A stretch of DNA of 64,000 bases from Commensalibacter nepenthis (GTDB lineage: Bacteria > Pseudomonadota > Alphaproteobacteria > Acetobacterales > Acetobacteraceae), in assembly GCF_029953305.1 (NCBI RefSeq), contig NZ_JASBAN010000001.1, positions 1,077,501 through 1,141,500 on the forward strand, in the 5' to 3' direction. Shown piece after piece: positions 1 to 64,000 of this stretch. The notes below the pieces were generated by a model. It was not told the DNA's origin. It did no database searches and worked only from the letters and a program-made list of their open reading frames with translations. The position numbers were made by a program, and so were the translations under genes. How positions within the stretch are numbered: the first letter of the stretch is position 1; the number at the start of each line of letters is the position of its first letter.

Positions 1-21
1 TTCAATATTTGCGACAAGACC
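1..21 (+). mobile_element. IS6-family terminus, remnant at window edge
   Basis: These bases match the last 21 bases of the full IS6-type copy that ends at 40839, closing with the terminal repeat ATTTGCGACAAGACC. The rest of the element lies outside the window or is deleted. Confidence 0.7.
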
Positions 22-66
22 GAAATAATATTAAAAACCACTAAACTAAAAACTTTGCGACAAGAC
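22..66 (+). repeat. Truncated copy of the small MITE-like repeat
   Basis: This stretch is nearly identical to the right half of the 117-bp element at 9058-9174, including the end AAAACTTTGCGACAAGAC. The left half is missing and an IS6 end abuts it directly. Confidence 0.6.
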
Positions 67-207
67 ATCGAAAGTTAAAGTTATAAACGATTTATAAATT
101 ATTATAATACTGTTAAACCTCATAAAGGCATTCAAGGAAAAACACCCTATGAGATCTTAGATAATTATTTTAAACAAAATCTGTAAATAACTCGATCAAT
201 TCCTACA
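67..207 (+). mobile_element. IS481-family 3' end remnant
   Basis: The segment matches the last part of the full IS481 copy (6151-7022): it encodes the transposase C-terminus (YYNTVKPHKGIQGKTPYE-like) and ends at the terminal repeat AATTCCTACA. A small deletion disturbs the frame near 80-90, and the 5' three-quarters of the element is absent, so it is a dead fragment. Confidence 0.8.
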
Positions 208-287
208 CTTTATCAAACCTTCGCCTCTACATTTTATACACTACATGATAATTTTATCATCTCTTTGAAAATAGCTCTCTTGAAGAT

Positions 288-1193
288 TTATTTCTTTAAT
301 AAACCCAATAACTCATCAAATTGCTCCAAAGATTTATAATAAATCTGGACCGAGCCACCTTTACCATCAAATTTAATTTGGATGTTCAATCCTAGCTTAC
401 TACGCAAATCTTTTTCTAATAATTTAATTTCTGCATCCAAAGGTTCTATTTCTTGATGTGTTTTAGGCTTCTTTTCTTGATCACGTTTTACCAACTCTTC
501 AGTTTGGCGCACGGTTAATCCACGTTGTATGATCTCTTTTGCTGCAACAACTGGATTAGGATGCATTAATAATGCCCTTGCATGCCCCGCAGTCAGCTTT
601 CCTTCTTTTAAATACAAACGCACTTCTTCAGGCAATTGCAACAGACGAATGGTATTGGCAATATGCGGGCGAGATTTTCCTACAGCAGAAGCCAACTCAT
701 CTTGTGTCAGCTCAAATTCTTTTAATAGTCGAGAAAAACCTTCAGCTTCCTCAACAATATTCAAATCGGCACGTTGTAGATTTTCAACCAAAGCGGCAGC
801 CATCGCATCACTGTCACTTAACTGGCAAACTCGAACAGGAACCTCATGAATAGTTGCCAATTGTGCCGCACGCCAACGACGTTCCCCAGCGATAATTTGA
901 TACTGCCCTTCTGATCCTGGTTTTTCACGTACTAATAATGGCTGTAGAATCCCGTGATGCTTAATTGAATCAGCAAGTTCTTGTAAAGCCTCTGGCATCA
1001 TTACTTGGCGAGGTTGAAAAGGACCTGGCTCTATAAATTCAATCGGCACATTTAACAATGATATTGGTGAAGTGGACATATCTGCATTATTTTGTCGAGA
1101 GTGTTTTACCGTGTCTTCAACCGCCGCATTACCTAATAAAGCCGCCAGACCTCTTCCTAAACGCGCTTTTTCATGCCCTTTTTTACCAGCCAT
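288..1193 (-). CDS. parB: Chromosome partitioning protein ParB
   Basis: ParB is a CTP-dependent DNA clamp that loads at parS sites and, with ParA, segregates the origin region. In this 301-aa protein the N-terminus carries the short basic ParA-stimulating segment RLGRGLAALL (residues 11-20). The CTP-binding motif GERRWRA lies at 103-109. A helix-turn-helix around 155-185 (TQDELASAVGKSRPHIANTI) should read parS. The C-terminal dimerisation part is present, so the length is normal for the family. The gene lies 20 bp downstream of parA on the same strand, as expected for a parAB operon. Two perfect parS sites occur 1.4 and 3.7 kb away, which supports chromosomal rather than plasmid function. Confidence 0.97.
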   Translation of the reverse strand: MAGKKGHEKARLGRGLAALLGNAAVEDTVKHSRQNNADMSTSPISLLNVPIEFIEPGPFQPRQVMMPEALQELADSIKHHGILQPLLVREKPGSEGQYQIIAGERRWRAAQLATIHEVPVRVCQLSDSDAMAAALVENLQRADLNIVEEAEGFSRLLKEFELTQDELASAVGKSRPHIANTIRLLQLPEEVRLYLKEGKLTAGHARALLMHPNPVVAAKEIIQRGLTVRQTEELVKRDQEKKPKTHQEIEPLDAEIKLLEKDLRSKLGLNIQIKFDGKGGSVQIYYKSLEQFDELLGLLKK

Positions 1194-1213
1194 AGCGAAT
1201 TTTGCCCTTTACC

Positions 1214-2002
1214 TTATTGAAAACGACGTGTCAGTTCTTTGGCAAGGCTCATATAAGCCACAGCCCCCGCAGATTTACGATCATATAACATAATGGGCTT
1301 TCCATAACTTTGAGCTTCTGAAATACGGATATTTCTTGGAATAACCGTTTTACAAACCTTGTCCCCAAAGAATGCTTTGGTATCTTCCGCAACCAGTTCA
1401 GAGAGCTTGTTACGTTTATCATACATAGTTAATACAATCGCCCGTATATCCAATTCTGGGTTCAAAGATTTTTGCACGCGTGTGACGGTTTTAACAAGAT
1501 GACTGATCCCTTCTAATGCCAGAAATTCACACTGTAATGGCACAATCAATCCATTTGCTGCAACCAACGCATTTAATGTTAACATTCCTAAACTTGGTGG
1601 GCAGTCGATTAAAATATAATCATATTGTTGAGACAAAGTTGCCAATGCATTTTTAAGCCGCAATTCACGATTTTCAACATCAATCAGCTCTAGTTCTGCA
1701 CCAGCCAAATTGCCATCAGCCGTAATCAAAGACAGATTAGGAACAATGCCGCTTTTAACCATTCCTGCACTGATGGCACCATCGATTAATAAATTATAAG
1801 TACCAACTGCACGATCATTATAATCAACCCCCAACGCTGTTGAACTGTTCCCCTGAGAATCTAAATCAATCAATAAAACTTTTTTCTTTTCTGCCAAAGC
1901 AGTGGCCAAATTAATTGCTGTTGTTGTTTTACCAACCCCACCTTTTTGATTAGCAATCGCCAAGATATGTGGTGTTTTTTGTTTTATATTTTTCTCGGTC
2001 AT
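1214..2002 (-). CDS. parA: Chromosome partitioning ATPase ParA (Soj)
   Basis: ParA is a MinD/ParA-type ATPase that forms a nucleoid-bound gradient along which ParB-parS complexes move. The 262-aa sequence has the deviant Walker A KGGVGKTT at residues 20-27 and the switch region LIDCPPSLG near 130. There is no N-terminal HTH extension, which separates it from large plasmid ParA proteins. It sits between rsmG (5 bp upstream gap) and parB (20 bp downstream), the classic origin-proximal gene order mnmG-rsmG-parA-parB. Co-transcription of the block is inferred from spacing. Confidence 0.97.
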   Translation of the reverse strand: MTEKNIKQKTPHILAIANQKGGVGKTTTAINLATALAEKKKVLLIDLDSQGNSSTALGVDYNDRAVGTYNLLIDGAISAGMVKSGIVPNLSLITADGNLAGAELELIDVENRELRLKNALATLSQQYDYILIDCPPSLGMLTLNALVAANGLIVPLQCEFLALEGISHLVKTVTRVQKSLNPELDIRAIVLTMYDKRNKLSELVAEDTKAFFGDKVCKTVIPRNIRISEAQSYGKPIMLYDRKSAGAVAYMSLAKELTRRFQ

Positions 2003-2007
2003 ACTTC

Positions 2008-2622
2008 TTACACAATATGTCTAAATTGATTGATTTTTACTATAACCCCATCAGGGCTCGTCTTGCTAGGAATTTTCAAATAGTTAAATTCCCAATTTTG
2101 CTGTGCCTCTGCAATTTCGTCATCGACTTTCTGTCCCTTGAGAAACAAACAATATCCATTTTCTTTTAATCTACTTTCAGAAAATGCTAGCAAAGTTTCC
2201 AAAGAAGCCAATGCTCTTGCTGTAATTAAATCTACTGGAGGAATATCAACCTGCTCGATCCGTTTACATAAAATATTGACGTTTGATTGCGTTTGTCTGG
2301 CTACCTCATGCAAAAAAACTGTTTTACGCATATCTGATTCAACAAGCGTTATGGGTATCCCTGTTACAATTGCCAATACTAGCCCTGGGAACCCCCCTCC
2401 TGAACCAAAGTCAGCAATAGACCCAACTGACGCATCAATTAAACTGACCAGCTGTAAACTATCACAAATATGACGTTCCCAAATTTGATCTGTTGTTTGC
2501 TTGGAGATCAAATTAATCTTTGTATTCCATTGCTGCAACAGTGAAACATATAACACTAACTTTTCTTTTGTTTCACGTGAAACATTTTCTAACAATTCAG
2601 CATTTTCATTCTTTGGCTGCAT
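2008..2622 (-). CDS. rsmG: 16S rRNA (guanine527-N7)-methyltransferase RsmG
   Basis: RsmG (GidB) uses SAM to methylate G527 in the 530 loop of 16S rRNA. The 204-aa protein shows the SAM-binding motif [10 protein letters not shown] at residues 71-80. The conserved N-terminal helix ends in NTKINLIS (33-40). Its first 17 bases overlap the 3' end of mnmG, so the two are probably translationally coupled. The codons for NVSRET (residues 13-18) contain a perfect parS palindrome, so this coding sequence also serves as a ParB loading site. Confidence 0.96.
2569..2584. other. parS: parS site 1 (ParB nucleation site)
   Basis: The 16-base palindrome TGTTTCACGTGAAACA is an exact match to the bacterial consensus parS. 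It lies within the start of rsmG, about 1.4 kb from parB. Confidence 0.93.
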
Positions 2623-4498
2623 GTTTTGCTACCCCATCTAAGCTGCGAATATGTGCCAGGATTGCCATCAAAGCCGACGGCGTTACCCCAGGAATACGCT
2701 GTGCTGCACTAAAACTGACAGGTCTTACCGCTTCTAAACGCTCCTGCATTTCACGGCTAAGACCACCAATTTGCTTGTAATCTAGATCTGCGGGAAAAGT
2801 AATTTTTGCTTCTTGATCCAACTGACGTATTTCACGCGCTTGCCTGACCAAATACCCATCATAACGGGCTTCTGTTCGCACATACTCTTGAATGTTTTTT
2901 GGAAGCTCGACAAACCAAGGAGCTAACTGTGAAATAGATTCCTGTGAAGGTATCAAAGAAAGCACCTCAAAGAAAGAGCGCCAACGCCCATCAGATGAAA
3001 TATTCAATCCTTGAGCTAACAACGATTTTGGTAAAAATTTCTCTTCTCTGGCACGTTCTATCGCTTGTTGTATATATGCTTGATCTTGACGATATAACGC
3101 CAAACGTTCAGCACCAACACACCCCAATTTTTCACCTAATGGGGTTAAGCGCACATCCGCATTATCTGCACGCAATGTTAATCGATATTCCGCACGAGAG
3201 GTAAACATACGGTAAGGTTCCGTAACCCCTTGCGTAGTCAAATCATCAATCATCACCCCAATATAACCTTGACTACGATCAATGGTGATTTTATCTGATC
3301 CACCAACATGTAATGCGGCATTTAATCCAGCCAGCAACCCTTGTGCTGCTGCCTCTTCATATCCTGTCGTGCCGTTAATTTGCCCCGCCAAAAACAATCC
3401 TGAATATTGGGGCAATTCCAACGTTGGGTTTAAAGAACGCGGATCAATAAAATCATATTCAACTGCATATCCAGGACGAACAATCACCGCCTTTTCTAAC
3501 CCAGGAATGGAATGCACCATTCTTTCTTGGATTTCCTCAGCTAAACTGGTTGAAATCCCATTCGGATAAATTAAATCACCCCCCTCGTGATTAGGCAGAG
3601 CTTCTGGCTCCAAGAATAATTGGTGGCGATCACGCCCTGCAAAACGAACAATTTTATCCTCAATTGATGGGCAATATCGAGGTCCTTTTCCCGTGATGGA
3701 GCCACCATACATTGCTGAACGATGAATATTATCTTGAATAATTTGATGCGTTTCGGGCGTGGTTGCCGTGATACGACAAGAAACCATTGGATTATACGCT
3801 TTGGAGGTAAAACGGCTAAAAAATTCTGGCTCTTCATCGCCTTTATCTTCAGCAAGACTTTCCATATCAATACTGGATCTCAACAAGCGTGGTGGTGTTC
3901 CTGTTTTTAACCGCCCCATTCTCAGACCAAGAACTTCCAAACGCATTCCAAGCATTGTCGCAGGTTCCTCCCCTACACGACCAGCTGGGCTGCTTTTTTC
4001 ACCAATATGAATGACACCCCGTAAAAAAGTTCCTGTCGTTAAAACAACCGCACCAGAAGAAAATTCTCTACCATCTTCACAAACAACACCCCCTACACAA
4101 TTCCCATTCCCTACACGAAGATCGGCAACAGCCCCTTCTATAATCGTTAAGTTAGAGGTTGCAGCCAATAAATCTTGGATTGCTTGACGATATAAAATCC
4201 GATCTGCCTGTGCGCGTGGCCCATGAACAGCGGGCCCTTTGGAACGATTCAATAACTTGAAATGAATACCTGCACGATCAGCTGCTTGCGCCATAATACC
4301 GTCCATCGCATCAATTTCACGCACCAAATGCCCTTTGCCAATCCCACCAATCGCTGGGTTACAAGACATCGTTCCAACCGTATGTTGATAATGCGTTAAT
4401 AATAATGTTTTTGCGCCCATCCGTGCAGAAGCTGCCGCGGCCTCACTGCCTGCATGTCCACCACCAACAACGATGACATCATATTTTTCATTAACCAT
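2606..4498 (-). CDS. mnmG: tRNA uridine 5-carboxymethylaminomethyl modification enzyme MnmG
   Basis: MnmG (GidA) is the FAD-binding partner of MnmE. The complex installs the cmnm5 group on U34 of certain tRNAs. The 630-aa protein has the N-terminal dinucleotide-binding motif [11 protein letters not shown] (residues 11-21), the family signatures [13 protein letters not shown] near 46-58 and LKTGTPPRL, and a full C-terminal helical domain. Length is typical. It is followed, overlapping, by rsmG and preceded 37 bp upstream by mnmE, placing both subunits in one transcription unit. Confidence 0.97.
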
Positions 4499-4535
4499 TA
4501 TCTTTTGCTCATTCTCGTTATTTTATAAGCCAAAT

Positions 4536-5864
4536 TTATTTCCCAATACAAAATTGGCTAAAAATTGTATCCAACAAATCCTCTACACCAATCGTGCCCG
4601 TTAATCTACCCAAACTTTGCATCGCAAGACGTAATTCTTCGCCTCTCAGCTCCGGCCAATCCAATCTTTGCGCTTCTTCCAAATGCTGCACACATTCTTC
4701 TATTCCCAAACGATGACGCACTCTGGTTAAAGGGGGTGGCCCTTGCCTTGCCGTTAAATATTTCGCTTTTTCTGCCAAAGCCTGCTTTAAGAGATCAATA
4801 CCCTCACCCGTTTTGACACTGATAAATAATATTTTATTATCATTTCGATCCAATGTTTCACGTGAAACATTTAAATCTTTTTTCGTTCTTATCCAAAAAT
4901 CACATTCAACTTCTGGTTCAGACACATCAACAGAAGCATCCGTCAAACATAAAACACAATCCGCTTCTCTGCCAATTTTTTGTGCGCGTTTAATACCCTC
5001 AGCTTCGATCAAATCTTCTGTTTCACGCAATCCAGCCGTATCCACCAAAGTCACAGGAACATCACCCAATACGACCCTTACCTCAATTGCATCCCGAGTT
5101 GTCCCAGCCTGTTCCGTTACAATCGCAGCATCACGATCCGCCAATAAATTTAATAAACTTGATTTCCCAGCATTGGGCGCACCTAATATCGCAAACACCA
5201 ATCCTCGACGAAGACGTTCACCACGACCCGCATCATTAAGATGTGCTTTCATTTCCTGGTGTAAAATGTGGATTGTATCCTTTAAATTTTCCTCCACCTC
5301 TTGGGGCAAATCTTCATCTGGAAAATCAATCAGCGCTTCCTGAAAAGCCAAAACCTCACGCAATTTTTGCGCCCATCCTTGATAAATTACACTTAAACTA
5401 CCTTCGGTTTGTTCCAACGCTTGTCGTCGTTGAGCTTGTGTTTCAGCTTCTACAAGATCAGATATTCCTTCTGCTTGTAACAAATCTACCTTACCATTCA
5501 AGAACGCTCTTTTACTAAACTCACCCGCCTGTGCAGGTCTTGCCCCATAACAAACCAACACATCTGCAATCGCATCTATTACTGCTGGACCTGCGTGCAA
5601 ATGCAACTCTGCACTATCCTCACCTGTATAGCTATTGGGTCCTTTAAACCAAATCACCAAAGCCTGATCCAATAACTCATCTTGATCGCCTCTTCTCCAT
5701 AATTGCCGAACAGAAGCTTGCCTTACCTTTGGTACGCTATGACATAGTTTTTCCAAAATAGACAAAGTATGAGAACCGCTGATGCGCATAATCGCAACGG
5801 CCCCGCGACCAGAAGCCGTTGCCAAAGCAAAAATTGTAGAGTGCGTAGAAGAAAATATATTCAT
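4536..5864 (-). CDS. mnmE: tRNA modification GTPase MnmE
   Basis: MnmE (TrmE) is the GTPase that works with MnmG on U34 of tRNA. The 442-aa protein has an N-terminal formyl-THF-binding domain starting TIFALATASGRGAVAIMRIS and a central helical domain. A G domain is inserted, with the P-loop GAPNAGKSS near residue 227 and the DTAGLRE switch. The C-terminal tetrapeptide is CIGK, whose cysteine is family-invariant. A second parS site overlaps the codons for NVSRET. The upstream 286 bp before the IS481 element is AT-rich with no recognised gene. Confidence 0.97.
   Translation of the reverse strand: MNIFSSTHSTIFALATASGRGAVAIMRISGSHTLSILEKLCHSVPKVRQASVRQLWRRGDQDELLDQALVIWFKGPNSYTGEDSAELHLHAGPAVIDAIADVLVCYGARPAQAGEFSKRAFLNGKVDLLQAEGISDLVEAETQAQRRQALEQTEGSLSVIYQGWAQKLREVLAFQEALIDFPDEDLPQEVEENLKDTIHILHQEMKAHLNDAGRGERLRRGLVFAILGAPNAGKSSLLNLLADRDAAIVTEQAGTTRDAIEVRVVLGDVPVTLVDTAGLRETEDLIEAEGIKRAQKIGREADCVLCLTDASVDVSEPEVECDFWIRTKKDLNVSRETLDRNDNKILFISVKTGEGIDLLKQALAEKAKYLTARQGPPPLTRVRHRLGIEECVQHLEEAQRLDWPELRGEELRLAMQSLGRLTGTIGVEDLLDTIFSQFCIGK
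4854..4869. other. parS: parS site 2 (ParB nucleation site)
   Basis: A second exact TGTTTCACGTGAAACA palindrome lies inside mnmE, about 2.3 kb from site 1. As in rsmG it encodes VSRET in the gene frame. Confidence 0.93.
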
Positions 5865-6150
5865 GGATAATGGCTTAACTTATACAATCATTATAAAAAT
5901 TGTAATTGTCATATCAGACAATATTGACTCCTTTTATACCAAAAAGAAGATCCTTATCCAGAATATTTATATATTTTTCCCAATTAAACAAGATACAAAG
6001 AAATTATTTATTCGAAAACATAGGGTTTGTGAACACAAACCTCTTTAAAAACAAGCCCTCTTGATAATTGATTAAGGGTCATGCCTAGTTAAGCGCGTTT
6101 AATCTTAGATATTGTAGCAAGATTTTTACTTTATCGGAATATCTATTATA

Positions 6151-7022
6151 TGTAGGAATTGATCGCGTTGTTTACAGTGATATGGAATATTACTGTAATG
6201 AACATACATAGAAAAACGAAGCTTACGTTGTATCATCGAGAGGAGATATGGCGATTATATCATCAAGAGAAAGTCACGATAACGGATCTGGCTAAGCGTT
6301 TTATGGTCAGCAGACCTACGATTTATGTTGTATTAAGGCGAGCTCGGTTGCAATTATTTGTGCCGATGTCCAGCACAAATGAACGTTATAAAACAATCAA
6401 ATATGGCATTAAACGCCTTGCTAAGATTGAAAAAACACTTGAGGACAAGCTCAGACGGCAAGCCAAAAAATATAACAACTCTTATCCTGGGGAGATGGTG
6501 CATGTCGAGACTAAACGGCTTCCTTTGTTAAAAAATGAGACTAAACAGCAAACTCGGGAGTATCTTTTTGTAGGTATTGATGATTTTTCTCGAGAACGCT
6601 ATGCAGGGATTTACAACGATAAATCTCAGTTTAGTGCAGCTCAGTTCCTACAAGACGATGTGCAGGTTCAATGCCCTTATACGATCGAATGTGTTTACTT
6701 TGACAATGGCAGAGAATACCAAGGAACGCTTGAACATCTGTTTGTTAAATCTTGTTATACCAATCGGATTAACCAGAAATTTACCAAGCCAGCTTGCCCT
6801 CAAACCAATGGCAAAGCAGAGCGCGTCATTCGCACACTCATGGAAATGTGGCATGAGCGTGAATTGTTCGTCAATGCTCAAGATCGAAAGTTAAAGTTGA
6901 AACGATTTATAAATTATTATAACATTGTTAAACCCCATAAAGGCATTCAAGGAAAAACACCCTATGAGGTCTTAGATGGTTATTTTAAACAAAATCTGTA
7001 AACAACGCGAACAATTCCTACA
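6151..7022 (+). mobile_element. Full-length IS481-family insertion sequence
   Basis: The 872-bp element is bounded by 27-bp imperfect inverted repeats starting TGTAGGAATTG, with one mismatch between the ends (GATCGCG versus GTTCGCG). It carries one transposase gene. No convincing target-site duplication is visible in the flanks. It has landed between mnmE and the S9 peptidase gene. Confidence 0.88.
6198..7001 (+). CDS. IS481-family transposase
   Basis: The 267-aa DDE transposase begins with a helix-turn-helix (TITDLAKRFMVSRPTIYVVL, about 27-46) followed by an rve-type integrase core. D169 (in CVYFDNG) and E208 (in TNGKAERV) are present. The expected first aspartate, in the VHxDTKRL context, reads E104 (VHVETKRL), which may reduce or abolish activity. 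I chose the ATG at 6198 because the upstream in-frame TTG lies inside the terminal repeat. Related copies or fragments occur at 31979, 39565, 43342 and 63486. Confidence 0.85.
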   Translation: MNIHRKTKLTLYHREEIWRLYHQEKVTITDLAKRFMVSRPTIYVVLRRARLQLFVPMSSTNERYKTIKYGIKRLAKIEKTLEDKLRRQAKKYNNSYPGEMVHVETKRLPLLKNETKQQTREYLFVGIDDFSRERYAGIYNDKSQFSAAQFLQDDVQVQCPYTIECVYFDNGREYQGTLEHLFVKSCYTNRINQKFTKPACPQTNGKAERVIRTLMEMWHERELFVNAQDRKLKLKRFINYYNIVKPHKGIQGKTPYEVLDGYFKQNL

Positions 7023-7126
7023 TGCCATCTTTTATCTCGATTAATGAGTCCTGATCTTAGTTTTATGATATAGTATTATTCTAATAGTAGCAGATCGTGA
7101 GTAAACATTGGTAAAGGGTATATTCG

Positions 7127-9049
7127 ATGACTGATTTAAAAACACCACAATTATGCGGTAGCTGGATATCGCCCTTTACCCCCCAAATCGTCAATGGGAA
7201 AAACACAATTTTTTCTGAATTACAAACAGATCACGACGATATTTATTGGCTAGAACGCCGTCCCGAAGAACAAGGCAGAACCGTTCTCGTCAAATGGAAT
7301 TCCACAACCAACATAACAGACATAATCCCACAAGCTTTTTCAGTTGGTACGCGTATCCACGAATATGGTGGTGGGGCATATCATGTACATAACCAACAAA
7401 TTATCTTTAGTGACCAAAAAACAAGCGCTGTTTGGTTTATAAACAAAGCGCAACAAACACTTTTAATCTTTCAAGACGAGAATTATCGTTTCGCTGATTT
7501 TCGCATCATGGATCAATATGTTATCTGTGTGGCTGAACATCATACGCAAGATATTGTTGAAAATTATATTGTTGCCTTGTCTTTATCCAAACCACAGCAA
7601 CTCACTATTTTAGCAAAAGGCGCTGATTTTTATAGTTTCCCACATTTATCCCCAGACCAACATCATCTAGCTTGGATTGAATGGGATCACCCTAACATGC
7701 CTTGGGAAGCAACGCGCTTATGTATCGCGGAAATTAATCAAACGCTTTGCCTACACAATATCAAAATCATTACAGGAACAACTATCCAAGAGTCATTCAT
7801 TCAACCTGAGTGGACATCCAATCATAATTTGATTGTCAGCAATGATCGTAGTGGCTATTGGAATCTTTATCAGGTCAATATCGATGATCCAAACCTATAT
7901 GCCATAGCCCCAATAGATGCTGAAATTGGCTTACCTACGTGGGTGTTCGGACAACAAAGCTGGTATCCACTTCATCATAACCACTTTATTGCTCAGGCAA
8001 TCACCAAAGGTAATGCCGAAACAATATTTATTTGCGATGGGCAAATATCAAAAACTAACCTTAATCATTCAGAATCCTGCCCTGTGCCGTTACAAAAAAA
8101 TAATAGTTTTGCATGGATTAATCATTCCCCCTACAGCCCTGCTCAAATCATGATGCAAGATACTGATGGAAAACACCATATTTTACGCTCCTCTAGTAAT
8201 ATTCAACTCAGTCCAGAGGATATTTCTTATGGACAACCCATCACTTTTCCAACGCAAGATCATCAAAAAGCACACGCATTCTTTTATCCACCCACAAATA
8301 AAAACTATTGCCCAATGGCAGAGGAACTGCCTCCCTTATTGGTTTTGGCGCATGGTGGACCAACAGGGCAAACAACCAACGGTTTCACTCCAAAAATTCA
8401 ATTTTGGACAAGCCGAGGATTTGCCGTTGTTGATGTAAATTATCGCGGCTCTACAGGATTTGGTAAAAATTATCGTGAAGCCTTGCAAAAACAATGGGGT
8501 ATTCTTGATGTGCAAGATTGTATTGATGCCTGTCAATATCTCATTCATCAAGGCAAAGTTAATCCACAAAAAATCGTCATTAGAGGAAGCAGTGCTGGAG
8601 GGTTCACAGTATTAACCGCTTTAATCCAATCTCAATTATTTGCGGCAGGATCTTGTTTATACGGGGTTGGTGATTTAACCGCCTTAGCAAAAGAAACACA
8701 TAAATTCGAAGCACGTTATTTAGATGGTTTGATTGGAGCATATCCAGAAGAAAAACAGTTATATCAAGAACGTTCCCCTTTAACCCATATTCATAATATC
8801 CAATCTCCTTTAATTGTTTTTCAAGGATTAAAAGATCAAGTTGTTCCACCATCTCAAGCCAAAGCTATTGTTAACGCATTGAAAACAAACCATGTGCCTT
8901 ATGCTTATTATACTTTCCCAGAAGAAGGTCATGGATTTAGGCAAGAAGCAACTTTAACCAAAGTCTTGGAAATGGAGCTTTCCTTTTTTGGTAAAATCCT
9001 TGGATTTACTCCAGCCAATTTAAGTGAAGACGTTATTATTCATGTATAA
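7127..9049 (+). CDS. S9 family prolyl oligopeptidase-like serine peptidase
   Basis: This 640-aa protein resembles dipeptidyl/acylaminoacyl peptidases, which cleave short peptides in the cytoplasm or periplasm. The N-terminal 380 residues form the expected beta-propeller-like region. The C-terminal alpha/beta-hydrolase domain holds the catalytic triad: S489 in GSSAGG, D570 in LKDQVVP and H602 in EEGHGFR. The oxyanion region HGGPTGQ lies upstream. No signal peptide is seen, so a cytosolic location is likely. Exact substrate cannot be told from sequence. A ribosome-binding-like AAAGGG lies 5' of the ATG. Confidence 0.9.
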   Translation: MTDLKTPQLCGSWISPFTPQIVNGKNTIFSELQTDHDDIYWLERRPEEQGRTVLVKWNSTTNITDIIPQAFSVGTRIHEYGGGAYHVHNQQIIFSDQKTSAVWFINKAQQTLLIFQDENYRFADFRIMDQYVICVAEHHTQDIVENYIVALSLSKPQQLTILAKGADFYSFPHLSPDQHHLAWIEWDHPNMPWEATRLCIAEINQTLCLHNIKIITGTTIQESFIQPEWTSNHNLIVSNDRSGYWNLYQVNIDDPNLYAIAPIDAEIGLPTWVFGQQSWYPLHHNHFIAQAITKGNAETIFICDGQISKTNLNHSESCPVPLQKNNSFAWINHSPYSPAQIMMQDTDGKHHILRSSSNIQLSPEDISYGQPITFPTQDHQKAHAFFYPPTNKNYCPMAEELPPLLVLAHGGPTGQTTNGFTPKIQFWTSRGFAVVDVNYRGSTGFGKNYREALQKQWGILDVQDCIDACQYLIHQGKVNPQKIVIRGSSAGGFTVLTALIQSQLFAAGSCLYGVGDLTALAKETHKFEARYLDGLIGAYPEEKQLYQERSPLTHIHNIQSPLIVFQGLKDQVVPPSQAKAIVNALKTNHVPYAYYTFPEEGHGFRQEATLTKVLEMELSFFGKILGFTPANLSEDVIIHV

Positions 9050-9057
9050 GGAAATAT

Positions 9058-9174
9058 GGTTTTGTCGCAAAGTTTAAATTTTATAAAATATCTATATAAT
9101 TCAATGAATTCAAAAAATCTATTTTGAAGAAATAATGTTAAAAACCACTAAACTTAAAACTTTGCGACAAGACC
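9058..9174. mobile_element. 117-bp MITE-like element with IS6-like ends
   Basis: The element starts GGTTTTGTCGCAAAGTTT and ends with the inverted counterpart AAAACTTTGCGACAAGACC, giving near-perfect terminal repeats of about 18 bp. It has no coding capacity. Its outer 14 bases match the termini of the IS6-type copies in the window apart from one base, so it may be mobilised by that transposase. A half copy lies at 22-66. Confidence 0.7.
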
Positions 9175-9189
9175 TTAATAATTTAGATA

Positions 9190-10116
9190 TTATCTATTTT
9201 TGCTTAATTCCAAAGCGCGTTGATAAACGATTTTTTTGGGCAAATGAATAGCAGTGGCAACCAATGAGGCGGCATCTTTGACAGACATGGTTTTTAAAGC
9301 AGTTTGTAGTTGTTGATCTAAATCATCTTCGGTAGTTTCGTCTTGTTCAAGAGGTGGTCCTACCAACACTGTAATTTCACCCCGAGGAGGGACATTGGTA
9401 AAATGCTCTATTAACCCTTGAAGTGTATTGCGTTGGACTTCTTCAAATTTTTTTGTCAACTCTCTAGCCACTGCAGCAGGGCGATCATTACCGAAAATAA
9501 GGGCTAAGTCTGTTAACATATCGATTAAACGGTGGGGGGCTTCGTGCCAGATGAGCGTGGCTTTGAGTCCTGCGCGCTCTGCTGCTTTTAAAGTGGTAAA
9601 ACCATTTTTTCTGGCTTGAGATTTTGGTGGTGGGAAGCCAACAAACATATAGGGATGTGGCGGAAGACCAGAAAGGGTTAATGCGGTCAATGCTGCGTTG
9701 GCACCTGGTATCGCTGTAAGTGGAAAGCCAGCTTCGATAATTGCTTTGGTCAGGCGATATCCAGGATCAGATAATAAAGGTGTTCCGGCATCTGAAACAA
9801 GGGCTATTATTTTACCTTGTTGCAATAATGAAATAATTTGTGTAGTGCGTTGTGTCTCATTATGCTCATGAACGCTTTCCATACGAATGGATATCCCATA
9901 TGCTGAAAGGAGCTTAGTTGTAACGCGTGTATCTTCACATAGTAAAATATCAGCTTCTTGTAACGTTTGTTTCGCTCTGAGGCTGAAATCGCTTAGATTG
10001 CCAATAGGTGTAGAAATAAGAATGAATTCGCCAGACTCTTTGACTGATTTACTAGAATTTTGTTGATCTGTTAAAGGTAAGGAAGTATCTGATAGTATAG
10101 ATTTTTCTTGTTTCAT
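9190..10116 (-). CDS. rsmI: 16S rRNA (cytidine1402-2'-O)-methyltransferase RsmI
   Basis: RsmI uses SAM to methylate the 2'-OH of C1402 in the decoding centre. The 308-aa protein has the tetrapyrrole-methylase fold signatures LISTPIGNLSDFSLRA and LLCEDTRVTTKLL, then SDAGTPLLSDPG and the PGANAALTAL loop. The N-terminal 30 residues are a variable extension. It is divergent from the LpoA-like gene, an arrangement conserved in many proteobacteria (rsmI-lpoA-yraN), although no yraN is found here. Confidence 0.95.
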   Translation of the reverse strand: MKQEKSILSDTSLPLTDQQNSSKSVKESGEFILISTPIGNLSDFSLRAKQTLQEADILLCEDTRVTTKLLSAYGISIRMESVHEHNETQRTTQIISLLQQGKIIALVSDAGTPLLSDPGYRLTKAIIEAGFPLTAIPGANAALTALTLSGLPPHPYMFVGFPPPKSQARKNGFTTLKAAERAGLKATLIWHEAPHRLIDMLTDLALIFGNDRPAAVARELTKKFEEVQRNTLQGLIEHFTNVPPRGEITVLVGPPLEQDETTEDDLDQQLQTALKTMSVKDAASLVATAIHLPKKIVYQRALELSKNR

Positions 10117-10172
10117 AATAAAAGCAATCTTAAAAAATATAAAAATTTGGTTATATCAAAGGAGCACAAATA

Positions 10173-11519
10173 TTGAGTAAGAACATAAATCCTTTACACA
10201 AAGGGATTTCTAGGCAGGCTAGTATAGTGAGTAAATTATTAAAAGCGAGTGTTTGTGTTCCGGTTTTGATAATAGCAGCTTGTTCTACAGATGGGAATGG
10301 CAGCCATAATCCTGTAATTTCTGCAAATGATAATCCTAAAAAACAAGTGGGATTATTATTACCCCTCAGCGGTCGTAATGGTGCGTTGGGCAATAATATG
10401 ATGCAAGCAGCCAAATTAGCACTCAGTGATCCTTCTGCACCTAAACTGGATGTGTTTGATACAGAACAAGCTGGCGGTGCTGCGGAGGCTGCGCGCAAAG
10501 CCATTTCTGCGGGTGATGGAATTATCTTGGGTCCATTAACAGCCAAGAATACAACGGACGTTGCCTCTGTTACCACAGCCAGTAATGTGCCAGTAATTGC
10601 GTATACCAGTGATGTTTCTGTTGCGGCTTCGAATATTTGGGCTTTTGGCGTAACCCCAGAACAACAAGTATTAACAATGGTTCGTGCGGCAAAAAATGAA
10701 GGTAAAACAAAATTTGCAGCTTTATTGCCCGAAAACCCCATGGGTAAAGCAATGGGGAATGCCTTGACCAAAGCCTGTGCTGATTTGGGATTATCACAGC
10801 CTGTGATTATCTATCATACTGCGTCTAAAGAGGATATTACTCAGCAATTAAAAACATTATCCAATTTTGATGCGCGTGTTCAAGATGCTAAAACCAATCT
10901 AACATCACCAACGACAGCAAAATCATCAACAGGTGACAGTAATGAGGGTAATTTGTTAGATGAGTTGGCACCAACAGAATCAACTTCTGCACCTAAAAAT
11001 GATACTAAGAATTTAGCTCTTGGAAATCCTCCTTTTGATGCGTTATTGTTAGCGGATACAGGATTACAATTACAATCCGTTATTGATGCTTTGGATGAAA
11101 CCCAAGTGTCCTCTACCAAAGTCAGAATAATGGGACCTGGGTTGTGGGGGGCTTTTGCTTCTAAATTAGGCAAATTGCAAGGGGCATGGTATGCGTCTCC
11201 TGATCCGAAAAAAAGAACAGTATTTGCACAACAATACAGAGCAAAATATGGTGTTGCGCCAAAACCATTGGCTGATTTAACCTATGATACGGCTGCTTTG
11301 ACAAATTCGCTTAGTAAAATTGGTGGATATACTTCACAAAATTTAATGCGTGCAGATGGGTTTGATGGGGTTGATGGCTTATTTGTTTTACAAGCTGATG
11401 GGCATGTTAAACGTGATTTACAAATTTTTCAAATTCAACCTTCTGGCGGTGCTAGGATGATTTCTACACCTTCAGTGGTTAAACCTGATGTTAATTCAAC
11501 CAATACAACACATAGCTAG
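10173..11519 (+). CDS. Penicillin-binding protein activator, LpoA/YraM-like lipoprotein
   Basis: The 448-aa protein has a lipoprotein signal ending in the lipobox IAAC with Cys37. The mature part is a type 1 periplasmic-binding fold: VGLLLPLSGRNGALGNNMMQ at the start, then IILGPLTAKNTTDVA and VPVIAYTSD. In gammaproteobacteria LpoA activates PBP1A from the outer membrane; in alphaproteobacteria the homologues are annotated by similarity only. A low-complexity insert near residues 235-275 (Ser/Thr/Asn rich) is probably a surface loop. The start is TTG, chosen because AAAGGAG lies about 9 bases upstream. It is divergent from rsmI. Confidence 0.82.
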   Translation: MSKNINPLHKGISRQASIVSKLLKASVCVPVLIIAACSTDGNGSHNPVISANDNPKKQVGLLLPLSGRNGALGNNMMQAAKLALSDPSAPKLDVFDTEQAGGAAEAARKAISAGDGIILGPLTAKNTTDVASVTTASNVPVIAYTSDVSVAASNIWAFGVTPEQQVLTMVRAAKNEGKTKFAALLPENPMGKAMGNALTKACADLGLSQPVIIYHTASKEDITQQLKTLSNFDARVQDAKTNLTSPTTAKSSTGDSNEGNLLDELAPTESTSAPKNDTKNLALGNPPFDALLLADTGLQLQSVIDALDETQVSSTKVRIMGPGLWGAFASKLGKLQGAWYASPDPKKRTVFAQQYRAKYGVAPKPLADLTYDTAALTNSLSKIGGYTSQNLMRADGFDGVDGLFVLQADGHVKRDLQIFQIQPSGGARMISTPSVVKPDVNSTNTTHS

Positions 11520-11534
11520 TTCTTTTTTAATAGC

Positions 11535-11570
11535 TTCAAAGGGCATTTATCTTTCTTTATGCTCTTTGAA
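11535..11570 (+). terminator. Stem-loop downstream of the LpoA-like gene
   Basis: TTCAAAGGGCAT pairs with ATGCTCTTTGAA (11 of 12 positions) across a 12-base T-rich loop, 15 bp after the stop codon. There is no long T tract, so termination strength is uncertain. Confidence 0.6.
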
Positions 11571-11669
11571 ATACCTATATAACTTATTGTAAAATATACT
11601 ATTTTTATAATATATTATTTATATGCATAATAGACATGATTAATTTTCATCTCTATAGAGTAAATAATT

Positions 11670-11678
11670 TGTTATAAT
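11670..11678 (+). promoter_or_regulatory. Extended -10 promoter element for yqhD
   Basis: TGTTATAAT fits the extended -10 form TGnTATAAT, 42 bp before the yqhD start. No clear -35 hexamer is seen, which is usual for extended -10 promoters. Confidence 0.45.
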
Positions 11679-11719
11679 GTAGCCTTGCGTATTTATTTTA
11701 TTGTAAGTGAAGGTATATA

Positions 11720-12883
11720 ATGGCACTTCAAAATTTTGAATTTTGTAATCCTACACGGATTGTTTTTGGTCAAGAAACCATTCAAAAATTAAATGGCTTA
11801 ATTCCTGAAACTGCCAAAGTATTGATTATTATTGGGGGTGGTAGTGTTCGTAAAAATGGAACATTGTCTGAAGTTGAAACGGCTTTGGGAAGGCGTGAGT
11901 TTGCGGTATTTGAAGGAATAGAAGCAAATCCGACCTTTGAAACTTCCATGCAAGCAGTAGAAAAAATTCGTCAAGAGAGTTTTGATTTCCTTCTTGGCGT
12001 TGGTGGTGGATCCGTGATGGATGCAACCAAATTTATTACTGGAGCTGTGAATTACAAGGGTGATGCTTGGGAAATTGTGACCAATGGAGGCAGTAATATT
12101 ACCAGCATAGTGCCTTTTGGATTTGTGCCTACTTTACCCGCAACAGGATCAGAAATGAATTGTGGTGGGGTTATTTCTCGTAAAGCAACAAATGACAAAC
12201 TGTCTATTCGTAATGATCTTTTATATCCTTTATTTTCAATTTTAGACCCGACTAAAACCTATAGCTTACCTAAAAAGCAAATTGCGAATGGGATTGCTGA
12301 TGCGTTTGTCCATACGATTGAACAATATTTAACTTATCCTATTCATGCAGCCGTGCCAGATCGTTTTGCCGAGGGGATATTATTAACTTTGATTGAAGAA
12401 GGACCAAAAACCCTTAATAATCCAGAAGATTATGAATCGCGTGCCAATTTCATTTGGGCAGCAACGATGGCGTTGAATGGATTGATTGGCGCGGGAGTTC
12501 CTCAAGATTGGGCAACCCATATGATTGGTCATGAGTTGACCATTTTATATGGTATCGATCATGGTCGTACCTTGTGTATTTTATTGCCCTCTTTAATGCA
12601 AGAAATGCGTAAAGATAAGCATGGTAAGTTGGTGCAATATGGGCGCAGAGTATGGGGTCTACAAGGGAGTGATGAAGAAAAAATCATTGATGAAGCCATT
12701 GCTAAAACCCGTGCTTTCTTTGAAAGTCTAGGCATTAAAACCTATTTAAAAGAGTATGATGTTGATAGCAGTGCAGTTGATAAAGTCGTTGAACAATTAC
12801 GTCGACATCATTTGACCGCTTTAGGAGAAAGAGGAAATGTTACTTTGGAAGTCAGCCGCCGTATTGTAGAGGCTAGCCTTTAG
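11720..12883 (+). CDS. yqhD: NADPH-dependent aldehyde reductase / Fe-dependent alcohol dehydrogenase YqhD
   Basis: The enzyme reduces short and lipid-derived aldehydes to alcohols with NADPH. The 387-aa length equals that of E. coli YqhD, and the metal ligands known there fall at the same positions here: D194, H198, H267 and H281. The nucleotide-binding motif GGGSVMDATKF and the family block LPATGSEMN are present. It stands alone with its own probable promoter, followed 52 bp later by lolA. A role in detoxifying aldehydes would suit an acetic-acid-bacterium relative; that is inference. Confidence 0.93.
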   Translation: MALQNFEFCNPTRIVFGQETIQKLNGLIPETAKVLIIIGGGSVRKNGTLSEVETALGRREFAVFEGIEANPTFETSMQAVEKIRQESFDFLLGVGGGSVMDATKFITGAVNYKGDAWEIVTNGGSNITSIVPFGFVPTLPATGSEMNCGGVISRKATNDKLSIRNDLLYPLFSILDPTKTYSLPKKQIANGIADAFVHTIEQYLTYPIHAAVPDRFAEGILLTLIEEGPKTLNNPEDYESRANFIWAATMALNGLIGAGVPQDWATHMIGHELTILYGIDHGRTLCILLPSLMQEMRKDKHGKLVQYGRRVWGLQGSDEEKIIDEAIAKTRAFFESLGIKTYLKEYDVDSSAVDKVVEQLRRHHLTALGERGNVTLEVSRRIVEASL

Positions 12884-12935
12884 ATCAAAAAACCTCTATA
12901 TAAGAAATTATAATAGAGGAAAAAGGAACCTGTTT

Positions 12936-13604
12936 ATGAAGTCTATCAATCTTATTGCTGGTTGTATTGGGTTATTAGGAATGACTTGCCTTGGAATAAC
13001 AGGTTCCAGCAATCAAGCTGCTGCGCAAATTACTGTATCAACTGCGTCGAATAATAATGGTGCTGTGCAGCTTTCTGCTCAAGATCAAGCCTTGTCCGAC
13101 CAAGCGCAAACATGGATTAATAATTTAACCACGCTTGAAGCAAAATTCCAACAAATTGCCCCCGATGGTCAACGCAGCACAGGAACCGTATGGATCAAAA
13201 AGCCAGATCGTATTCGATTTGAATATAATAAACCCAGCCAGCTTTTATTGGTTGCGAATGATGGCAAAATGGTTTTTCATGATAGCGAGGTTGGACAAAC
13301 AACAACAATACCATTAGATCAAAGTCCTTTGGGGTTATTATTAAAACCGCAACTCAGTTTTTCTGGGGACGTAACCATGACGAATTTTACACCTCCAAAT
13401 AATGGGTTATTTCAAATCACCGTTGTGCGTACCGCATCTCCGTCTGATGGCAGTTTAACATTGATCTTTAATCAAAATCCGATAATGTTAAGAGCATGGC
13501 GTGTTTTAGATGCTCAGGGACGTACGACTATGGTTGATTTATATGATTTACAGCCTGGTGTTTCTGTTAAAAATAAATTATTTAAAATAGATTTTGGAGA
13601 TTAA
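12936..13604 (+). CDS. lolA: Outer-membrane lipoprotein carrier protein LolA
   Basis: LolA shuttles lipoproteins across the periplasm from LolCDE to the outer membrane. The 222-aa precursor has a signal peptide with a likely cut after QAAA (residue 30). The mature domain shows the LolA pattern LTTLEAKFQQIAPDG, GTVWIKKPDRIRFEY and the SPLGLLLKP loop. RBS-like AGGAAAAAGGA precedes the ATG. Upstream LpoA-like lipoprotein could be among its cargo. Confidence 0.9.
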   Translation: MKSINLIAGCIGLLGMTCLGITGSSNQAAAQITVSTASNNNGAVQLSAQDQALSDQAQTWINNLTTLEAKFQQIAPDGQRSTGTVWIKKPDRIRFEYNKPSQLLLVANDGKMVFHDSEVGQTTTIPLDQSPLGLLLKPQLSFSGDVTMTNFTPPNNGLFQITVVRTASPSDGSLTLIFNQNPIMLRAWRVLDAQGRTTMVDLYDLQPGVSVKNKLFKIDFGD

Positions 13605-13700
13605 ATTGAGGAGCGTGTTTGCGTTTAGTAAACAAAAGATATCCAAAAATTAATTTTATGATATAGTTTATGTTTATAGTTAACATATAGGTCTATTTTT

Positions 13701-14303
13701 ATGAAAAATACTCAATTTTCTTTACAGGATTTAGACCCATCTATATTACGAGTAGGCGATATTGTTTTTATTCGTATTGATAATTTTATTTTTAATAAAG
13801 TAGCAAAAGCCACTTTATTATGGGTGAATCATGTTGGCATTATTGTTGGTTTTAAAAATAATGAATATTGGGTGGCGGAAAGTACAATTCCAGTCTCAAA
13901 AATTACTCCTTTATCTAAATTTATAGCTCGATCCAAAGACGGGTCTTTTGCGATTGCACGGTTAAAACAGCCATTGACTATTGCTCAACAAGTTAAAATT
14001 GTTCAAGCCTCTAAAAAGAGAATGAGTATTTTATATGATACTGGATTTAACTTACGATCTTCACGTCAATTTTGTTCTCGGTTTGTATATGAAGTGATGA
14101 AAGAAGCGATAGGGATTGAAGTCGGTCAAGTTGAAAGTTTTCAGAAACTTCTTCATAAAAATCCTGATTATGGGTTGAAATTTTGGAAAATATGGTTTTT
14201 AGGATGTATTCCTTGGCAACGATTAACAGTCACTCCAGCCAGTCAATATAATAGTCCAGAAATTGAATTTATTTATGAAAAACCGTATCAAGAAATAATA
14301 TAA
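13701..14303 (+). CDS. YebB/YiiX-like permuted papain-fold (NlpC/P60-type) protein
   Basis: The 200-aa protein has the circularly permuted papain arrangement: GDIVFIR near residue 19, then the histidine in NHVGIIVG (H44), and the nucleophile cysteine in RQFCSRFVYE (C125). Members hydrolyse peptide or ester bonds; some act on cell-wall peptides and others on lipids, so the substrate is open. No signal peptide is evident. The 195 bp after it before queE carries no convincing gene. Confidence 0.72.
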   Translation: MKNTQFSLQDLDPSILRVGDIVFIRIDNFIFNKVAKATLLWVNHVGIIVGFKNNEYWVAESTIPVSKITPLSKFIARSKDGSFAIARLKQPLTIAQQVKIVQASKKRMSILYDTGFNLRSSRQFCSRFVYEVMKEAIGIEVGQVESFQKLLHKNPDYGLKFWKIWFLGCIPWQRLTVTPASQYNSPEIEFIYEKPYQEII

Positions 14304-14498
14304 TATCGATTATAAATCAGGAGCATCAAGATCAATTCATCAAAATTTATAAGGAAAATTGGTTAACGATGCTACTTCAAGAAAAAGTCATAGAATATTT
14401 GAAAAAACATTCTAAATCCATATAAAAAACGCTATATAATACCTATCTTATGAAAATAAGGCTTGTATTTTTGATTATTTTCTTGGAAACCATATCCC

Positions 14499-15134
14499 AT
14501 GAGTTATGCAGTAAAAGAAATTTTTTTAACCCTTCAAGGTGAAGGCGGACAAATTGGACGCACGGCGGTTTTTTGTCGCTTTGCAGGGTGTAATTTGTGG
14601 TCAGGACAAGAAGCAGATCGAGCAAGTGCTGTTTGTCAATTTTGTGACACTGATTTTGTTGGAATGGATGGTGTTGGCGGTGGGCGTTTTACTGACGCAC
14701 AAATGCTTGCTAATGCGATTGAGCAATGTTGGGGACAGCGTGATCCAAAACAGCGTTTTATCGTATTTACAGGCGGAGAGCCTTTGTTGCAGTTGGATGA
14801 ACATCTTATTCAGGTTTTAAAACAAAAAAGGTTTTATATAGCGGTTGAAACGAATGGCACGTTACCAGTGCCAGAAGGTGTTGATTGGATTTGTGTCAGC
14901 CCAAAAGCAGGGGCGGATTTGGTGCAAAAGCATGGGGATGAATTAAAATTAATTTATCCGCAAGAGGGATTAGAGCCTCAAGATTTTATCGAATTCGCAT
15001 TTACGACTTTTCGTTTACAGCCCAAAGATGACCTGAACAAAAAAGAGCATTTGCAAAAGGCAATTGAATTTTGTCAAAATCATCCTGTATGGCATCTTTC
15101 GTTACAGACTCATAAACTCATAGGAATTCCATAA
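14499..15134 (+). CDS. queE: 7-carboxy-7-deazaguanine synthase QueE
   Basis: QueE is a radical SAM enzyme that contracts 6-carboxytetrahydropterin to 7-carboxy-7-deazaguanine, the ring-forming step of queuosine synthesis. The 211-aa protein carries the QueE-specific cluster motif C31-x14-C46-x2-C49 ([19 protein letters not shown]) rather than the usual CxxxCxxC, and the [12 protein letters not shown] signature. Its stop overlaps the queC start by one base, so queE-queC-queD form one operon. Confidence 0.95.
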
Positions 15135-15862
15135 TGACTGACAATCAAACCGATTCTTTTTACAACAGTGCTTTGGTTTTATTCTCTGGTGGTCAAGATT
15201 CTACAACCTGTTTGGCGTGGGCGTTACAAAGATTTGAAAAGGTCGAAACATTAGGGTTTCATTATGGGCAACGTCATGATGTAGAAATGCAATGCCGTCA
15301 AGATATTCGTCATAAAATTCAGGATATCAATCCATTATGGTATGATCGCTTGGGTGAAGATCATGTGATGAATCTGTCTGATTTAGGGGCAATTTCTGAA
15401 ACGGCATTAACACGAGAAACAGCGATTGAATGGGATAAACAAGGGCTGCCCTCTACTTTTGTGCCAGGTCGTAATTTACTCTTTTTAACCTATGCTGCGA
15501 TTATTGCTGATCGCCGTCGTTTACGTCATATTATTGGAGGTATGTGTGAAACGGATTATTCTGGTTACCCAGATTGCCGAGATGATACCATTAAAGCCTT
15601 GCAAGTTACGATTAACCTTGGAATGAGTAATCGTTTTGTTTTACACACCCCCCTTATGTGGGTTGATAAAGCCGAAGAATGGCGAATGGCTGAGCAATTA
15701 GGGGGGCATGCATTAATTGAGTTAATTAATAAAGATACCCATAGTTGTTATGTAGGGGATCGCTCTCATGCTCATGAATGGGGCTATGGATGTGGGGAGT
15801 GTCCAGCGTGCGAACTGCGTCGCTCTGGTTGGGAAAACTATGTAAAGTCAAAGGATAAATAA
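15134..15862 (+). CDS. queC: 7-cyano-7-deazaguanine synthase QueC
   Basis: QueC converts 7-carboxy-7-deazaguanine with ammonia and ATP to preQ0. The 242-aa protein has the PP-loop [10 protein letters not shown] near residue 17 and a zinc site in the C-terminal stretch [22 protein letters not shown]. It is directly coupled to queE upstream and queD downstream (no gap). Confidence 0.96.
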
Positions 15863-16396
15863 GTGCTAGAGCTTGTTTTTACACGCCGTTTTGCCATGGC
15901 ACATCGACTCATTCATGGATCAAGTGAGGTTTGTGCAACGCCCCATGGGCATAATGAAGAGGTAAAGATCTATCTTAAGCCCATGCATCCGCAATCATTA
16001 GATGGGAAAATGAACGTTGTTGCTCCCTTTCACAAAGCTAAAGGAACATGGCATCGCTTTATTGACAACTCTGTAGATCATGCGTTTCAATTAGCAGAAA
16101 ATGATCCATTAGTAGATTGGTTTGTGCAAAATGAACCTCGACGTCTTTCTAAATTACTTATTACGCCTGGTGATCCGACGACCGAATTACTGGCATGTTT
16201 ATTTATGAGTAAACTCAATAATTTTTTATCGGCTGAACAGTCTGGATTATATTGTGAACAAATAGAAATATTGGAAACACCAACGAATACTGTGCGTTTT
16301 ACAGGAAATCCATTGGAATTTATCCCAAATATCCGTCCACCAGAACAATGCTGGTGGCAGCGTGCAGATATGAGTATTTCAGATTTAAAAAGTTAA
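15863..16396 (+). CDS. queD: 6-carboxy-5,6,7,8-tetrahydropterin synthase QueD
   Basis: QueD turns dihydroneopterin triphosphate, made by FolE, into 6-carboxytetrahydropterin. The 177-aa protein shows zinc ligands H14 (AMAHRL), H28 and H30 (PHGHNEE), and the catalytic Cys24 in SEVCATPHG. It begins with GTG immediately after the queC stop. FolE, its supplier, is encoded at 34017. The 3' end overlaps the convergent glycosyltransferase gene by 4 bp. Confidence 0.93.
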   Translation: MLELVFTRRFAMAHRLIHGSSEVCATPHGHNEEVKIYLKPMHPQSLDGKMNVVAPFHKAKGTWHRFIDNSVDHAFQLAENDPLVDWFVQNEPRRLSKLLITPGDPTTELLACLFMSKLNNFLSAEQSGLYCEQIEILETPTNTVRFTGNPLEFIPNIRPPEQCWWQRADMSISDLKS

Positions 16397-18240
16397 TATT
16401 TAATTTTGAGCAAGTGTAAAGTTTTTCTAATTAATTCTTTGTTCATATTAATTTGAAGTTTGCCCAATTTGAAGGAAACATGGTTTTGAGAGACTTTAAT
16501 AGAAGCTTTTGATACACCCCATACAAGTAATTCATGAAGAGAGAATTGCTTATAGTGTCCTTTGAGTCTGTATTTCCAATATAAAGATCTGAATGGGTGA
16601 TTGCAACTATATCTCCAAGGCTTCTTTTGATCTGTGTAATGAATGATTCCTATATTTCGTAAGGCATCTTCAGCATCTTTGATGGAGTATTTATATTCAA
16701 GGTCATTATATTCTAACATTCTGCTATTGATATTCCAGCGCAAGGGAATAATTTTTGTTTTTTTTGAGAACGTTATGTTTAGTATATCTTGATCTTGTAA
16801 TGTAATAATTTCTTTATATTTATAATAATTTTCAAAATAATTTACAAAGACATTTTTAAATTCTTTTCTAATTTGTGCTAGATTAAAAATCATCACGCCT
16901 GCATTAAAATAATTCGTGTCTGGTAAAGAAAGTCGTCTTGCTTGAAGAATTCCTCCTTCGTCTAAAACGGCACCAACGCACATATTTCCTAACGATTCTT
17001 GCCATAATTCTGCAATATTGCCATAAACAATGATATCTGAATCAAGATAAATGATCTTTTCGATATTATCGGGTAGTAAATTTTGAATGGTTAGTCGATA
17101 ATAAGTATTTAAAGAAATATATTCTCTGTTTAATGGAAGCGAATTAAATAGTTTCTTGTTAATCTTAATATAATGAATACGAATATTTTTATTTTCGGCT
17201 TGTTGGATTATCTTTTTATTTTTGTTAGATAGCTTTTCATCATGCAAAATATAAATATGGATAGGTTGTTGAGGATGTGCGTTTTGTATCATTGATGTGA
17301 TAACAGCATCTCCGTGAGCTGCATAATTATCATCGAATGACATGCAAATATTAATAGGTTCATTCACCTGTGTCTTTGTTGTTGGTGATTTGTGAGCTAA
17401 TATTGCTTTTGTATTATATGTAGGCTTATCAAAAACACCAAAAGTAATTCCCAAGGTAGTTGATTTTAATGTTGGATATTGATTTTTTGCATAAATTACA
17501 TAACAATTTGTTAATCTTTCAGCAATAAATCCCCAGATTCTATATTGATATGAATCATAAGAGGAAATATCGATTTTCTTTTCTGCCTCTGATAATACCC
17601 CAAAAATGAAATCACAATATTCATGAAAATATTTTTTTTTCATGATGGCAATATTGCCAAAGAAACAATGTTTATTGGCGAGAGTATCTAATAAGGAAAA
17701 GTAAAATTGTGGGTATTTTTCTTTAATGATTTCAATAACAATATCTAAATCTTTGCTATAATGCTCTTTGGCATAAAAATCATAACCAGTCATTAAATGA
17801 TGATTCGCTCCGACCGGATGAATGCCCCATATAGGTGCCGTGATAATGTCATATTGAGAGCAAAAGCGTGTTATATTTTCTGCATCCCATCCACCATTTT
17901 CTATTTCAGTTTCTGAGATTTGGTTGATAATATAAAAATTATTATCATCTTGCTTAAAGTGTAGATATCGACGATAATGCATTAGACCATAATAATCCGC
18001 GTCTAAATTTTTCCACGCCCAGTATAGAGCCGTCAATTCACACCAAGATTTATTTTTAGCAGAGATATTATCTCCCGTATTATCCCCGATGCAATAATCT
18101 AAGCTTACTTTACTAATTTCTTTACCAACGTGAATGGGAACAAAACACTCATTTTTTACATAGGGTGCTTGTTTATGATGGCAAAGTAGAATTTTAACAG
18201 TTGACTGTTCTTGAGGTAAAATAGAGACTTCATTATGCAT
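16393..18240 (-). CDS. Two-domain glycosyltransferase: DUF4422 plus GT8
   Basis: The 615-aa protein fuses two sugar-transfer modules. Residues about 14-260 match the DUF4422 family (KILLCHHKQAPY, then WCELTALYWAWKN and YYGLMHYRRYL). Residues about 290-570 are a GT8 domain, starting INICMSFDDNYAAHGDAVI with the metal-binding DxD in YLDSDIIVYG and the NAGVMIFNL block. GT8 enzymes of this type add glucose or galactose to lipopolysaccharide or surface polysaccharide. No membrane segment is seen. It stands alone, between the queuosine operon and araB, so the acceptor is unknown. AT-rich composition compared with queECD suggests it may have been acquired. Confidence 0.83.
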   Translation of the reverse strand: MHNEVSILPQEQSTVKILLCHHKQAPYVKNECFVPIHVGKEISKVSLDYCIGDNTGDNISAKNKSWCELTALYWAWKNLDADYYGLMHYRRYLHFKQDDNNFYIINQISETEIENGGWDAENITRFCSQYDIITAPIWGIHPVGANHHLMTGYDFYAKEHYSKDLDIVIEIIKEKYPQFYFSLLDTLANKHCFFGNIAIMKKKYFHEYCDFIFGVLSEAEKKIDISSYDSYQYRIWGFIAERLTNCYVIYAKNQYPTLKSTTLGITFGVFDKPTYNTKAILAHKSPTTKTQVNEPINICMSFDDNYAAHGDAVITSMIQNAHPQQPIHIYILHDEKLSNKNKKIIQQAENKNIRIHYIKINKKLFNSLPLNREYISLNTYYRLTIQNLLPDNIEKIIYLDSDIIVYGNIAELWQESLGNMCVGAVLDEGGILQARRLSLPDTNYFNAGVMIFNLAQIRKEFKNVFVNYFENYYKYKEIITLQDQDILNITFSKKTKIIPLRWNINSRMLEYNDLEYKYSIKDAEDALRNIGIIHYTDQKKPWRYSCNHPFRSLYWKYRLKGHYKQFSLHELLVWGVSKASIKVSQNHVSFKLGKLQINMNKELIRKTLHLLKIKY

Positions 18241-18358
18241 AAGAGTTAATACCTTGGGTTAATTTATAAATAAATGTCACTTGTATAAAATAGATTGATA
18301 AAGACAGCAATCCTTTGCTCTATTGCTATTTTAAAATAAAAGAGTGTGATAAATTAAT

Positions 18359-18373
18359 AGCGGAAAGCCCGCT
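18359..18373 (-). terminator. Small hairpin downstream of araB
   Basis: AGCGG and CCGCT pair around a 5-base loop, 23 bp after the araB stop on the minus strand. The stem is short and no T run follows, so this is a weak candidate. Confidence 0.3.
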
Positions 18374-18395
18374 TCGATAAATGAATAATAATCGT

Positions 18396-20054
18396 TCATT
18401 TGTTATATTGTGGCTCGCAAACCTCTGACCATTTCAGATATTGTTTGTAAATGGCTTCATATTCTTGGGCGCGTTTTGGATCAGGTGTCATTGTTTGCGC
18501 AACAGGGCTGGCCATATGTTGTTGTGCTTCTGTGACATTTTTATAAAGACCCGCGGCAACAGCACCAAAAATAGCCCCTCCTAGTGCGCAACATTGATCG
18601 GATTTAGATATTTCAATAGGGCGGTTCATCACATCGGCACAGGCTTGCATAATGACGGGTGATTTTTTAGCAATTCCACCAATCGCCATAACGGTATGGA
18701 TGGGAATGTCTTGCTCAATGAAACATTCCATAATCGCACGCGCTCCACAAGCTGTTGCGACAACTAGGCTACCAAATAGGGTAGGGGCATCACTCGCCAA
18801 AGTCATCCCTGTGATCGTCCCCTTCATGCGCTGATTAGCATAAGGGGTTCTGCGTCCATTAAACCAATCCAAAGCAATAGGCAAATGATTTAAATCAATA
18901 TGTGCAAACCACTTTTGAGCCAAATCATTTAATAGGTTTTTTTCTGCTTGCTCTAACTCTTGAGGATCAGAAATATGTTTTTTTAATTGTTGTAATGGCC
19001 AAGAAAGCAACCGTTGATACCATGCAAAAATATCTCCGAAGGCAGATTGACCCGCTTCAAAACCGATATATCCAGGAACAACACTACCATTGACCTGACC
19101 GCAAATTCCTTTAATAAAGCGATCATCAACCAGCTCTTTTTCTGCAGTTAACATGTCACAAGTGGATGTGCCAATAACCTTGACCAAAGAATACGGTTTG
19201 GCACCTGCACCCACTGCGCCAATATGGGAATCAATACCACCACCAGCGATAACCACTTTTTCAGATAGACCCAACTTTTTAGCCCATTCAGGGGTAAGAG
19301 TGCCAACAGGCACTTCGGCAGTATATGTGTCTGTAAATAAAGGATAGGGCAACTCTTCAACCAATGAGGAATCTAGGTCTTTAAAAAACTCATATGAAGG
19401 TAAGCCATTCCAATGTTCATTCCACAAACATTTATGCCCCGCAGCACAGCGACTCCGTTTAATGTCTTGAGGTGCAGTCGTGCCAGAAAGCAAAGCAGGC
19501 ACCCAATCAGAGCATTCAATCCAAGAGGCGGCAGCTTTTTTTATCGCTTCATCTTGTCTAAAAATATGTAAAATTTTTGACCAGAACCATTCGGAAGAAT
19601 AAACACCACCGCATCCTTTTAAAAATTCCGAATGTTGAGGTTGTTCGCATAGCTTATTAATAGCTTCTGCCTCTTCAATCGCCGTATGATCTTTCCATAA
19701 AATAAACATTGCATTGGGATTGTCTGCAAATTCTGGTAATAGTGCCAAGATTTGCCCTTTATCATCAATCGGTGCTGGAGATGAACCTGTCGCATCGACA
19801 CCGATTGAAATTACCTGATCGGCAACAGAACCGAGTTGTCGAACCACAGATTGGATTGCTTTGGTAAATGATTCTATAAAATCCAAAGGATGTTGTCGAA
19901 ATTGATTTTTTAATGGAATACAATATAATCCTTGCTTCCACCTAGGATAATAAATGACTTCTGTGGCAAGTTCTGTTCCTGATGAACAATCAACAGCCAG
20001 CGCACGAACAGAGTCACTGCCAAAATCTAGACCAATTGAAATTGCATTTGTCAT
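18396..20054 (-). CDS. araB: Ribulokinase (FGGY family)
   Basis: AraB phosphorylates L-ribulose, and also some other pentuloses, to the 5-phosphate with ATP. The roughly 552-aa protein begins with the FGGY phosphate-1 motif [17 protein letters not shown]. It carries the AraB-typical blocks [18 protein letters not shown] and [13 protein letters not shown], and a C-terminal [12 protein letters not shown]. Length is close to that of E. coli AraB. The start is the ATG at 20054; the longer frame would begin at TTG. No araA, araD, transporter or regulator is nearby, so the true substrate could be another ketopentose. Confidence 0.85.
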
Positions 20055-20084
20055 TTTTATAGGTTCCAACTCATAATATTTTAA

Positions 20085-20195
20085 GGTCTTGTCGTAAATT
20101 TGAAATGAAGTTGTATTTTGGTATAAAATGAGTGAGCTAGCAAGGAAGTGTGTTATTTAATCCGAAGTTATTTGGTCTTGTTGCAAATTTAATTA
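20085..20195 (-). mobile_element. IS6-family terminal remnants, two ends in tandem
   Basis: Bases 20085-20173 match the first 90 bp of the IS6 copy at 34740 (GGTCTTGTCGTAAATTTGAAA and the following AGCAAGGAAGTGTG). A second terminus, GGTCTTGTTGCAAATTTAAT, follows at 20174-20195. Nothing of the transposase remains. The scar separates araB from rapZ. Confidence 0.75.
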
Positions 20196-20275
20196 CAATC
20201 CCTATTGTATCGGGGCGTGATGTTGCTTAATATTGAAAAATTATTAGGCATATTACAAAGATTGATCTTTCTGCG

Positions 20276-21211
20276 ATGCAAGATGATTTTTTAAACAAAA
20301 ATATTATTAAACAACCTGTGATTTTTGTAACAGGGCTGTCTGGTGCAGGCAAATCGACTATTCTTCGCACACTGGAAGATTTGGGATATGAGTTGGTCGA
20401 TAACCCCCCTTTGCAAGTCATCAGCGATATTGTGGGTAAAGTGGAGGGACCTATTGTTTTGGGACTTGATTCCAGAACCAATGGTTTTGAAACATCTGCA
20501 GTGATGGAATTGCTGTCTAGGTTAAAATTAAATCCAGCATTACAAGTGCAGTTAATTTATGCGACTTCTGAAACAGATGTTTTGTTGCGTCGATATACGG
20601 CCACGCGCAGACGACATCCAATGGCAGCAGGCGGAACCGTTAAAGAAGGAATTGAGGCAGAAATCGCATTGATGGAACCGTTGCGGCAAGTTGCGGATAT
20701 GGTCATTGATACGTCTGATCTGCCCCCAGTGGAATTAAGATTATTGGTAGAAACACGTTATAATTTGGGCCATGATAAAAATAATGGGCTTTTAACTGTA
20801 ACTCTGATGTCTTTTGCCTTTCCTAGTGGTGTTCCTCGTGAAGCGGATATGGTTTTTGATGCTCGCTTTCTGCATAATCCTTATTACATTCCAGAATTGT
20901 CAAAAAAGACAGGTTTGGATAAAGATGTTCAAGAATATGTAGAAAAAGACCCTGATTATCAAAAATATGTGCATCAGATTGATGAAATGTTAAGTTTAAT
21001 TCTGCCTCGTTTTGTTTTAGAGGGCAAGAAATATGCGACTATTGCAGTGGGTTGTTCAGGTGGGCAACATCGTTCTGTAACGATTATTGAGGATTTGGCA
21101 CAACGCCTTGCACATCCTCGTAATAATCAAGAAGGGTCATCTGTTTTAATTATGCATCGTGAATTAGAACGCCAAGGTGTATATACTTGGCGATGGGTTG
21201 CTCGTCCATAA
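20276..21211 (+). CDS. rapZ: RNase adapter protein RapZ (YvcJ family nucleotide-binding protein)
   Basis: RapZ binds nucleotides and, in enterobacteria, guides RNase E to the GlmZ small RNA to set amino-sugar synthesis; in alphaproteobacteria its role is less defined. The 311-aa protein has Walker A GLSGAGKST at residues 20-28, the block LVDNPP after it, the KEGIEAE stretch, and the C-terminal CSGGQHRSV motif. In many alphaproteobacteria it sits with hprK and PTS genes behind chvI-chvG, but here it is preceded only by IS scars. Confidence 0.92.
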   Translation: MQDDFLNKNIIKQPVIFVTGLSGAGKSTILRTLEDLGYELVDNPPLQVISDIVGKVEGPIVLGLDSRTNGFETSAVMELLSRLKLNPALQVQLIYATSETDVLLRRYTATRRRHPMAAGGTVKEGIEAEIALMEPLRQVADMVIDTSDLPPVELRLLVETRYNLGHDKNNGLLTVTLMSFAFPSGVPREADMVFDARFLHNPYYIPELSKKTGLDKDVQEYVEKDPDYQKYVHQIDEMLSLILPRFVLEGKKYATIAVGCSGGQHRSVTIIEDLAQRLAHPRNNQEGSSVLIMHRELERQGVYTWRWVARP

Positions 21212-21257
21212 GAGCAAAATTAAGTTATCGTAAAGAAAATATTTTAGGAATTGAGTA

Positions 21258-22832
21258 ATGAATCAAAAAGTTATTCCTGTTCGTCGTGCGTTAATTTCTG
21301 TTTCTGACAAAACAGGTTTACTTGAGTTGGCCAAAGCATTGGCTGAGCAAAATGTAGAAATTCTATCTACGGGTGGCACGGCTAAGGCCATTCGTGATTC
21401 GGGAATCAGAGTGATAGAAGTTTCTGACTTTACAGGTTTTCCTGAGATTTTGGACGGGCGTGTTAAAACATTGGTGCCTCAAATTCATGGTGGTTTATTG
21501 GGTCGCAGAGATTTACAAGATCATCAAGATCAAATGAAAGCACATGGAATTCTTCCGATTGATCTGTTATGTGTGAATTTATATCCATTTGAAGCAACCG
21601 TTGCTTCTGGTGCGGGTGAAGAAGATGTCATTGAAAACATCGATATTGGTGGTCCAGCACTTATTCGTGCAGCCTCTAAAAATCACAGCCATGTTGCCGT
21701 TCTAACCGATGCTGCTCAATATGGGTCTTTTATCGAAACTTTGCGTCAAACGGGTGGATCATCATTTGCACAACGTAGAGCTTGGGCGCAAGCGGCTTAT
21801 GCCAGAACAGGGGCTTATGATGCGGCAATTTCTGCGTGGTTTGCCAAAAAAGCCAAAGAGCAATTCCCAGAACGCGTTGTTTTCAGTGGTCAACGTAAAG
21901 AAGTTTTACGTTATGGTGAAAATCCTCATCAACAAGCCGCGTTTTATACGAATGATGAAAATCGTCCAGGCGTTGCTACGGCTAAGCAATTACAAGGAAA
22001 AGACCTTTCTTATAACAATTTGAATGATACAGATGCTGCTTTTGAAGCGGTAGCAGAGTTTGATGAACCCTCGATTGTTATTGTAAAACACGCAAATCCT
22101 TGTGGGGTGGCGAGTGCTAAAACACTTTCTGAGGCATGGGATCTAGCTTTACGTTGTGATCCAGTTTCTGCTTTTGGTGGGATCATTGCGATGAACCGTC
22201 CTTTGGATGCAGAGCTGGCAGCGAAGATCGTTACTATTTTCAGTGAAGTTGTGATTGCACCTAAGGTGAATGTAGATGCTTTAGAAATTTTGTCTAAAAA
22301 GAAAAATGTACGTGTATTGGAAACCGGTTCTATGCCTGATCCAATGGCACAAGGGGTAATGGTGAAAACATTAGCTGGTGGATTTTTATTGCAAAATCGT
22401 GATAATGGTCGTCCTGCTGATTTTAAAGTGGTCACCAAGAGACAACCGACGGCTCAAGAAATGGAAGATATGATTTTTGCTTTCCGTGTGGGTAAACATG
22501 TTAAATCCAATGCGATTGTTTATGTGAAAAATAAAGCAACGGTTGGGGTTGGTGCTGGTCAAATGAGCCGCGTTGATTCTGCGCGCATTGCTGCTCATAA
22601 AAGTTCTGAAGCAGCCGAGGCAGCAGGGGTGTCTGAACCATTAAGCAAAGGTAGCGTGGTTGCTTCTGATGCATTTTTCCCCTTTGCAGATGGGCTACAA
22701 GCTGCGATTGCTGCTGGGGCTACGGCGGTTATACAACCAGGAGGATCTATGCGTGATGATGAAGTCATTGCAGCAGCAGATGAGGCTGGAATTGCGATGG
22801 TCTTTACCTCTATGCGCCATTTCCGTCATTAA
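21258..22832 (+). CDS. purH: Bifunctional AICAR transformylase / IMP cyclohydrolase PurH
   Basis: PurH carries out the last two steps of IMP synthesis. In the 524-aa protein the N-terminal IMP cyclohydrolase domain (about 1-150) shows [16 protein letters not shown] and [13 protein letters not shown]. The C-terminal transformylase domain shows [11 protein letters not shown], with the catalytic Lys-His pair, and the closing FTSMRHFRH. Length is typical. It follows rapZ by 46 bp and is followed 18 bp later by a secreted protein gene, possibly in one unit. Confidence 0.97.
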
Positions 22833-22850
22833 AATTTGGATTAACCTATT

Positions 22851-23396
22851 ATGAAACGCACTTTTTTCATTGCTTTGTTAGTTTCTGTATGTGTTGGACA
22901 TGCTGCTTTTGCCAAAGAATATCAATTTAAAAGTCAATTTGATCCATTAACTGTTCAATGGTCTAAGAATGTTGGTACTGCCAAGGTCGCAGGCATGGGC
23001 ATTTATCGTGAAGCTGATGGAACAATGAAGACTTGTGCGGGTCAACAGATCACGTATTATCCTTATGATCCCTATATTGTTGAAGAGTTGCAAGTTAAAA
23101 TGCGAGACATCAAAAAGGTCAAAAATTTTGATTCTCGTATGAATGACTATGCGTTTACTGTTCCGTGTGATGCAAGTGGGGATTTTAAATTAACCAATTT
23201 ACCAGAGGGAAAATGGATTTTTGTGATGAATATCCCCGTGGTTAAAAATAAAGAAGATTATTCTTCATATGACCAGTCTTCTAACCTGACGAACGTTGCA
23301 GGTCAAGGAAATGGTATTTTGTATCGTATTGTCAGTATAACTGCTGGAAAAGTAAATTCTATTCAGTTGGTTCAAGGGGATGTGGAGGAACATTAA
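22851..23396 (+). CDS. Secreted protein of unknown function
   Basis: I do not recognise this family. The 181-aa product has a clear signal peptide (MKRTFFIALLVSVCVGHAAFA, cut probably near residue 21), so it should be periplasmic. The mature part has two cysteines (in KTCAGQ and VPCDASG) that could form a disulphide. A stretch DASGDFKLTNLPEGKWIFV resembles the beta-sandwich repeats of carboxypeptidase-regulatory-like domains. It lies 18 bp after purH. Confidence 0.75.
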   Translation: MKRTFFIALLVSVCVGHAAFAKEYQFKSQFDPLTVQWSKNVGTAKVAGMGIYREADGTMKTCAGQQITYYPYDPYIVEELQVKMRDIKKVKNFDSRMNDYAFTVPCDASGDFKLTNLPEGKWIFVMNIPVVKNKEDYSSYDQSSNLTNVAGQGNGILYRIVSITAGKVNSIQLVQGDVEEH

Positions 23397-23432
23397 TTTT
23401 ATGATATTGAAATTATCCTTCATCAAATTGTT

Positions 23433-23611
23433 TTAGACAAGTTTTTTTAAAGTGATATAATCAGGGTTCACACGCGTATTATCCCATTTTTGTTTAAAAA
23501 TACGTGCAGCAGCCGCTTTGACCTCATCTTCTGAAGTTCTGGGAAGCTCTTGACGACCATAAGAGCCACTTGACCTTTTTTTATCTGTTGGTACTAGACC
23601 ATCATATTTTT
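23433..23611 (-). pseudogene. 5'-truncated gene of unknown function, cut by an IS6 end
   Basis: The reading frame encodes a charged C-terminal peptide (KKRSSGSYGRQELPRTSEDE, then a helical stretch ending DYITLKKLV). Upstream it runs into the terminus of the IS6 copy at 23612, and the only in-frame ATG lies inside the IS. The original N-terminus therefore appears lost. I cannot assign a family. Confidence 0.55.
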
Positions 23612-24423
23612 GGTCTTGTTGCAAATTTAATTATGTATTTTAGTATGATATAGAAATGGATTGATGATTTTAAAGGTCGCCACTTTAGTGGATTGATGAT
23701 TATCCAAGCGGTAAACTAATATTTACGCTATTGTCTTAGCTATCGAGATATTGAGGAATTGTTTTTAGAGCGTGGAGTAAGCGTTGATCATAGCACGTTA
23801 AACCGTTGGGTATTACGCTATGCACCACTATTAGAAAAACGTTTGAGAAGCTATAGAAAGCCCCATTGTGGTGAGGTGAGGATTGATGAAACCTATATCA
23901 AGGTAAAAGGTCAGTGGAAGTATCTATATAGAGCCATTGATAAAGAAGGCACAGCGATTGATTTCTTGTTAACAGCTAAAAGAAATATAAAAGCAGCACA
24001 ACGCTTTTTTAGAAAAGCATTTAAAGAAGATGGTCTGTTCGCTCCAACCCATATTGGAACAGATAAAGCATTACCGTTTCCAAAGACCATACAGACCATG
24101 AAGAATGAGCATATCCTTGCCAATCACTGCGTTCATGAAACAAAGAAATCTTTACAACAGGGAATAGAAAATGATCACTTCAGGTTAAAGAGGGGTATAC
24201 CAAGAAATGGCTGTTTTCAATCTTTTGATACAGCAAGAAAAACACTCAAAGGATATGAGGCCATTCTCTGGATTAAAAAAGGACTGGGCTTTAAAGGAAA
24301 ATAGACAATCAACGAACAAATAAAACTCATTCAAAGCATATTCGGTTTAAATAATAATATAACCGTCTAAATTAGCTCGCTTTATGGCTAATCACAGCAC
24401 CATTCAATATTTGCAACAAGACC
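23612..24423 (+). mobile_element. Decayed IS6-family copy
   Basis: The element starts GGTCTTGTTGCAAATTTAAT and ends TTTGCAACAAGACC. Compared with the intact copy at 39960 it lacks about 65 bp spanning the transposase start and has two Trp codons changed to stops, so it cannot move by itself. It forms the left border of the accessory island. Confidence 0.88.
23668..24369 (+). pseudogene. IS6-family transposase pseudogene
   Basis: The sequence aligns with the 249-aa transposase from DDFKGRHFSG onward. The start region is deleted, the Trp codon in VNWYLRY is TAA (near 23717), and the Trp in GFKGKWTINEQ is TAG (24302). The stretch 23759-24304 is open and still holds the DDE residues, but it is a fragment. 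Confidence 0.85.
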
Positions 24424-24508
24424 CTTTAAATTAAATAACCCTCTTGATTACTAAATAATCCAATTTTTATAGCTCTTTACAAATCAAAACATTATTTGCG
24501 ACAAGACC
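24424..24508 (+). mobile_element. IS6-variant 3' end remnant
   Basis: This piece matches the variant 3' end seen at 31905-31978 (CTCTTGxTTACTAAATxATxCAAT, TTATxGCTCTTTACAA) and finishes ATTATTTGCGACAAGACC. A further degenerate end, ACTATTTGCGATAAGAT, lies at 24571-24587. Confidence 0.65.
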
Positions 24509-24513
24509 GACTA

Positions 24514-24556
24514 AACACGGCAGGAATCCCCTCACTTTAGGGAGGGGAGAATGTCA
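24514..24556 (+). mobile_element. Probable IS200/IS605 (IS1341/TnpB-type) right-end remnant
   Basis: The phrase GGAATCCCCTCACTTTAG, then GGAGGGGAGAATGTCAA, resembles the right ends of TnpB-bearing elements, which carry a short GC hairpin just before the insertion boundary. Here TCCCCTC (24527-24533) pairs with GAGGGGA (24542-24548) over an 8-base loop. No tnpA or tnpB sequence remains. Confidence 0.5.
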
Positions 24557-24605
24557 ATGTTTTCTTGTAACTATTTGCGATAAGATTTTTATTACTCTGA
24601 GGTTA

Positions 24606-26360
24606 TCAACCTACAAGATAATTTTCATTTTTACTTTCTATATTTATTACAATAATAGAATTGTCGTTTACCTCATCAATTTTAATTGATGATTTCCCAT
24701 TTGTCCATTTTAGGTTACTATTTGATGTATGCCAATCAGAACAATTCTGATTAATTTCAATTTTTTTAGAACCTTGTTTAGTGATATGTAATATATTACC
24801 TACTAAAACACCTAATTTTCTCCTATCATCAACAAAAGGACCAACAATTTCTGATGGTCTAAACGATTTAGATTTTATAGTAATATTTTGTGTATTAGGT
24901 GGAATATATAAAATCATTTTATGATCATGTTTAATAAATGGTATTTTTTGATCTTGTTCATTTATAAAATGAATATTTGCATCTGTTGTAGTATGATGTG
25001 GTTGTTTTTCTGCTTTAATGTCTAATTTAACAGCTCTATCTTCAATTTTTTTATAAATATTTTCTACAAAACTACGTTTAGTGTTCAATGGGAATGCAGC
25101 ATCTGTTGCCCACTGTTCAATTTTAATTGGTTGATTATTTTCTTTAGTAAAATCACTATGACCTGTATTTAGAAAACTTTCTGTCTGTATACCGTTTGAA
25201 TTAATAACAGAATGATTTTCCAATTGAATATGATATATAAATTTATTGTTAATAACCCTATTACAAATAGTCCTATTATTTACTAACATACGAGCTGGAA
25301 TAAAGTAATTATCAAAAAACAAACAATGTTCAGGTGTAATATATAAATCTTTATAAGGTAAATTATCTCCTAATGAATTTTTTTTAATACAAACGATTGT
25401 ATTGTTTATAGGTGTTAACAAAGTTTTTCCAACCCATATAACTGATTTAATTACCTCTTTTCCATTAAAATAAGTAATTATTTTATCATATATACAAATT
25501 TCTTCTACTTTTTTCCAGCCATTTACTGTTTGAATCTCAGATCCCTCAAGAAAACAAGGTATCACTAGCTCTTGATTATAATTAAAGAAGAGATTGCTTT
25601 TATCTTTATCGGACATACTATTCATAGCAAATGAATCTGCTATACTTTCATCAAAAGAAAATATCGGTAAATTATTTCTACCCGATCCCATTATTGTATT
25701 AACACCATTGGGAATAGTTGACGGAACACCACCCACATTAGAAGGTTTTAAAGTTATTGTGTCTAATGTATTACTAGAAACAAATTCTCCATCTTCATCT
25801 GTCAATCTGAACTGTACAGCGCTTTTGTTTGGATCATAATAAGTCTTATTTTTATTATAGCCAATTAAACCTTGTTCGTGCGTATATATATGTAAATTTT
25901 TAGGTCCTGAAGAGCCGTATGCATCAGAATAATATACACCCTCTATGTAGGCAGGGTTTTGTACATTGACGTCTGATGTAAAGCGAATAGCTGTTTTTTC
26001 TAAGACACCATCTGCAGGCCAAGCTGATTTATAACCAGCTCTCAATACAGAAGATGGCTCAAGAGTAATATTAGCTATATTTGGAAATTCAGCTGCAGAA
26101 GTGTCTCCAATACCAGGACTTCTTTCATCAGTAAACGTAACCCCAGTTCCAACAACAATGTTAACAGGTGAAGAAAAAGCTTTACCAGTAGGCATTAAAT
26201 CAGCCAAAGAGTAAGTGTTATCCGCAGTTGTACTTGCGTTAGGATCAGTGTTTAAAATAACAGTCTTTCCAGAAAGAGAATCACTACCTTTTTGATCTAT
26301 ATAATCATTAAGATCTTTTACACCTTCAAATGTTATTTGATTATTTTCTATTTTCGCCAT
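24606..26360 (-). CDS. Hint-domain protein (Hint_2 type)
   Basis: The 584-aa protein has three parts. Residues 1-265 are a repetitive, beta-rich region without a signal peptide. Residues about 266-405 are a Hint domain: C269 in VIPCFLEGSEIQTVNGWKKV, then VIWVGK, and H345 in LYITPEHCLF, matching the self-cleaving hedgehog/intein fold. Residues about 470-584 match the module often fused to Hint in Rhodospirillales (SKSFRPSEIVGPFVDDRRKL, GVLVG). No extein or homing endonuclease is seen after the Hint part, so splicing is unlikely and self-cleavage or a structural role is more plausible. It is divergent from the double-glycine peptide gene and markedly AT-rich. Whether the neighbouring exporter secretes it is inference. 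Confidence 0.75.
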   Translation of the reverse strand: MAKIENNQITFEGVKDLNDYIDQKGSDSLSGKTVILNTDPNASTTADNTYSLADLMPTGKAFSSPVNIVVGTGVTFTDERSPGIGDTSAAEFPNIANITLEPSSVLRAGYKSAWPADGVLEKTAIRFTSDVNVQNPAYIEGVYYSDAYGSSGPKNLHIYTHEQGLIGYNKNKTYYDPNKSAVQFRLTDEDGEFVSSNTLDTITLKPSNVGGVPSTIPNGVNTIMGSGRNNLPIFSFDESIADSFAMNSMSDKDKSNLFFNYNQELVIPCFLEGSEIQTVNGWKKVEEICIYDKIITYFNGKEVIKSVIWVGKTLLTPINNTIVCIKKNSLGDNLPYKDLYITPEHCLFFDNYFIPARMLVNNRTICNRVINNKFIYHIQLENHSVINSNGIQTESFLNTGHSDFTKENNQPIKIEQWATDAAFPLNTKRSFVENIYKKIEDRAVKLDIKAEKQPHHTTTDANIHFINEQDQKIPFIKHDHKMILYIPPNTQNITIKSKSFRPSEIVGPFVDDRRKLGVLVGNILHITKQGSKKIEINQNCSDWHTSNSNLKWTNGKSSIKIDEVNDNSIIVINIESKNENYLVG

Positions 26361-26584
26361 AATTATTAATTTCCTTACAAACTATTTTTAGTAAAACATT
26401 ATACTTAAATATAGTATTTATTATGTTATGACAATAATATATAGAAAAAAATAGGTTTGACATCAAACTTATTTTTATTTTAAAAAAAATACTGAAGTCA
26501 TAATAAAAAAAATTGCTTTTTTATTATTTATATAATATAGGATTTCTTGATACTGTTATTATTTCAATTTTTTAAGGAAAAAGA
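26361..26584. promoter_or_regulatory. Divergent control region between Hint and peptide genes
   Basis: This 224-bp region is very AT-rich and must hold promoters for both directions. It contains the perfect interrupted palindrome GTTTGACATCAAAC at 26455-26468 and a TATAAT at 26531-26536 pointing at the peptide gene. AAGGAAAAAGA precedes the peptide ATG. No clear -35 was found. Confidence 0.4.
26455..26468. promoter_or_regulatory. Candidate operator palindrome
   Basis: GTTTGA-CA-TCAAAC is a perfect 6+6 inverted repeat in the shared promoter region. It could bind a dimeric regulator; the regulator is not encoded in the island. Confidence 0.35.
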
Positions 26585-26935
26585 ATGAAAGAGTTAGATA
26601 TTTTTGAAATTACGGAAGTTGCTGGTGGTCGCGCTTCAGGAGTTTTAGATGCTTTATCTGGTGGTGTAACTAGTACTTTAGTTGGTGCTGCTGTTGGTAT
26701 TTTTGCTGGAGCAAAAAGAGGATCAGAATACGCTGGGCGCGTTCAAAACAAAGACCCTTTAACAGGAGCTTTAGGTATTGTAGGTAACGTATTGGGCGTT
26801 GCTGCTGGTGGTATTGCTGGTGCGGTAGCTGGAGCTGTAGGTGGTCTAGGTATGGGACTATCTGACGGTATGGCAGAAACTGACAAGTTAACCAATAGTT
26901 TAAATAATTATTTAAATCAGTCTCTTGCTGGTTAA
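26585..26935 (+). CDS. Double-glycine-leader glycine-zipper peptide (bacteriocin/class II microcin candidate)
   Basis: The 116-aa precursor starts MKELDIFEITEVAGG, a 15-residue leader that fits the class II bacteriocin/microcin pattern (ELxxxEITEVxGG) recognised by C39 peptidases. The predicted mature peptide is 101 residues from R16. It contains two hydrophobic glycine-zipper segments (SGGVTSTLVGAAVGIFAGAK and the Gly/Ala-rich stretch about residues 61-95, with repeated GxxxG). The tail is polar and Asn-rich. Such segments insert into or oligomerise in membranes. The C39 exporter and HlyD adaptor follow at once on the same strand. There is no obvious immunity gene beside it. A non-toxic secreted signal or surface peptide remains possible. 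Confidence 0.75.
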   Translation: MKELDIFEITEVAGGRASGVLDALSGGVTSTLVGAAVGIFAGAKRGSEYAGRVQNKDPLTGALGIVGNVLGVAAGGIAGAVAGAVGGLGMGLSDGMAETDKLTNSLNNYLNQSLAG

Positions 26936-26944
26936 TTAATTCAT

Positions 26945-26995
26945 TAATTCATGAATTACTAAATGTAATATAATACATTAATAATTCATGAATTA
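26945..26995 (+). terminator. Long AT-rich hairpin after the peptide gene
   Basis: TAATTCATGAATTACTAAAT pairs with ATTAATAATTCATGAATTA around a short loop, giving a nearly continuous stem of about 20 bp ten bases after the peptide stop. It could be a partial terminator or mRNA stabiliser that lets the peptide be made in excess over the exporter. Confidence 0.55.
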
Positions 26996-27199
26996 AAATT
27001 ATAGTGAATGATTCATTCTTCCCTAAAAAATCACTTTATATTATGCTTTCTTTGTTCAAGTATGAACCAAATGATTTATTGTTTTGGTAGTCAATAATAA
27101 ATTTGCAGCATGTCTTAATGATTTAATCATTTACTTAAAAATTAATTTTTAATATTGAAAATGCTGAAGTAACATTTACCGCCTTTTATAAAGTAAAAA

Positions 27200-28504
27200 A
27201 TGAGTAGTTTATTTAGATCTCAAGCGTTATCAGCAAAAAAAGATGCATGGCTTGGTAATGTACAAGATATTCAACCTATATCTGTCCGTATAATTTGTAT
27301 TGCATCTTTTCTCTTAACTATCCTTTTTGTGCTTTATTTTTATTATGGTAGTTATACACGTCGTGTTCATGCCGTAGGTAATGTAATGCCATCTTCTGGG
27401 CTTGTAACTATTGGTTCACGAGTAAATGGTATTATTACTAAAAAAAATATAGTAGAAGGACAATTTGTAAAAAAAAATGATGTTCTTTTTGTAATTAGTG
27501 TAGATAGTAACTCTATTTCTGGTCCAACGCAAGAACATATTAATAATCTTTTAAAACAACAAGAAAAAATATTAAATAAACAAATAGAAATAAAAGAACA
27601 AGATGCCCCTATAGAAAAGAATAATATTTTTAACAGTTTAAGTAATTTACAAAAACAACATAATAAAGTGACAGAACAAATTAATAAGGATAATGAGATT
27701 ATTCCTCTTATTCAAAGTTCATTAGTTTTGATTCAAAAAGCCAAAAAACTATCTTTAGCAACAAATCAAGAATATCAAAGTCAATTGTTTACTTATGCCC
27801 AAATTTTAAGTACACATGCTCAATTTTTGCAAAATCAAACAACTATTGAAGGACAAATTTTGGATAATGTGTCAAAAATCAAATTGTTTGATAATAAAAG
27901 AACAAGTGAAGTAAATGAATTAAAAAAACAACTTCTTCAAACAAAACAGCAAATTATAGAATCGGAAAAACAACAAAATATTTATATTACCGCACCAATT
28001 GATGGGAAAATAACCGCTGTACGTGGATATATTGGGCAACAAATAGAAGCCAATATGTCGTTAGCCAGTATTATTCCTAAGGATGATCCCCTAGATGCAG
28101 AACTATATGTTTCAAGTTCGTCTATTGGTTTTTTAAAAAAACAACAAGTAGTTATTTTACGTTACGATGCTTTTCCATATCAAAAATTTGGTTTTGCAAA
28201 AGGTATTATTACCGAAATAACATATTCTCCAATCACATCAAAAGTTATGGGAAAAGAAGCAGTAAGCGAACAATTGGTAACTGAGTTTACACAAAATAAT
28301 AGTGTTAATACAGATCATACACTTTATCGTATTCGCGTTCGTCCTACGAAGGAATATATTTTAGCAGATGGTAAAATATATTATTTACATCCTGGTATGC
28401 GTGTACAAGCAGATATAGCCGTTGATAATCGTAAATTATATCAATGGATGTTTAAACCAGTTATTCAAATTAATGATACTATACAAACAATATTAATGAA
28501 ATAA
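27200..28504 (+). CDS. HlyD-family periplasmic adaptor (membrane fusion protein) of type I secretion
   Basis: The adaptor links an inner-membrane ABC exporter to an outer-membrane TolC-type channel. The 434-aa protein has a short cytoplasmic N-terminus and one membrane segment at about residues 31-50. A lipoyl-like half motif follows (GLVTIGSRVNGIITKKNIVE), then a long coiled-coil hairpin rich in Lys/Gln/Asn (about 115-255). The second lipoyl half is TAPIDGKITAVRGYIGQQIE. It most resembles adaptors of C39-type microcin exporters (CvaA-like). Only 5 bp separate it from the ABC gene. Base composition is extreme: the 60 bases at 27541-27600 contain 8 G or C. No outer-membrane partner is encoded here. 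Confidence 0.88.
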   Translation: MSSLFRSQALSAKKDAWLGNVQDIQPISVRIICIASFLLTILFVLYFYYGSYTRRVHAVGNVMPSSGLVTIGSRVNGIITKKNIVEGQFVKKNDVLFVISVDSNSISGPTQEHINNLLKQQEKILNKQIEIKEQDAPIEKNNIFNSLSNLQKQHNKVTEQINKDNEIIPLIQSSLVLIQKAKKLSLATNQEYQSQLFTYAQILSTHAQFLQNQTTIEGQILDNVSKIKLFDNKRTSEVNELKKQLLQTKQQIIESEKQQNIYITAPIDGKITAVRGYIGQQIEANMSLASIIPKDDPLDAELYVSSSSIGFLKKQQVVILRYDAFPYQKFGFAKGIITEITYSPITSKVMGKEAVSEQLVTEFTQNNSVNTDHTLYRIRVRPTKEYILADGKIYYLHPGMRVQADIAVDNRKLYQWMFKPVIQINDTIQTILMK

Positions 28505-28509
28505 ATACT

Positions 28510-30690
28510 ATGATTGCAGTATTAGAAAAATTAAAATTTAATTTTGGTCATAAAGTTCCAATAATTTTACAGGTTGAAGCTTCAGAGTGTGGATTAGCTT
28601 GTCTTGCTATGATTTTGGGTTATCATAAAAATTTTATTGATTTGGCAACATTTAGACGAAAAGAATCTATTTCCATTAAAGGCATAAATCTTAAAAATAT
28701 TATTGATATTGCTCATCGTAATAATTTATCAACACGTCCTTTAAGACTAGAATTAGAGGAACTTGATAAACTAAAACTTCCTTGTATTTTACATTGGGGT
28801 TTTAATCATTTTGTTGTCTTAGTTAGTGTAAAATCTAATTATATTATTATAAATGATCCTTCACATGGGCAAAGAAAAGTATCTTTGGAGGATGTTAATA
28901 AAGAATTTACTGGCATTGCGCTTGAAGTTACTCCAAATGAACATTTTGAACGTAAAGATGAACGTAATAATTTAAAATTAAGAGATCTTTTTCGTAAAAC
29001 AAAAGGTTTAAAGAAAACTTTATTATATTTATTTTTTGCTTCATTAGGCTTAGAGGCAATTGCTATTATAATGCCAATGGCATCACAAGTTGTTATTGAT
29101 GAAGTTATTGTTACAATGGATAAAGGACTATTAACAACTATTGCTATTGGTGTTGCTCTTTTAATTTTATTACAAATGGTCATTGCAACAGCAAGAACGT
29201 GGATGGTTATGTTATTTAGTACTCGTCTTAGTGTTCAATGGAATTTGGGATTGTTTGAGCATTTATCTTCTTTACCAATGGATTATTTTATTAAAAGACA
29301 TGTTGGTGACGTTTTATCTAGATTTGCCTCATTGGGTATTATTCAAAAAACAATAACAACAGATATGGTTCAAGTTGTTATGGACGGAATTATGGCTGTT
29401 GGTATGCTTATAATGCTAATCATTTACGGTAAGTGGTTAGCTGCTGTAACATTAATAGCTGTAACTTTAGATATTTTATTACGTATTATTGCTTATGGTC
29501 CATATAAACAAGCATCTGAAGAAGGGATAGTATATTCAGCAAAAAAAGATTCACATTTTATTGAAACTTTACGTGGAATGGCAAGCGTTAAATTACTTGG
29601 TTTACAAGAAAGTCGTCAGGTTGGATGGATCAATTTATTAGTTGATACCATTAATGTTGGGTTAAAAACCCAACGATATGATTTAATTTTTGGCCGTATT
29701 AATGATTTTGTTTTTTCCGCAGATCGTTTGATTATGATGGTATTAGGGGCTTATTATGTTATGGATAATGTAATGAGTGTTGGTATGTTAGTAGCTTTTC
29801 TATCGTATAAAGATCAGTTCACTGGACGCATTAGTAACCTTGTGAGTGCAGTTTTTAATTTAAAAATGTTATCTATTCAAAGTGATCGAATTTCTGATAT
29901 TGTTCTTAACCCAACAGAAAAAGAATTAATTGTTTCGTATAATAACGCACCTACACAACAAGCCATTAGCTCTGCAATCATTTCAAATGAAACAAGAGAG
30001 TTTTCTCATTTATCTTGTTATAATCTTGGTTTTCGATATTCACCTAATGAAGATTGGATTTTTCGTCATATAAATATTCTTATACCTAAAGGTAGTAGCG
30101 TTGCTATTGTAGGACCTTCTGGATGTGGTAAATCGACTCTATTAAAAGCAATGATGGGATTAACATTTCCTGAAGAAGGAGAAATTCTATTTAACGGAGA
30201 AAATATTTTAAAAAATCCATTAAACGACTATCGTAATAAAATTGCTGGAGTTTTACAGGATGATGGTTTGTTTTCTGGTTCTATCGCTGAGAATATTTGT
30301 GGATTTAATAATCAACCAAATTTTGATCTTATTAAAAAATGCGCAGAAGAATCTTCAATTCTAGAAGATATTGAAAATATGCCAATGAAATTTGAAACTT
30401 TTGTTGGAGATATGGGAAGTTCTTTGTCAGGAGGACAAAAGCAACGTGTAATTTTAGCTCGTGCTTTATATAGTCAACCTGATATTTTATTTTTAGACGA
30501 AGCAACTAGTCATTTAGATGAAGCAACAGAATCTTTTATCGCTCATGTGTTAACTAATTTAAAAATTACAAGAGTTATTATCGCTCATCGTCCTGCTACA
30601 GTTGCTCATTGTGATTATATTATTGTAATGGATAAAAATTTAAATAAAGAAGGAAAGATTAGTATAATTAAAAGAGAGGATTTGGTTTGA
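28510..30690 (+). CDS. C39-peptidase-containing ABC exporter (bacteriocin/microcin type)
   Basis: The 726-aa protein cleaves double-glycine leaders and pumps the mature peptide out. The N-terminal C39 peptidase has the full triad C27 (EASECGLACLAM), H100 (WGFNHFVVL) and D116 (INDPSHGQ). It is followed by a six-helix transmembrane domain (about 165-450). The nucleotide-binding domain has Walker A GPSGCGKST near 535, signature LSGGQKQR near 639 and Walker B ILFLDEAT near 659. All catalytic residues are present, so it should be active. It lies directly behind the HlyD gene, and the only double-glycine precursor I see is the peptide at 26585. An IS6 copy begins 22 bp after its stop. Confidence 0.93.
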   Translation: MIAVLEKLKFNFGHKVPIILQVEASECGLACLAMILGYHKNFIDLATFRRKESISIKGINLKNIIDIAHRNNLSTRPLRLELEELDKLKLPCILHWGFNHFVVLVSVKSNYIIINDPSHGQRKVSLEDVNKEFTGIALEVTPNEHFERKDERNNLKLRDLFRKTKGLKKTLLYLFFASLGLEAIAIIMPMASQVVIDEVIVTMDKGLLTTIAIGVALLILLQMVIATARTWMVMLFSTRLSVQWNLGLFEHLSSLPMDYFIKRHVGDVLSRFASLGIIQKTITTDMVQVVMDGIMAVGMLIMLIIYGKWLAAVTLIAVTLDILLRIIAYGPYKQASEEGIVYSAKKDSHFIETLRGMASVKLLGLQESRQVGWINLLVDTINVGLKTQRYDLIFGRINDFVFSADRLIMMVLGAYYVMDNVMSVGMLVAFLSYKDQFTGRISNLVSAVFNLKMLSIQSDRISDIVLNPTEKELIVSYNNAPTQQAISSAIISNETREFSHLSCYNLGFRYSPNEDWIFRHINILIPKGSSVAIVGPSGCGKSTLLKAMMGLTFPEEGEILFNGENILKNPLNDYRNKIAGVLQDDGLFSGSIAENICGFNNQPNFDLIKKCAEESSILEDIENMPMKFETFVGDMGSSLSGGQKQRVILARALYSQPDILFLDEATSHLDEATESFIAHVLTNLKITRVIIAHRPATVAHCDYIIVMDKNLNKEGKISIIKREDLV

Positions 30691-30712
30691 CATCCTATAT
30701 TCGGTCTTGTTG

Positions 30713-31579
30713 CAAATATTGAATGGTGCTGTGATTAGCCATAAAGCTAGCTAATTTAGACGGGTATATTATTATTTAGACCGAATATGCTTTGAATGAG
30801 TTTTATTTGTTCGTTGATTGTCCATTTTCCTTTAAAACCCAGTCCTTTTTTAATCCAGAGAATGGCCTCATATCCTTTGAGTGTTTTTCTTGCTGTATGA
30901 AAAGATTGAAAACAGCCATTTCTTGGTATACCCCTCTTTAACCTGAAATGATCATTTTCTATTCCCTGTTGTAAGGATTTTTTTGTTTCATGAACGCAGT
31001 GATTGGGAAGGATATACTCATTCTTCATGGTCTGTATGGTCTTTGGAAACGGTAATGCTTTATCTGTTCCAATATAGGTTGGAGCGAATAGACCATCTTT
31101 TTTAAACGCCTTTCTAAAGAAACGTTGTGCTGCTTTGATATTTCTTTTAGCTGTTAATAAGAAATCAATAGCAGTTCCATTCTTATCAATGGCTCTATAT
31201 AGATACTTCCACTGACCTTTTACCTTGATATAGGTTTCATCAATCCTCACCTCACCACAATGGGGTTTTCTATAGCTTCTCAAACGTTTTTCTAATAGAG
31301 GAGCATAGCGTAATACCCAACGGTTTAACGTGCTATGATCAACGCTTACTCCACGCTCTAAAAACAATTCCTCAATGTCTCGATAGCTAAGACAATAGCG
31401 TAAATACCAGTTTACCGCTTGGATAATCATCAACCCACTAAAGTGGCGACCTTTAAAATCATCCTTAGACCTTAATATAAGCTTGCTATAGATACCAATA
31501 GACATAAATCAATCCTAAAAAAATAATCAATCCATTGCTATATCATACTAAAATACATAATTAAATTTGCAACAAGACC
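30713..31579 (-). mobile_element. IS6-family insertion sequence, full length
   Basis: The 867-bp copy starts GGTCTTGTTGCAAATATT and ends AAATTTGCAACAAGACC, giving inverted ends. It has inserted against, or inside, another IS6 copy whose 3' part continues at 31580. No 8-bp target duplication is visible. It bounds the right side of the exporter island, in the opposite orientation to the left-hand copy. Confidence 0.9.
30756..31505 (-). CDS. IS6-family transposase
   Basis: The 249-aa DDE transposase is apparently intact, with D89 in RIDETYIK, D148 in YIGTDKA and E183 in GIENDHF. An N-terminal HTH-like segment (YRDIEELFLERGVSVDHSTL) precedes the core. IS6 elements move by a replicative, cointegrate-forming route and often leave adjacent deletions. 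It is nearly identical to the copies at 34792 and 40037. Confidence 0.93.
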   Translation of the reverse strand: MSIGIYSKLILRSKDDFKGRHFSGLMIIQAVNWYLRYCLSYRDIEELFLERGVSVDHSTLNRWVLRYAPLLEKRLRSYRKPHCGEVRIDETYIKVKGQWKYLYRAIDKNGTAIDFLLTAKRNIKAAQRFFRKAFKKDGLFAPTYIGTDKALPFPKTIQTMKNEYILPNHCVHETKKSLQQGIENDHFRLKRGIPRNGCFQSFHTARKTLKGYEAILWIKKGLGFKGKWTINEQIKLIQSIFGLNNNIPV

Positions 31580-31978
31580 GAAGATGGTCTATTCGCACCC
31601 ACTCATATTGGAACAGATAAAGCATCTCCTTTTCCAAAAACCATACAGACCATGAAGAATGAGCATATCCTTGCCAATCACTGCGTTCATGAAACAAAGA
31701 AATCTTTACAACAGGGAATAGAAAATGATCATTTTAGAGTAAAGAGAATTATCCCAAAGAATGGTTGCTTTCAGTCTTTTCATACCGCAAGAAAAACACT
31801 CAAAGGATATGAGGCCATTCTCTGGATAAAAAAAGGACTGGGTTTTAAAGGAAAATGGACAATCAACGAACAAATAAAACTCATTCAAAATCTATTCGGT
31901 TTAAACAATCCTCTTGCTTACTAAATGATTCAATCTTTATGGCTCTTTACAACTTAAAATATTATTTGCGACAAGACC
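31580..31978 (+). mobile_element. IS6-family 3' fragment
   Basis: The fragment begins inside the transposase at EDGLFAPTHIGTDKA, remains open to the stop near 31924 and ends at the variant terminus ATTATTTGCGACAAGACC. The 5' half is missing, so it is inactive. The intact copy at 30713 abuts it. Confidence 0.85.
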
Positions 31979-32091
31979 TAAATTATTATAACACTGTTAA
32001 ACCCCATAAAGGCATTCAAGGAAAAACACCCTATGAGGTCTTAGATAATTATTTTAAACAAAATCTGTAAATAACTCGACCAATTCCTACA
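31979..32091 (+). mobile_element. IS481-family 3' end remnant
   Basis: It encodes the transposase tail (NYYNTVKPHKGIQGKTPYEV) up to the stop and ends with AATTCCTACA. It directly follows the IS6 end, the same junction type as at 67, 39959 and 43466. Confidence 0.82.
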
Positions 32092-32305
32092 AATAAACAA
32101 AGTAAAAAAAATTTCAGATTTTTTTCGAGCTATAAAATTTCTATAAATATATATTTTCAATATAATAATAAAAATTAAGCGCTCAATATTTTTCCTTGCT
32201 ATCTCAACGAAAATCAATCAAAACAAATATATCTCTATTAAAAAAGATCTTTTATCTTTATTACATTTTCCTCTATTTTATACAAGATTTATAAGGGATA
32301 ATTTT

Positions 32306-33514
32306 ATGAAGCGTGCTAAAAACTATCGTCCTGCCACAAAACTGATTCACGGAGGGGTGAACAGAACTTCTTTTGACGAAACCAGCGATGCTGTGTTCTT
32401 GACCTCTGGTTTTATTTATGACAGCGCGGAACAAGCAGAGCTCACTTTCAAAGGTGAGGCTGATCATTATCAATATAGTCGCTTTAACAACCCTAATTTA
32501 ACCTCTTTAGAAAATCGCCTTTCTGAACTAGAGGGAGCAGAAGCATGCGCTTTAACTGCTATGGGTATGAGTGCAATTTACGCTAGTTTGATCCCTTTAG
32601 TTAAAACTGGCGATGTTGTAGTTGCTTCTCGTGCTTTATTTGGTTCCAGCTATTGGATTATCGAAAATCTTTTACCTCAAATGGGTGTGGAAACCATTTT
32701 CGTTGATGGCACAGACCTACAACAATGGGAGCAAGCCCTTAGCAAACCAACGGCTGCCGTCTTAATTGAAACGCCTTCCAATCCTATGCTGGATATCTTA
32801 GACATCAAAGCCATTGCTGAATTGACGCATAAAGCTGGCGGTAAACTCATCGTGGACAATGTCTTTGCAACCCCTTTATATCAACATCCTTTACAATGGG
32901 GTGCTGACATTGTGGTGTATTCTTGTACAAAACATATTGATGGGCAAGGACGTGTTCTGGGTGGGGCTGTATTAGCAAATAAAAGCATTATTCAAGATCA
33001 TATTACCCCATTTATCAGAAATACAGGCATTGGTTTATCCCCATTTAACGCTTGGGTCTTATTTAAAGGATTAGAAACACTGCCTTTACGTGTCGAAAAA
33101 ATGACACAAAATGCCTTGGCTTGTGCTGAGTTTTTGGAAAAATCAGAGCATGTTTTGCGTGTTTTATATCCTGGTCTAACATCACATCCGCACTATGAAC
33201 TTGGACAAAAACAAATGTCCGCTGCCAGCACCATGATTGGGTTTGAGATCAAAGGGGGCAAAAAAGCTGCATTTGCTTTTATGAATGCTTTGGAACTTAT
33301 TTTAATTTCTAATAATCTTGGAGATAGTCGTTGTATTATGACGCATCCTGCCACAACAACCCATATGAAAATCGGTGAAGCGGAACGCTTGCATTTAGGG
33401 ATTACAAATGGCTGTATTCGATTTTCAGTCGGTGTAGAAGATGTTCAAGATATTATCGAAGATTTGCAACAAGGTTTGGATGCCGTTGTTGCTTTATCAA
33501 ATGCAGAAAAATAA
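32306..33514 (+). CDS. metZ: O-succinylhomoserine sulfhydrylase MetZ
   Basis: MetZ makes homocysteine from O-succinylhomoserine and sulfide. It belongs to the Cys/Met-metabolism PLP family. The 402-aa protein has the motifs YSRFNNPNLTSLE, LIETPSNPMLDI and the PLP lysine in SCTKHIDGQGRVLGG. The HIDGQGR sequence is typical of MetZ rather than MetC or MetB. RBS AAGGGA precedes the ATG. I looked for a SAM-II riboswitch in the 214 bp upstream, which is common in this class, and did not recognise one. Confidence 0.9.
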   Translation: MKRAKNYRPATKLIHGGVNRTSFDETSDAVFLTSGFIYDSAEQAELTFKGEADHYQYSRFNNPNLTSLENRLSELEGAEACALTAMGMSAIYASLIPLVKTGDVVVASRALFGSSYWIIENLLPQMGVETIFVDGTDLQQWEQALSKPTAAVLIETPSNPMLDILDIKAIAELTHKAGGKLIVDNVFATPLYQHPLQWGADIVVYSCTKHIDGQGRVLGGAVLANKSIIQDHITPFIRNTGIGLSPFNAWVLFKGLETLPLRVEKMTQNALACAEFLEKSEHVLRVLYPGLTSHPHYELGQKQMSAASTMIGFEIKGGKKAAFAFMNALELILISNNLGDSRCIMTHPATTTHMKIGEAERLHLGITNGCIRFSVGVEDVQDIIEDLQQGLDAVVALSNAEK

Positions 33515-33525
33515 AGTTTCATTTC

Positions 33526-34020
33526 ATGCACTATAATATCCCTCCGTTACTATTCTCGCCCATTGCCAGAACTGATAAAAAGCAATATCAAGACCTGATT
33601 CAGAACCCTTATGTATTTAAAGCAAAGTTACATCAAATTCATATCGCAATTTATCCTTTTTGGTTAGAAGAATATTCTTTTCCACGAAAAAATATCTATA
33701 GTTGGGGGTATCATGTTCGTATTGAGAACCATTGCCTGAACCCTATCCATATTTTAAGAAAAAACTGGAATATTATTCAAAGCAACAACCACGTTAAAAC
33801 AATTAACACCCCCATTATTGCCGATAATAATGCGCTATTAAATGTCGGAGAGGCATGTGATTATACCGCCTGCATAACTTTGGATACTCCGTCCAATATC
33901 ATCAAAGGATATTCACTATTTCCAAAGAGACAGAGCCAACAGTCAATATCGATATTCCTTCTTTTACGCTCGATAATCCACATGAATTATTTTCCATTAA
34001 CTAAAGATGAAATACTATGA
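33526..34020 (+). pseudogene. apaG: ApaG-domain protein with a C-terminal frameshift
   Basis: The first part encodes an ApaG/DUF525 beta-sandwich domain (IYSWGYHVRIENHCLNPIHI, then VGEACDYTACITLDTPSNII). After GY at about 33910 the frame goes wrong: the expected ending TVNIDIPSFTLDNPHELF is encoded in the frame one base back and would stop at 34004. One missing T near 33912 (TATTC for TATTTC) would restore GYFTISKETEPTVNIDIP. As written, the 164-aa frame ends by overlapping folE. It is either a real frameshift mutation or a sequencing error. ApaG function is still poorly defined. Confidence 0.82.
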
Positions 34021-34619
34021 ATAACAAAGACAATCCCACTCCAACCCGTAAAGATGCAGAAGAAGCCATCCGCACGTTAATTCGCTGGACTGGGGATAAT
34101 CCAGAACGCGAAGGACTGCTCGACACCCCTAAACGTGTTATAGATTCTTACTCCGAATTTTTTGCTGGCTACAAAGAAGACCCCAGAGAGATATTATCTC
34201 GTACTTTTGACGAAGTGGGTGGATATAAAGAAATTGTTTTACTAAAAGACATTCGCTTTGAAAGCCATTGTGAGCATCATATGGTTCCTATTATTGGTAA
34301 TGCTCATGTCGCTTATTTTCCCAACTCACGTGTTGTTGGGATATCTAAACTGGCACGGATTGTCGAAATTTTTGCGAAACGCTTACAAATCCAAGAACGG
34401 ATGACCTCTGAAATCGCCAATATTATCCAAGAAGTTTTAGAACCCAAAGGCGTCGCCGTTATTATCGAGGGCAGCCACCAATGTATGACAACACGTGGTG
34501 TTCATAATACAGGCGTTTCTATGATTACCTCTAAAATGTTAGGGGTGTTCAGAGACGATCCGATTGCCAGAAGTGAACTCTTAATGACGTTAAATCGCCC
34601 CTCAACATTAGGGTTATAA
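34017..34619 (+). CDS. folE: GTP cyclohydrolase I FolE
   Basis: FolE opens GTP to 7,8-dihydroneopterin triphosphate, the entry to folate and, through QueD, queuosine. The 200-aa protein contains the zinc motif [10 protein letters not shown], the GISKLARIV block and [11 protein letters not shown] with the second zinc cysteine. Length is normal. It follows apaG; the ATG overlaps the frameshifted apaG stop, while the repaired apaG frame would leave 12 bp between them. Confidence 0.96.
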
Positions 34620-34739
34620 ATCCACGATCACTTCGTCTTTCATCATAAGGCGAAGTTTTTGGCGAGGTTCTGGATAATGATCCGTAGAAATCACTTCACA
34701 TAAATATTTCATTTGTCGACGGGTTGTATACAGTTGATC
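34614..34739 (-). pseudogene. 3' remnant of a gene cut by IS6
   Basis: The minus strand is open for about 41 codons ending MKDEVIVDL at a stop that overlaps the folE stop by 6 bp. The frame has no start and runs into the IS6 terminus at 34740. It looks like the C-terminus of a gene once convergent with folE. I cannot name the family from this piece. Confidence 0.4.
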
Positions 34740-35619
34740 GGTCTTGTCGTAAATTTGAAATTGGGTTATATTTCGCTATAAAATAAGTGAGTTAGCAAGG
34801 AAGTGTGTTATTTAATCCGAAGATATTTTGGATAAGCTTTATTTGTTCGTTGATTGTCCATTTTCCTTTAAAACCCAGTCCTTTTTTAATCCAGAGAATG
34901 GCCTCATATCCTTTGAGTGTTTTTCTTGCGGTATGAAAAGATTGAAAGCAACCATTCTTTGGGATCATTCTCTTTACTCTAAAATGATCATTTTCTATTC
35001 CCTGTTGTAAAGATTTCTTGGTTTCATGAACGCAGTGATTGGGAAGGATATGCTCATTCTTCATGGTTTGTATGGTCTTTGGAAAAGTTGCGGCTTGATC
35101 TGTTCCAATATGGGTTGGAGCGAACAGACCATCTTCTTTAAACGCCTTTCTAAAGAAACGTTGTGCTGCTTTGATATTTCTTTTAGCTGTTAATAAGAAA
35201 TCAATAGCAGTTCCATTCTTATCAATGGCTCTATATAGATACTTCCACTGACCTTTTACCTTGATATAGGTTTCATCAATCCTCACCTCACCACAATGGG
35301 GCTTTCTATAGCTTCTCAAACGTTTTTCTAATAGTGGTGCATAGCGTAATACCCAACGATTTAACGTGCTATGATCTGTATTTATCCCACGTTCTAAAAA
35401 CAATTCCTCAATGTCTCGATAGCTAAGACAATAGCGTAAATACCAGTTTACCGCTTGGATAATCATCAATCCATTAAAATGACGACCTTTAAAATCATTC
35501 CTAGGTCTTAATATAAGCTTGCTATAGATACCAATAGACATAAATCGTTCCTAAAATATAAATACTCACTCCATTTCTACATCATACTAAAATACATAAT
35601 TAAATTTGCGACAAGACCG
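34740..35619 (-). mobile_element. IS6-family insertion sequence, full length (variant end)
   Basis: This 880-bp copy starts GGTCTTGTCGTAAATTTGAA and ends AAATTTGCGACAAGACC. Its 3' non-coding end (AGCAAGGAAGTGTGTTATTT) differs from that of the copy at 39960, marking a second subtype, also seen as a scar at 20085. Confidence 0.9.
34792..35541 (-). CDS. IS6-family transposase
   Basis: This is an intact 249-aa frame with the DDE triad (RIDETY, HIGTDQA, GIENDHF). It differs from the 30756 copy at scattered sites (for example RPRND, GINTDHS, DQAATF), consistent with a separate subtype. Confidence 0.92.
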   Translation of the reverse strand: MSIGIYSKLILRPRNDFKGRHFNGLMIIQAVNWYLRYCLSYRDIEELFLERGINTDHSTLNRWVLRYAPLLEKRLRSYRKPHCGEVRIDETYIKVKGQWKYLYRAIDKNGTAIDFLLTAKRNIKAAQRFFRKAFKEDGLFAPTHIGTDQAATFPKTIQTMKNEHILPNHCVHETKKSLQQGIENDHFRVKRMIPKNGCFQSFHTARKTLKGYEAILWIKKGLGFKGKWTINEQIKLIQNIFGLNNTLPC

Positions 35620-35692
35620 ACCAGAAATACTAATGATGGTTAGTAAAGTGAATTTTTTTAATATATTCATTTTTAATTATTTTCCCAACTAT

Positions 35693-37078
35693 TTATATTT
35701 TGGCTTCGTCTAGAATATGTTTGACATCGCCTTGCCACACAGTTGCATAACGTTGCAACCAATATTCTGCTTGTGTGGGACCACCATTAACAATTTCATG
35801 TAAAGGATCAAGGTAGATCTGTTCATCTTGCCCAGAGCTATTTTGAAGGTTACGTTTTTTTAAACCTTCCATCGACAAAGCAAGCACGCGTTTTGCAAAA
35901 TGGCGGAGGTTTTCTTTGCCCAATAAAATAGATAAGCCACTTTTAATCACTTGAGAACGTAGTTCAATATAATCTTGCCACGTATATTCTTGAATCAGTT
36001 TTTCTGCGGCAACCAAAGTTGCTGAATCATAAAGTAACCCTGTCCAAAAGGCAGACATTGCCAACATCATTTCTGGTGACCCGGCATCAGCACCACGCAT
36101 TTCAATATATTGTTTCAACCGAACATCAGGGAAGGCGGTGGTGATATGATTTTTAAAGTCGCCCATTGTGACGGGTTCATTTTCAAATCCCTTGGGGGCT
36201 TTACCGTTTAACCAAGAACGGAAAGATTCCCCTGCAACATCAATCATCTTGCCGTCACGAATGACAAAATACATTGGAACATCCAGCAGCCACTCTATAT
36301 ATTGTTCAAAACCAAAATTTTGGTCAAAGAAAGATAATGGCATACCCGCACGATGATTATCTGTATCTGTCCAAATATGTGCACGAGTTGATTGGTATCC
36401 GCTAGGTTTTCCCTCATAAAAAGGAGAGTTGGCAAAAAGTGCCGTTGCTAATGGTTGCAAAGCTAAAGAGACACGCATTTTACGTGCCATATCTTCTTCA
36501 GAAGAGAAATCAAGATTCACTTGAACCGTACAGGTTCTGGTCATCATATCTAACCCTAAAGTGCCAACTTTAGGCATATAGGCTTTCATGATTTTATAGC
36601 GCTCTTTGGGCATCCAAGGCATTTGATCGCGTGTTGCAAATGGATGAAAACCAAGAGGCGCAAAACCAATATTTAATGGATCAGCAGCTTGGTGCACGTC
36701 CTGAAAATGGGCTTCCATTTCTTGTTTTGTTGCATGCAAGTTACTAACAGGCGCGCCCGATAATTCAAACTGTCCAGCAGGCTCTAAAGAAACCGCACCA
36801 CGATCTGTGTCAAATCCAATGATATTTTTATTATCATAAACACCTTTCCATTCAGGATGGCGTTCGTGCATAGAGGTCAGAATGGCTTGGATTCCATCGG
36901 GTTCATAGGCTGGGGGTAATAAATAGCGATGATCTTCTTTGTTAAGAATAAAACCGAATTTTTCATGTTCAGTGCCAATCCGCCATTTATCAGCGGGTTT
37001 ACAGCCTTCAGCTAAATGTTCGGCTAACTGAGTGGTTGAGGTAATTGGTGTTTGATCTTGATCTAAAATACTGGACAT
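35693..37078 (-). CDS. gshA: Glutamate-cysteine ligase GshA (alphaproteobacterial/plant type)
   Basis: GshA joins glutamate and cysteine in the first step of glutathione synthesis. The 461-aa protein starts the core with WRIGTEHEKFGF and contains GAVSLEPAGQFELSG, MTRTCTVQVNLDF and the IEMRGADAGSPEMM block, all typical of the type found in alphaproteobacteria and plants. It lies 51 bp downstream of rsmE, a frequent pairing in this class. No gshB is in the window. Confidence 0.94.
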   Translation of the reverse strand: MSSILDQDQTPITSTTQLAEHLAEGCKPADKWRIGTEHEKFGFILNKEDHRYLLPPAYEPDGIQAILTSMHERHPEWKGVYDNKNIIGFDTDRGAVSLEPAGQFELSGAPVSNLHATKQEMEAHFQDVHQAADPLNIGFAPLGFHPFATRDQMPWMPKERYKIMKAYMPKVGTLGLDMMTRTCTVQVNLDFSSEEDMARKMRVSLALQPLATALFANSPFYEGKPSGYQSTRAHIWTDTDNHRAGMPLSFFDQNFGFEQYIEWLLDVPMYFVIRDGKMIDVAGESFRSWLNGKAPKGFENEPVTMGDFKNHITTAFPDVRLKQYIEMRGADAGSPEMMLAMSAFWTGLLYDSATLVAAEKLIQEYTWQDYIELRSQVIKSGLSILLGKENLRHFAKRVLALSMEGLKKRNLQNSSGQDEQIYLDPLHEIVNGGPTQAEYWLQRYATVWQGDVKHILDEAKI

Positions 37079-37129
37079 TCACAACTATCTATTCTGGTCA
37101 AAGGTCTAAGGACAAGAAACGTTGATTTG

Positions 37130-37864
37130 CTAAGCATGAACATGTTGTGCAAACAGGCTGAGCCCTGCCACAATAGCGGTTTCTGCTTTTAAAATTAAGT
37201 TTCCAAGGGACAAAGGTTGCACAAAATCATAAAGAAGTAAATTTTTTATTTCATTTGGATCAAACCCTCCTTCGGGACCGATTAAAATACCATCATTTCC
37301 ACGGCATTTCTCAGTGTTTTTGGGCATAATTTGATATTCGGCGCAACGCTCAACCGCAATCCACAAAGTTCTATCTTTTGACCAGGTTGAGCAAAAATCA
37401 AACAAAGATAAAATGGGTTTAATTTCAGGGATCGTTAATCGATTGCTTTGTTCAGCAGCTTCGATGGTAATGCTATGCCATCGATCCTCTTTAATTTTAG
37501 TTATATTAGTACGTAATGTTTTTACTGGCTGAATGGTTTGCACACCAAGTTCGGTTGCCATACGAATAGCCAGATCAGTGGCATCCCGTTTCAAAGGCGC
37601 AAAGACCAATGTTGGACCAAAAGAGGGAATGGGTAAGCGTAATTGTTTAATAGGTTCGATCGTGCCTTTATTTTTGGTAATATGATGAATTTGACATTCC
37701 CATTCGCCATCCCGTTCGTTAAAGAAAACAACTTGCTCTGAGGCTTTTAAGCGCAAAACCGTTCCCAAATAATGTGCGGTTGAGACAGAGATCGCAAAAA
37801 ATTTGTTGGCTTCTAATGTTTTAAACTCTTGGGGGGCAAGATATATACGAGGGATAAAGGACAT
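37130..37864 (-). CDS. rsmE: 16S rRNA (uracil1498-N3)-methyltransferase RsmE
   Basis: RsmE methylates U1498 of 16S rRNA. The 244-aa SPOUT-fold protein has an N-terminal PUA-like part (HYLGTVLRLKASEQVVFF) and the C-terminal knot motifs LIGPEGGFDPNEI and LGNLILKAETA. It is divergent from ubiA and followed by gshA. Confidence 0.94.
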   Translation of the reverse strand: MSFIPRIYLAPQEFKTLEANKFFAISVSTAHYLGTVLRLKASEQVVFFNERDGEWECQIHHITKNKGTIEPIKQLRLPIPSFGPTLVFAPLKRDATDLAIRMATELGVQTIQPVKTLRTNITKIKEDRWHSITIEAAEQSNRLTIPEIKPILSLFDFCSTWSKDRTLWIAVERCAEYQIMPKNTEKCRGNDGILIGPEGGFDPNEIKNLLLYDFVQPLSLGNLILKAETAIVAGLSLFAQHVHA

Positions 37865-37981
37865 ACGAACTCTGTTAAATGATAAATTATAAAAAAGAAT
37901 GAAAACGATTGTATATTACTATAAGAACATAAACTTGTATTCTTGTTTATCTTATTTATTTTTGTTTTATCAGGATATGTT

Positions 37982-38893
37982 GTGAATCAATTTTCTTCAC
38001 GTTCAGATATAAATTTATCTTGGGTTCGTTTTCTTCCTCAGTCTTGGCAACCTTATGCGTTACTATCGCGCATTGATCGCCCGATCGGTAGTTGGTTGTT
38101 GTTTTTGCCTGGAATATGGGGGATATTATTGCCTCATCATATTTCAGCAATGATGCGAATTAAATTAATTATTTTATTTGCCATTGGTAGTGTTGTGATG
38201 CGCAGTGCAGGTTGTGTGGTAAACGATATTTGGGATCGCGATTTTGATCGACAAGTCGCACGTACTCAACAACGACCGATTGCCAATGGAACGATTTCTG
38301 TTAAACAAGCGCTATTATTCCTGTTTGTTCTTTTGATGATTGGGTTGGTTATTTTATTACAACTCAATCCTTTATCTTGGATATTGGGGGCGTCCTCTTT
38401 AATTTTGGTGGCTTTATATCCTGGGGCAAAAAGAGTGACGTGGTGGCCTCAATTGGTTTTGGGATTTACATTTGGTTTTGGAGCACCCTTGGGGTATGCC
38501 GCGGCAACGGGGTATCTTTCTTGGACACAAGCCGCTTTATACACAGCAACGATTTTTTGGCAAATTGGATTTGATACCATTTATGGGTATCAAGATATAG
38601 AAGACGATCAACGTGTCGGGGTAAAATCAACAGCCAGATGGGCTGGTGAAGCTGGTAAGCAATTTGTTGCCATTAATTATGCACTATGCGTTTTCTTTTT
38701 AATTGTTACGAGTATTTTAAATCAGAATTCATGGCTTGCAATGTTGGCTTTATTGTTACCCATTGCGCATTTTGCATGGCAGATTCAACGATTTGACTTA
38801 CATAACCCCAAAGTTTGTTTAACGCTCTTTAAATCTAACAGAGATGTAGGGCTACTTATCGCCTTAGCTCTTTTTATAGGTAACCTCATTTGA
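37982..38893 (+). CDS. ubiA: 4-hydroxybenzoate polyprenyltransferase UbiA
   Basis: UbiA attaches the polyprenyl tail to 4-hydroxybenzoate in ubiquinone synthesis and sits in the inner membrane. The product has about nine hydrophobic segments and both Asp-rich motifs: NDIWDRDFDRQVARTQQRP and YQDIEDDQRVG. I prefer the GTG at 37982 (303 aa) because AGGA lies 6 bases before it. The frame is open back to a TTG at 37943, which would add 13 hydrophobic residues without an RBS. The stop overlaps the next gene (TGATG). Confidence 0.93.
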   Translation: MNQFSSRSDINLSWVRFLPQSWQPYALLSRIDRPIGSWLLFLPGIWGILLPHHISAMMRIKLIILFAIGSVVMRSAGCVVNDIWDRDFDRQVARTQQRPIANGTISVKQALLFLFVLLMIGLVILLQLNPLSWILGASSLILVALYPGAKRVTWWPQLVLGFTFGFGAPLGYAAATGYLSWTQAALYTATIFWQIGFDTIYGYQDIEDDQRVGVKSTARWAGEAGKQFVAINYALCVFFLIVTSILNQNSWLAMLALLLPIAHFAWQIQRFDLHNPKVCLTLFKSNRDVGLLIALALFIGNLI

Positions 38894-39549
38894 TGACGAA
38901 TTTTTCTCAATTTGAAAATTTAATTACACAACATACAGCACTAGAGAAAACAGATTTTGTGCCAGAAATTATGCTGTATCAAGCCAGTGAGATTACGCCG
39001 ATTTGGCAAGTAACCGAGGCTTGGTTGAACCATCAGAATATAGAACCACCTTTTTGGGCTTTTGCTTGGCCTGGTGGAAAAGCATTGGCACGATATATTC
39101 TGGATAATCCAAAGCTGGTCAAAGAGAAGAAAGTGCTTGATTTTGCAGCAGGGTGTGGAATTGCTGCGATTGCTGCGGCAAAGAGTGGGGCGGCTTATAT
39201 TGAGGTTGCAGATATTGATCCTTTGGCACAGAAATCTTGTGCATTAAATGCCAAAGTTAATCATGTGTTGTTAGATAAAAATTCGAATGATGTGGTTGGA
39301 CAGCCCTGTACATGGGATATTATTTTTTGTGGGGATGTTTGTTATGAAGCTCCGATGACTCAACATATCTGGCCATGGTTAAAACAATGTGCAGAACAAG
39401 GAGCAACGGTGTTTATTGCTGACCCAGAACGCAGTTATTTGCCAAAAAAAGAACTCACCCCAGTTTGTACATATGACATTCCCACGACATTAGAATTGGA
39501 AGATTGCCAGTTACGCAAAACGGTTTTGTATCAGTTGGTTTTAGAGTAA
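38893..39549 (+). CDS. ETF-beta lysine methyltransferase-like (METTL20/EtfB-KMT family)
   Basis: The 218-aa SAM methyltransferase shows PFWAFAWPGGKALARYILDN, the SAM motif LDFAAGCGIAAIAAAKSGA, DIDPLAQKSCALNA, and the late block ADPERSYLP. These fit the METTL20 family, which trimethylates lysines next to the recognition loop of the electron-transfer flavoprotein beta subunit in mitochondria and in Agrobacterium. Its likely substrate, EtfB, is encoded at 47243 and keeps the lysine cluster. Start is ATG 38893, overlapping the ubiA stop, so it should be co-translated with ubiA. Other protein-lysine targets cannot be excluded. Confidence 0.83.
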   Translation: MTNFSQFENLITQHTALEKTDFVPEIMLYQASEITPIWQVTEAWLNHQNIEPPFWAFAWPGGKALARYILDNPKLVKEKKVLDFAAGCGIAAIAAAKSGAAYIEVADIDPLAQKSCALNAKVNHVLLDKNSNDVVGQPCTWDIIFCGDVCYEAPMTQHIWPWLKQCAEQGATVFIADPERSYLPKKELTPVCTYDIPTTLELEDCQLRKTVLYQLVLE

Positions 39550-39564
39550 AACATACTTGTTATC

Positions 39565-39959
39565 TGTAGGAATTGATCGCGTTATTTACAGATTTTGTTT
39601 AAAATAACCATCTAAGACCTCGTAGGGTGTTTTTCCTTGAATGCCTTTATGGGGTTTAACAGTGTTATAATAATTTATAAATCGTTTCAACTTTAACTTT
39701 CGATCTTGAGCATTGACGAACAATTCACGCTCATGCCACATTTCCATGAGTGTGCGAATGACGCGCTCTGCTTTGCCATTGGTTTGAGGGCAAGCTGGCT
39801 TGGTAAATTTCTGGTTAATCCGATTGGTATAACAAGATTTAACAAACAGATGTTCAAGCGTTCCTTGGTATTCTCTGCCATTGTCAAAGTAAACACATTC
39901 GATCGTATAAGGGCATTGAACCAGCACATCGTCTTGTAGGAACTGAGCTGCACTAAACT
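39565..39959 (-). mobile_element. IS481-family 3' fragment interrupted by IS6
   Basis: It begins with the terminal repeat TGTAGGAATTGATCG and covers the transposase C-terminal half (from FSAAQFLQDD to the stop at 39586). It is cut at 39959 by the start of an IS6 copy; the 5' half is not found on the far side, so it was probably lost in an IS6-linked deletion. Confidence 0.87.
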
Positions 39960-40839
39960 GGTCTTGTCGCAAATTTAATTATGTATTTTAGTATGATGTA
40001 GAAATGGAGTGAGTATTTATATTTTAGGAACGATTTATGTCTATTGGTATCTATAGCAAGCTTATATTAAGATCTAAGGATGATTTTAAAGGTCGCCACT
40101 TTAGTGGGTTGATGATTATCCAAGCGGTAAACTGGTATTTACGCTATTGTCTTAGCTATCGAGACATTGAGGAATTGTTTTTAGAGCGTGGAGTAAGCGT
40201 TGATCATAGCACGTTAAACCGTTGGGTATTACGCTATGCTCCTCTATTAGAAAAACGTTTGAGAAGCTATAGAAAACCCCATTGTGGTGAGGTGAGGATT
40301 GATGAAACCTATATCAAAGTAAAAGGTCAGTGGAAGTATCTATATAGAGCCATTGATAAGAATGGAACTGCTATTGATTTCTTATTAACAGCTAAAAGAA
40401 ATATCAAAGCAGCACAACGTTTCTTTAGAAAGGCGTTTAAAGAAGAGGGTCTATTCGCTCCAACCCATATTGGAACAGATAAAGCATTACCGTTTCCAAA
40501 AACCATACAAACCATGAAGAATGAGTATATCCTTCCCAATCACTGCGTTCATGAAACCAAGAAATCTTTACAACAGGGAATAGAAAATGATCATTTTAGA
40601 TTAAAGAGAATGATCCCAAAGAATGGCTGTTTTCAGTCTTTTCATACCGCAAGGAAAACACTCAACGGATATGAGGCCATTCTCTGGATTAAAAAAGAAC
40701 TGGGTTTTAAAGGAAAATGGACAATCAACGAACAAGTAAAGCTCATTAAAAATTTATTCGGTTTAAATAATAATATATTCGTCTAAATTAGCTAGCTTTA
40801 TGGCTAATCACAGCACCATTCAATATTTGCGACAAGACC
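39960..40839 (+). mobile_element. IS6-family insertion sequence, full length
   Basis: The 880-bp copy has 15-bp perfect inverted ends, GGTCTTGTCGCAAAT and ATTTGCGACAAGACC. It lies inside the IS481 fragment on the left and borders the aroC region on the right. No target duplication is visible. Confidence 0.93.
40037..40786 (+). CDS. IS6-family transposase
   Basis: This intact 249-aa DDE transposase carries RIDETYIK, HIGTDKA and GIENDHF. It serves as the reference copy for the fragments elsewhere. A purine-rich AGGAACG stretch precedes the ATG. Confidence 0.93.
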   Translation: MSIGIYSKLILRSKDDFKGRHFSGLMIIQAVNWYLRYCLSYRDIEELFLERGVSVDHSTLNRWVLRYAPLLEKRLRSYRKPHCGEVRIDETYIKVKGQWKYLYRAIDKNGTAIDFLLTAKRNIKAAQRFFRKAFKEEGLFAPTHIGTDKALPFPKTIQTMKNEYILPNHCVHETKKSLQQGIENDHFRLKRMIPKNGCFQSFHTARKTLNGYEAILWIKKELGFKGKWTINEQVKLIKNLFGLNNNIFV

Positions 40840-40857
40840 TTTTTTTGTATGTAATGT

Positions 40858-41952
40858 TTAATCTAAAATACTAGATCGAAACTGACCAATTTGCCCGCGA
40901 TGTCTTAACCAATGATCGGCTAAAATACAAGCCATCATGGCTTCACCCACAGGCACTGCGCGAATACCAACGCAAGGATCATGTCTTCCTTTGGTAATTA
41001 CGTCTGTGGCGTTGCCTTCGGAATCAATCGAAGGTTGAGGAATTAAGATAGAGCTGGTTGGTTTCACGGCAAAGCTTACGTTAATTGGCTGTCCTGTTGA
41101 AATACCACCTAAAATCCCGCCTGCATGGTTGGAGGAAAAAGATAACTTGCCATCATTGAGATAAATAGGATCGGCATTTTCTTCACCACGTAAAATGGCG
41201 GCATCAAGGCCCTCACCAATTTCAACGGCTTTTACAGCATTAATGCTCATCATTGCTTGGGCAATATCGGAATCTAATTTTCCATAAATAGGCGCTCCCA
41301 ATCCCGCAGGAACCCCCTCAGCAACAATTTCAATCACAGCACCAATGGAAGAGCCATCTTTGCGAATAGAGGTTAAATAGTCTTGCCATTGAGGCACCAT
41401 CTCGGCATCAGGGCAAAAGAACTCATTTTTCTTGACCTCATCCCAAGACCAACGATCACGATTCACTTTCAAATCACCAATTTGAACCAAAGCTCCACGG
41501 ATTTTTATTTGATCCCCAAGAATTAATCGAGCAATTGCCCCAGCAGCAACCCGCATTGCCGTTTCACGTGCAGAGGAACGCCCACCGCCACGATAATCAC
41601 GAATACCATATTTCAAATCGTAGGCAATATCGGCATGTCCAGGACGATAAGATTGGGCAATATTAGAGTAATCTTTGGAACGTTGATTAGTATTTTCAAT
41701 TAATAAAGAGATTGGGGTTCCTGTTGTTTTGCCTTCAAAAACCCCAGATAATATTTTAACCTGATCAGGTTCATTTCGAGTAGTTGTGAATTTAGATCGC
41801 CCAGGTCTGCGTAAATCCAACCAAGGTTGAATCATTGCTTCGGTCAAAGGGATTTGCGGGGGGCATCCATCCACAACACACCCAATAGCAGGTCCGTGGC
41901 TTTCACCCCATGTCATTACACGAAATAATGTTCCAAAACTATTGCACGACAT
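40858..41952 (-). CDS. aroC: Chorismate synthase AroC
   Basis: AroC removes phosphate from EPSP to give chorismate, using reduced FMN. The 364-aa protein begins [20 protein letters not shown], the family N-terminal signature with the catalytic His. It also has [21 protein letters not shown] and a late [17 protein letters not shown]. It lies 40 bp after fabI on the same strand. Confidence 0.97.
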
Positions 41953-41992
41953 GGTTTTATGCTCGTCTTACTCTTGTAATACTCAATTAAAA

Positions 41993-42835
41993 TTAATCTT
42001 CTGATGCTAATGCAATATCAGGAGCTGTTGGGTTTTTCATACCGACCATATGATAGCCACAATCGACATGATGAATTTCCCCTGTAACACCACGAGAAAG
42101 GTCAGAAAGGAAGTAAACGCCTGCGCCTCCAACTTCATCAATTGTTACATTGCGTTGTAAGGGAGAATTAAGCTGATTCCATTTTAAAATATAACGGAAA
42201 TCCCCAATACCACTGGCAGCAAGTGTTTTAATCGGTCCTGCAGAGATTGCATTAACACGGATATTATCAACCCCTAAATCGGCAGCCATATATTGTACAG
42301 AGCTTTCCAAAGCAGCTTTGGCAATACCCATAACATTATAATGTGGCATCACACGCTCTGCACCAAGATAGGTCAAAGTCAATAATGAACCACCATCTTT
42401 CATTAATTTAGAGGCTTCTTTGGCAACAGCGGTAAAAGAAAAACAAGAGATATCCAAAGCTGTTAAAAAGGCTTCTCTGGGGGTATCAATATAACGCCCA
42501 CGCAAATATTGTTTGTCTGCCCAACCAATCGCATGTACAACAAAATCTAATTTGCCCCATTTTTCTTCTATATCTTTAAAAGTTTTTTCAATATCTTTGT
42601 CTTCACTTACATCACATTGGATTAAATAATCTGAACCCAAGCTGGCAGCCAAAGGTCGGACTCTTTTTTCTAGGGCTTCACCTTGATAAGCAAAAGCGAG
42701 CTCTGCACCTTGTAAAGCACAAGCCTGTGCAATCCCCCAAGCAATAGAGTGATTATTAGCCATTCCCATAATCAATCCACGTTTACCCTGCATCAACTTC
42801 CCTTCTGTTGGAAGGACAGTGTTTTCATTTGACAT
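41993..42835 (-). CDS. fabI: Enoyl-[acyl-carrier-protein] reductase FabI
   Basis: FabI reduces enoyl-ACP in the last step of each fatty-acid elongation round. The 280-aa protein carries the NADH-binding start GKRGLIMGMANNHSIAWGIA. The catalytic Tyr-x6-Lys is in YNVMGIAKAAL, and the AISAGPIKTLAASGI stretch covers the substrate loop. The initial 15 residues are a variable tail. It probably forms a two-gene unit with aroC. Confidence 0.96.
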   Translation of the reverse strand: MSNENTVLPTEGKLMQGKRGLIMGMANNHSIAWGIAQACALQGAELAFAYQGEALEKRVRPLAASLGSDYLIQCDVSEDKDIEKTFKDIEEKWGKLDFVVHAIGWADKQYLRGRYIDTPREAFLTALDISCFSFTAVAKEASKLMKDGGSLLTLTYLGAERVMPHYNVMGIAKAALESSVQYMAADLGVDNIRVNAISAGPIKTLAASGIGDFRYILKWNQLNSPLQRNVTIDEVGGAGVYFLSDLSRGVTGEIHHVDCGYHMVGMKNPTAPDIALASED

Positions 42836-42965
42836 GACAATTCCCTAGCTTTTCGCTAACTTGATAAAATTATAAATCCGCAGTCATTATATTAAAAAAA
42901 GAGAAAAAACCGCAATTATTTTTTAATACCTGATTTATAATAGAAAGAAAAGAGGGCTATTTTCT

Positions 42966-43190
42966 GGTCTTGTTGCAAATTTAAAACTAGGTTGTTTTTT
43001 AGTATGGAATTGGTTAATTTAGCAAGCGAGAGGTTTATTTAAACCGAAGATATTTTGGATAAGCTTTATTTGTTCGTTGATTGTCCATTTTCCTTTAAAA
43101 CCCAGTCCTTTTTTTATCCAGAGAATGGCCTCATATCCGTTGAGTGTTTTTCTTGCTGTATGAAAAGACTGAAAGCAACCATTCTTTGGA
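42966..43190 (-). mobile_element. IS6-family 3' fragment (left arm of an inverted pair)
   Basis: It begins GGTCTTGTTGCAAATTT and contains the 3' end of a transposase read on the minus strand, up to a break near 43190 within CCATTCTTTGG. It forms a head-to-head inverted repeat with the next fragment. Confidence 0.8.
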
Positions 43191-43341
43191 TTAAAAAAGA
43201 ACTGGGTTTTAAAGGAAAATGGACAATCAACGAACAGATAAAGCTCATTCAAAGCATATTCGGTTTAAATAATAATATACCCGTCTAAATTAGCTAGCTT
43301 TATGGCTAATCACAGCACCATTCAATATTTGCAACAAGACC
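43191..43341 (+). mobile_element. IS6-family 3' fragment (right arm of an inverted pair)
   Basis: It starts at WIKKELGFKGKWTINEQ of the transposase, in the opposite orientation to the previous piece, and ends TTTGCAACAAGACC. The last 60 coding bases mirror those at about 43055-43115. Confidence 0.82.
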
Positions 43342-43451
43342 TATAATCGCCATATCTCCTCTCGATGATACAGCGTAAGCTTCGTTTTTCTATGCATGGT
43401 CATTACAGTAATATTTCATATCACTGTAAACAACGCGACAAATTCCTACAA
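43342..43451 (-). mobile_element. IS481-family 5' end fragment
   Basis: This is the reverse complement of the first 110 bp of the full IS481 copy, including the transposase start, ending in AATTCCTACA. It is the only free 5' remnant of that element in the window. Confidence 0.82.
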
Positions 43452-43537
43452 TTTGCGACAAGACCGGAAAAACACTCTATGAGGTCTTAGATGGTTATTT
43501 TAAACAAAATCTGTAAACAACACGATCAATTCCTACA
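43452..43537 (+). mobile_element. IS6 terminus joined to an IS481 3' end
   Basis: ATTTGCGACAAGACC (43452-43466) is an IS6 end. It is followed directly by the last 71 bp of IS481, encoding GKTxYEVLDGYFKQNL and ending AATTCCTACA. Confidence 0.78.
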
Positions 43538-43566
43538 AATAACATTATATAATTAATAAAGTATTT

Positions 43567-44370
43567 TCAATACTTAATAAATAGATATTTTTTACCCAGC
43601 AATAATGACAATAAATATATTAAAAAACTTAATAAACTAATACAAAAAGAAGCAGGATAATCCGTAACCCACGCTATAATAACCCCTCCCCAAGATTCTA
43701 CCACTGCTAAAAATATGGATAAAAATAGACCTCGCCAAACCGTTTTGCTTAACTGACGCGCAACCGCAGCAGGTCCTACCATCAGGGAAAAAGTCAATAA
43801 AATCCCAGTAACTTGCACACACGCAGCCGTCACACATGCAACCACTCCCAAAAATAGGATAGAAACACGTCGTAATGACACCCCTTTTGCCTCTGCCAGA
43901 TCAGGTTGCATAGAAGCAAATAACAAAGGACGCATAAAAAATAGCATCACCATACAGCAAACAATGCTGAGAATAATCAACCCATATAAAGTTTGTGTAT
44001 CAACCGCAAAGATATTCCCAAAAAGCAATCCCGTAACTTGAGAGGCATAACGCGTATAAAAATGCAAAAACAGCAATCCAAAGCCCATTGATGTCGATAA
44101 TACCAATCCAATGGCAATATCTCTATCTTTTAACTTGGGTCCTATTACGCCGATCAACCCACCTGCACATAAACTGAATACTAACAATCCAAGAAATGGC
44201 GAAACCCCAACCAAGCTTGCCCCTGTTGCTCCTGCAAAACCAACATGAGACAAAGCATGTCCTGCAAAAGTTTCTCTGCGGATCAACAAAAAATATCCGA
44301 TTAATCCACAAATAATTGCGACAATAACTGATGCAATAAATGCAGTTTGCATAAATTCAAGGGAAAACAT
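43567..44370 (-). CDS. znuB: Zinc/manganese ABC transporter permease (ZnuB-like)
   Basis: This is the membrane subunit of a metal importer. The product of about 267 aa has eight or so hydrophobic segments and the family blocks RRETFAGHALSHVGFAGA and LTFSLMVGPAAVA. Start choice is uncertain: ATG 44370 is listed, but a TTG at 44388 is also open and would sit 9 bp after znuC. It ends the operon znuA-znuC-znuB. Zn versus Mn cannot be settled from sequence. Confidence 0.88.
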   Translation of the reverse strand: MFSLEFMQTAFIASVIVAIICGLIGYFLLIRRETFAGHALSHVGFAGATGASLVGVSPFLGLLVFSLCAGGLIGVIGPKLKDRDIAIGLVLSTSMGFGLLFLHFYTRYASQVTGLLFGNIFAVDTQTLYGLIILSIVCCMVMLFFMRPLLFASMQPDLAEAKGVSLRRVSILFLGVVACVTAACVQVTGILLTFSLMVGPAAVARQLSKTVWRGLFLSIFLAVVESWGGVIIAWVTDYPASFCISLLSFLIYLLSLLLGKKYLFIKY

Positions 44371-44397
44371 CCTCGAATCAACTTTCAAATTAATAAA

Positions 44398-45153
44398 TTA
44401 ACAAGCCGTTGTTACAAAAAGATGCTGGTTTGTTTTAACCACGTCAATAGGAAACCCATATAACTGAGTTAACACATCAGAGGTCATCACTTGACTAACA
44501 TCACCTAAAATTGCTTTTTGATTTCCAATACAAATAACCTGATCCATCACTTTCATCAAAGGATTTAAATCATGCGTTGAAAGTAAAATTGTCAATCCTC
44601 TTTGCTCTTGCAATTCTTTGAGCAATGACAAAATAATTTTTACCCATTTGGGATCGAGATTACTAAACGGTTCATCCATAATAATTAACTTAGGATCCCC
44701 TAGTAATGCTTGAGCAAGTAACAAACGTTGTCTTTGTCCACCAGACATTTCAGACAAGGAAACACCAGCTAACTCTTTAGCATGTACATGATCCAAAACA
44801 GCGTCAATATGATATAAATCTTGCTTTGTTAAAAAGGGTAGCCCCCATTTATGACCACGAATACTGGTGGCTATAAACTCTTTTCCTGTGAGCTGAAAAG
44901 ATTCCATCTCTCTATATTGGGGAATATAACCTATTTGTTTTCGAGCTTTATTAGGAGACCGTCCCAAAATCTTTATTTTATTTTCAGCACAAGGAATTAT
45001 CCCCAAGAGTGCCTTCATAAAGGTCGTTTTACCAGAACCATTCGGACCAAAGATACCAATAAACTGATTGTCTTTGATCTGTAGATTAAGTTGAGATAAA
45101 ATGACACATGAGCCCAATCGAACATCAAGGTTTTGACATTCAATCACATTCAT
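44398..45153 (-). CDS. znuC: Zinc/manganese ABC transporter ATP-binding protein (ZnuC-like)
   Basis: The 251-aa ATPase has Walker A GPNGSGKTT, the Q-loop region IGYIPQYREM, signature MSGGQRQRLLLAQ and Walker B LIIMDEPFSNLD. Its ATG overlaps the znuA stop by 4 bp, indicating translational coupling. Confidence 0.91.
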   Translation of the reverse strand: MNVIECQNLDVRLGSCVILSQLNLQIKDNQFIGIFGPNGSGKTTFMKALLGIIPCAENKIKILGRSPNKARKQIGYIPQYREMESFQLTGKEFIATSIRGHKWGLPFLTKQDLYHIDAVLDHVHAKELAGVSLSEMSGGQRQRLLLAQALLGDPKLIIMDEPFSNLDPKWVKIILSLLKELQEQRGLTILLSTHDLNPLMKVMDQVICIGNQKAILGDVSQVMTSDVLTQLYGFPIDVVKTNQHLFVTTAC

Positions 45154-46046
45154 TGATGCTGACTTTTTAAAGTTGTCTCGACTTTATCTAACACCTGATT
45201 CATCCATTGTTGATAGGTCAAATGAGCTGGCATGGTCTCGGACACCCCAACCACTGCCACCCCTGATTCTATAGCAATTTTCTTTAATTGTTCCGTGGCA
45301 GGCGTAGAGACTTGTTCGTTATAAAATAAAATTCTAATTTGATGAGTTTTTAAATCTTGAATAAATTGTACAATTTGTTTGGGTGTAGGCTCACCCCCAT
45401 TCATTACAACCCATTGATAAGGTTCTTCTAACATTTCAAACCCAAGTTTTTGAGCCATCAATCCAAATACAGGTTCTGTTGCAGCCACTTTAATATGTGA
45501 ATATTGTTGATGAATAGTTTGAATACGTTGTTGAATTTGTTTTAAATCAACATCGAATGAAGCAAATTGTTTCTGAAAAAAAACTTTTTCTTGTGGGTTT
45601 AAGCGGCTATAAACTTGCCGTAATTGTTGTGATAATTTTTCGATTGCCTCTATATTATACCATAAATGTGGGTTTTCCCCTTCTTTACGCCCCAATAAAG
45701 ACTGTATTGATACGATATCTTGACGATTAAAATGATATAGTGTTAATAAACGATCCATCCAAGCATCATATCCCAGCCCATTGACAATAATCACATCTGC
45801 ATCTGCAATCTTTTTACCAATACTCGGTGTAAGCTCAAATAAATGTGGGTCTTGGTCTGGATTATTTAAAATAGAGTCAACGTGTACATATTGCCCACCC
45901 AGTTGTTGAGCAATATCACCATACATATTCTCTGCTGCAATAACATGAATGATTTTTGTATCATCAGCCGCATAAGCAACCTTTTGATAACTATAGAATG
46001 CCAATAGTGCTACAAAACAGGCAAAAAGATTTTTTCTAACAAACAA
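45150..46046 (-). CDS. znuA: Zinc/manganese ABC transporter substrate-binding protein (ZnuA-like)
   Basis: The 298-aa protein captures metal in the periplasm. It has a signal peptide ending near AYA (residue 26). The metal-binding histidines are probably those in DQDPHLFELTPS and GENPHLWYN, and there are conserved stretches GLGYDAWMDRL and NGGEPTPKQ. It lacks the long His-rich loop seen in many ZnuA proteins, so Mn specificity is possible. The start is a TTG with AAGAAAG about 10 bases upstream. No Zur/Mur box was recognised. Confidence 0.86.
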   Translation of the reverse strand: MFVRKNLFACFVALLAFYSYQKVAYAADDTKIIHVIAAENMYGDIAQQLGGQYVHVDSILNNPDQDPHLFELTPSIGKKIADADVIIVNGLGYDAWMDRLLTLYHFNRQDIVSIQSLLGRKEGENPHLWYNIEAIEKLSQQLRQVYSRLNPQEKVFFQKQFASFDVDLKQIQQRIQTIHQQYSHIKVAATEPVFGLMAQKLGFEMLEEPYQWVVMNGGEPTPKQIVQFIQDLKTHQIRILFYNEQVSTPATEQLKKIAIESGVAVVGVSETMPAHLTYQQWMNQVLDKVETTLKSQHQ

Positions 46047-46067
46047 GAAATATAACTTTCTTTTTAA

Positions 46068-46199
46068 TTATAAATACCAAGCACCATACGTCATTAAAGC
46101 AAGCACAGAGATTAATATTCCATGTAAAATTAATAACCACTTAATCGTAATCACAGGGACATAATATTTGTCTTTTGGTTGTTCAAGTTCCCATTTCAT
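46068..46199 (-). CDS. Small single-pass membrane protein (43 aa), unknown
   Basis: The frame encodes a basic/charged N-terminus (MKWELEQPKDKYYVP) and one hydrophobic helix (WLLILHGILISVLALMTYGA). AAGGA lies 9 bases before the ATG, which supports translation. It lies between the etfA terminator and znuA, on the same strand as both. I do not recognise the family. Confidence 0.6.
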   Translation of the reverse strand: MKWELEQPKDKYYVPVITIKWLLILHGILISVLALMTYGAWYL

Positions 46200-46252
46200 A
46201 ATGCATATCCTTCACGAACCTATAATTATTTAAATCATAAAAAATTTTAATT

Positions 46253-46286
46253 TTACATGCTGTTTAAATATATAAACAGCATGTAA
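46253..46286 (-). terminator. Rho-independent terminator of the etf operon
   Basis: TTACATGCTGTTTA pairs perfectly with TAAACAGCATGTAA around a 6-base loop, just after the etfA stop. On the minus strand it is followed by a T-rich stretch (AATTAAAATTTTTT). Confidence 0.82.
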
Positions 46287-46292
46287 TATTGC

Positions 46293-47240
46293 TTATCTTG
46301 CTTTTAAAGCAGCTTCTAATTGTGGCAGAATTTCAAACAAATCCCCGACAATCCCATAATCTGACACTTTGAAAATAGGAGCTTCTGGGTCTTTGTTAAT
46401 CGCAACAACAAATTTACTGTCTTTCATCCCAGCCAAATGTTGAATAGCCCCTGAAAGAGCCACAGCAATATAAAGCTCTGGAGCTACTATTTTACCTGTT
46501 TGTCCAACCTGATAATCATTGGGAACAAACCCAGCATCAACAGCAGCTCTGGAAGCCCCTATTGCAGCATCTAATTGATCTGCAACTTTTTCAAGCAATA
46601 CAAAATTATCACCGCTTTGCATACCACGCCCACCAGAGATAACAACACGCGCAGATTCAAGCTCTGGTCTATCAGATTGTGATAATTTTAGCTCTTTAAA
46701 TACAGAAAGCTGCTTATCAGAAATTGGAAGGTTCTCCACTTTCTCAATTACTGCATTACCGCCTGTTTCCGCTGCTGCTTCAAAAGTAGTTCCACGAACA
46801 GATAAAAGCTTCTTGGAGTCTTTAGAAGTCACTGTTGCAAGAATACTACCTGCATAAATAGGACGAACAAATGTTGATGCATCGATAATTTCAACCACAT
46901 CAGAAATCGGTTGAACATCTAATAATCCAGCCAAACGAGGCAAAATATCTTTACCTTCTGCGTTCGCTGGAGCAACGATATATTCATAAGCTCCTGCTAA
47001 TGACGCAATTAAATCTGCTACTGGCTCAGCTTGCATATGTGCATAAGCAGCATGTTCTGCAACAAGTAATTTTTGCACACCGTGCAACTGAGATGCTTTT
47101 TGAGATAAAACCTCTAAATGATCACCAACCAACAGCGCATGAATCTCTGTGCCTAATTTCCCTGCTGCAGTAATCGCTGAACGGCTGATCTTGCGAATTT
47201 GATCGCCTTTTTCATAACTTAATAAAACTAAAACAGCCAT
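46293..47240 (-). CDS. etfA: Electron transfer flavoprotein alpha subunit EtfA (FixB family)
   Basis: EtfA carries the FAD of the ETF dimer, which moves electrons from acyl-CoA and related dehydrogenases to ETF-QO. The 315-aa protein has an N-terminal domain (MAVLVLLSYEKGDQIRK) and the C-terminal FAD domain with VISGGRGMQSGDNF, GASRAAVDAGFVPNDYQVGQTG and the end IVGDLFEILPQL. It lies 2 bp after etfB and before a strong terminator. Confidence 0.96.
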   Translation of the reverse strand: MAVLVLLSYEKGDQIRKISRSAITAAGKLGTEIHALLVGDHLEVLSQKASQLHGVQKLLVAEHAAYAHMQAEPVADLIASLAGAYEYIVAPANAEGKDILPRLAGLLDVQPISDVVEIIDASTFVRPIYAGSILATVTSKDSKKLLSVRGTTFEAAAETGGNAVIEKVENLPISDKQLSVFKELKLSQSDRPELESARVVISGGRGMQSGDNFVLLEKVADQLDAAIGASRAAVDAGFVPNDYQVGQTGKIVAPELYIAVALSGAIQHLAGMKDSKFVVAINKDPEAPIFKVSDYGIVGDLFEILPQLEAALKAR

Positions 47241-47242
47241 TC

Positions 47243-47992
47243 TTAAATTACCTTTGCTTCATTTTGAAGTTTATCCATAAGCTCTTCAACAGAACCAACA
47301 ATAACACCTTCACGAACAGAAGAAGATTCTGCCACAGATTTTACTTCTAAACGAATGGCTGTATCAACACCAAGATCAGCAAGAGCAACCGTTTCAATCG
47401 GTTTCTTTTTCGCCTTCATAATATTTGGCAAAGATGCAAAACGAGGCTCATTTAAACGCAAATCTGTTGTAATCACAGCAGGTAAAGTAAGCTCTAGGAT
47501 TTCTTGCCCGTCGTCAATTTCACGCGTGATTTGCGCTTTGCCATCAGAAAGCTCTAGTCTACTGACAAATGTTCCTTGAGCCCAGCCTAATTTTGCTGCC
47601 AAAATTTGACCCGTTGCATTCATATCATCATCAGATGCTTGCTTACCCATTAAAACAACATCTGGTTGTTCTTTGGCAACAAAATGTTGTAAAATCTTAG
47701 CAACACTTAGAGATTCCAATGCATCTTCTGACGTAACTAAAATCCCTCTATCTGCACCCATTGCCATTGCAGTACGTAACGTATCTTGACATTTGACCTC
47801 CCCAATAGAAATCACCACCACTTCAGAAGCAATCTTTTGTTCTTTAAGACGAACAGCTTCTTCGACTGCAGTTTCATCAAAAGGGTTCATGGACATTTTT
47901 ACGCCACCAACCTCTACACCAGAATTATCGGACTTTACCAACGGTTTAATATTAGAATCAACAACCCGTTTCACCGGAACTAATATTTTCAT
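47243..47992 (-). CDS. etfB: Electron transfer flavoprotein beta subunit EtfB
   Basis: EtfB binds AMP and presents the recognition loop to partner dehydrogenases. The 249-aa protein starts MKILVPVKRVVD and contains NPFDETAVEEAVRLKE. The loop signature NEPRFASLPNIMKAKKKPIE includes K193, K195, K196 and K197. The matching lysines in human ETF-beta (K200, K203) are methylated by METTL20, and a METTL20-like enzyme is encoded at 38893. The gene leads the etfB-etfA pair, with etf-QO upstream on the same strand. Confidence 0.96.
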   Translation of the reverse strand: MKILVPVKRVVDSNIKPLVKSDNSGVEVGGVKMSMNPFDETAVEEAVRLKEQKIASEVVVISIGEVKCQDTLRTAMAMGADRGILVTSEDALESLSVAKILQHFVAKEQPDVVLMGKQASDDDMNATGQILAAKLGWAQGTFVSRLELSDGKAQITREIDDGQEILELTLPAVITTDLRLNEPRFASLPNIMKAKKKPIETVALADLGVDTAIRLEVKSVAESSSVREGVIVGSVEELMDKLQNEAKVI

Positions 47993-48032
47993 AACACCCT
48001 TTCGTTACGATATTATTAACTAAATTAAAATC

Positions 48033-49670
48033 TTACATTCCACCTGGATAATTCGGACCACTGCCACCTTCTGGCGTTTCCCAATCTATATTTTGTGTAG
48101 GGTCTTTAATATCACAAGTTTTACAATGAATACAATTCTGAGAATTAATTTGTAGCTTGGGTTCTTTATCAATATCCACTGCTTCATAAACGCCTGCTGG
48201 ACAGTATCTTGATTCAGGAGATTTAAAAATATTCCAATTCACCGTTTTCCAAATAGACGTATTTTTCAATTTCAAATGCACTGGTTGATCGTCTCTATGA
48301 TCGATATTCGACAAGAACACAGAGGATTCGCGACTAAAAGTTAATTCATTATCTGGTTTTGCATATTCAATTTTTTCAAATGAGGATGCTGCTTCTAGTT
48401 GTTCATTATCTGCCAAACGATGATGAAATGTCCAAGGCACCTTTCCCCGTAACATTGAATCGAACCCTGCATATAATGTTGCAACTTTTGCGCCGAATTT
48501 TGCAAAAGCAGGACGGATATTACGTGCTTGATGAAGCTCTTTCCAAACCCAAGATTGACGCATACGGAATTGATAGGAAATCGGTTCTATTTCTTGCGTT
48601 GCCAATGCTTCAACAATAGCTTCTGCTGCAACCATTCCTGACTTCATTGCTGTATGCGTGCCTTTAATTTTGGGCACATTTAAAAAACCCGCAGCATCAC
48701 CAATTAATAACCCACCAGGAAAAGATAATTTAGGGATAGATTGTACCCCCCCCTCTGATAACGCACGCGCAGAATAGCTGATACGTCTGCCTCCTTCCAG
48801 ATGATATTTCATCACGGGATGCATTTTAGACCGTTGCATTTCTTCAAATGGCGATAACCAAGGATTTCGATAATCAAGCCCAACCACAAATCCAAAGGAG
48901 ACTAAATTATCGCCAAAATGATATAACCAAGAACCACCATATGTATGATCGTCCAGTGGCCATCCAAAACTATGTTGGATATATCCTGGCTTATGTTTAT
49001 GCGCAGGAATTTCCCATAATTCCTTGATCCCAAGACCATAAGTCTGAGGGTCAACGCCTTGTCTTAATTTAAATTGATCCATTAATTTTTTAGATAAAGA
49101 TCCGCGACATCCTTCGGCGAATAATGTATATTTCGCTCTTAATTCCATACCAGGTTCATGGTTTGACCCTTGGGTTCCATCTTTCTCAAGTCCCATATCA
49201 CCGGTAACAACACCCACAACCTGACCATCTTCAATAATCAATTCACTGCCGGAAAAGCCAGGAAAAACCTCAACGCCTAATTCTTCTGCTTGAGTGGCTA
49301 GCCAACGGCAAAAATTACCCAAACTGATGATAAAATTCCCATCATTATTCATTTGAGGCATAAATGATTTAATCATTGGAATTGCGGTATATTTTTGCTC
49401 ATCAGGCAAATAAAACATACGTTCATGATTCACAGGCGTATCTAGTGGTGCGCCCCTTTGTTTCCAATCGGGAAATAATTCATTTAATGCTGTTGGTTCT
49501 AATACTGCGCCAGAAACAATATGAGCCCCAATTTCAGAGGCTTTTTCAATTAAGCAAATTTCAACTGAAGGAGCCAATTGTTTTAATCGAATAGCAGCAG
49601 ATAATCCAGCAGGACCACCCCCTATAATTAAAACGTCAAACTCCATTTGCTCACGTGCATCGTTACTCAT
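48033..49670 (-). CDS. Electron transfer flavoprotein-ubiquinone oxidoreductase (ETF-QO)
   Basis: ETF-QO takes electrons from reduced ETF to ubiquinone at the inner membrane. The 545-aa protein has the FAD motif LIIGGGPAGLSAA near its start, GAHIVSGAVLEP, the quinone-domain block GGVQSIPKLSFPGG, and a C-terminal 4Fe-4S site in NCIHCKTCDIKDP. Start is the ATG at 49670, preceded by AGGA with 8 bases spacing; an upstream GTG at 49691 is less likely. It lies 40 bp before etfB, completing the electron chain in one block. Confidence 0.95.
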   Translation of the reverse strand: MSNDAREQMEFDVLIIGGGPAGLSAAIRLKQLAPSVEICLIEKASEIGAHIVSGAVLEPTALNELFPDWKQRGAPLDTPVNHERMFYLPDEQKYTAIPMIKSFMPQMNNDGNFIISLGNFCRWLATQAEELGVEVFPGFSGSELIIEDGQVVGVVTGDMGLEKDGTQGSNHEPGMELRAKYTLFAEGCRGSLSKKLMDQFKLRQGVDPQTYGLGIKELWEIPAHKHKPGYIQHSFGWPLDDHTYGGSWLYHFGDNLVSFGFVVGLDYRNPWLSPFEEMQRSKMHPVMKYHLEGGRRISYSARALSEGGVQSIPKLSFPGGLLIGDAAGFLNVPKIKGTHTAMKSGMVAAEAIVEALATQEIEPISYQFRMRQSWVWKELHQARNIRPAFAKFGAKVATLYAGFDSMLRGKVPWTFHHRLADNEQLEAASSFEKIEYAKPDNELTFSRESSVFLSNIDHRDDQPVHLKLKNTSIWKTVNWNIFKSPESRYCPAGVYEAVDIDKEPKLQINSQNCIHCKTCDIKDPTQNIDWETPEGGSGPNYPGGM

Positions 49671-49763
49671 ATTATTTATCCTATTTCCCACTATGCAGTA
49701 AATTAACTCAATTCAACTATAGCTCTTAATACAAACAACATTGATAAAAATACAGTTTAATTT

Positions 49764-50417
49764 TTAATCATACGCAAAAGCAAGCTCATGCTTGGCTCGC
49801 CAGTTTTGATTAACATAGTTCATAATCAACGTGCGACGGATGCCTTTCATCGGACGTTTTTTATATCCATGCCACGTATCTTTACTAGGAATGAACATAA
49901 ATGCGGAATTAAATTTCCCAGAACTTCTTGCCAAAGAATCCCCTTGGGCATTCATAATATCAGTTCCCCAATTCTCGGCATCGTCTCCCAAAGATAATGA
50001 AATCAGAAATGTGAGTTTCTTTGCACCAATATCGGTATGATGTTCAAGCCAAAACCCTTCTTTATCCAAACATAGCTCTAATCTTAACCATGTATTAGAA
50101 AGATCCGCACCAGTTACTTTGGAGAAAAGATCTCTTGTTTCTTGGCTCTCAAAAGCCTGGGCCAACGCCGCACATCGGCGATCTTGCTGTTGTTTTTCAG
50201 GATTAACAAAAACGCGATTTTGATTGTTATTTTCACGCCGCCCTTGGATATCTCCAGAAATTGCTTTTTCATCTGGCATCCATTCTAATAACGAATCACA
50301 AACAAAATCAGGCAAAATATTCTCTAGCAACCAATGTTGATAAGGATAAGTATACCCTGATGCTTGGTGAATAGAACGATGCAAATTCTGAACAGTATCT
50401 TTGAATTGAACACTCAT
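49764..50417 (-). CDS. 2-oxoglutarate/Fe(II)-dependent oxygenase-like protein
   Basis: The 217-aa protein shows the double-stranded beta-helix iron site: H127-T-D129 (EHHTDIG), H183 (DTWHGYKK) and R194 or R195 (KGIRRTLIMNYV) for 2-oxoglutarate. The substrate is unknown; relatives include prolyl or sugar hydroxylases of surface-polymer pathways. It lies 15 bp after hemN on the same strand. Confidence 0.75.
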   Translation of the reverse strand: MSVQFKDTVQNLHRSIHQASGYTYPYQHWLLENILPDFVCDSLLEWMPDEKAISGDIQGRRENNNQNRVFVNPEKQQQDRRCAALAQAFESQETRDLFSKVTGADLSNTWLRLELCLDKEGFWLEHHTDIGAKKLTFLISLSLGDDAENWGTDIMNAQGDSLARSSGKFNSAFMFIPSKDTWHGYKKRPMKGIRRTLIMNYVNQNWRAKHELAFAYD

Positions 50418-50432
50418 ATATAATATCCTGTA

Positions 50433-51794
50433 TTATATTGCTTGAGCATGACGTTGCGGCGCAACACGATAATATGTATCAAATACAACCACTATGTTTC
50501 TCAAAAAACAACGCCCTTCTTCTGTAACTGTTATTTTATAACTCTCAATCTTAACCAAGCCATCTTCTTCAAATGACTTTAATTTTAATAAAGCATCATC
50601 AAAAAAATTATCTGGTTTATTATACTGACGTGTTATTTGGTTTAAATCAATATACAAGTCACACATTAATCGTTCAATCACCGTCCAACGCAATAAATCC
50701 TCTTCATCCCGTCCAACGCCACGCGCAATAGGCAGCCCCTCTTGAGACATAGCTTTTTGATATGCTGCCACCGAAGGATGATTTTGCACAATTCCCTGTG
50801 GAACAATGGAAACAGATGATGCACCAACGCCCAATAAAGCGGGGGCATCATCAACGGTATATCCTTGAAAGTTACGGTGTAATGTTCCTTGTTGAGCAGA
50901 TTTGCTCATTGAATCATGAGGCAAAGCATAATGGTCTAGACCAATCACTTGGTATCCAGCCTCTTGCAAAATTTCATCAATAACTTGGCGTTGTTGAAAA
51001 CGTTCAATACTATCTGGCAGCACATCACCTTCTAATAAGGTCTGTCGCTTAAATTTCCATGGCACATGTGCATATCCAAACACAGCCAACCGATCTGGTT
51101 TCAACTCTACAACAGATCGAATCGTTGCACTTAAACTTTCAACAGTTTGATTAGGCAGTCCATAAATCAGATCCATATTAACAGACTGAATATAATTCTG
51201 ACGCACAACATTAATACAATGAGCCGTTAACTCTTTACTTTGGATCCGTCCACAAGCTTTTTGAACTTTAGGATCTAAATCCTGTACACCAAAACTTACT
51301 CTGGTAAATCCCAAAGGGTGCAGCATAGAGAAATACTCAACGGAAACATGCCTTGGATCAAGCTCTATTGAAATATCAGCGTTTTGTTGAATATCGAATA
51401 GATTGTAAATCGTTTGCATTACCTTTTTCATTGCATTCATCGGTAATGTCGTTGGAGTTCCACCACCAAAATGAATAAAACTGACTGAGCGACGTGCTTG
51501 AAGAAACCCAGCCAATCGTTTCAACTCTTCACACAACAAATCCCCGTAAGCACTGCGTATCGATTCTTGATGAACAACTTGTGTATTACAAGCACAAAAT
51601 TTACATAATTCATCACAGAAAGGTACATGCAAATACAACGAAACAGGCTCCCCCTCTGGAAGAGCCTGTAACCATTGTTGATATTCGTTAAATCCAACAG
51701 CTTCTGTAAACTGAACAGCTGTTGGATAACTTGTGTATCGCGGTAGATTTCCTTCGTACCGCGCAAGACGGTCAAAGGAAATACCCTTTTTCAT
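50433..51794 (-). CDS. hemN: Oxygen-independent coproporphyrinogen III oxidase HemN
   Basis: HemN is a radical SAM enzyme that decarboxylates coproporphyrinogen III in haem synthesis without oxygen. The 453-aa protein has the motif C60-x3-C64-x2-C67 followed by C69 (HVPFCDELCKFCACNT), the block FGGGTPTTL, and RVSFGVQDLDPKVQ. The CxxxCxxC-x-C form marks true HemN rather than HemW. It lies 18 bp after the ompW stop. In many bacteria hemN and ompW both respond to FNR, but I found no clear FNR site here. Confidence 0.95.
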   Translation of the reverse strand: MKKGISFDRLARYEGNLPRYTSYPTAVQFTEAVGFNEYQQWLQALPEGEPVSLYLHVPFCDELCKFCACNTQVVHQESIRSAYGDLLCEELKRLAGFLQARRSVSFIHFGGGTPTTLPMNAMKKVMQTIYNLFDIQQNADISIELDPRHVSVEYFSMLHPLGFTRVSFGVQDLDPKVQKACGRIQSKELTAHCINVVRQNYIQSVNMDLIYGLPNQTVESLSATIRSVVELKPDRLAVFGYAHVPWKFKRQTLLEGDVLPDSIERFQQRQVIDEILQEAGYQVIGLDHYALPHDSMSKSAQQGTLHRNFQGYTVDDAPALLGVGASSVSIVPQGIVQNHPSVAAYQKAMSQEGLPIARGVGRDEEDLLRWTVIERLMCDLYIDLNQITRQYNKPDNFFDDALLKLKSFEEDGLVKIESYKITVTEEGRCFLRNIVVVFDTYYRVAPQRHAQAI

Positions 51795-51812
51795 TCCGAA
51801 CTCCGCTAAGAA

Positions 51813-52649
51813 TTAGAAACGATATCCGATACCCCCACTAACCACTGTAGGATTCAAAGAGGTACGAGCATCAATTCTGTTTGGACTATCATTAAGATGT
51901 GCACGTTGATTTAACAACATTTGTTTTGCATCAATGTTAAAGAACCAATTTCCAACAACTTGGTAATCAAACCCAACATTGAAAGCTGGACCCACTGTCG
52001 TTTCCATGCCCAATTTTTGAACAATTCCACCACCTGGTTTAATATTATGCCAGAAAGCAACCGTTAAGCCAACACCAACATATGGATTAAATGCTTTATG
52101 TGGACGAAAATGCCATTGAGCTGTAACTGTAGGAGGAATAACCCATGCTTTACCAACATGAACATTACCAGCTGCGGTATCTTTTGCCCAAATACTGTGA
52201 CGAGTACTAGAAGCAATCAATTCAAAAGCAATGTTATCAGTAACAAAGTAATTTGCACTTAATTCAGCCATCACACCGTTTGATGCTGTAACACGACCAC
52301 CGACTGAGGTACGACTGCTGGTATTATTTGCAATAGTCGCTAATGCACCAAGACGAACAATAAAATCACCTTTACCAAGACCAATTTTCGTTACACCAGG
52401 ACATGTTTGAAAAACACCACAATGTGGTTTTGGTGCTTTTGGCGTTTTATACATAGGAACGTCACGATATTGGACTTTTCCACTCCAACCAGATGCCCAG
52501 ATTTCTTCTCTGACCATTGGAACAGAAGCTGTATTTTGCGCTTGGTTAACCGCTGGACCTAAATTGGTAGTTGAATAATTTTGTGCATAACCTGCAGCAG
52601 GAGCAAGCACAGCGGCAATAATAGCAAGACGACTTAATGACTTTTTCAT
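51813..52649 (-). CDS. OmpW-family outer membrane protein
   Basis: The 278-aa precursor has a signal peptide (cut near AGYAQ, residue 22). The mature part forms an OmpW-like eight-stranded barrel: DFIVRLGALATIAN near the start, AELSANYFVTDNIAFELIAS, VIPPTVTAQWHFRP, FNPYVGVGLTVAFW and the C-terminal aromatic end GGIGYRF. An insert of about 60 residues after the signal is unusual for OmpW and includes two cysteines (PHCGVFQTCPG). Its likely role is a narrow channel for small hydrophobic compounds. Confidence 0.85.
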   Translation of the reverse strand: MKKSLSRLAIIAAVLAPAAGYAQNYSTTNLGPAVNQAQNTASVPMVREEIWASGWSGKVQYRDVPMYKTPKAPKPHCGVFQTCPGVTKIGLGKGDFIVRLGALATIANNTSSRTSVGGRVTASNGVMAELSANYFVTDNIAFELIASSTRHSIWAKDTAAGNVHVGKAWVIPPTVTAQWHFRPHKAFNPYVGVGLTVAFWHNIKPGGGIVQKLGMETTVGPAFNVGFDYQVVGNWFFNIDAKQMLLNQRAHLNDSPNRIDARTSLNPTVVSGGIGYRF

Positions 52650-52963
52650 AATGTGAAAAACCTTACTGACTTAGCAAAAAGGACTATATACATTAGGTAA
52701 TAAAATCTACTGGCACGGTAATCAATCAAAAAATCTCTCTTAGGACATCAACAAAAAAATGTGTTACCTAAAAACAACTACTTTTTCTCTCCATAACCAA
52801 AAGACTGGTTAACAAACCCATGAAACATCTTAAGAAAACCCTGAATTATCATTTTTTTAAAGTATTCTTCGTGCATGTATATCGTCCTGCATAAATTCAT
52901 AACGAATCGTAAAATATGTATCTTTTATGCATCATTTCAGTTTTTATTAATAGTGTATATTTA
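52650..52963. other. Intergenic region between ompW and chvG
   Basis: These 314 bp hold no convincing gene. They should contain the ompW promoter. The only notable reading frame is an 87-codon shadow of chvG. No IS end, tRNA or hairpin terminator was recognised. Confidence 0.5.
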
Positions 52964-54769
52964 TCACACCACCCTAGGTAACGATATTATAAAACAGGCA
53001 CCACTTATCCTGCCTTCAGCGTCATGTATATTTTGTGCTTGTATCGTTCCCTTTAACGCCACAACAATTTGTCGGCAAATAGATAATCCCAACCCTGAAT
53101 GTTGTCCAAAATTTTCCCCTTCAGGACGCTCAGTATAAAAGCGCTCAAAAATACTGTTGAGTTTATTTTCAGGGACTCCTGGACCTTGGTCACTTACACT
53201 CAACTCAACCCTATCTTTCAATGCGTTAACCGATAACGTAATTTGACCATTAGGAGGGGAAAACGATACCGCATTCCCAATTAAATTACGTAATACTTGC
53301 ACCAAACGATCCTCTACGGCCAATACTTTTAAGTTTTGCTGCTGACTATCTTCATTTTCCTTAACAACAATATGAGGATCATTCAGTTTATAAGTCGCCT
53401 CATATATCTCAGACAACAGTTTAAAAATTGGCATGACTTCTACGGGTTCAGGAGTCACTCGCGACATTTCTGTTTCAATACGGCTAGAACTTGCAATATC
53501 GGTAATTAAACGATCCAGACGATTAACATCATCTCGAACAACAGCAAATAAACGCTTTCTATGTTCCATATCTGGAATTCTCGGCAATAATTCTATCGCC
53601 GATCGAATCGACGATAATGGATTTTTTAACTCATGACTAACGTCGGCAGCAAAACGCTCAATTGCGCCCATTCTTGTCCATAACGCTTTGGCACTATCTT
53701 GCAATGCTCTGGCAAGGTCTCCAATCTCATCTTTTCGGCTTAACAACCTTTCGGGAACCATGCCGGTTTGCCCTACAGAATCACGCATTTTATGCGTTGC
53801 AATCGCCAATGCTAACAAAGGTCTGGCAATAGTCAAAGACAAATACCAAGACAATAAAACCGTAATTACCAAAGCAAGTAAAAACAAAATTAAAATTGAA
53901 GATCGAACAGCAAATAAAGCCTTGTCAACATTCGTTGCTTCTCTGGTTAATTGAATAATCCCGACCGTTTTCCCTTGATGAACAATTGGCTCGGAGATTG
54001 TAATCAACAAACGATGATCGGCTGTTCGACGGATATAAGGAGGCATCTCTTGACTATTTGGATCATTCGTAAATTGTAAATATTTTTTTACAGCATTCGG
54101 AATTGCCTCAGGATCCGCATTAACAGATAGGTTTTTAATTTTACGCTCGCCTGAATAGGGCATCCAATTTAAAAGATGCGTATAGACTTTCTCTAAGACC
54201 GTATCATAACGTGTATTAATAACCCTTTCATTTTCTGTATTGATCTTAGAAAAATTACTTTTTGCTTTGGATGGATGTATTAAAACAGAGGATAGGTTCT
54301 CTTTTGAACTTTTCACTTGCTTGTCTTTGTTCAACACATCACGGCTATCGACTACCAATTGACCGTCTGGCCCATACACGCGAGCCCGCACGTTTGGACT
54401 AGGCTCAGTCAAACTCAATAATAACGGACGAGCCAACTCAACAGATAAAAAATGAATGTCCATTGGTTTTTTGGCAAACATCACACCAAAAGCATCCTCT
54501 GAAACAATTTGATCTTTTATTTTACGCGTGGCACTTTGCCCCAATGCACCAGCATAAATTTTCGCTTGTTCTCGTAAAGCGGTGACTTCTGTTTCCAATA
54601 AGCTATTTTGAAACTGGTTGAGATATAGCAACGTTGCGACCAAAACAACCAACGGCAACGCATTGACAAGCAAAATACGCCTCATCAAAGGGGATGAAAA
54701 TCTTGCTTTGTAATTTATTTTGCCTGTTGATACAGTTTTGTCACCTTGAAAATAGGAAAACAGGTTCAT
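52964..54769 (-). CDS. chvG: Sensor histidine kinase ChvG
   Basis: ChvG senses acid and envelope stress in alphaproteobacteria and phosphorylates ChvI. The 601-aa protein has one membrane segment near residues 30-50 and a long periplasmic stimulus-sensing region containing RARVYGPDGQLVVDSR. A second membrane segment (ILILFLLALVITVLLSWYL) is followed by HAMP and the phospho-acceptor H379 in DVSHELKNPLSS. ATP-binding motifs are NAVSFSPPNGQ, DQGPGVP and HSGLGLSICRQIV. Start is ATG 54769 overlapping the chvI stop by one base; AAGGA precedes it. Confidence 0.93.
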   Translation of the reverse strand: MNLFSYFQGDKTVSTGKINYKARFSSPLMRRILLVNALPLVVLVATLLYLNQFQNSLLETEVTALREQAKIYAGALGQSATRKIKDQIVSEDAFGVMFAKKPMDIHFLSVELARPLLLSLTEPSPNVRARVYGPDGQLVVDSRDVLNKDKQVKSSKENLSSVLIHPSKAKSNFSKINTENERVINTRYDTVLEKVYTHLLNWMPYSGERKIKNLSVNADPEAIPNAVKKYLQFTNDPNSQEMPPYIRRTADHRLLITISEPIVHQGKTVGIIQLTREATNVDKALFAVRSSILILFLLALVITVLLSWYLSLTIARPLLALAIATHKMRDSVGQTGMVPERLLSRKDEIGDLARALQDSAKALWTRMGAIERFAADVSHELKNPLSSIRSAIELLPRIPDMEHRKRLFAVVRDDVNRLDRLITDIASSSRIETEMSRVTPEPVEVMPIFKLLSEIYEATYKLNDPHIVVKENEDSQQQNLKVLAVEDRLVQVLRNLIGNAVSFSPPNGQITLSVNALKDRVELSVSDQGPGVPENKLNSIFERFYTERPEGENFGQHSGLGLSICRQIVVALKGTIQAQNIHDAEGRISGACFIISLPRVV

Positions 54770-55482
54770 CAATCTTCCTTATACCGATATCCAATACCGT
54801 ATAATGTTTCAATTTTATTGAATTCAGAATCAACTTGACGAAATTTCTTACGAATACGTTTGATATGACTATCAATCGTGCGATCATCAACATAGATATT
54901 TTCACCATAAGCCGCATCAATCAATTGATCTCTGGATTTTACCAACCCTGGACGCATTGCCAGTGCCTTGGCTAACAAAAACTCGGTTACTGTTAATTGA
55001 ATATCTTCATTATTCCAACGACACTGATGACGCAAATCATCCAAAGTTAACGACCCACGCACAACCATCCCACTGGCAACAGCGCCGCCTTCGACCTCTG
55101 CTTTATTCACATCGTTACGCCTTAATAAAGCTCTGATACGTTCAAGCAGTAAACGCTGCGAAAAAGGTTTGGTAATATAATCATCAGCCCCCAAACGCAG
55201 TCCCATTAATTGGTCGATTTCTTCATCTTTGGAAGAAAGCATAATCACTGGCATTTGCGAACGACTACGAAGTCTTTGTAAAAGCTCAATTCCATCCATG
55301 CGAGGCATTTTAATATCTAAAACAGCCAAATCTACTGGGCGCGACAATAATCCTTGCAGGGCACTTTCACCATCCGTATATGTTTGCACAGAAAAACCAT
55401 CTGCCTCTAACATCATGAAAACAGAGGTTAAAATATTGCGATCATCATCAACCAATGCGATCACATATTTTCCAGCTTCCAT
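54769..55482 (-). CDS. chvI: Response regulator ChvI (OmpR family)
   Basis: The 237-aa regulator has a receiver domain with D12-D14 acid pocket and phospho-acceptor D56 ([13 protein letters not shown]), K108-type lysine in DYITKPF, and a C-terminal winged helix ([33 protein letters not shown]). In relatives ChvI controls acid-response and surface polysaccharide genes. It is divergent from grpE. Confidence 0.94.
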
Positions 55483-55695
55483 ATCGATTACTCCATTTAC
55501 GAAAAATCAAAATTATATATAAAAACCAAATAATGGCAAAAAACCGTGCGTTTTGCCCTAATTATCATATTCACACAAAATAAAAACCATTTAACTTGCC
55601 TGAACTTGATTGAAATCTTACTTGAATTCCTTGTTATCTTTTACAAATTTTATTAAAATAATGACAGGATAGTTTTAGTTGATAAATTATCTTCA

Positions 55696-55727
55696 AGCTT
55701 GTTCTGAAAAATAAGAGCTTGTTCTGA
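55696..55727 (+). promoter_or_regulatory. Direct repeat upstream of grpE
   Basis: AGCTTGTTCTGA occurs twice, at 55696 and 55716, exactly 20 bp apart, about 35 bp before grpE. Two helical turns of spacing suggests a protein-binding site or a heat-shock promoter containing CTTG. No CIRCE element was seen. Confidence 0.35.
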
Positions 55728-55762
55728 TTATCAATATTAACAATAAAAGTACATGAAATATT

Positions 55763-56374
55763 ATGACACAACAAGACCATAAAAAAAATGACACAGAGGT
55801 CAATATCGGCTCTGAACAAGAAGATGTGCCTTCTGGACATGAAACCATTTTCAATCAAACGCAAGATGCTACAGAAGAGACTGCCACTGAAACAGACTCT
55901 GTAGAGCAGCTAAAGGCCGAACTGCAAGATGCCAAAGACAATTGGTTGCGTTCAGAAGCGGAAAATCAAAATTTACGCAATCGCCACAAAAAAGAACTTG
56001 ATGATACTCGTTTATATACAGTGCAAAAATTTGCACGTGATGTGGTCGAAGCAGCTGAAAATTTACGCCGTGGTATCGATAGCCTACCTGCGAAAACAGA
56101 AGGAGAAGATCCGATCCTGACTAAAATGCGTGAAGGCTTTGAAAGTACAGAACGTTCTTTCTTACAAATCTTGGAAAAAAATGGCATTAAATATGAAGAT
56201 CCGACTGGGGCTCCATTCGATGCAAATAAACATCAAGCAATGGCTGAACAACCCTCTGATGAACATCCTTCTGGGACTGTAATTCAAAGCTGGACACCTA
56301 CATGGACATTAAATAATCGTCTATTAAAACCAGCAATGGTCATTGTTGCCAAGGCTAGCGAGAAAAAAGAATAA
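55763..56374 (+). CDS. grpE: Nucleotide exchange factor GrpE
   Basis: GrpE releases ADP from DnaK. The 203-aa protein has an acidic, disordered N-terminus (residues 1-45) and a long coiled coil (VEQLKAELQDAKDNWLRSEA and RNRHKKELDDTRLYTVQKFA). The C-terminal beta domain contains FDANKHQAMAEQPSDEHPSGTV. It heads the heat-shock cluster grpE-dnaK-dnaJ; no hrcA is next to it. Confidence 0.95.
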   Translation: MTQQDHKKNDTEVNIGSEQEDVPSGHETIFNQTQDATEETATETDSVEQLKAELQDAKDNWLRSEAENQNLRNRHKKELDDTRLYTVQKFARDVVEAAENLRRGIDSLPAKTEGEDPILTKMREGFESTERSFLQILEKNGIKYEDPTGAPFDANKHQAMAEQPSDEHPSGTVIQSWTPTWTLNNRLLKPAMVIVAKASEKKE

Positions 56375-56448
56375 AAACTACGATAAATTTATATTAAGTT
56401 GCTGACTTAATGAAATTTTTGTGTATAATATAGAGTTAGATAAAATTC

Positions 56449-56478
56449 CTTGAAACATACCTCGAGGATACATATTTA
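56449..56478 (+). promoter_or_regulatory. Candidate sigma-32 (RpoH) promoter of dnaK
   Basis: CTTGAAA (56449-56455) and CATATTTA (56471-56478) are spaced 15 bp, close to the heat-shock pattern CTTGAAA ... CCCATnT. A housekeeping-like TATAAT lies just upstream at 56424-56429. Confidence 0.5.
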
Positions 56479-56603
56479 TATCTTATATCACTCCTATGGC
56501 TTAGCCAAGATTGGGAGATCATTAGGGTGATAACCATTTTAAAATAAAGGACTTTTACAAGACGCTTCGGGTCTTATTGAAAGTTGCTAAAAGGAGCTTA
56601 TTT

Positions 56604-58517
56604 ATGAGTAAAGTGATCGGTATCGATTTAGGTACAACAAACTCTTGTATTTCCATCCGTGAAGGAAGCGAAACAAAAGTTATCGAAAACAGCGAAGGTG
56701 CACGCACGACCCCATCTATGGTTGCGTTTACCGAAAGTGATGAAATGTTGGTCGGCCAAGCTGCTAAAAGACAAGCAGTAACCAACCCTAGCAACACTTT
56801 ATACGCTGTAAAAAGATTAATTGGTCGTCGTTTTGATGATAAAATGGTTGCACGTGATAAAGGCTTGGTTCCCTACGAAATCGTTAAAGGTGACAATGGT
56901 GATGCATGGGTTGAAGCACGTGGCAAAAAATACGCACCTTCTCAAGTTTCTGCATTTATCCTTGGAAAAATGAAAGAGACAGCAGAATCTTATCTTGGTG
57001 AAAAAGTAACACAAGCTGTTATTACTGTTCCTGCTTACTTTAACGATGCACAACGTCAAGCAACCAAGGATGCAGGTAAAATCGCAGGACTTGAAGTCCT
57101 TCGTATTATTAACGAACCTACAGCTGCTGCTTTGGCTTATGGTTTAGAAAAGAAAAACAGTGGCACCATTGCTGTATATGACTTGGGTGGTGGTACTTTT
57201 GATATTTCAGTTCTTGAGATTTCTGACGGTGTGATCGAAGTTAAATCAACCAATGGGGATACATTCCTTGGTGGTGAAGATTTTGACTCTCGTATCATCG
57301 AATTCCTTGCTGATGAATTTAAAAAAGAACAAGGTATTGATCTTCGTGGTGATAAACTTGCTTTACAACGCTTGAAAGAAGCTGCTGAAAAAGCAAAAAT
57401 TGAACTTTCTTCTTCTAAAGAAACTGAAATCAACCTACCTTTCATCACCGCTGATGCTTCTGGACCAAAACATTTGGTTCTTAAACTAAGCCGTGCAAAA
57501 TTAGAAAGCCTTGTTGAAGATCTTATCAAAAGAACTCTTGAACCCTGTAAATCTGCATTAAAAGATGCTGCGTTGTCTGCTGGTGGTATTGATGAAGTAA
57601 TCTTAGTGGGTGGTATGACCCGTATGCCTAAGGTCATTGAAACTGTTAAAGAATTCTTTGGTAAAGAGCCTGCTCGTAACGTGAACCCTGATGAAGTTGT
57701 TGCTATTGGTGCAGCAATTCAAGGTGCGGTATTAAAAGGGGATGTTAAAGACGTTCTTTTATTAGACGTTACCCCATTATCTTTGGGTATTGAAACATTA
57801 GGTGGTGTATTTACACGTTTGATCGACAGAAATACAACCATTCCAACCAAGAAAAGCCAAACGTTCTCTACTGCTGAAGACAACCAAAATGCTGTTACCA
57901 TTCGTGTTTGTCAAGGTGAACGTGAAATGGCTGCAGACAATAAATTGTTAGGTAATTTTGACTTAACAGGCATTGCACCTGCACCTCGTGGCGTTCCTCA
58001 AATCGAAGTTACTTTTGATATTGATGCAAACGGTATCGTTTCCGTATCTGCAAAAGATAAAGCAACAGGTAAAGAACAACAAATCAAAATCCAAGCATCT
58101 GGTGGTCTATCTGATGCGGATATTGAAAACATGGTTAAAGATGCAGAAGCAAATGCCGATGCTGATAAAGCCAAAAAAGAAATGGTTGAAACCAGAAACC
58201 AAGCAGATTCATTGGTTGCTCAAGTAGAAAAAAATCTACAAGAACATGGTGACAAACTTGATGATGCAACCAAAACAGAAATCGAAACTGCTGTTGCTGA
58301 TGTTAAAGCTAAAAAAGAAAGCAGCGATGTTGCTGAACTTAAAACAGCGACAGAAAAACTTTCTCAACTATTGATGAAAATTGGTGAAACCATCTATAAA
58401 GCAACAGGTGGTGCAGATGCGGCAGCTGGCGCTCAAGAATCTTCTGAAAAACCTGCAGAAGACGTTGTTGATGCCGATTTTGAAGACGTCAACCATAATG
58501 ATAAGAAATCTACCTGA
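56604..58517 (+). CDS. dnaK: Molecular chaperone DnaK (Hsp70)
   Basis: The 637-aa chaperone starts [15 protein letters not shown]. It has the ATPase signatures [22 protein letters not shown] and [13 protein letters not shown], then the linker [16 protein letters not shown] and a substrate-binding domain. The tail is acidic ([10 protein letters not shown]). Start is ATG 56604, with AAGGAG nine bases upstream; a longer frame begins at 56577. It lies 229 bp after grpE with its own probable promoter and is followed by two hairpins. Confidence 0.98.
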
Positions 58518-58542
58518 TCTTTTCGCAGGTATCTAAATAAAT

Positions 58543-58568
58543 AAGGTATATTCATTTCAATATACCTT
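58543..58568 (+). terminator. Hairpin 1 after dnaK
   Basis: AAGGTATATT pairs perfectly with AATATACCTT around a 6-base loop, 25 bp after the dnaK stop. It lacks a T tract but may reduce readthrough to dnaJ or protect the dnaK mRNA. Confidence 0.6.
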
Positions 58569-58581
58569 AGATTACTTTGAG

Positions 58582-58607
58582 GCCCGCGCTTCTCTTCGAA
58601 GGCGGGC
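58582..58607 (+). terminator. Rho-independent terminator between dnaK and dnaJ
   Basis: GCCCGC pairs with GCGGGC and an inner CTTC/GAAG extends the stem, followed by TGATTTATTAT. It is the most GC-rich hairpin in the region. Confidence 0.72.
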
Positions 58608-58648
58608 TGATTTATTATACACCAAAATAAGCTATATTGAGAAAATCA

Positions 58649-59776
58649 ATGTCTAAACGAGATTATTATGAAGTGCTGAAAATCAGCCGCACTGCGACCC
58701 AAGTAGAGATAAAACAAGCCTATCGCAAAAAAGCGATGAAATATCATCCTGATCGTAACCAAGGTGATCCAGAGGCAGAGGCTAAATTCAAAGAAGTTAA
58801 TGAAGCCTATGATGTTTTAAAAGACGAACAAAAAAAAGCAGCCTATGACCAATATGGTCATGATGCCTTCCAAAATGGTGGACCAGGCGCAGGCGGATTT
58901 GGAGCTGGTGGGTTTGGCGACATTTTCGACATGTTTGGTGACATGATGGGAATGCGCCGTGGTGGTCAAGGACAAAGACGCACTGGAGCCGACATCCAAA
59001 TTCAAACAGAAATTGAGCTAACTGAAGCCTTTTCTGGCGTAAAAAAGACCGTTAAATTCCAAAGTAAAAAATCTTGTACAAGTTGTAATGGTTCTGGCTC
59101 TGAAGACAAAGCAAAAGGTAGCCAAACTTGTCCTACCTGTCATGGGTCAGGAAAAATTCGCTCTCAAAATGGCTTCTTCCTTGTCGAACGTCCATGTCAT
59201 ACTTGCCATGGGTCAGGTCAGGTCATCAGCAATCCATGTAAAAAATGTCAAGGTACTGGCTTAGAAAATCAAGAAAAAGAACTTGAAATCGATATCCCTG
59301 CAGGGATCGAAGATGGAACTCGAATCCGTATCGCTGGCGAAGGTGAGGCTGGAAGCAATGGAACACCTCCTGGTGATTTATACGTTCATGTCAGCGTTTT
59401 ACCCCATGAAATCTTTCAACGTGACGGCGGCACAATTTTTTGCCGTATTCCAGTAAGAATGACCCAAGCCGCATTGGGTGCTGAAATCGAAGTGCCAATT
59501 ATCGATGGTGGCAGAACCAAAGTGAAAATCCCAACAGGAACACAATCAGGCAAACAATTCCGCCTGCGTGGCAAAGGATTTTCTGTATTAAGGTCTGCTT
59601 CACGTGGGGATATGTATATTGAGGTCAAAGTTGAAACGCCTCAAAATCTTACCAAACGTCAAAAAGAACTTCTTGAAGAATTCGAAAAAGAATCCCAAGA
59701 TGGACACGAACAAGGCAGTCCTGAAACATCAGGATTTTTTAGTAAAGTCAGGGATTTCTTCGAAGGAAAATCTTGA
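58649..59776 (+). CDS. dnaJ: Chaperone DnaJ (Hsp40)
   Basis: DnaJ delivers clients to DnaK and stimulates its ATPase. The 375-aa protein has a J domain with the HPD motif (KYHPDRN, residues about 32-38) and a Gly/Phe-rich stretch (about 73-115). Four zinc repeats follow (CTSCNGSG, CPTCHGSG, CHTCHGSG, CKKCQGTG), then the C-terminal client-binding domains. Start is ATG 58649 (MSKRDYYEVL). Confidence 0.97.
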   Translation: MSKRDYYEVLKISRTATQVEIKQAYRKKAMKYHPDRNQGDPEAEAKFKEVNEAYDVLKDEQKKAAYDQYGHDAFQNGGPGAGGFGAGGFGDIFDMFGDMMGMRRGGQGQRRTGADIQIQTEIELTEAFSGVKKTVKFQSKKSCTSCNGSGSEDKAKGSQTCPTCHGSGKIRSQNGFFLVERPCHTCHGSGQVISNPCKKCQGTGLENQEKELEIDIPAGIEDGTRIRIAGEGEAGSNGTPPGDLYVHVSVLPHEIFQRDGGTIFCRIPVRMTQAALGAEIEVPIIDGGRTKVKIPTGTQSGKQFRLRGKGFSVLRSASRGDMYIEVKVETPQNLTKRQKELLEEFEKESQDGHEQGSPETSGFFSKVRDFFEGKS

Positions 59777-59804
59777 TTCTATTTCTTAATATGAAAGTTT
59801 AAAA

Positions 59805-60602
59805 ATGACATCATCTCCTTTACGAATTGGTATTGCTGGAATTACTGGGCGAGTTGGGCGTTTATTGGTCGAAGAAGTTCAACAGCAAGAAAACGCAGTT
59901 TTATCAGGTGGAACAGCTTTGTCCAAGGATATCAAAACTATATCTGACACCGTTCCCGTTTTTGATACCATTGATGCGCTTATCCAAGTGAGTGATGTCA
60001 TTATTGACTTTACCAATGCTTCTATTACTGCAACGCATGCCAAAGCCTTTAAAAACAGTCATGTTGCATGGGTTTTGGGAACCACTGGTATTGATGAGGA
60101 TACTCAACGATTAATTCAAGAAGCAGCCAGCATCGTTCCAGTCATACAAGCTGCCAATTTTTCACCTGGTGTAACCTTGATGTTGCGCCTTGCGGGTGAG
60201 TTGGCAAAGGCATTGCCTGCCTCTCAATATGATGCTGAAATTGTGGAAACCCATCATCGACAAAAAGTAGATGCCCCTTCTGGCACAGCCTTGGCAATTG
60301 GAGAATCTATCGCCAAAGCAAGAAATGTGCAGCTAAAAGATGTAAAAAACTCTGGTCGTGATGGTGTGACTGGGGGTCGTAAAGAAGGAGCTATTGGATT
60401 TGCTGCACTTCGTGGCGGACAAATCGTTGGAGAACATAGTGCTATTTTCCTATCCGATGTAGAAGAAATCAGTTTGACTCATAAAGCATTTGATCGTCGT
60501 ATTTTTGCCAAAGGTGCTGTTCGTTCTGCGTTATGGAGTGCAGGAAAGCCCGCAGGTTTATATGGCATGAACCATGTTTTGGGGCTTGATCCTGTGCAAT
60601 AG
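59805..60602 (+). CDS. dapB: 4-hydroxy-tetrahydrodipicolinate reductase DapB
   Basis: DapB reduces the cyclic intermediate of lysine/diaminopimelate synthesis with NAD(P)H. The 265-aa protein has the nucleotide motif GIAGITGRVGRLL, the VIDFTNAS block, and the substrate signature EIVETHHRQKVDAPSGTA. Placement behind dnaJ by 28 bp is common in Acetobacteraceae-like genomes. Confidence 0.96.
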   Translation: MTSSPLRIGIAGITGRVGRLLVEEVQQQENAVLSGGTALSKDIKTISDTVPVFDTIDALIQVSDVIIDFTNASITATHAKAFKNSHVAWVLGTTGIDEDTQRLIQEAASIVPVIQAANFSPGVTLMLRLAGELAKALPASQYDAEIVETHHRQKVDAPSGTALAIGESIAKARNVQLKDVKNSGRDGVTGGRKEGAIGFAALRGGQIVGEHSAIFLSDVEEISLTHKAFDRRIFAKGAVRSALWSAGKPAGLYGMNHVLGLDPVQ

Positions 60603-60603
60603 G

Positions 60604-60703
60604 TAAAGTTTTTTTTACTTTTACTCTTGACGTGGACGTTACAAAAGGGTCTGTTATAAAATTCGTTTTTTACATTTAAATTAGATGGGATAGCAGAAAA
60701 ATT
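60604..60703 (+). promoter_or_regulatory. metK leader and promoter region
   Basis: The 100 bp holds TTGACGTGGACG and TATAAA (60655-60660), with TGGACG spaced 16 bp from TATAAA, which may be the promoter. I did not recognise a SAM or SAH riboswitch fold. Confidence 0.35.
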
Positions 60704-61891
60704 ATGCGAAACAATAGCGATTTTCTGTTCGCTTCTGAATCAGTATCTGAAGGACATCCAGACAAAGTTGCTGATCGTATCAGCGACGCCGTATTGGATA
60801 CTTATCTTGCCGCCGATCCAGAAGCTCGCGTAGCTTGTGAAACTCTTGTCACCACAAACCAAATTATTTTGGCTGGTGAAGTTCGTGGCCCAGAAAGCAT
60901 TACCAAAGAATTGCTTATTGAAAAGGCTCGTGAAACCGTAAAAGAAATCGGTTACGATCAAGAGGGCTTTTCATGGAAAAATGCCAGTGCTTTGAATCTT
61001 CTTCATGCCCAATCAGCTCACATTGCGATGGGTGTTGATAGTGGCGAAGGCAAAGATGAAGGTGCTGGTGACCAAGGCATCATGTTTGGGTATGCTACCA
61101 CAGAAACAGACAGTTTAATGCCTGCACCGATTTATTATGCTCATAAGATTTTACAAAATCTGAATGACCTTCGTAAATCCAGTGATCCAAAGGGCAAAGG
61201 CTTCCTTCCAGACGCAAAAAGCCAAGTCACTTTGCAATATGTTAATGGTAAACCTGTAAAAGCAACTTCAATCGTGTTATCTACTCAACATGAAGAAGAT
61301 ATGAGGCAAAGTGATATTCGTAATACCTTGCGCGACCTTATCACCAATACTCTTCCAGAAGGGTGGATGTGTCCTGAAAATGAATTCTATGTTAACCCAA
61401 CGGGTCTGTTCATCATTGGTGGTCCAGATGGGGACTGTGGATTAACAGGGCGTAAAATCATCGTGGATACATATGGTGGGGCTGCACCGCATGGTGGTGG
61501 CGCATTCTCTGGTAAAGATCCAACCAAAGTTGATCGTTCTGCTGCATATGCTTGTCGTTACCTTGCCAAAAACATCGTTGCTGCTGGTCTTGCAGATAGC
61601 TGTACTTTACAGATTTCTTATGCAATTGGTGTTTCTCATCCTTTGTCAGTTTATGTTGATTTACATAATAGTGGTAAAGACATTAACGAAGAAAAATTGG
61701 AAAAAGTATTGCGTGAAGTCATGGATTTATCCCCAAGAGGAATCCGTAAACATTTACGCTTAAACCGTCCGATTTACAGAGAAACTGCTGCTTATGGTCA
61801 TTTTGGTCGTACACCTGATCTCAAGAAAGACAACTTTACTTGGGAACAAACCGACCTTGTTGACACTTTACGTAATGCGTTCAATCGTTAA
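60704..61891 (+). CDS. metK: S-adenosylmethionine synthetase MetK
   Basis: MetK makes SAM from methionine and ATP, feeding the several SAM methyltransferases in this window. The 395-aa protein has the signatures [30 protein letters not shown] and [16 protein letters not shown], and is full length. Confidence 0.97.
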
Positions 61892-61910
61892 TTTGTAAAG
61901 ACTGTTTGTT

Positions 61911-62657
61911 ATGAATAGTACAAAGAAAAGCTCCTCTGAGAAGGAGCTTCTCTTTTCATTAGAAAATGAAAAGCCAGCTACTGAACGTTTATATGGTCGT
62001 CGTCGTGGACATCCTCTGCGTGATCGTCAACAACGTTTATATAATGATTATCTTCCTCGTATTAAATTTCCACAATCTGCTTTAAAAAACCCAAGCAGTG
62101 CTTTTGGCCAACAACCAAAAGAAGTATGGATGGAAGTTGGTTTTGGTGGTGGAGAACACAGCCTTGCCCGACATCAAGTCAATCCTGATGTGGGTTATAT
62201 TGCCTGTGAAGTTTTTGAGAATGGGGTTTGTTCCTTATTATCAAACTTATTGGATGAAACAGACGATGAAAAAACGGCACCTGTTCCAAATATGCTGAGA
62301 ATATGGAATGAAGATGCACGTATTTTAATTCGTGAATTTCCTGATCAATCCATTGATAAACTTTTTTTAATGTTCCCTGATCCTTGGCCAAAAACACGTC
62401 ATTCAAAACGCCGCTTTGTGCATCCTGATCGTATTCCATTATTACATCGGATTTTACGTTCTGGTGCTCACTGGCATGTTGCCAGTGATGATCCTACCTA
62501 TCAAGAGTGGGTATTAGAGGTTATGGGAAATCAGTCTTATTTTGAGAAAATCTTAGAAACGACTGAACGTCCATCTGATTGGCCATCCACGCGATATGAA
62601 CAAAAAGCATATCAAGCAGGCAGACAGCCTATTTTTTGGATTTTTAAACGAATTTAA
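61911..62657 (+). CDS. trmB: tRNA (guanine46-N7)-methyltransferase TrmB
   Basis: TrmB methylates G46 in the tRNA variable loop. The 248-aa protein has the SAM motif WMEVGFGGGEHS, the catalytic region LFLMFPDPWPKTRHSKRRFV, and a C-terminal TRYEQKAYQAGR. It follows metK by 19 bp. Its 3' end overlaps the convergent DedA gene by 4 bp. Confidence 0.95.
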   Translation: MNSTKKSSSEKELLFSLENEKPATERLYGRRRGHPLRDRQQRLYNDYLPRIKFPQSALKNPSSAFGQQPKEVWMEVGFGGGEHSLARHQVNPDVGYIACEVFENGVCSLLSNLLDETDDEKTAPVPNMLRIWNEDARILIREFPDQSIDKLFLMFPDPWPKTRHSKRRFVHPDRIPLLHRILRSGAHWHVASDDPTYQEWVLEVMGNQSYFEKILETTERPSDWPSTRYEQKAYQAGRQPIFWIFKRI

Positions 62658-63304
62658 TTATTTAAACTGTGATCTAACTCGGCAGCTTCACGCTCAGCTT
62701 CTTTTTGAGCGTGTTGAATTAATCTCTTTTCATTTTTATGGATGAACCAGACAAAAGAGAGCAAAATAACACCACCAATAACCCCTAATATGATTCCGAT
62801 GGTTCCTTCAAGTTGTAGGATTTGCTTTCCTAGGAAATAAGCAACATAACTATATCCACCAGCCCAAGCAATGCCACCCAAGGCATTATAAAACATAAAG
62901 CCTTTCCAAGGCATTTTATTAGCACCTGCTAATAAAGCGGTAAAAAGACGTAGCAACACCATAAAGCGTCCAATAAAAACAACTTTACCACCATGATGTT
63001 TGAACAAATACTGGCCTAGCAATAATCGTTCTGGAGTTAATTTTATTTTAGGGCCGTATTTTTTAAGAACATGATATCCAATTTTATGCCCTATAAAATA
63101 TCCAAAATTATCCCCCATAATAGCCCCAATAATTGCAAATAATGCAATTAAATGAATACTCAACCCACTATTTGGGGAGGCAGCATATATAGAGGCGGCA
63201 ATCAACATTGTTTCAGCAGGCAGCAAAAGCCCCATACTTTCCAACATAATCACTAAACCAACGAGTAAATATCCGTAATAACTATAATCACGGATAAAAT
63301 CCAT
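62654..63304 (-). CDS. DedA/VTT-family membrane protein
   Basis: The 216-aa protein has about five hydrophobic segments and the DedA signatures ESMGLLLPAETMLIAA, GAIMGDNFGYFIGHKIG and FIGRFMVLLRLFTALLAGAN, which includes the arginines needed for function. DedA proteins act in envelope homeostasis and some flip undecaprenyl phosphate or phospholipid. The tail is charged and cytoplasmic. Confidence 0.9.
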   Translation of the reverse strand: MDFIRDYSYYGYLLVGLVIMLESMGLLLPAETMLIAASIYAASPNSGLSIHLIALFAIIGAIMGDNFGYFIGHKIGYHVLKKYGPKIKLTPERLLLGQYLFKHHGGKVVFIGRFMVLLRLFTALLAGANKMPWKGFMFYNALGGIAWAGGYSYVAYFLGKQILQLEGTIGIILGVIGGVILLSFVWFIHKNEKRLIQHAQKEAEREAAELDHSLNN

Positions 63305-63440
63305 AAATTGTTCTACCAGTGTTTTATACCCATCAATATATTATAGAGCCATTTCAAATAATTTTCTTTACCTTATTATTGATCTTTATGAAACCAAAAA
63401 TTAAAAATACAGAAATACAAAAGGATATTCTCAAAATCTT

Positions 63441-63464
63441 GGTCTTGTCGCAAATATTGAATGA
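63441..63464 (-). mobile_element. IS6-family terminus remnant
   Basis: GGTCTTGTCGCAAATATTGA matches the IS6 3' terminus and stops after about 24 bases. It lies 22 bp from the IS481 copy that follows. Confidence 0.6.
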
Positions 63465-63485
63465 GGGCTATAACTATCTATAAAG

Positions 63486-64000
63486 TGTAGGAATTGTTCG
63501 CATTGTTTACAGATTTTGTTTAAAATAACCATCTAAGACCTCATAGGGTGTTTTTCCTTGAATGCCTTTATGGGGTTTAACAGTGTTATAATAATTAATA
63601 AAACGTTTCAACTTTAACTTTCGATCTTGAGCATTGACGAACAATTCACGCTCATGCCACATTTCCATGAGTGTGCGAATGACGCGCTCTGCTTTGCCAT
63701 TGGTTTGAGGGCAAGCCGGCTTGGTAAATTTCTGGTTAATCCGATTGGTATAACAAGATTTAACAAACAGATGTTCAAGCGTTCCTTGGTATTCTCTGCC
63801 ATTGTCAGAGTAAACACATTCGATCATATAAGGGCATTGAACCAGCACATCGTCTTGTAGGAACTGAGCTGCACTAAACTGAGATTTATCGTTGTAAATC
63901 CCTGCATAGAGTTCTCGAGAAAAATCATCAATACCTACAAAAAGATACTCCCGAGTTTGCTGTTTAGTCTCATTTTTCAACAAAGGAAGCCGTTTAGTCT
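63486..64000 (-). mobile_element. IS481-family copy, cut by the window end
   Basis: It begins with the terminal repeat TGTAGGAATTGTTCGCATTG and continues to the window edge without a break. Confidence 0.85.
63507..64000 (-). CDS. IS481-family transposase, partial (5' end outside window)
   Basis: The visible 164 codons cover the rve-type core from TKRLPLLKNE to the stop. The second and third catalytic residues are in CVYSDNGREYQG and TNGKAERV. It has the canonical SDNG where the 6198 copy has FDNG. The codon for the first catalytic residue is just cut by the window end. Confidence 0.85.
   Translation of the reverse strand, partial: TKRLPLLKNETKQQTREYLFVGIDDFSRELYAGIYNDKSQFSAAQFLQDDVLVQCPYMIECVYSDNGREYQGTLEHLFVKSCYTNRINQKFTKPACPQTNGKAERVIRTLMEMWHERELFVNAQDRKLKLKRFINYYNTVKPHKGIQGKTPYEVLDGYFKQNL

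Follow-up and report, generated by a model that had tools for sequence, protein, structure and literature searches.

Class II microcins of the colicin V type combine a double-glycine leader with a C39-ABC exporter and an HlyD adaptor. All three features are found in a locus of an insect-gut Commensalibacter, examined here within a window (the whole stretch of DNA that was analysed) of 64,000 nt. The likeness is one of features and not of microcin sequences, no linked immunity gene is apparent in the locus and, unlike the microcins, the locus has a partner protein with a Hint domain. In MafB-type proteins, which are Hint-bearing polymorphic toxins, the toxin part is variable and comes after the Hint domain. 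As far as the excerpted account of these toxins goes, a Hint domain in a putatively competition-related secreted protein is shared with the locus, but here the variable domain precedes the Hint domain and the neighbour is a peptide gene.

A further comparison is with Cdz of Caulobacter crescentus. According to the excerpts of PMC5380434 used here, Cdz and the locus share a small GG leader peptide with glycine zippers and a linked type I secretion pair, as well as transposase flanks, a sporadic distribution and no linked TolC gene. Judged by the criteria printed in these excerpts and not by comparison with the CdzC/CdzD sequences, the peptide has a fitting length (116 aa, within 60-151 residues), a leader, MKELDIFEITEVAGG, with the required G[G/A/S] ending, glycine zippers (the criterion asks for one or two) that have Pro or charged residues at their flanks but not within them (the latter by eye), a short charged or polar C-terminus (by eye) and a type I secretion system within 10 kb, as HlyD and C39-ABC genes are adjacent. 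In contrast to Cdz, there is a Hint partner, one peptide instead of two and no apparent small membrane protein like the immunity protein CdzI among the ORFs of at least 40 aa in the locus, in agreement with the first-pass annotation, which had listed an immunity gene as missing. Since a CdzI-type gene is not apparent, the locus may work like Cdz but is not a proven member; the same excerpts describe such immunity proteins as hard to find in Cdz-like loci too. Cdz acts by contact killing, which for the present locus would be a prediction. The terms Hint and Acetobacter are absent from the main text of PMC5380434.

The Hint domains of BIL and Hedgehog/Hog proteins share with the one described here the HINT fold, an N-terminal Cys and a T/S-x-x-H motif, and Hog proteins also a conserved region after the Hint domain (PMC2362128, in excerpt). 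Unlike in these families, there is no fixed C-terminal Asn here and the variable part is N-terminal. Among the literature matches listed, in which subscription papers are thinly covered, no description of a Hint-peptide/C39 pairing was found.

An IS6-flanked island of low G+C content

Four intact genes lie between two IS6-type copies. They encode a Hint_2 protein (24606-26360, minus strand, 584 aa), the double-glycine peptide (26585-26935, plus strand, from the ORF list), an HlyD-type periplasmic adaptor (27200-28504, plus strand, 434 aa) and a C39 peptidase/ABC exporter (28510-30690, plus strand, 726 aa). The Hint gene is oriented divergently from the other three, with a spacer of 224 bp (26361-26584) between it and the peptide gene. 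Both IS copies have 15-base ends; the left one (23612-24423, plus strand) has a shortened transposase frame (23759-24304, 181 aa), and the right one (30703-31579, minus strand) a transposase of the IS6 family (30756-31505, 249 aa). The gene and IS calls bear out the earlier description of four genes flanked by oppositely oriented IS6 copies. Two copies around a cargo is the arrangement of an IS6 composite transposon; an 8-bp target duplication is not seen at the outer ends, where the flanks differ (by eye). At purH, relatives align only to about 23611 and offer no clean empty site.

A hairpin is present at 24527-24548 (hairpin scan), where the first-pass annotation had reported an 'IS605-like scar', and the IS605 label is unproven because Rfam, at gathering scores, gave no match in the window. 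Another, A+T-rich hairpin between the peptide gene and hlyD (26944-26996, plus strand, 15-bp stem, z -4.0) is possibly an attenuator or a 3' end; no ORF of at least 40 aa lies between these two genes. A promoter scan gave no excess (35 vs 40.1 in shuffles), and PADLOC matched the exporter alone, as an ATPase type.

The G+C content is 29% in the island and 38% in the rest of the window. Over the reported span it is 0.293, while 88 other 6.1-kb segments of the window, which overlap one another, range from 0.353 to 0.412; this places the island below background as claimed earlier from sampled G+C counts (8/60, 13/60 and 25/60, all exact on recount). Support for the proposed horizontal acquisition extends beyond G+C. 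Compared with C. communis, identity is 98% for PurH but 75% for the exporter. The native exporter copy is missing from this genome, and the copy compared is the one on the IS6 island. At the level of sequence comparison, these identities and the loss of the native copy show that the original exporter gave way to one transferred from a Commensalibacter-like source, apparently a branch of this genus or of a neighbouring lineage. A search of the window's genome, run without a positive control, yielded no relative of a native Commensalibacter peptide.

The peptide, its exporter and the Hint protein

The peptide starts with a double-glycine leader of 15 codons, MKELDIFEITEVAGG, ending in VAGG (26585-26629, plus strand, ORF translation). 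The predicted mature peptide of 101 aa (26630-26935, plus strand) has glycine zippers and a polar tail, with 10 GxxxG motifs vs 4.5 in shuffles (p 0.002) and two long helices by single-sequence prediction. It is best read as a glycine-zipper peptide resembling Cdz or class II microcins. The peptide profile gave nothing below 0.26 against solved structures, and the peptide had no match in plasmid records. Several paired peptides of other modules are without zipper enrichment (counted with the leader left on in L017, L120, L110, L273 and L256b), and some are Cys/Tyr-rich. A genome-mining study of the bee gut found RiPP-like bacteriocins in no group but Lactobacillus Firm5 (PMC10673953); in excerpt, this paper neither names nor excludes the present peptide family. 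For gluconacin, no sequence information was found in PMC10535834.

The adaptor matches HlyD_3 (1.1e-13), and the exporter matches Peptidase_C39 (1.4e-37), ABC_membrane and ABC_tran. Residues Q21, C27, H100 and D116 of the C39 domain, which we take to be catalytic, are invariant in 10 aligned exporters including that of the window, in line with the complete C39 site reported earlier. The score for NHLP bacteriocin export (TIGR03796) stays below the cut-off (492.6 vs 853.3 bits). Across 397 genomes, 74 exporter matches occur in 70, and the exporter is present in 9/9 Commensalibacter genomes searched, the window's included. The peptide family occurs in 12 of the 397 genomes and the exporter in all 12 of these (4e-10 by genome, 3e-4 by genus); weak partial peptide matches were seen in G311 and G353, both without exporter. 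An outer-membrane channel had been noted as missing, which holds for the window's locus; in two other genera a channel gene does adjoin the exporter.

In the Hint protein, Hint_2 (PF13403) is the sole family above cut-off (E 2.4e-24; 86.8 bits vs 28.4). A variable N-domain (residues 1-267; 25560-26360, minus strand) precedes the Hint_2 domain (residues 268-399; 25164-25559, minus strand), in which C269, T342-x-E-H345, H377 and H383 are found. Alignment defines a conserved region after it (residues 400-584; 24609-25163, minus strand), which may occupy the place of the adduct-recognition region of Hog proteins. A sequence search against solved structures gave a single, chance-level match (ToxN, E 0.12), which was rejected; a fold search was needed. 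With Foldseek, the Hint domain matches BIL2 (1.2e-4), and its fold matches comprise BIL domains and inteins, with Hedgehog weaker. The Pfam score and the HINT fold together place it in the Hint_2/HINT superfamily. Outside the Hint part, the AF2 model is of low quality (mean pLDDT 48.5), and no secretion signal is apparent in the protein by eye. Among the aligned Hint domains, Cys269 is kept in 92/93 (one gap) and His345 and His383 in 93/93. Residue 401 is His in the window and Asn in 64/93; since the C-terminal Asn of splicing inteins and BIL-A domains is not fixed, splicing is unlikely. Genomes carry up to 26 Hint genes. The window's genome has five other Hint proteins, three with AIDA-stalk regions and one with a Hyphal_reg_CWP region, and the Hint module therefore sits on adhesin-like proteins as well.

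Recurrence of the Hint-peptide pairing in Acetobacteraceae

The search of Acetobacteraceae for the same four-gene neighbourhood, proposed in the first-pass annotation, yielded seven further loci with the Hint gene divergent from peptide, HlyD and C39 genes, in Acetobacter (L110, L111, L112, L115, L142) and Gluconobacter (L121, L146). The identical layout spans three genera, including that of the window. Acetobacter, Bombella and genus g14 also have modules of peptide and Hint gene that are not near an exporter, as does a 9.7-kb contig from a second Commensalibacter.

Accidental linkage was to be concluded if Hint gene and exporter were never linked in relatives. Instead, exporter and Hint gene are no more than 8 kb apart in 16/41 genomes vs 1.9 expected and no more than 3 kb in 7/41 vs 0.8, or by genus in 6/15 vs 1.6, with expectations that may be somewhat low because the profile applied to the loci is more sensitive than the sequence search behind the Hint counts (genome sizes were rounded). 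These 41 loci, one per genome, come from the 44 best-ranked of the 74 exporter matches, leaving out the window's own locus, the second G002 copy and G405; Hint frames of up to 250 aa were ignored. The 16 linked genomes include seven of Bombella, in which the Hint gene is of another N-domain class and unrelated genes lie between, and G004, with an AIDA-group N-domain and the Hint gene 6 kb off. In the other seven Commensalibacter genomes, the exporter has no Hint gene closer than 8 kb, so the Hint partner appears dispensable for export.

Proximity was also found from the side of the Hint gene. A leader peptide lies within 700 bp of 22/70 distinct Hint genes with clear flanks (23 by a pattern that also matches false frames, L040 being judged false by eye), compared to 80/1302 random intervals in the same loci, a biased locus sample. 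In loci fetched for their Hint gene before the peptide search, 7/20 short-Hint and 0/20 long-Hint genes are paired, pattern matches in L255 (5372-5593), L261, L269, L271, L273 (2562-2735) and L282 having been judged false by eye.

Across 17 modules (113 cross-genus pairs), N-domain similarity correlates with peptide similarity (r 0.55, 0/5000 permutations), against r 0.17 for the Hint part in the same modules; near copies (L111, L256, L258, L259, L260) and L139, which has an AIDA-group partner, were left out. By these similarities, the variable N-domain tracks the peptide class, which may be due to joint inheritance and not to binding. The N-domain of the window has as its sole relative among those compared the peptide-paired Hint protein of genome G021. 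In profile comparison, the N-domain groups of L067, L070, L120, L069 and L017 form a weak chain (best link L067-L120 at 86.5% probability, other links 28-61%, remaining pairs below 3%), and no pair outside the chain exceeds 12%. The recurrence of peptide and Hint partner suggests a matched pair, possibly directed against rival bacteria.

Possible roles of the Hint partner

Our preferred reading, to which we give about an even chance, is a mobile cassette in which a matched Hint partner accompanies a glycine-zipper peptide of the Cdz-like or class II microcin-like kind. The peptide would be cut after VAGG by the C39 domain, and export would run through C39-ABC, HlyD and a TolC-type channel presumably encoded elsewhere. 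The zippers might then let the peptide aggregate on the surface or enter the membranes of neighbours. The divergent Hint protein would be the second half of the pair, matched in that its N-domain goes with the class of the peptide. Self-cleavage of the Hint domain at Cys269 would free the N-domain or fix it to an acceptor; in the role that we favour, the N-domain, secreted or on the surface, would act as tether, receptor or escort of its cognate peptide. There is a slight chance that the Hint domain works as a transfer device in the manner of Hedgehog, with a Cys269 thioester handing the N-domain to an acceptor, either the exported peptide's free amino end or a surface lipid such as a hopanoid, giving covalent, class-matched display.

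The ORF tables show no obvious immunity gene next to the peptides of the window or of L100, which is awkward for a bacteriocin reading and would fit structural or adhesive surface aggregates of glycine-zipper peptides, with the Hint protein as matrix or adhesin partner. This role, which we regard as unlikely though worth weighing, also agrees with the five similar tandem peptides in L100, the varied peptide kinds and the adhesin-like regions in four of the five other Hint proteins; in our judgement, however, modules as mobile and sporadic as these (on the small contig L295 and the IS6 island) resemble competition genes more than housekeeping matrix genes. About equally unlikely is that the Hint protein itself gives immunity, its N-domain binding the own peptide outside the membrane and so sparing the producer. 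The Hint gene is a steady peptide neighbour in the exporter-less L066, L067 and L069, as in toxin-immunity pairs; peptides and Hint genes alternate 1:1 in L069, in L070 there are two peptides and also two N-domains, of which one lacks Hint, and the class tracking points the same way. However, CdzI is a small membrane protein (PMC5380434, in excerpt), and the self-processing module to which the N-domain is fused here is elsewhere carried by adhesin-like proteins. Moreover, L067 encodes a single Hint protein for three peptides and has, after the peptides, an 84-aa frame (8342-8596) with a lipoprotein-like start (by eye) as another candidate, and in L100 no Hint gene lies near the peptides.

Linkage by accident, through mobile elements bringing common Hint genes near exporters, is very improbable. 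It would draw on the abundance of Hint genes in Acetobacteraceae, on the 20/20 long-Hint loci without a peptide neighbour and on the 48/70 Hint genes without one; the linkage excess at both distances and by genus, the layout shared by three genera, the class tracking and the proximity of leader peptides to Hint genes lead us to reject it. If the preferred cassette reading is true, glycine-zipper or microcin-type peptide systems would gain a second, dedicated component, and a concrete role would be found for part of the large set of Hint_2 proteins in acetic acid bacteria. Since modules occur in cultured insect-associated genera (Commensalibacter and Bombella), some of them exporter-less, the role of the partner is directly testable.

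An IS6-flanked island and its exporter

In the 2.52-Mb genome of C. nepenthis, two IS6-type copies enclose the Hint_2 gene (24606-26360, minus strand) and the divergent peptide (26585-26935), HlyD (27200-28504) and C39-ABC (28510-30690) genes. The island span, at a G+C content of 0.293, lies below the 0.353-0.412 of 88 other, overlapping stretches of equal length, which bears out the low G+C that the first-pass annotation had read from short samples. Just outside the left IS6 copy lies a 181-aa protein (22851-23396) with an apparent signal sequence, judged by eye, and no match in Pfam or NCBIfam. A further fragment (31580-31978) abuts the right-hand copy and a 249-aa transposase frame (34792-35541) lies near the island, both IS6-like by resemblance.

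The window and C. communis LMG 31819 share 98% identity in PurH but only 75% in the exporter. The native exporter site, located between a 172-aa gene (adjoined by an ammonium-transporter-like gene, judged by eye) and a regulator, holds approximately 4.0 kb with HlyD and C39 in C. communis, whereas only 75 bp is present in the window's genome (L249 9938-10014; G000:C1 about 495.9 kb). In the exporter and adaptor trees, the window copy is long-branched and nests within Commensalibacter, a placement that its unusual letter make-up can disturb. The island genes have a G+C of 0.285-0.300, compared to 0.32-0.40 for the exporter and adaptor of other Commensalibacter genomes. Together, these identities, the reduced native site, the trees and the G+C content indicate that the IS6 island brought in a divergent exporter along with a peptide and partner of its own and that the native one was lost, in either order. 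In the accessible text of PMC10149009, a bacteriocin exporter gene (COG2274) is reported in all Commensalibacter genomes studied.

Peptide-Hint pairing in the Acetobacteraceae

For comparison, 47 loci (including the window) were used, plus 80 named loci partly repeating these. The divergent layout is also present in five Acetobacter loci (L110, L111, L112, L115 and L142) and two Gluconobacter loci (L121 and L146), the L110 and L111 peptide frames being missed by a first pattern and shown by later examination. The four-gene neighbourhood described in the first-pass annotation is thus found at seven further Acetobacteraceae loci. Other arrangements are the row HlyD, C39, peptide, Hint (L120) and a locus with C39, HlyD, an outer-membrane efflux gene (PF02321), Hint, a free N-domain and two peptides (L070). 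Exporter-distant modules occur three times in genome G021 (L066, L067 and L273), in A. farinalis as two tandem peptide-Hint pairs (L069), on a 9.7-kb Commensalibacter contig with a Rep_3 gene (L017, genome G006) and in 6/6 examined genomes of Bombella genus g57 (L255-L260; G386 outside the set). Of the 80 named loci, the 18 from Acetobacteraceae include 8 with a Hint gene; the 62 from other groups, several of them short contigs, include none. The peptide-Hint pairing is real and recurs. A literature search found no description of it.

Chance linkage was estimated from the number of Hint genes per genome. A Hint gene lies within 8 kb of the exporter in 16 of 41 genomes (1.9 expected) or, by genus, 6 of 15 (1.6 expected), and within 3 kb in 7 of 41 (0.8 expected). 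The Bombella genus accounts for seven of the 16, with unrelated genes between Hint gene and exporter, and one more (C. intestini A911) has an AIDA-group N-domain, with no AIDA repeat found by Pfam in its exporter-linked Hint protein. A leader peptide lies within 700 bp of 22/70 distinct Hint genes with clear flanks, against 80/1302 random intervals from the same loci, many of which were chosen for having a peptide or exporter. Among 40 loci picked for Hint alone, 7/20 short-Hint and 0/20 long-Hint loci are peptide-paired, the short-Hint set including Bombella frames selected for a length similar to paired ones.

Profile A3 detected the peptide family (E <= 1e-6) in 12 of 397 family genomes; the exporter was found in 70, including all 12 (probability 4e-10 by genome, 3e-4 by genus). 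A looser single-sequence search gave the peptide in 7 of 397 and adds to the profile set weak partial matches in G311 and G353, both without exporter. With the leader removed, mature-peptide similarity follows N-domain similarity over 17 modules (r 0.63 for all 136 pairs; r 0.55 for 113 cross-genus pairs; 0/5000 permutations each), whereas the Hint part gives r 0.40 and 0.17, respectively. The clearest case is the window versus G021, whose N-domains match at Z 18 and peptides at Z 36 despite a differing gene order. This correlation shows that the peptide and Hint genes move and diversify as a unit, which need not mean that their products bind. As a counter-case, peptides of the L069/L120 class are also found next to Bombella exporters; the closest Hint protein there is several kb away and has a different N-domain.

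Several modules have further features. In L070, an N-domain without Hint domain (8250-8843) adjoins an N-domain-Hint protein. The L255-L260 modules are second ones in the Bombella genus, and in 4/6 the Hint gene is flanked by a peptide on either side. The G006 contig (L295, G006:C3, 9710 bp) is plasmid-like, with a Rep_3 gene, a peptide-Hint module without exporter, KptA-like fragments and a 505-aa frame resembling a relaxase by eye.

Properties of the peptide and the Hint protein

GxxxG occurs 10 times in the predicted mature peptide (101 aa), compared with 4.5 times in shuffled sequences (p 0.002). Single-sequence prediction gives it two long helices (mean pLDDT 76). Of the Cdz-like criteria printed in section 13 of PMC5380434, the window shows those on length, leader, zipper, a polar tail and a linked type I secretion system. 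GxxxG is not enriched in the peptides L112 and L256a, nor in the two L100 peptides tested; the class of L110 and L146 is rich in Cys and Tyr, with the L146 count exceeding its shuffles. Since non-zipper peptides occur among these loci, the system is broader than Cdz. At L129, the exporter adjoins a row of five small leader-peptide frames (11109-12720); three (within 11109-11842) carry FFPPE-like motifs, unlike zipper peptides.

Cys269 is kept in 92 of 93 Hint sequences, the other having a gap there, and His345, His383 and Thr/Ser342 in all, with Asn at residue 401 in 64 and another residue or none in the remainder. Because the former are kept and Asn401 is not fixed, the domain probably retains N-terminal self-cleavage chemistry and is not expected to splice. 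The AF2 model is usable chiefly in the Hint part, for which Foldseek retrieved BIL2 of T. thermophila (1.2e-4), a C. thermocellum BIL domain and inteins, with a weaker match to Hedgehog (8.5e-3). As in Hog proteins, according to the accessible part of PMC2362128, a conserved region follows the window's Hint domain. By eye, neither a Sec signal nor a GG leader can be made out in the window's Hint protein. The genome has five other Hint proteins, three with AIDA stalk repeats, one with a hyphal cell-wall-protein domain and a fifth without either, so the Hint module is employed on adhesin-like proteins.

Possible roles of the Hint partner

The system is best read as glycine-zipper or microcin-type peptide export with an added Hint partner, its function being predicted from sequence. 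C39-ABC and HlyD would cut and export the peptide with a TolC-type channel, after which it might act at the cell surface or on neighbouring cells. The Hint protein would be its matched, self-processing partner. Most likely, this partner serves as a tether, receptor or escort for the peptide. The main rivals are that the N-domain supplies the missing immunity function or that the peptides are structural; both stay alive since an immunity gene is not apparent, even at L100 with its five tandem peptides.

These L100 leader peptides (12520-14763) lie next to a native Commensalibacter exporter and have a regulator gene upstream, whose likely L249 homologue has Peptidase_S24 and HTH domains. At L067, an 84-aa frame (8342-8596) with a lipoprotein-like start, judged by eye, directly follows three leader peptides and is a candidate immunity gene.
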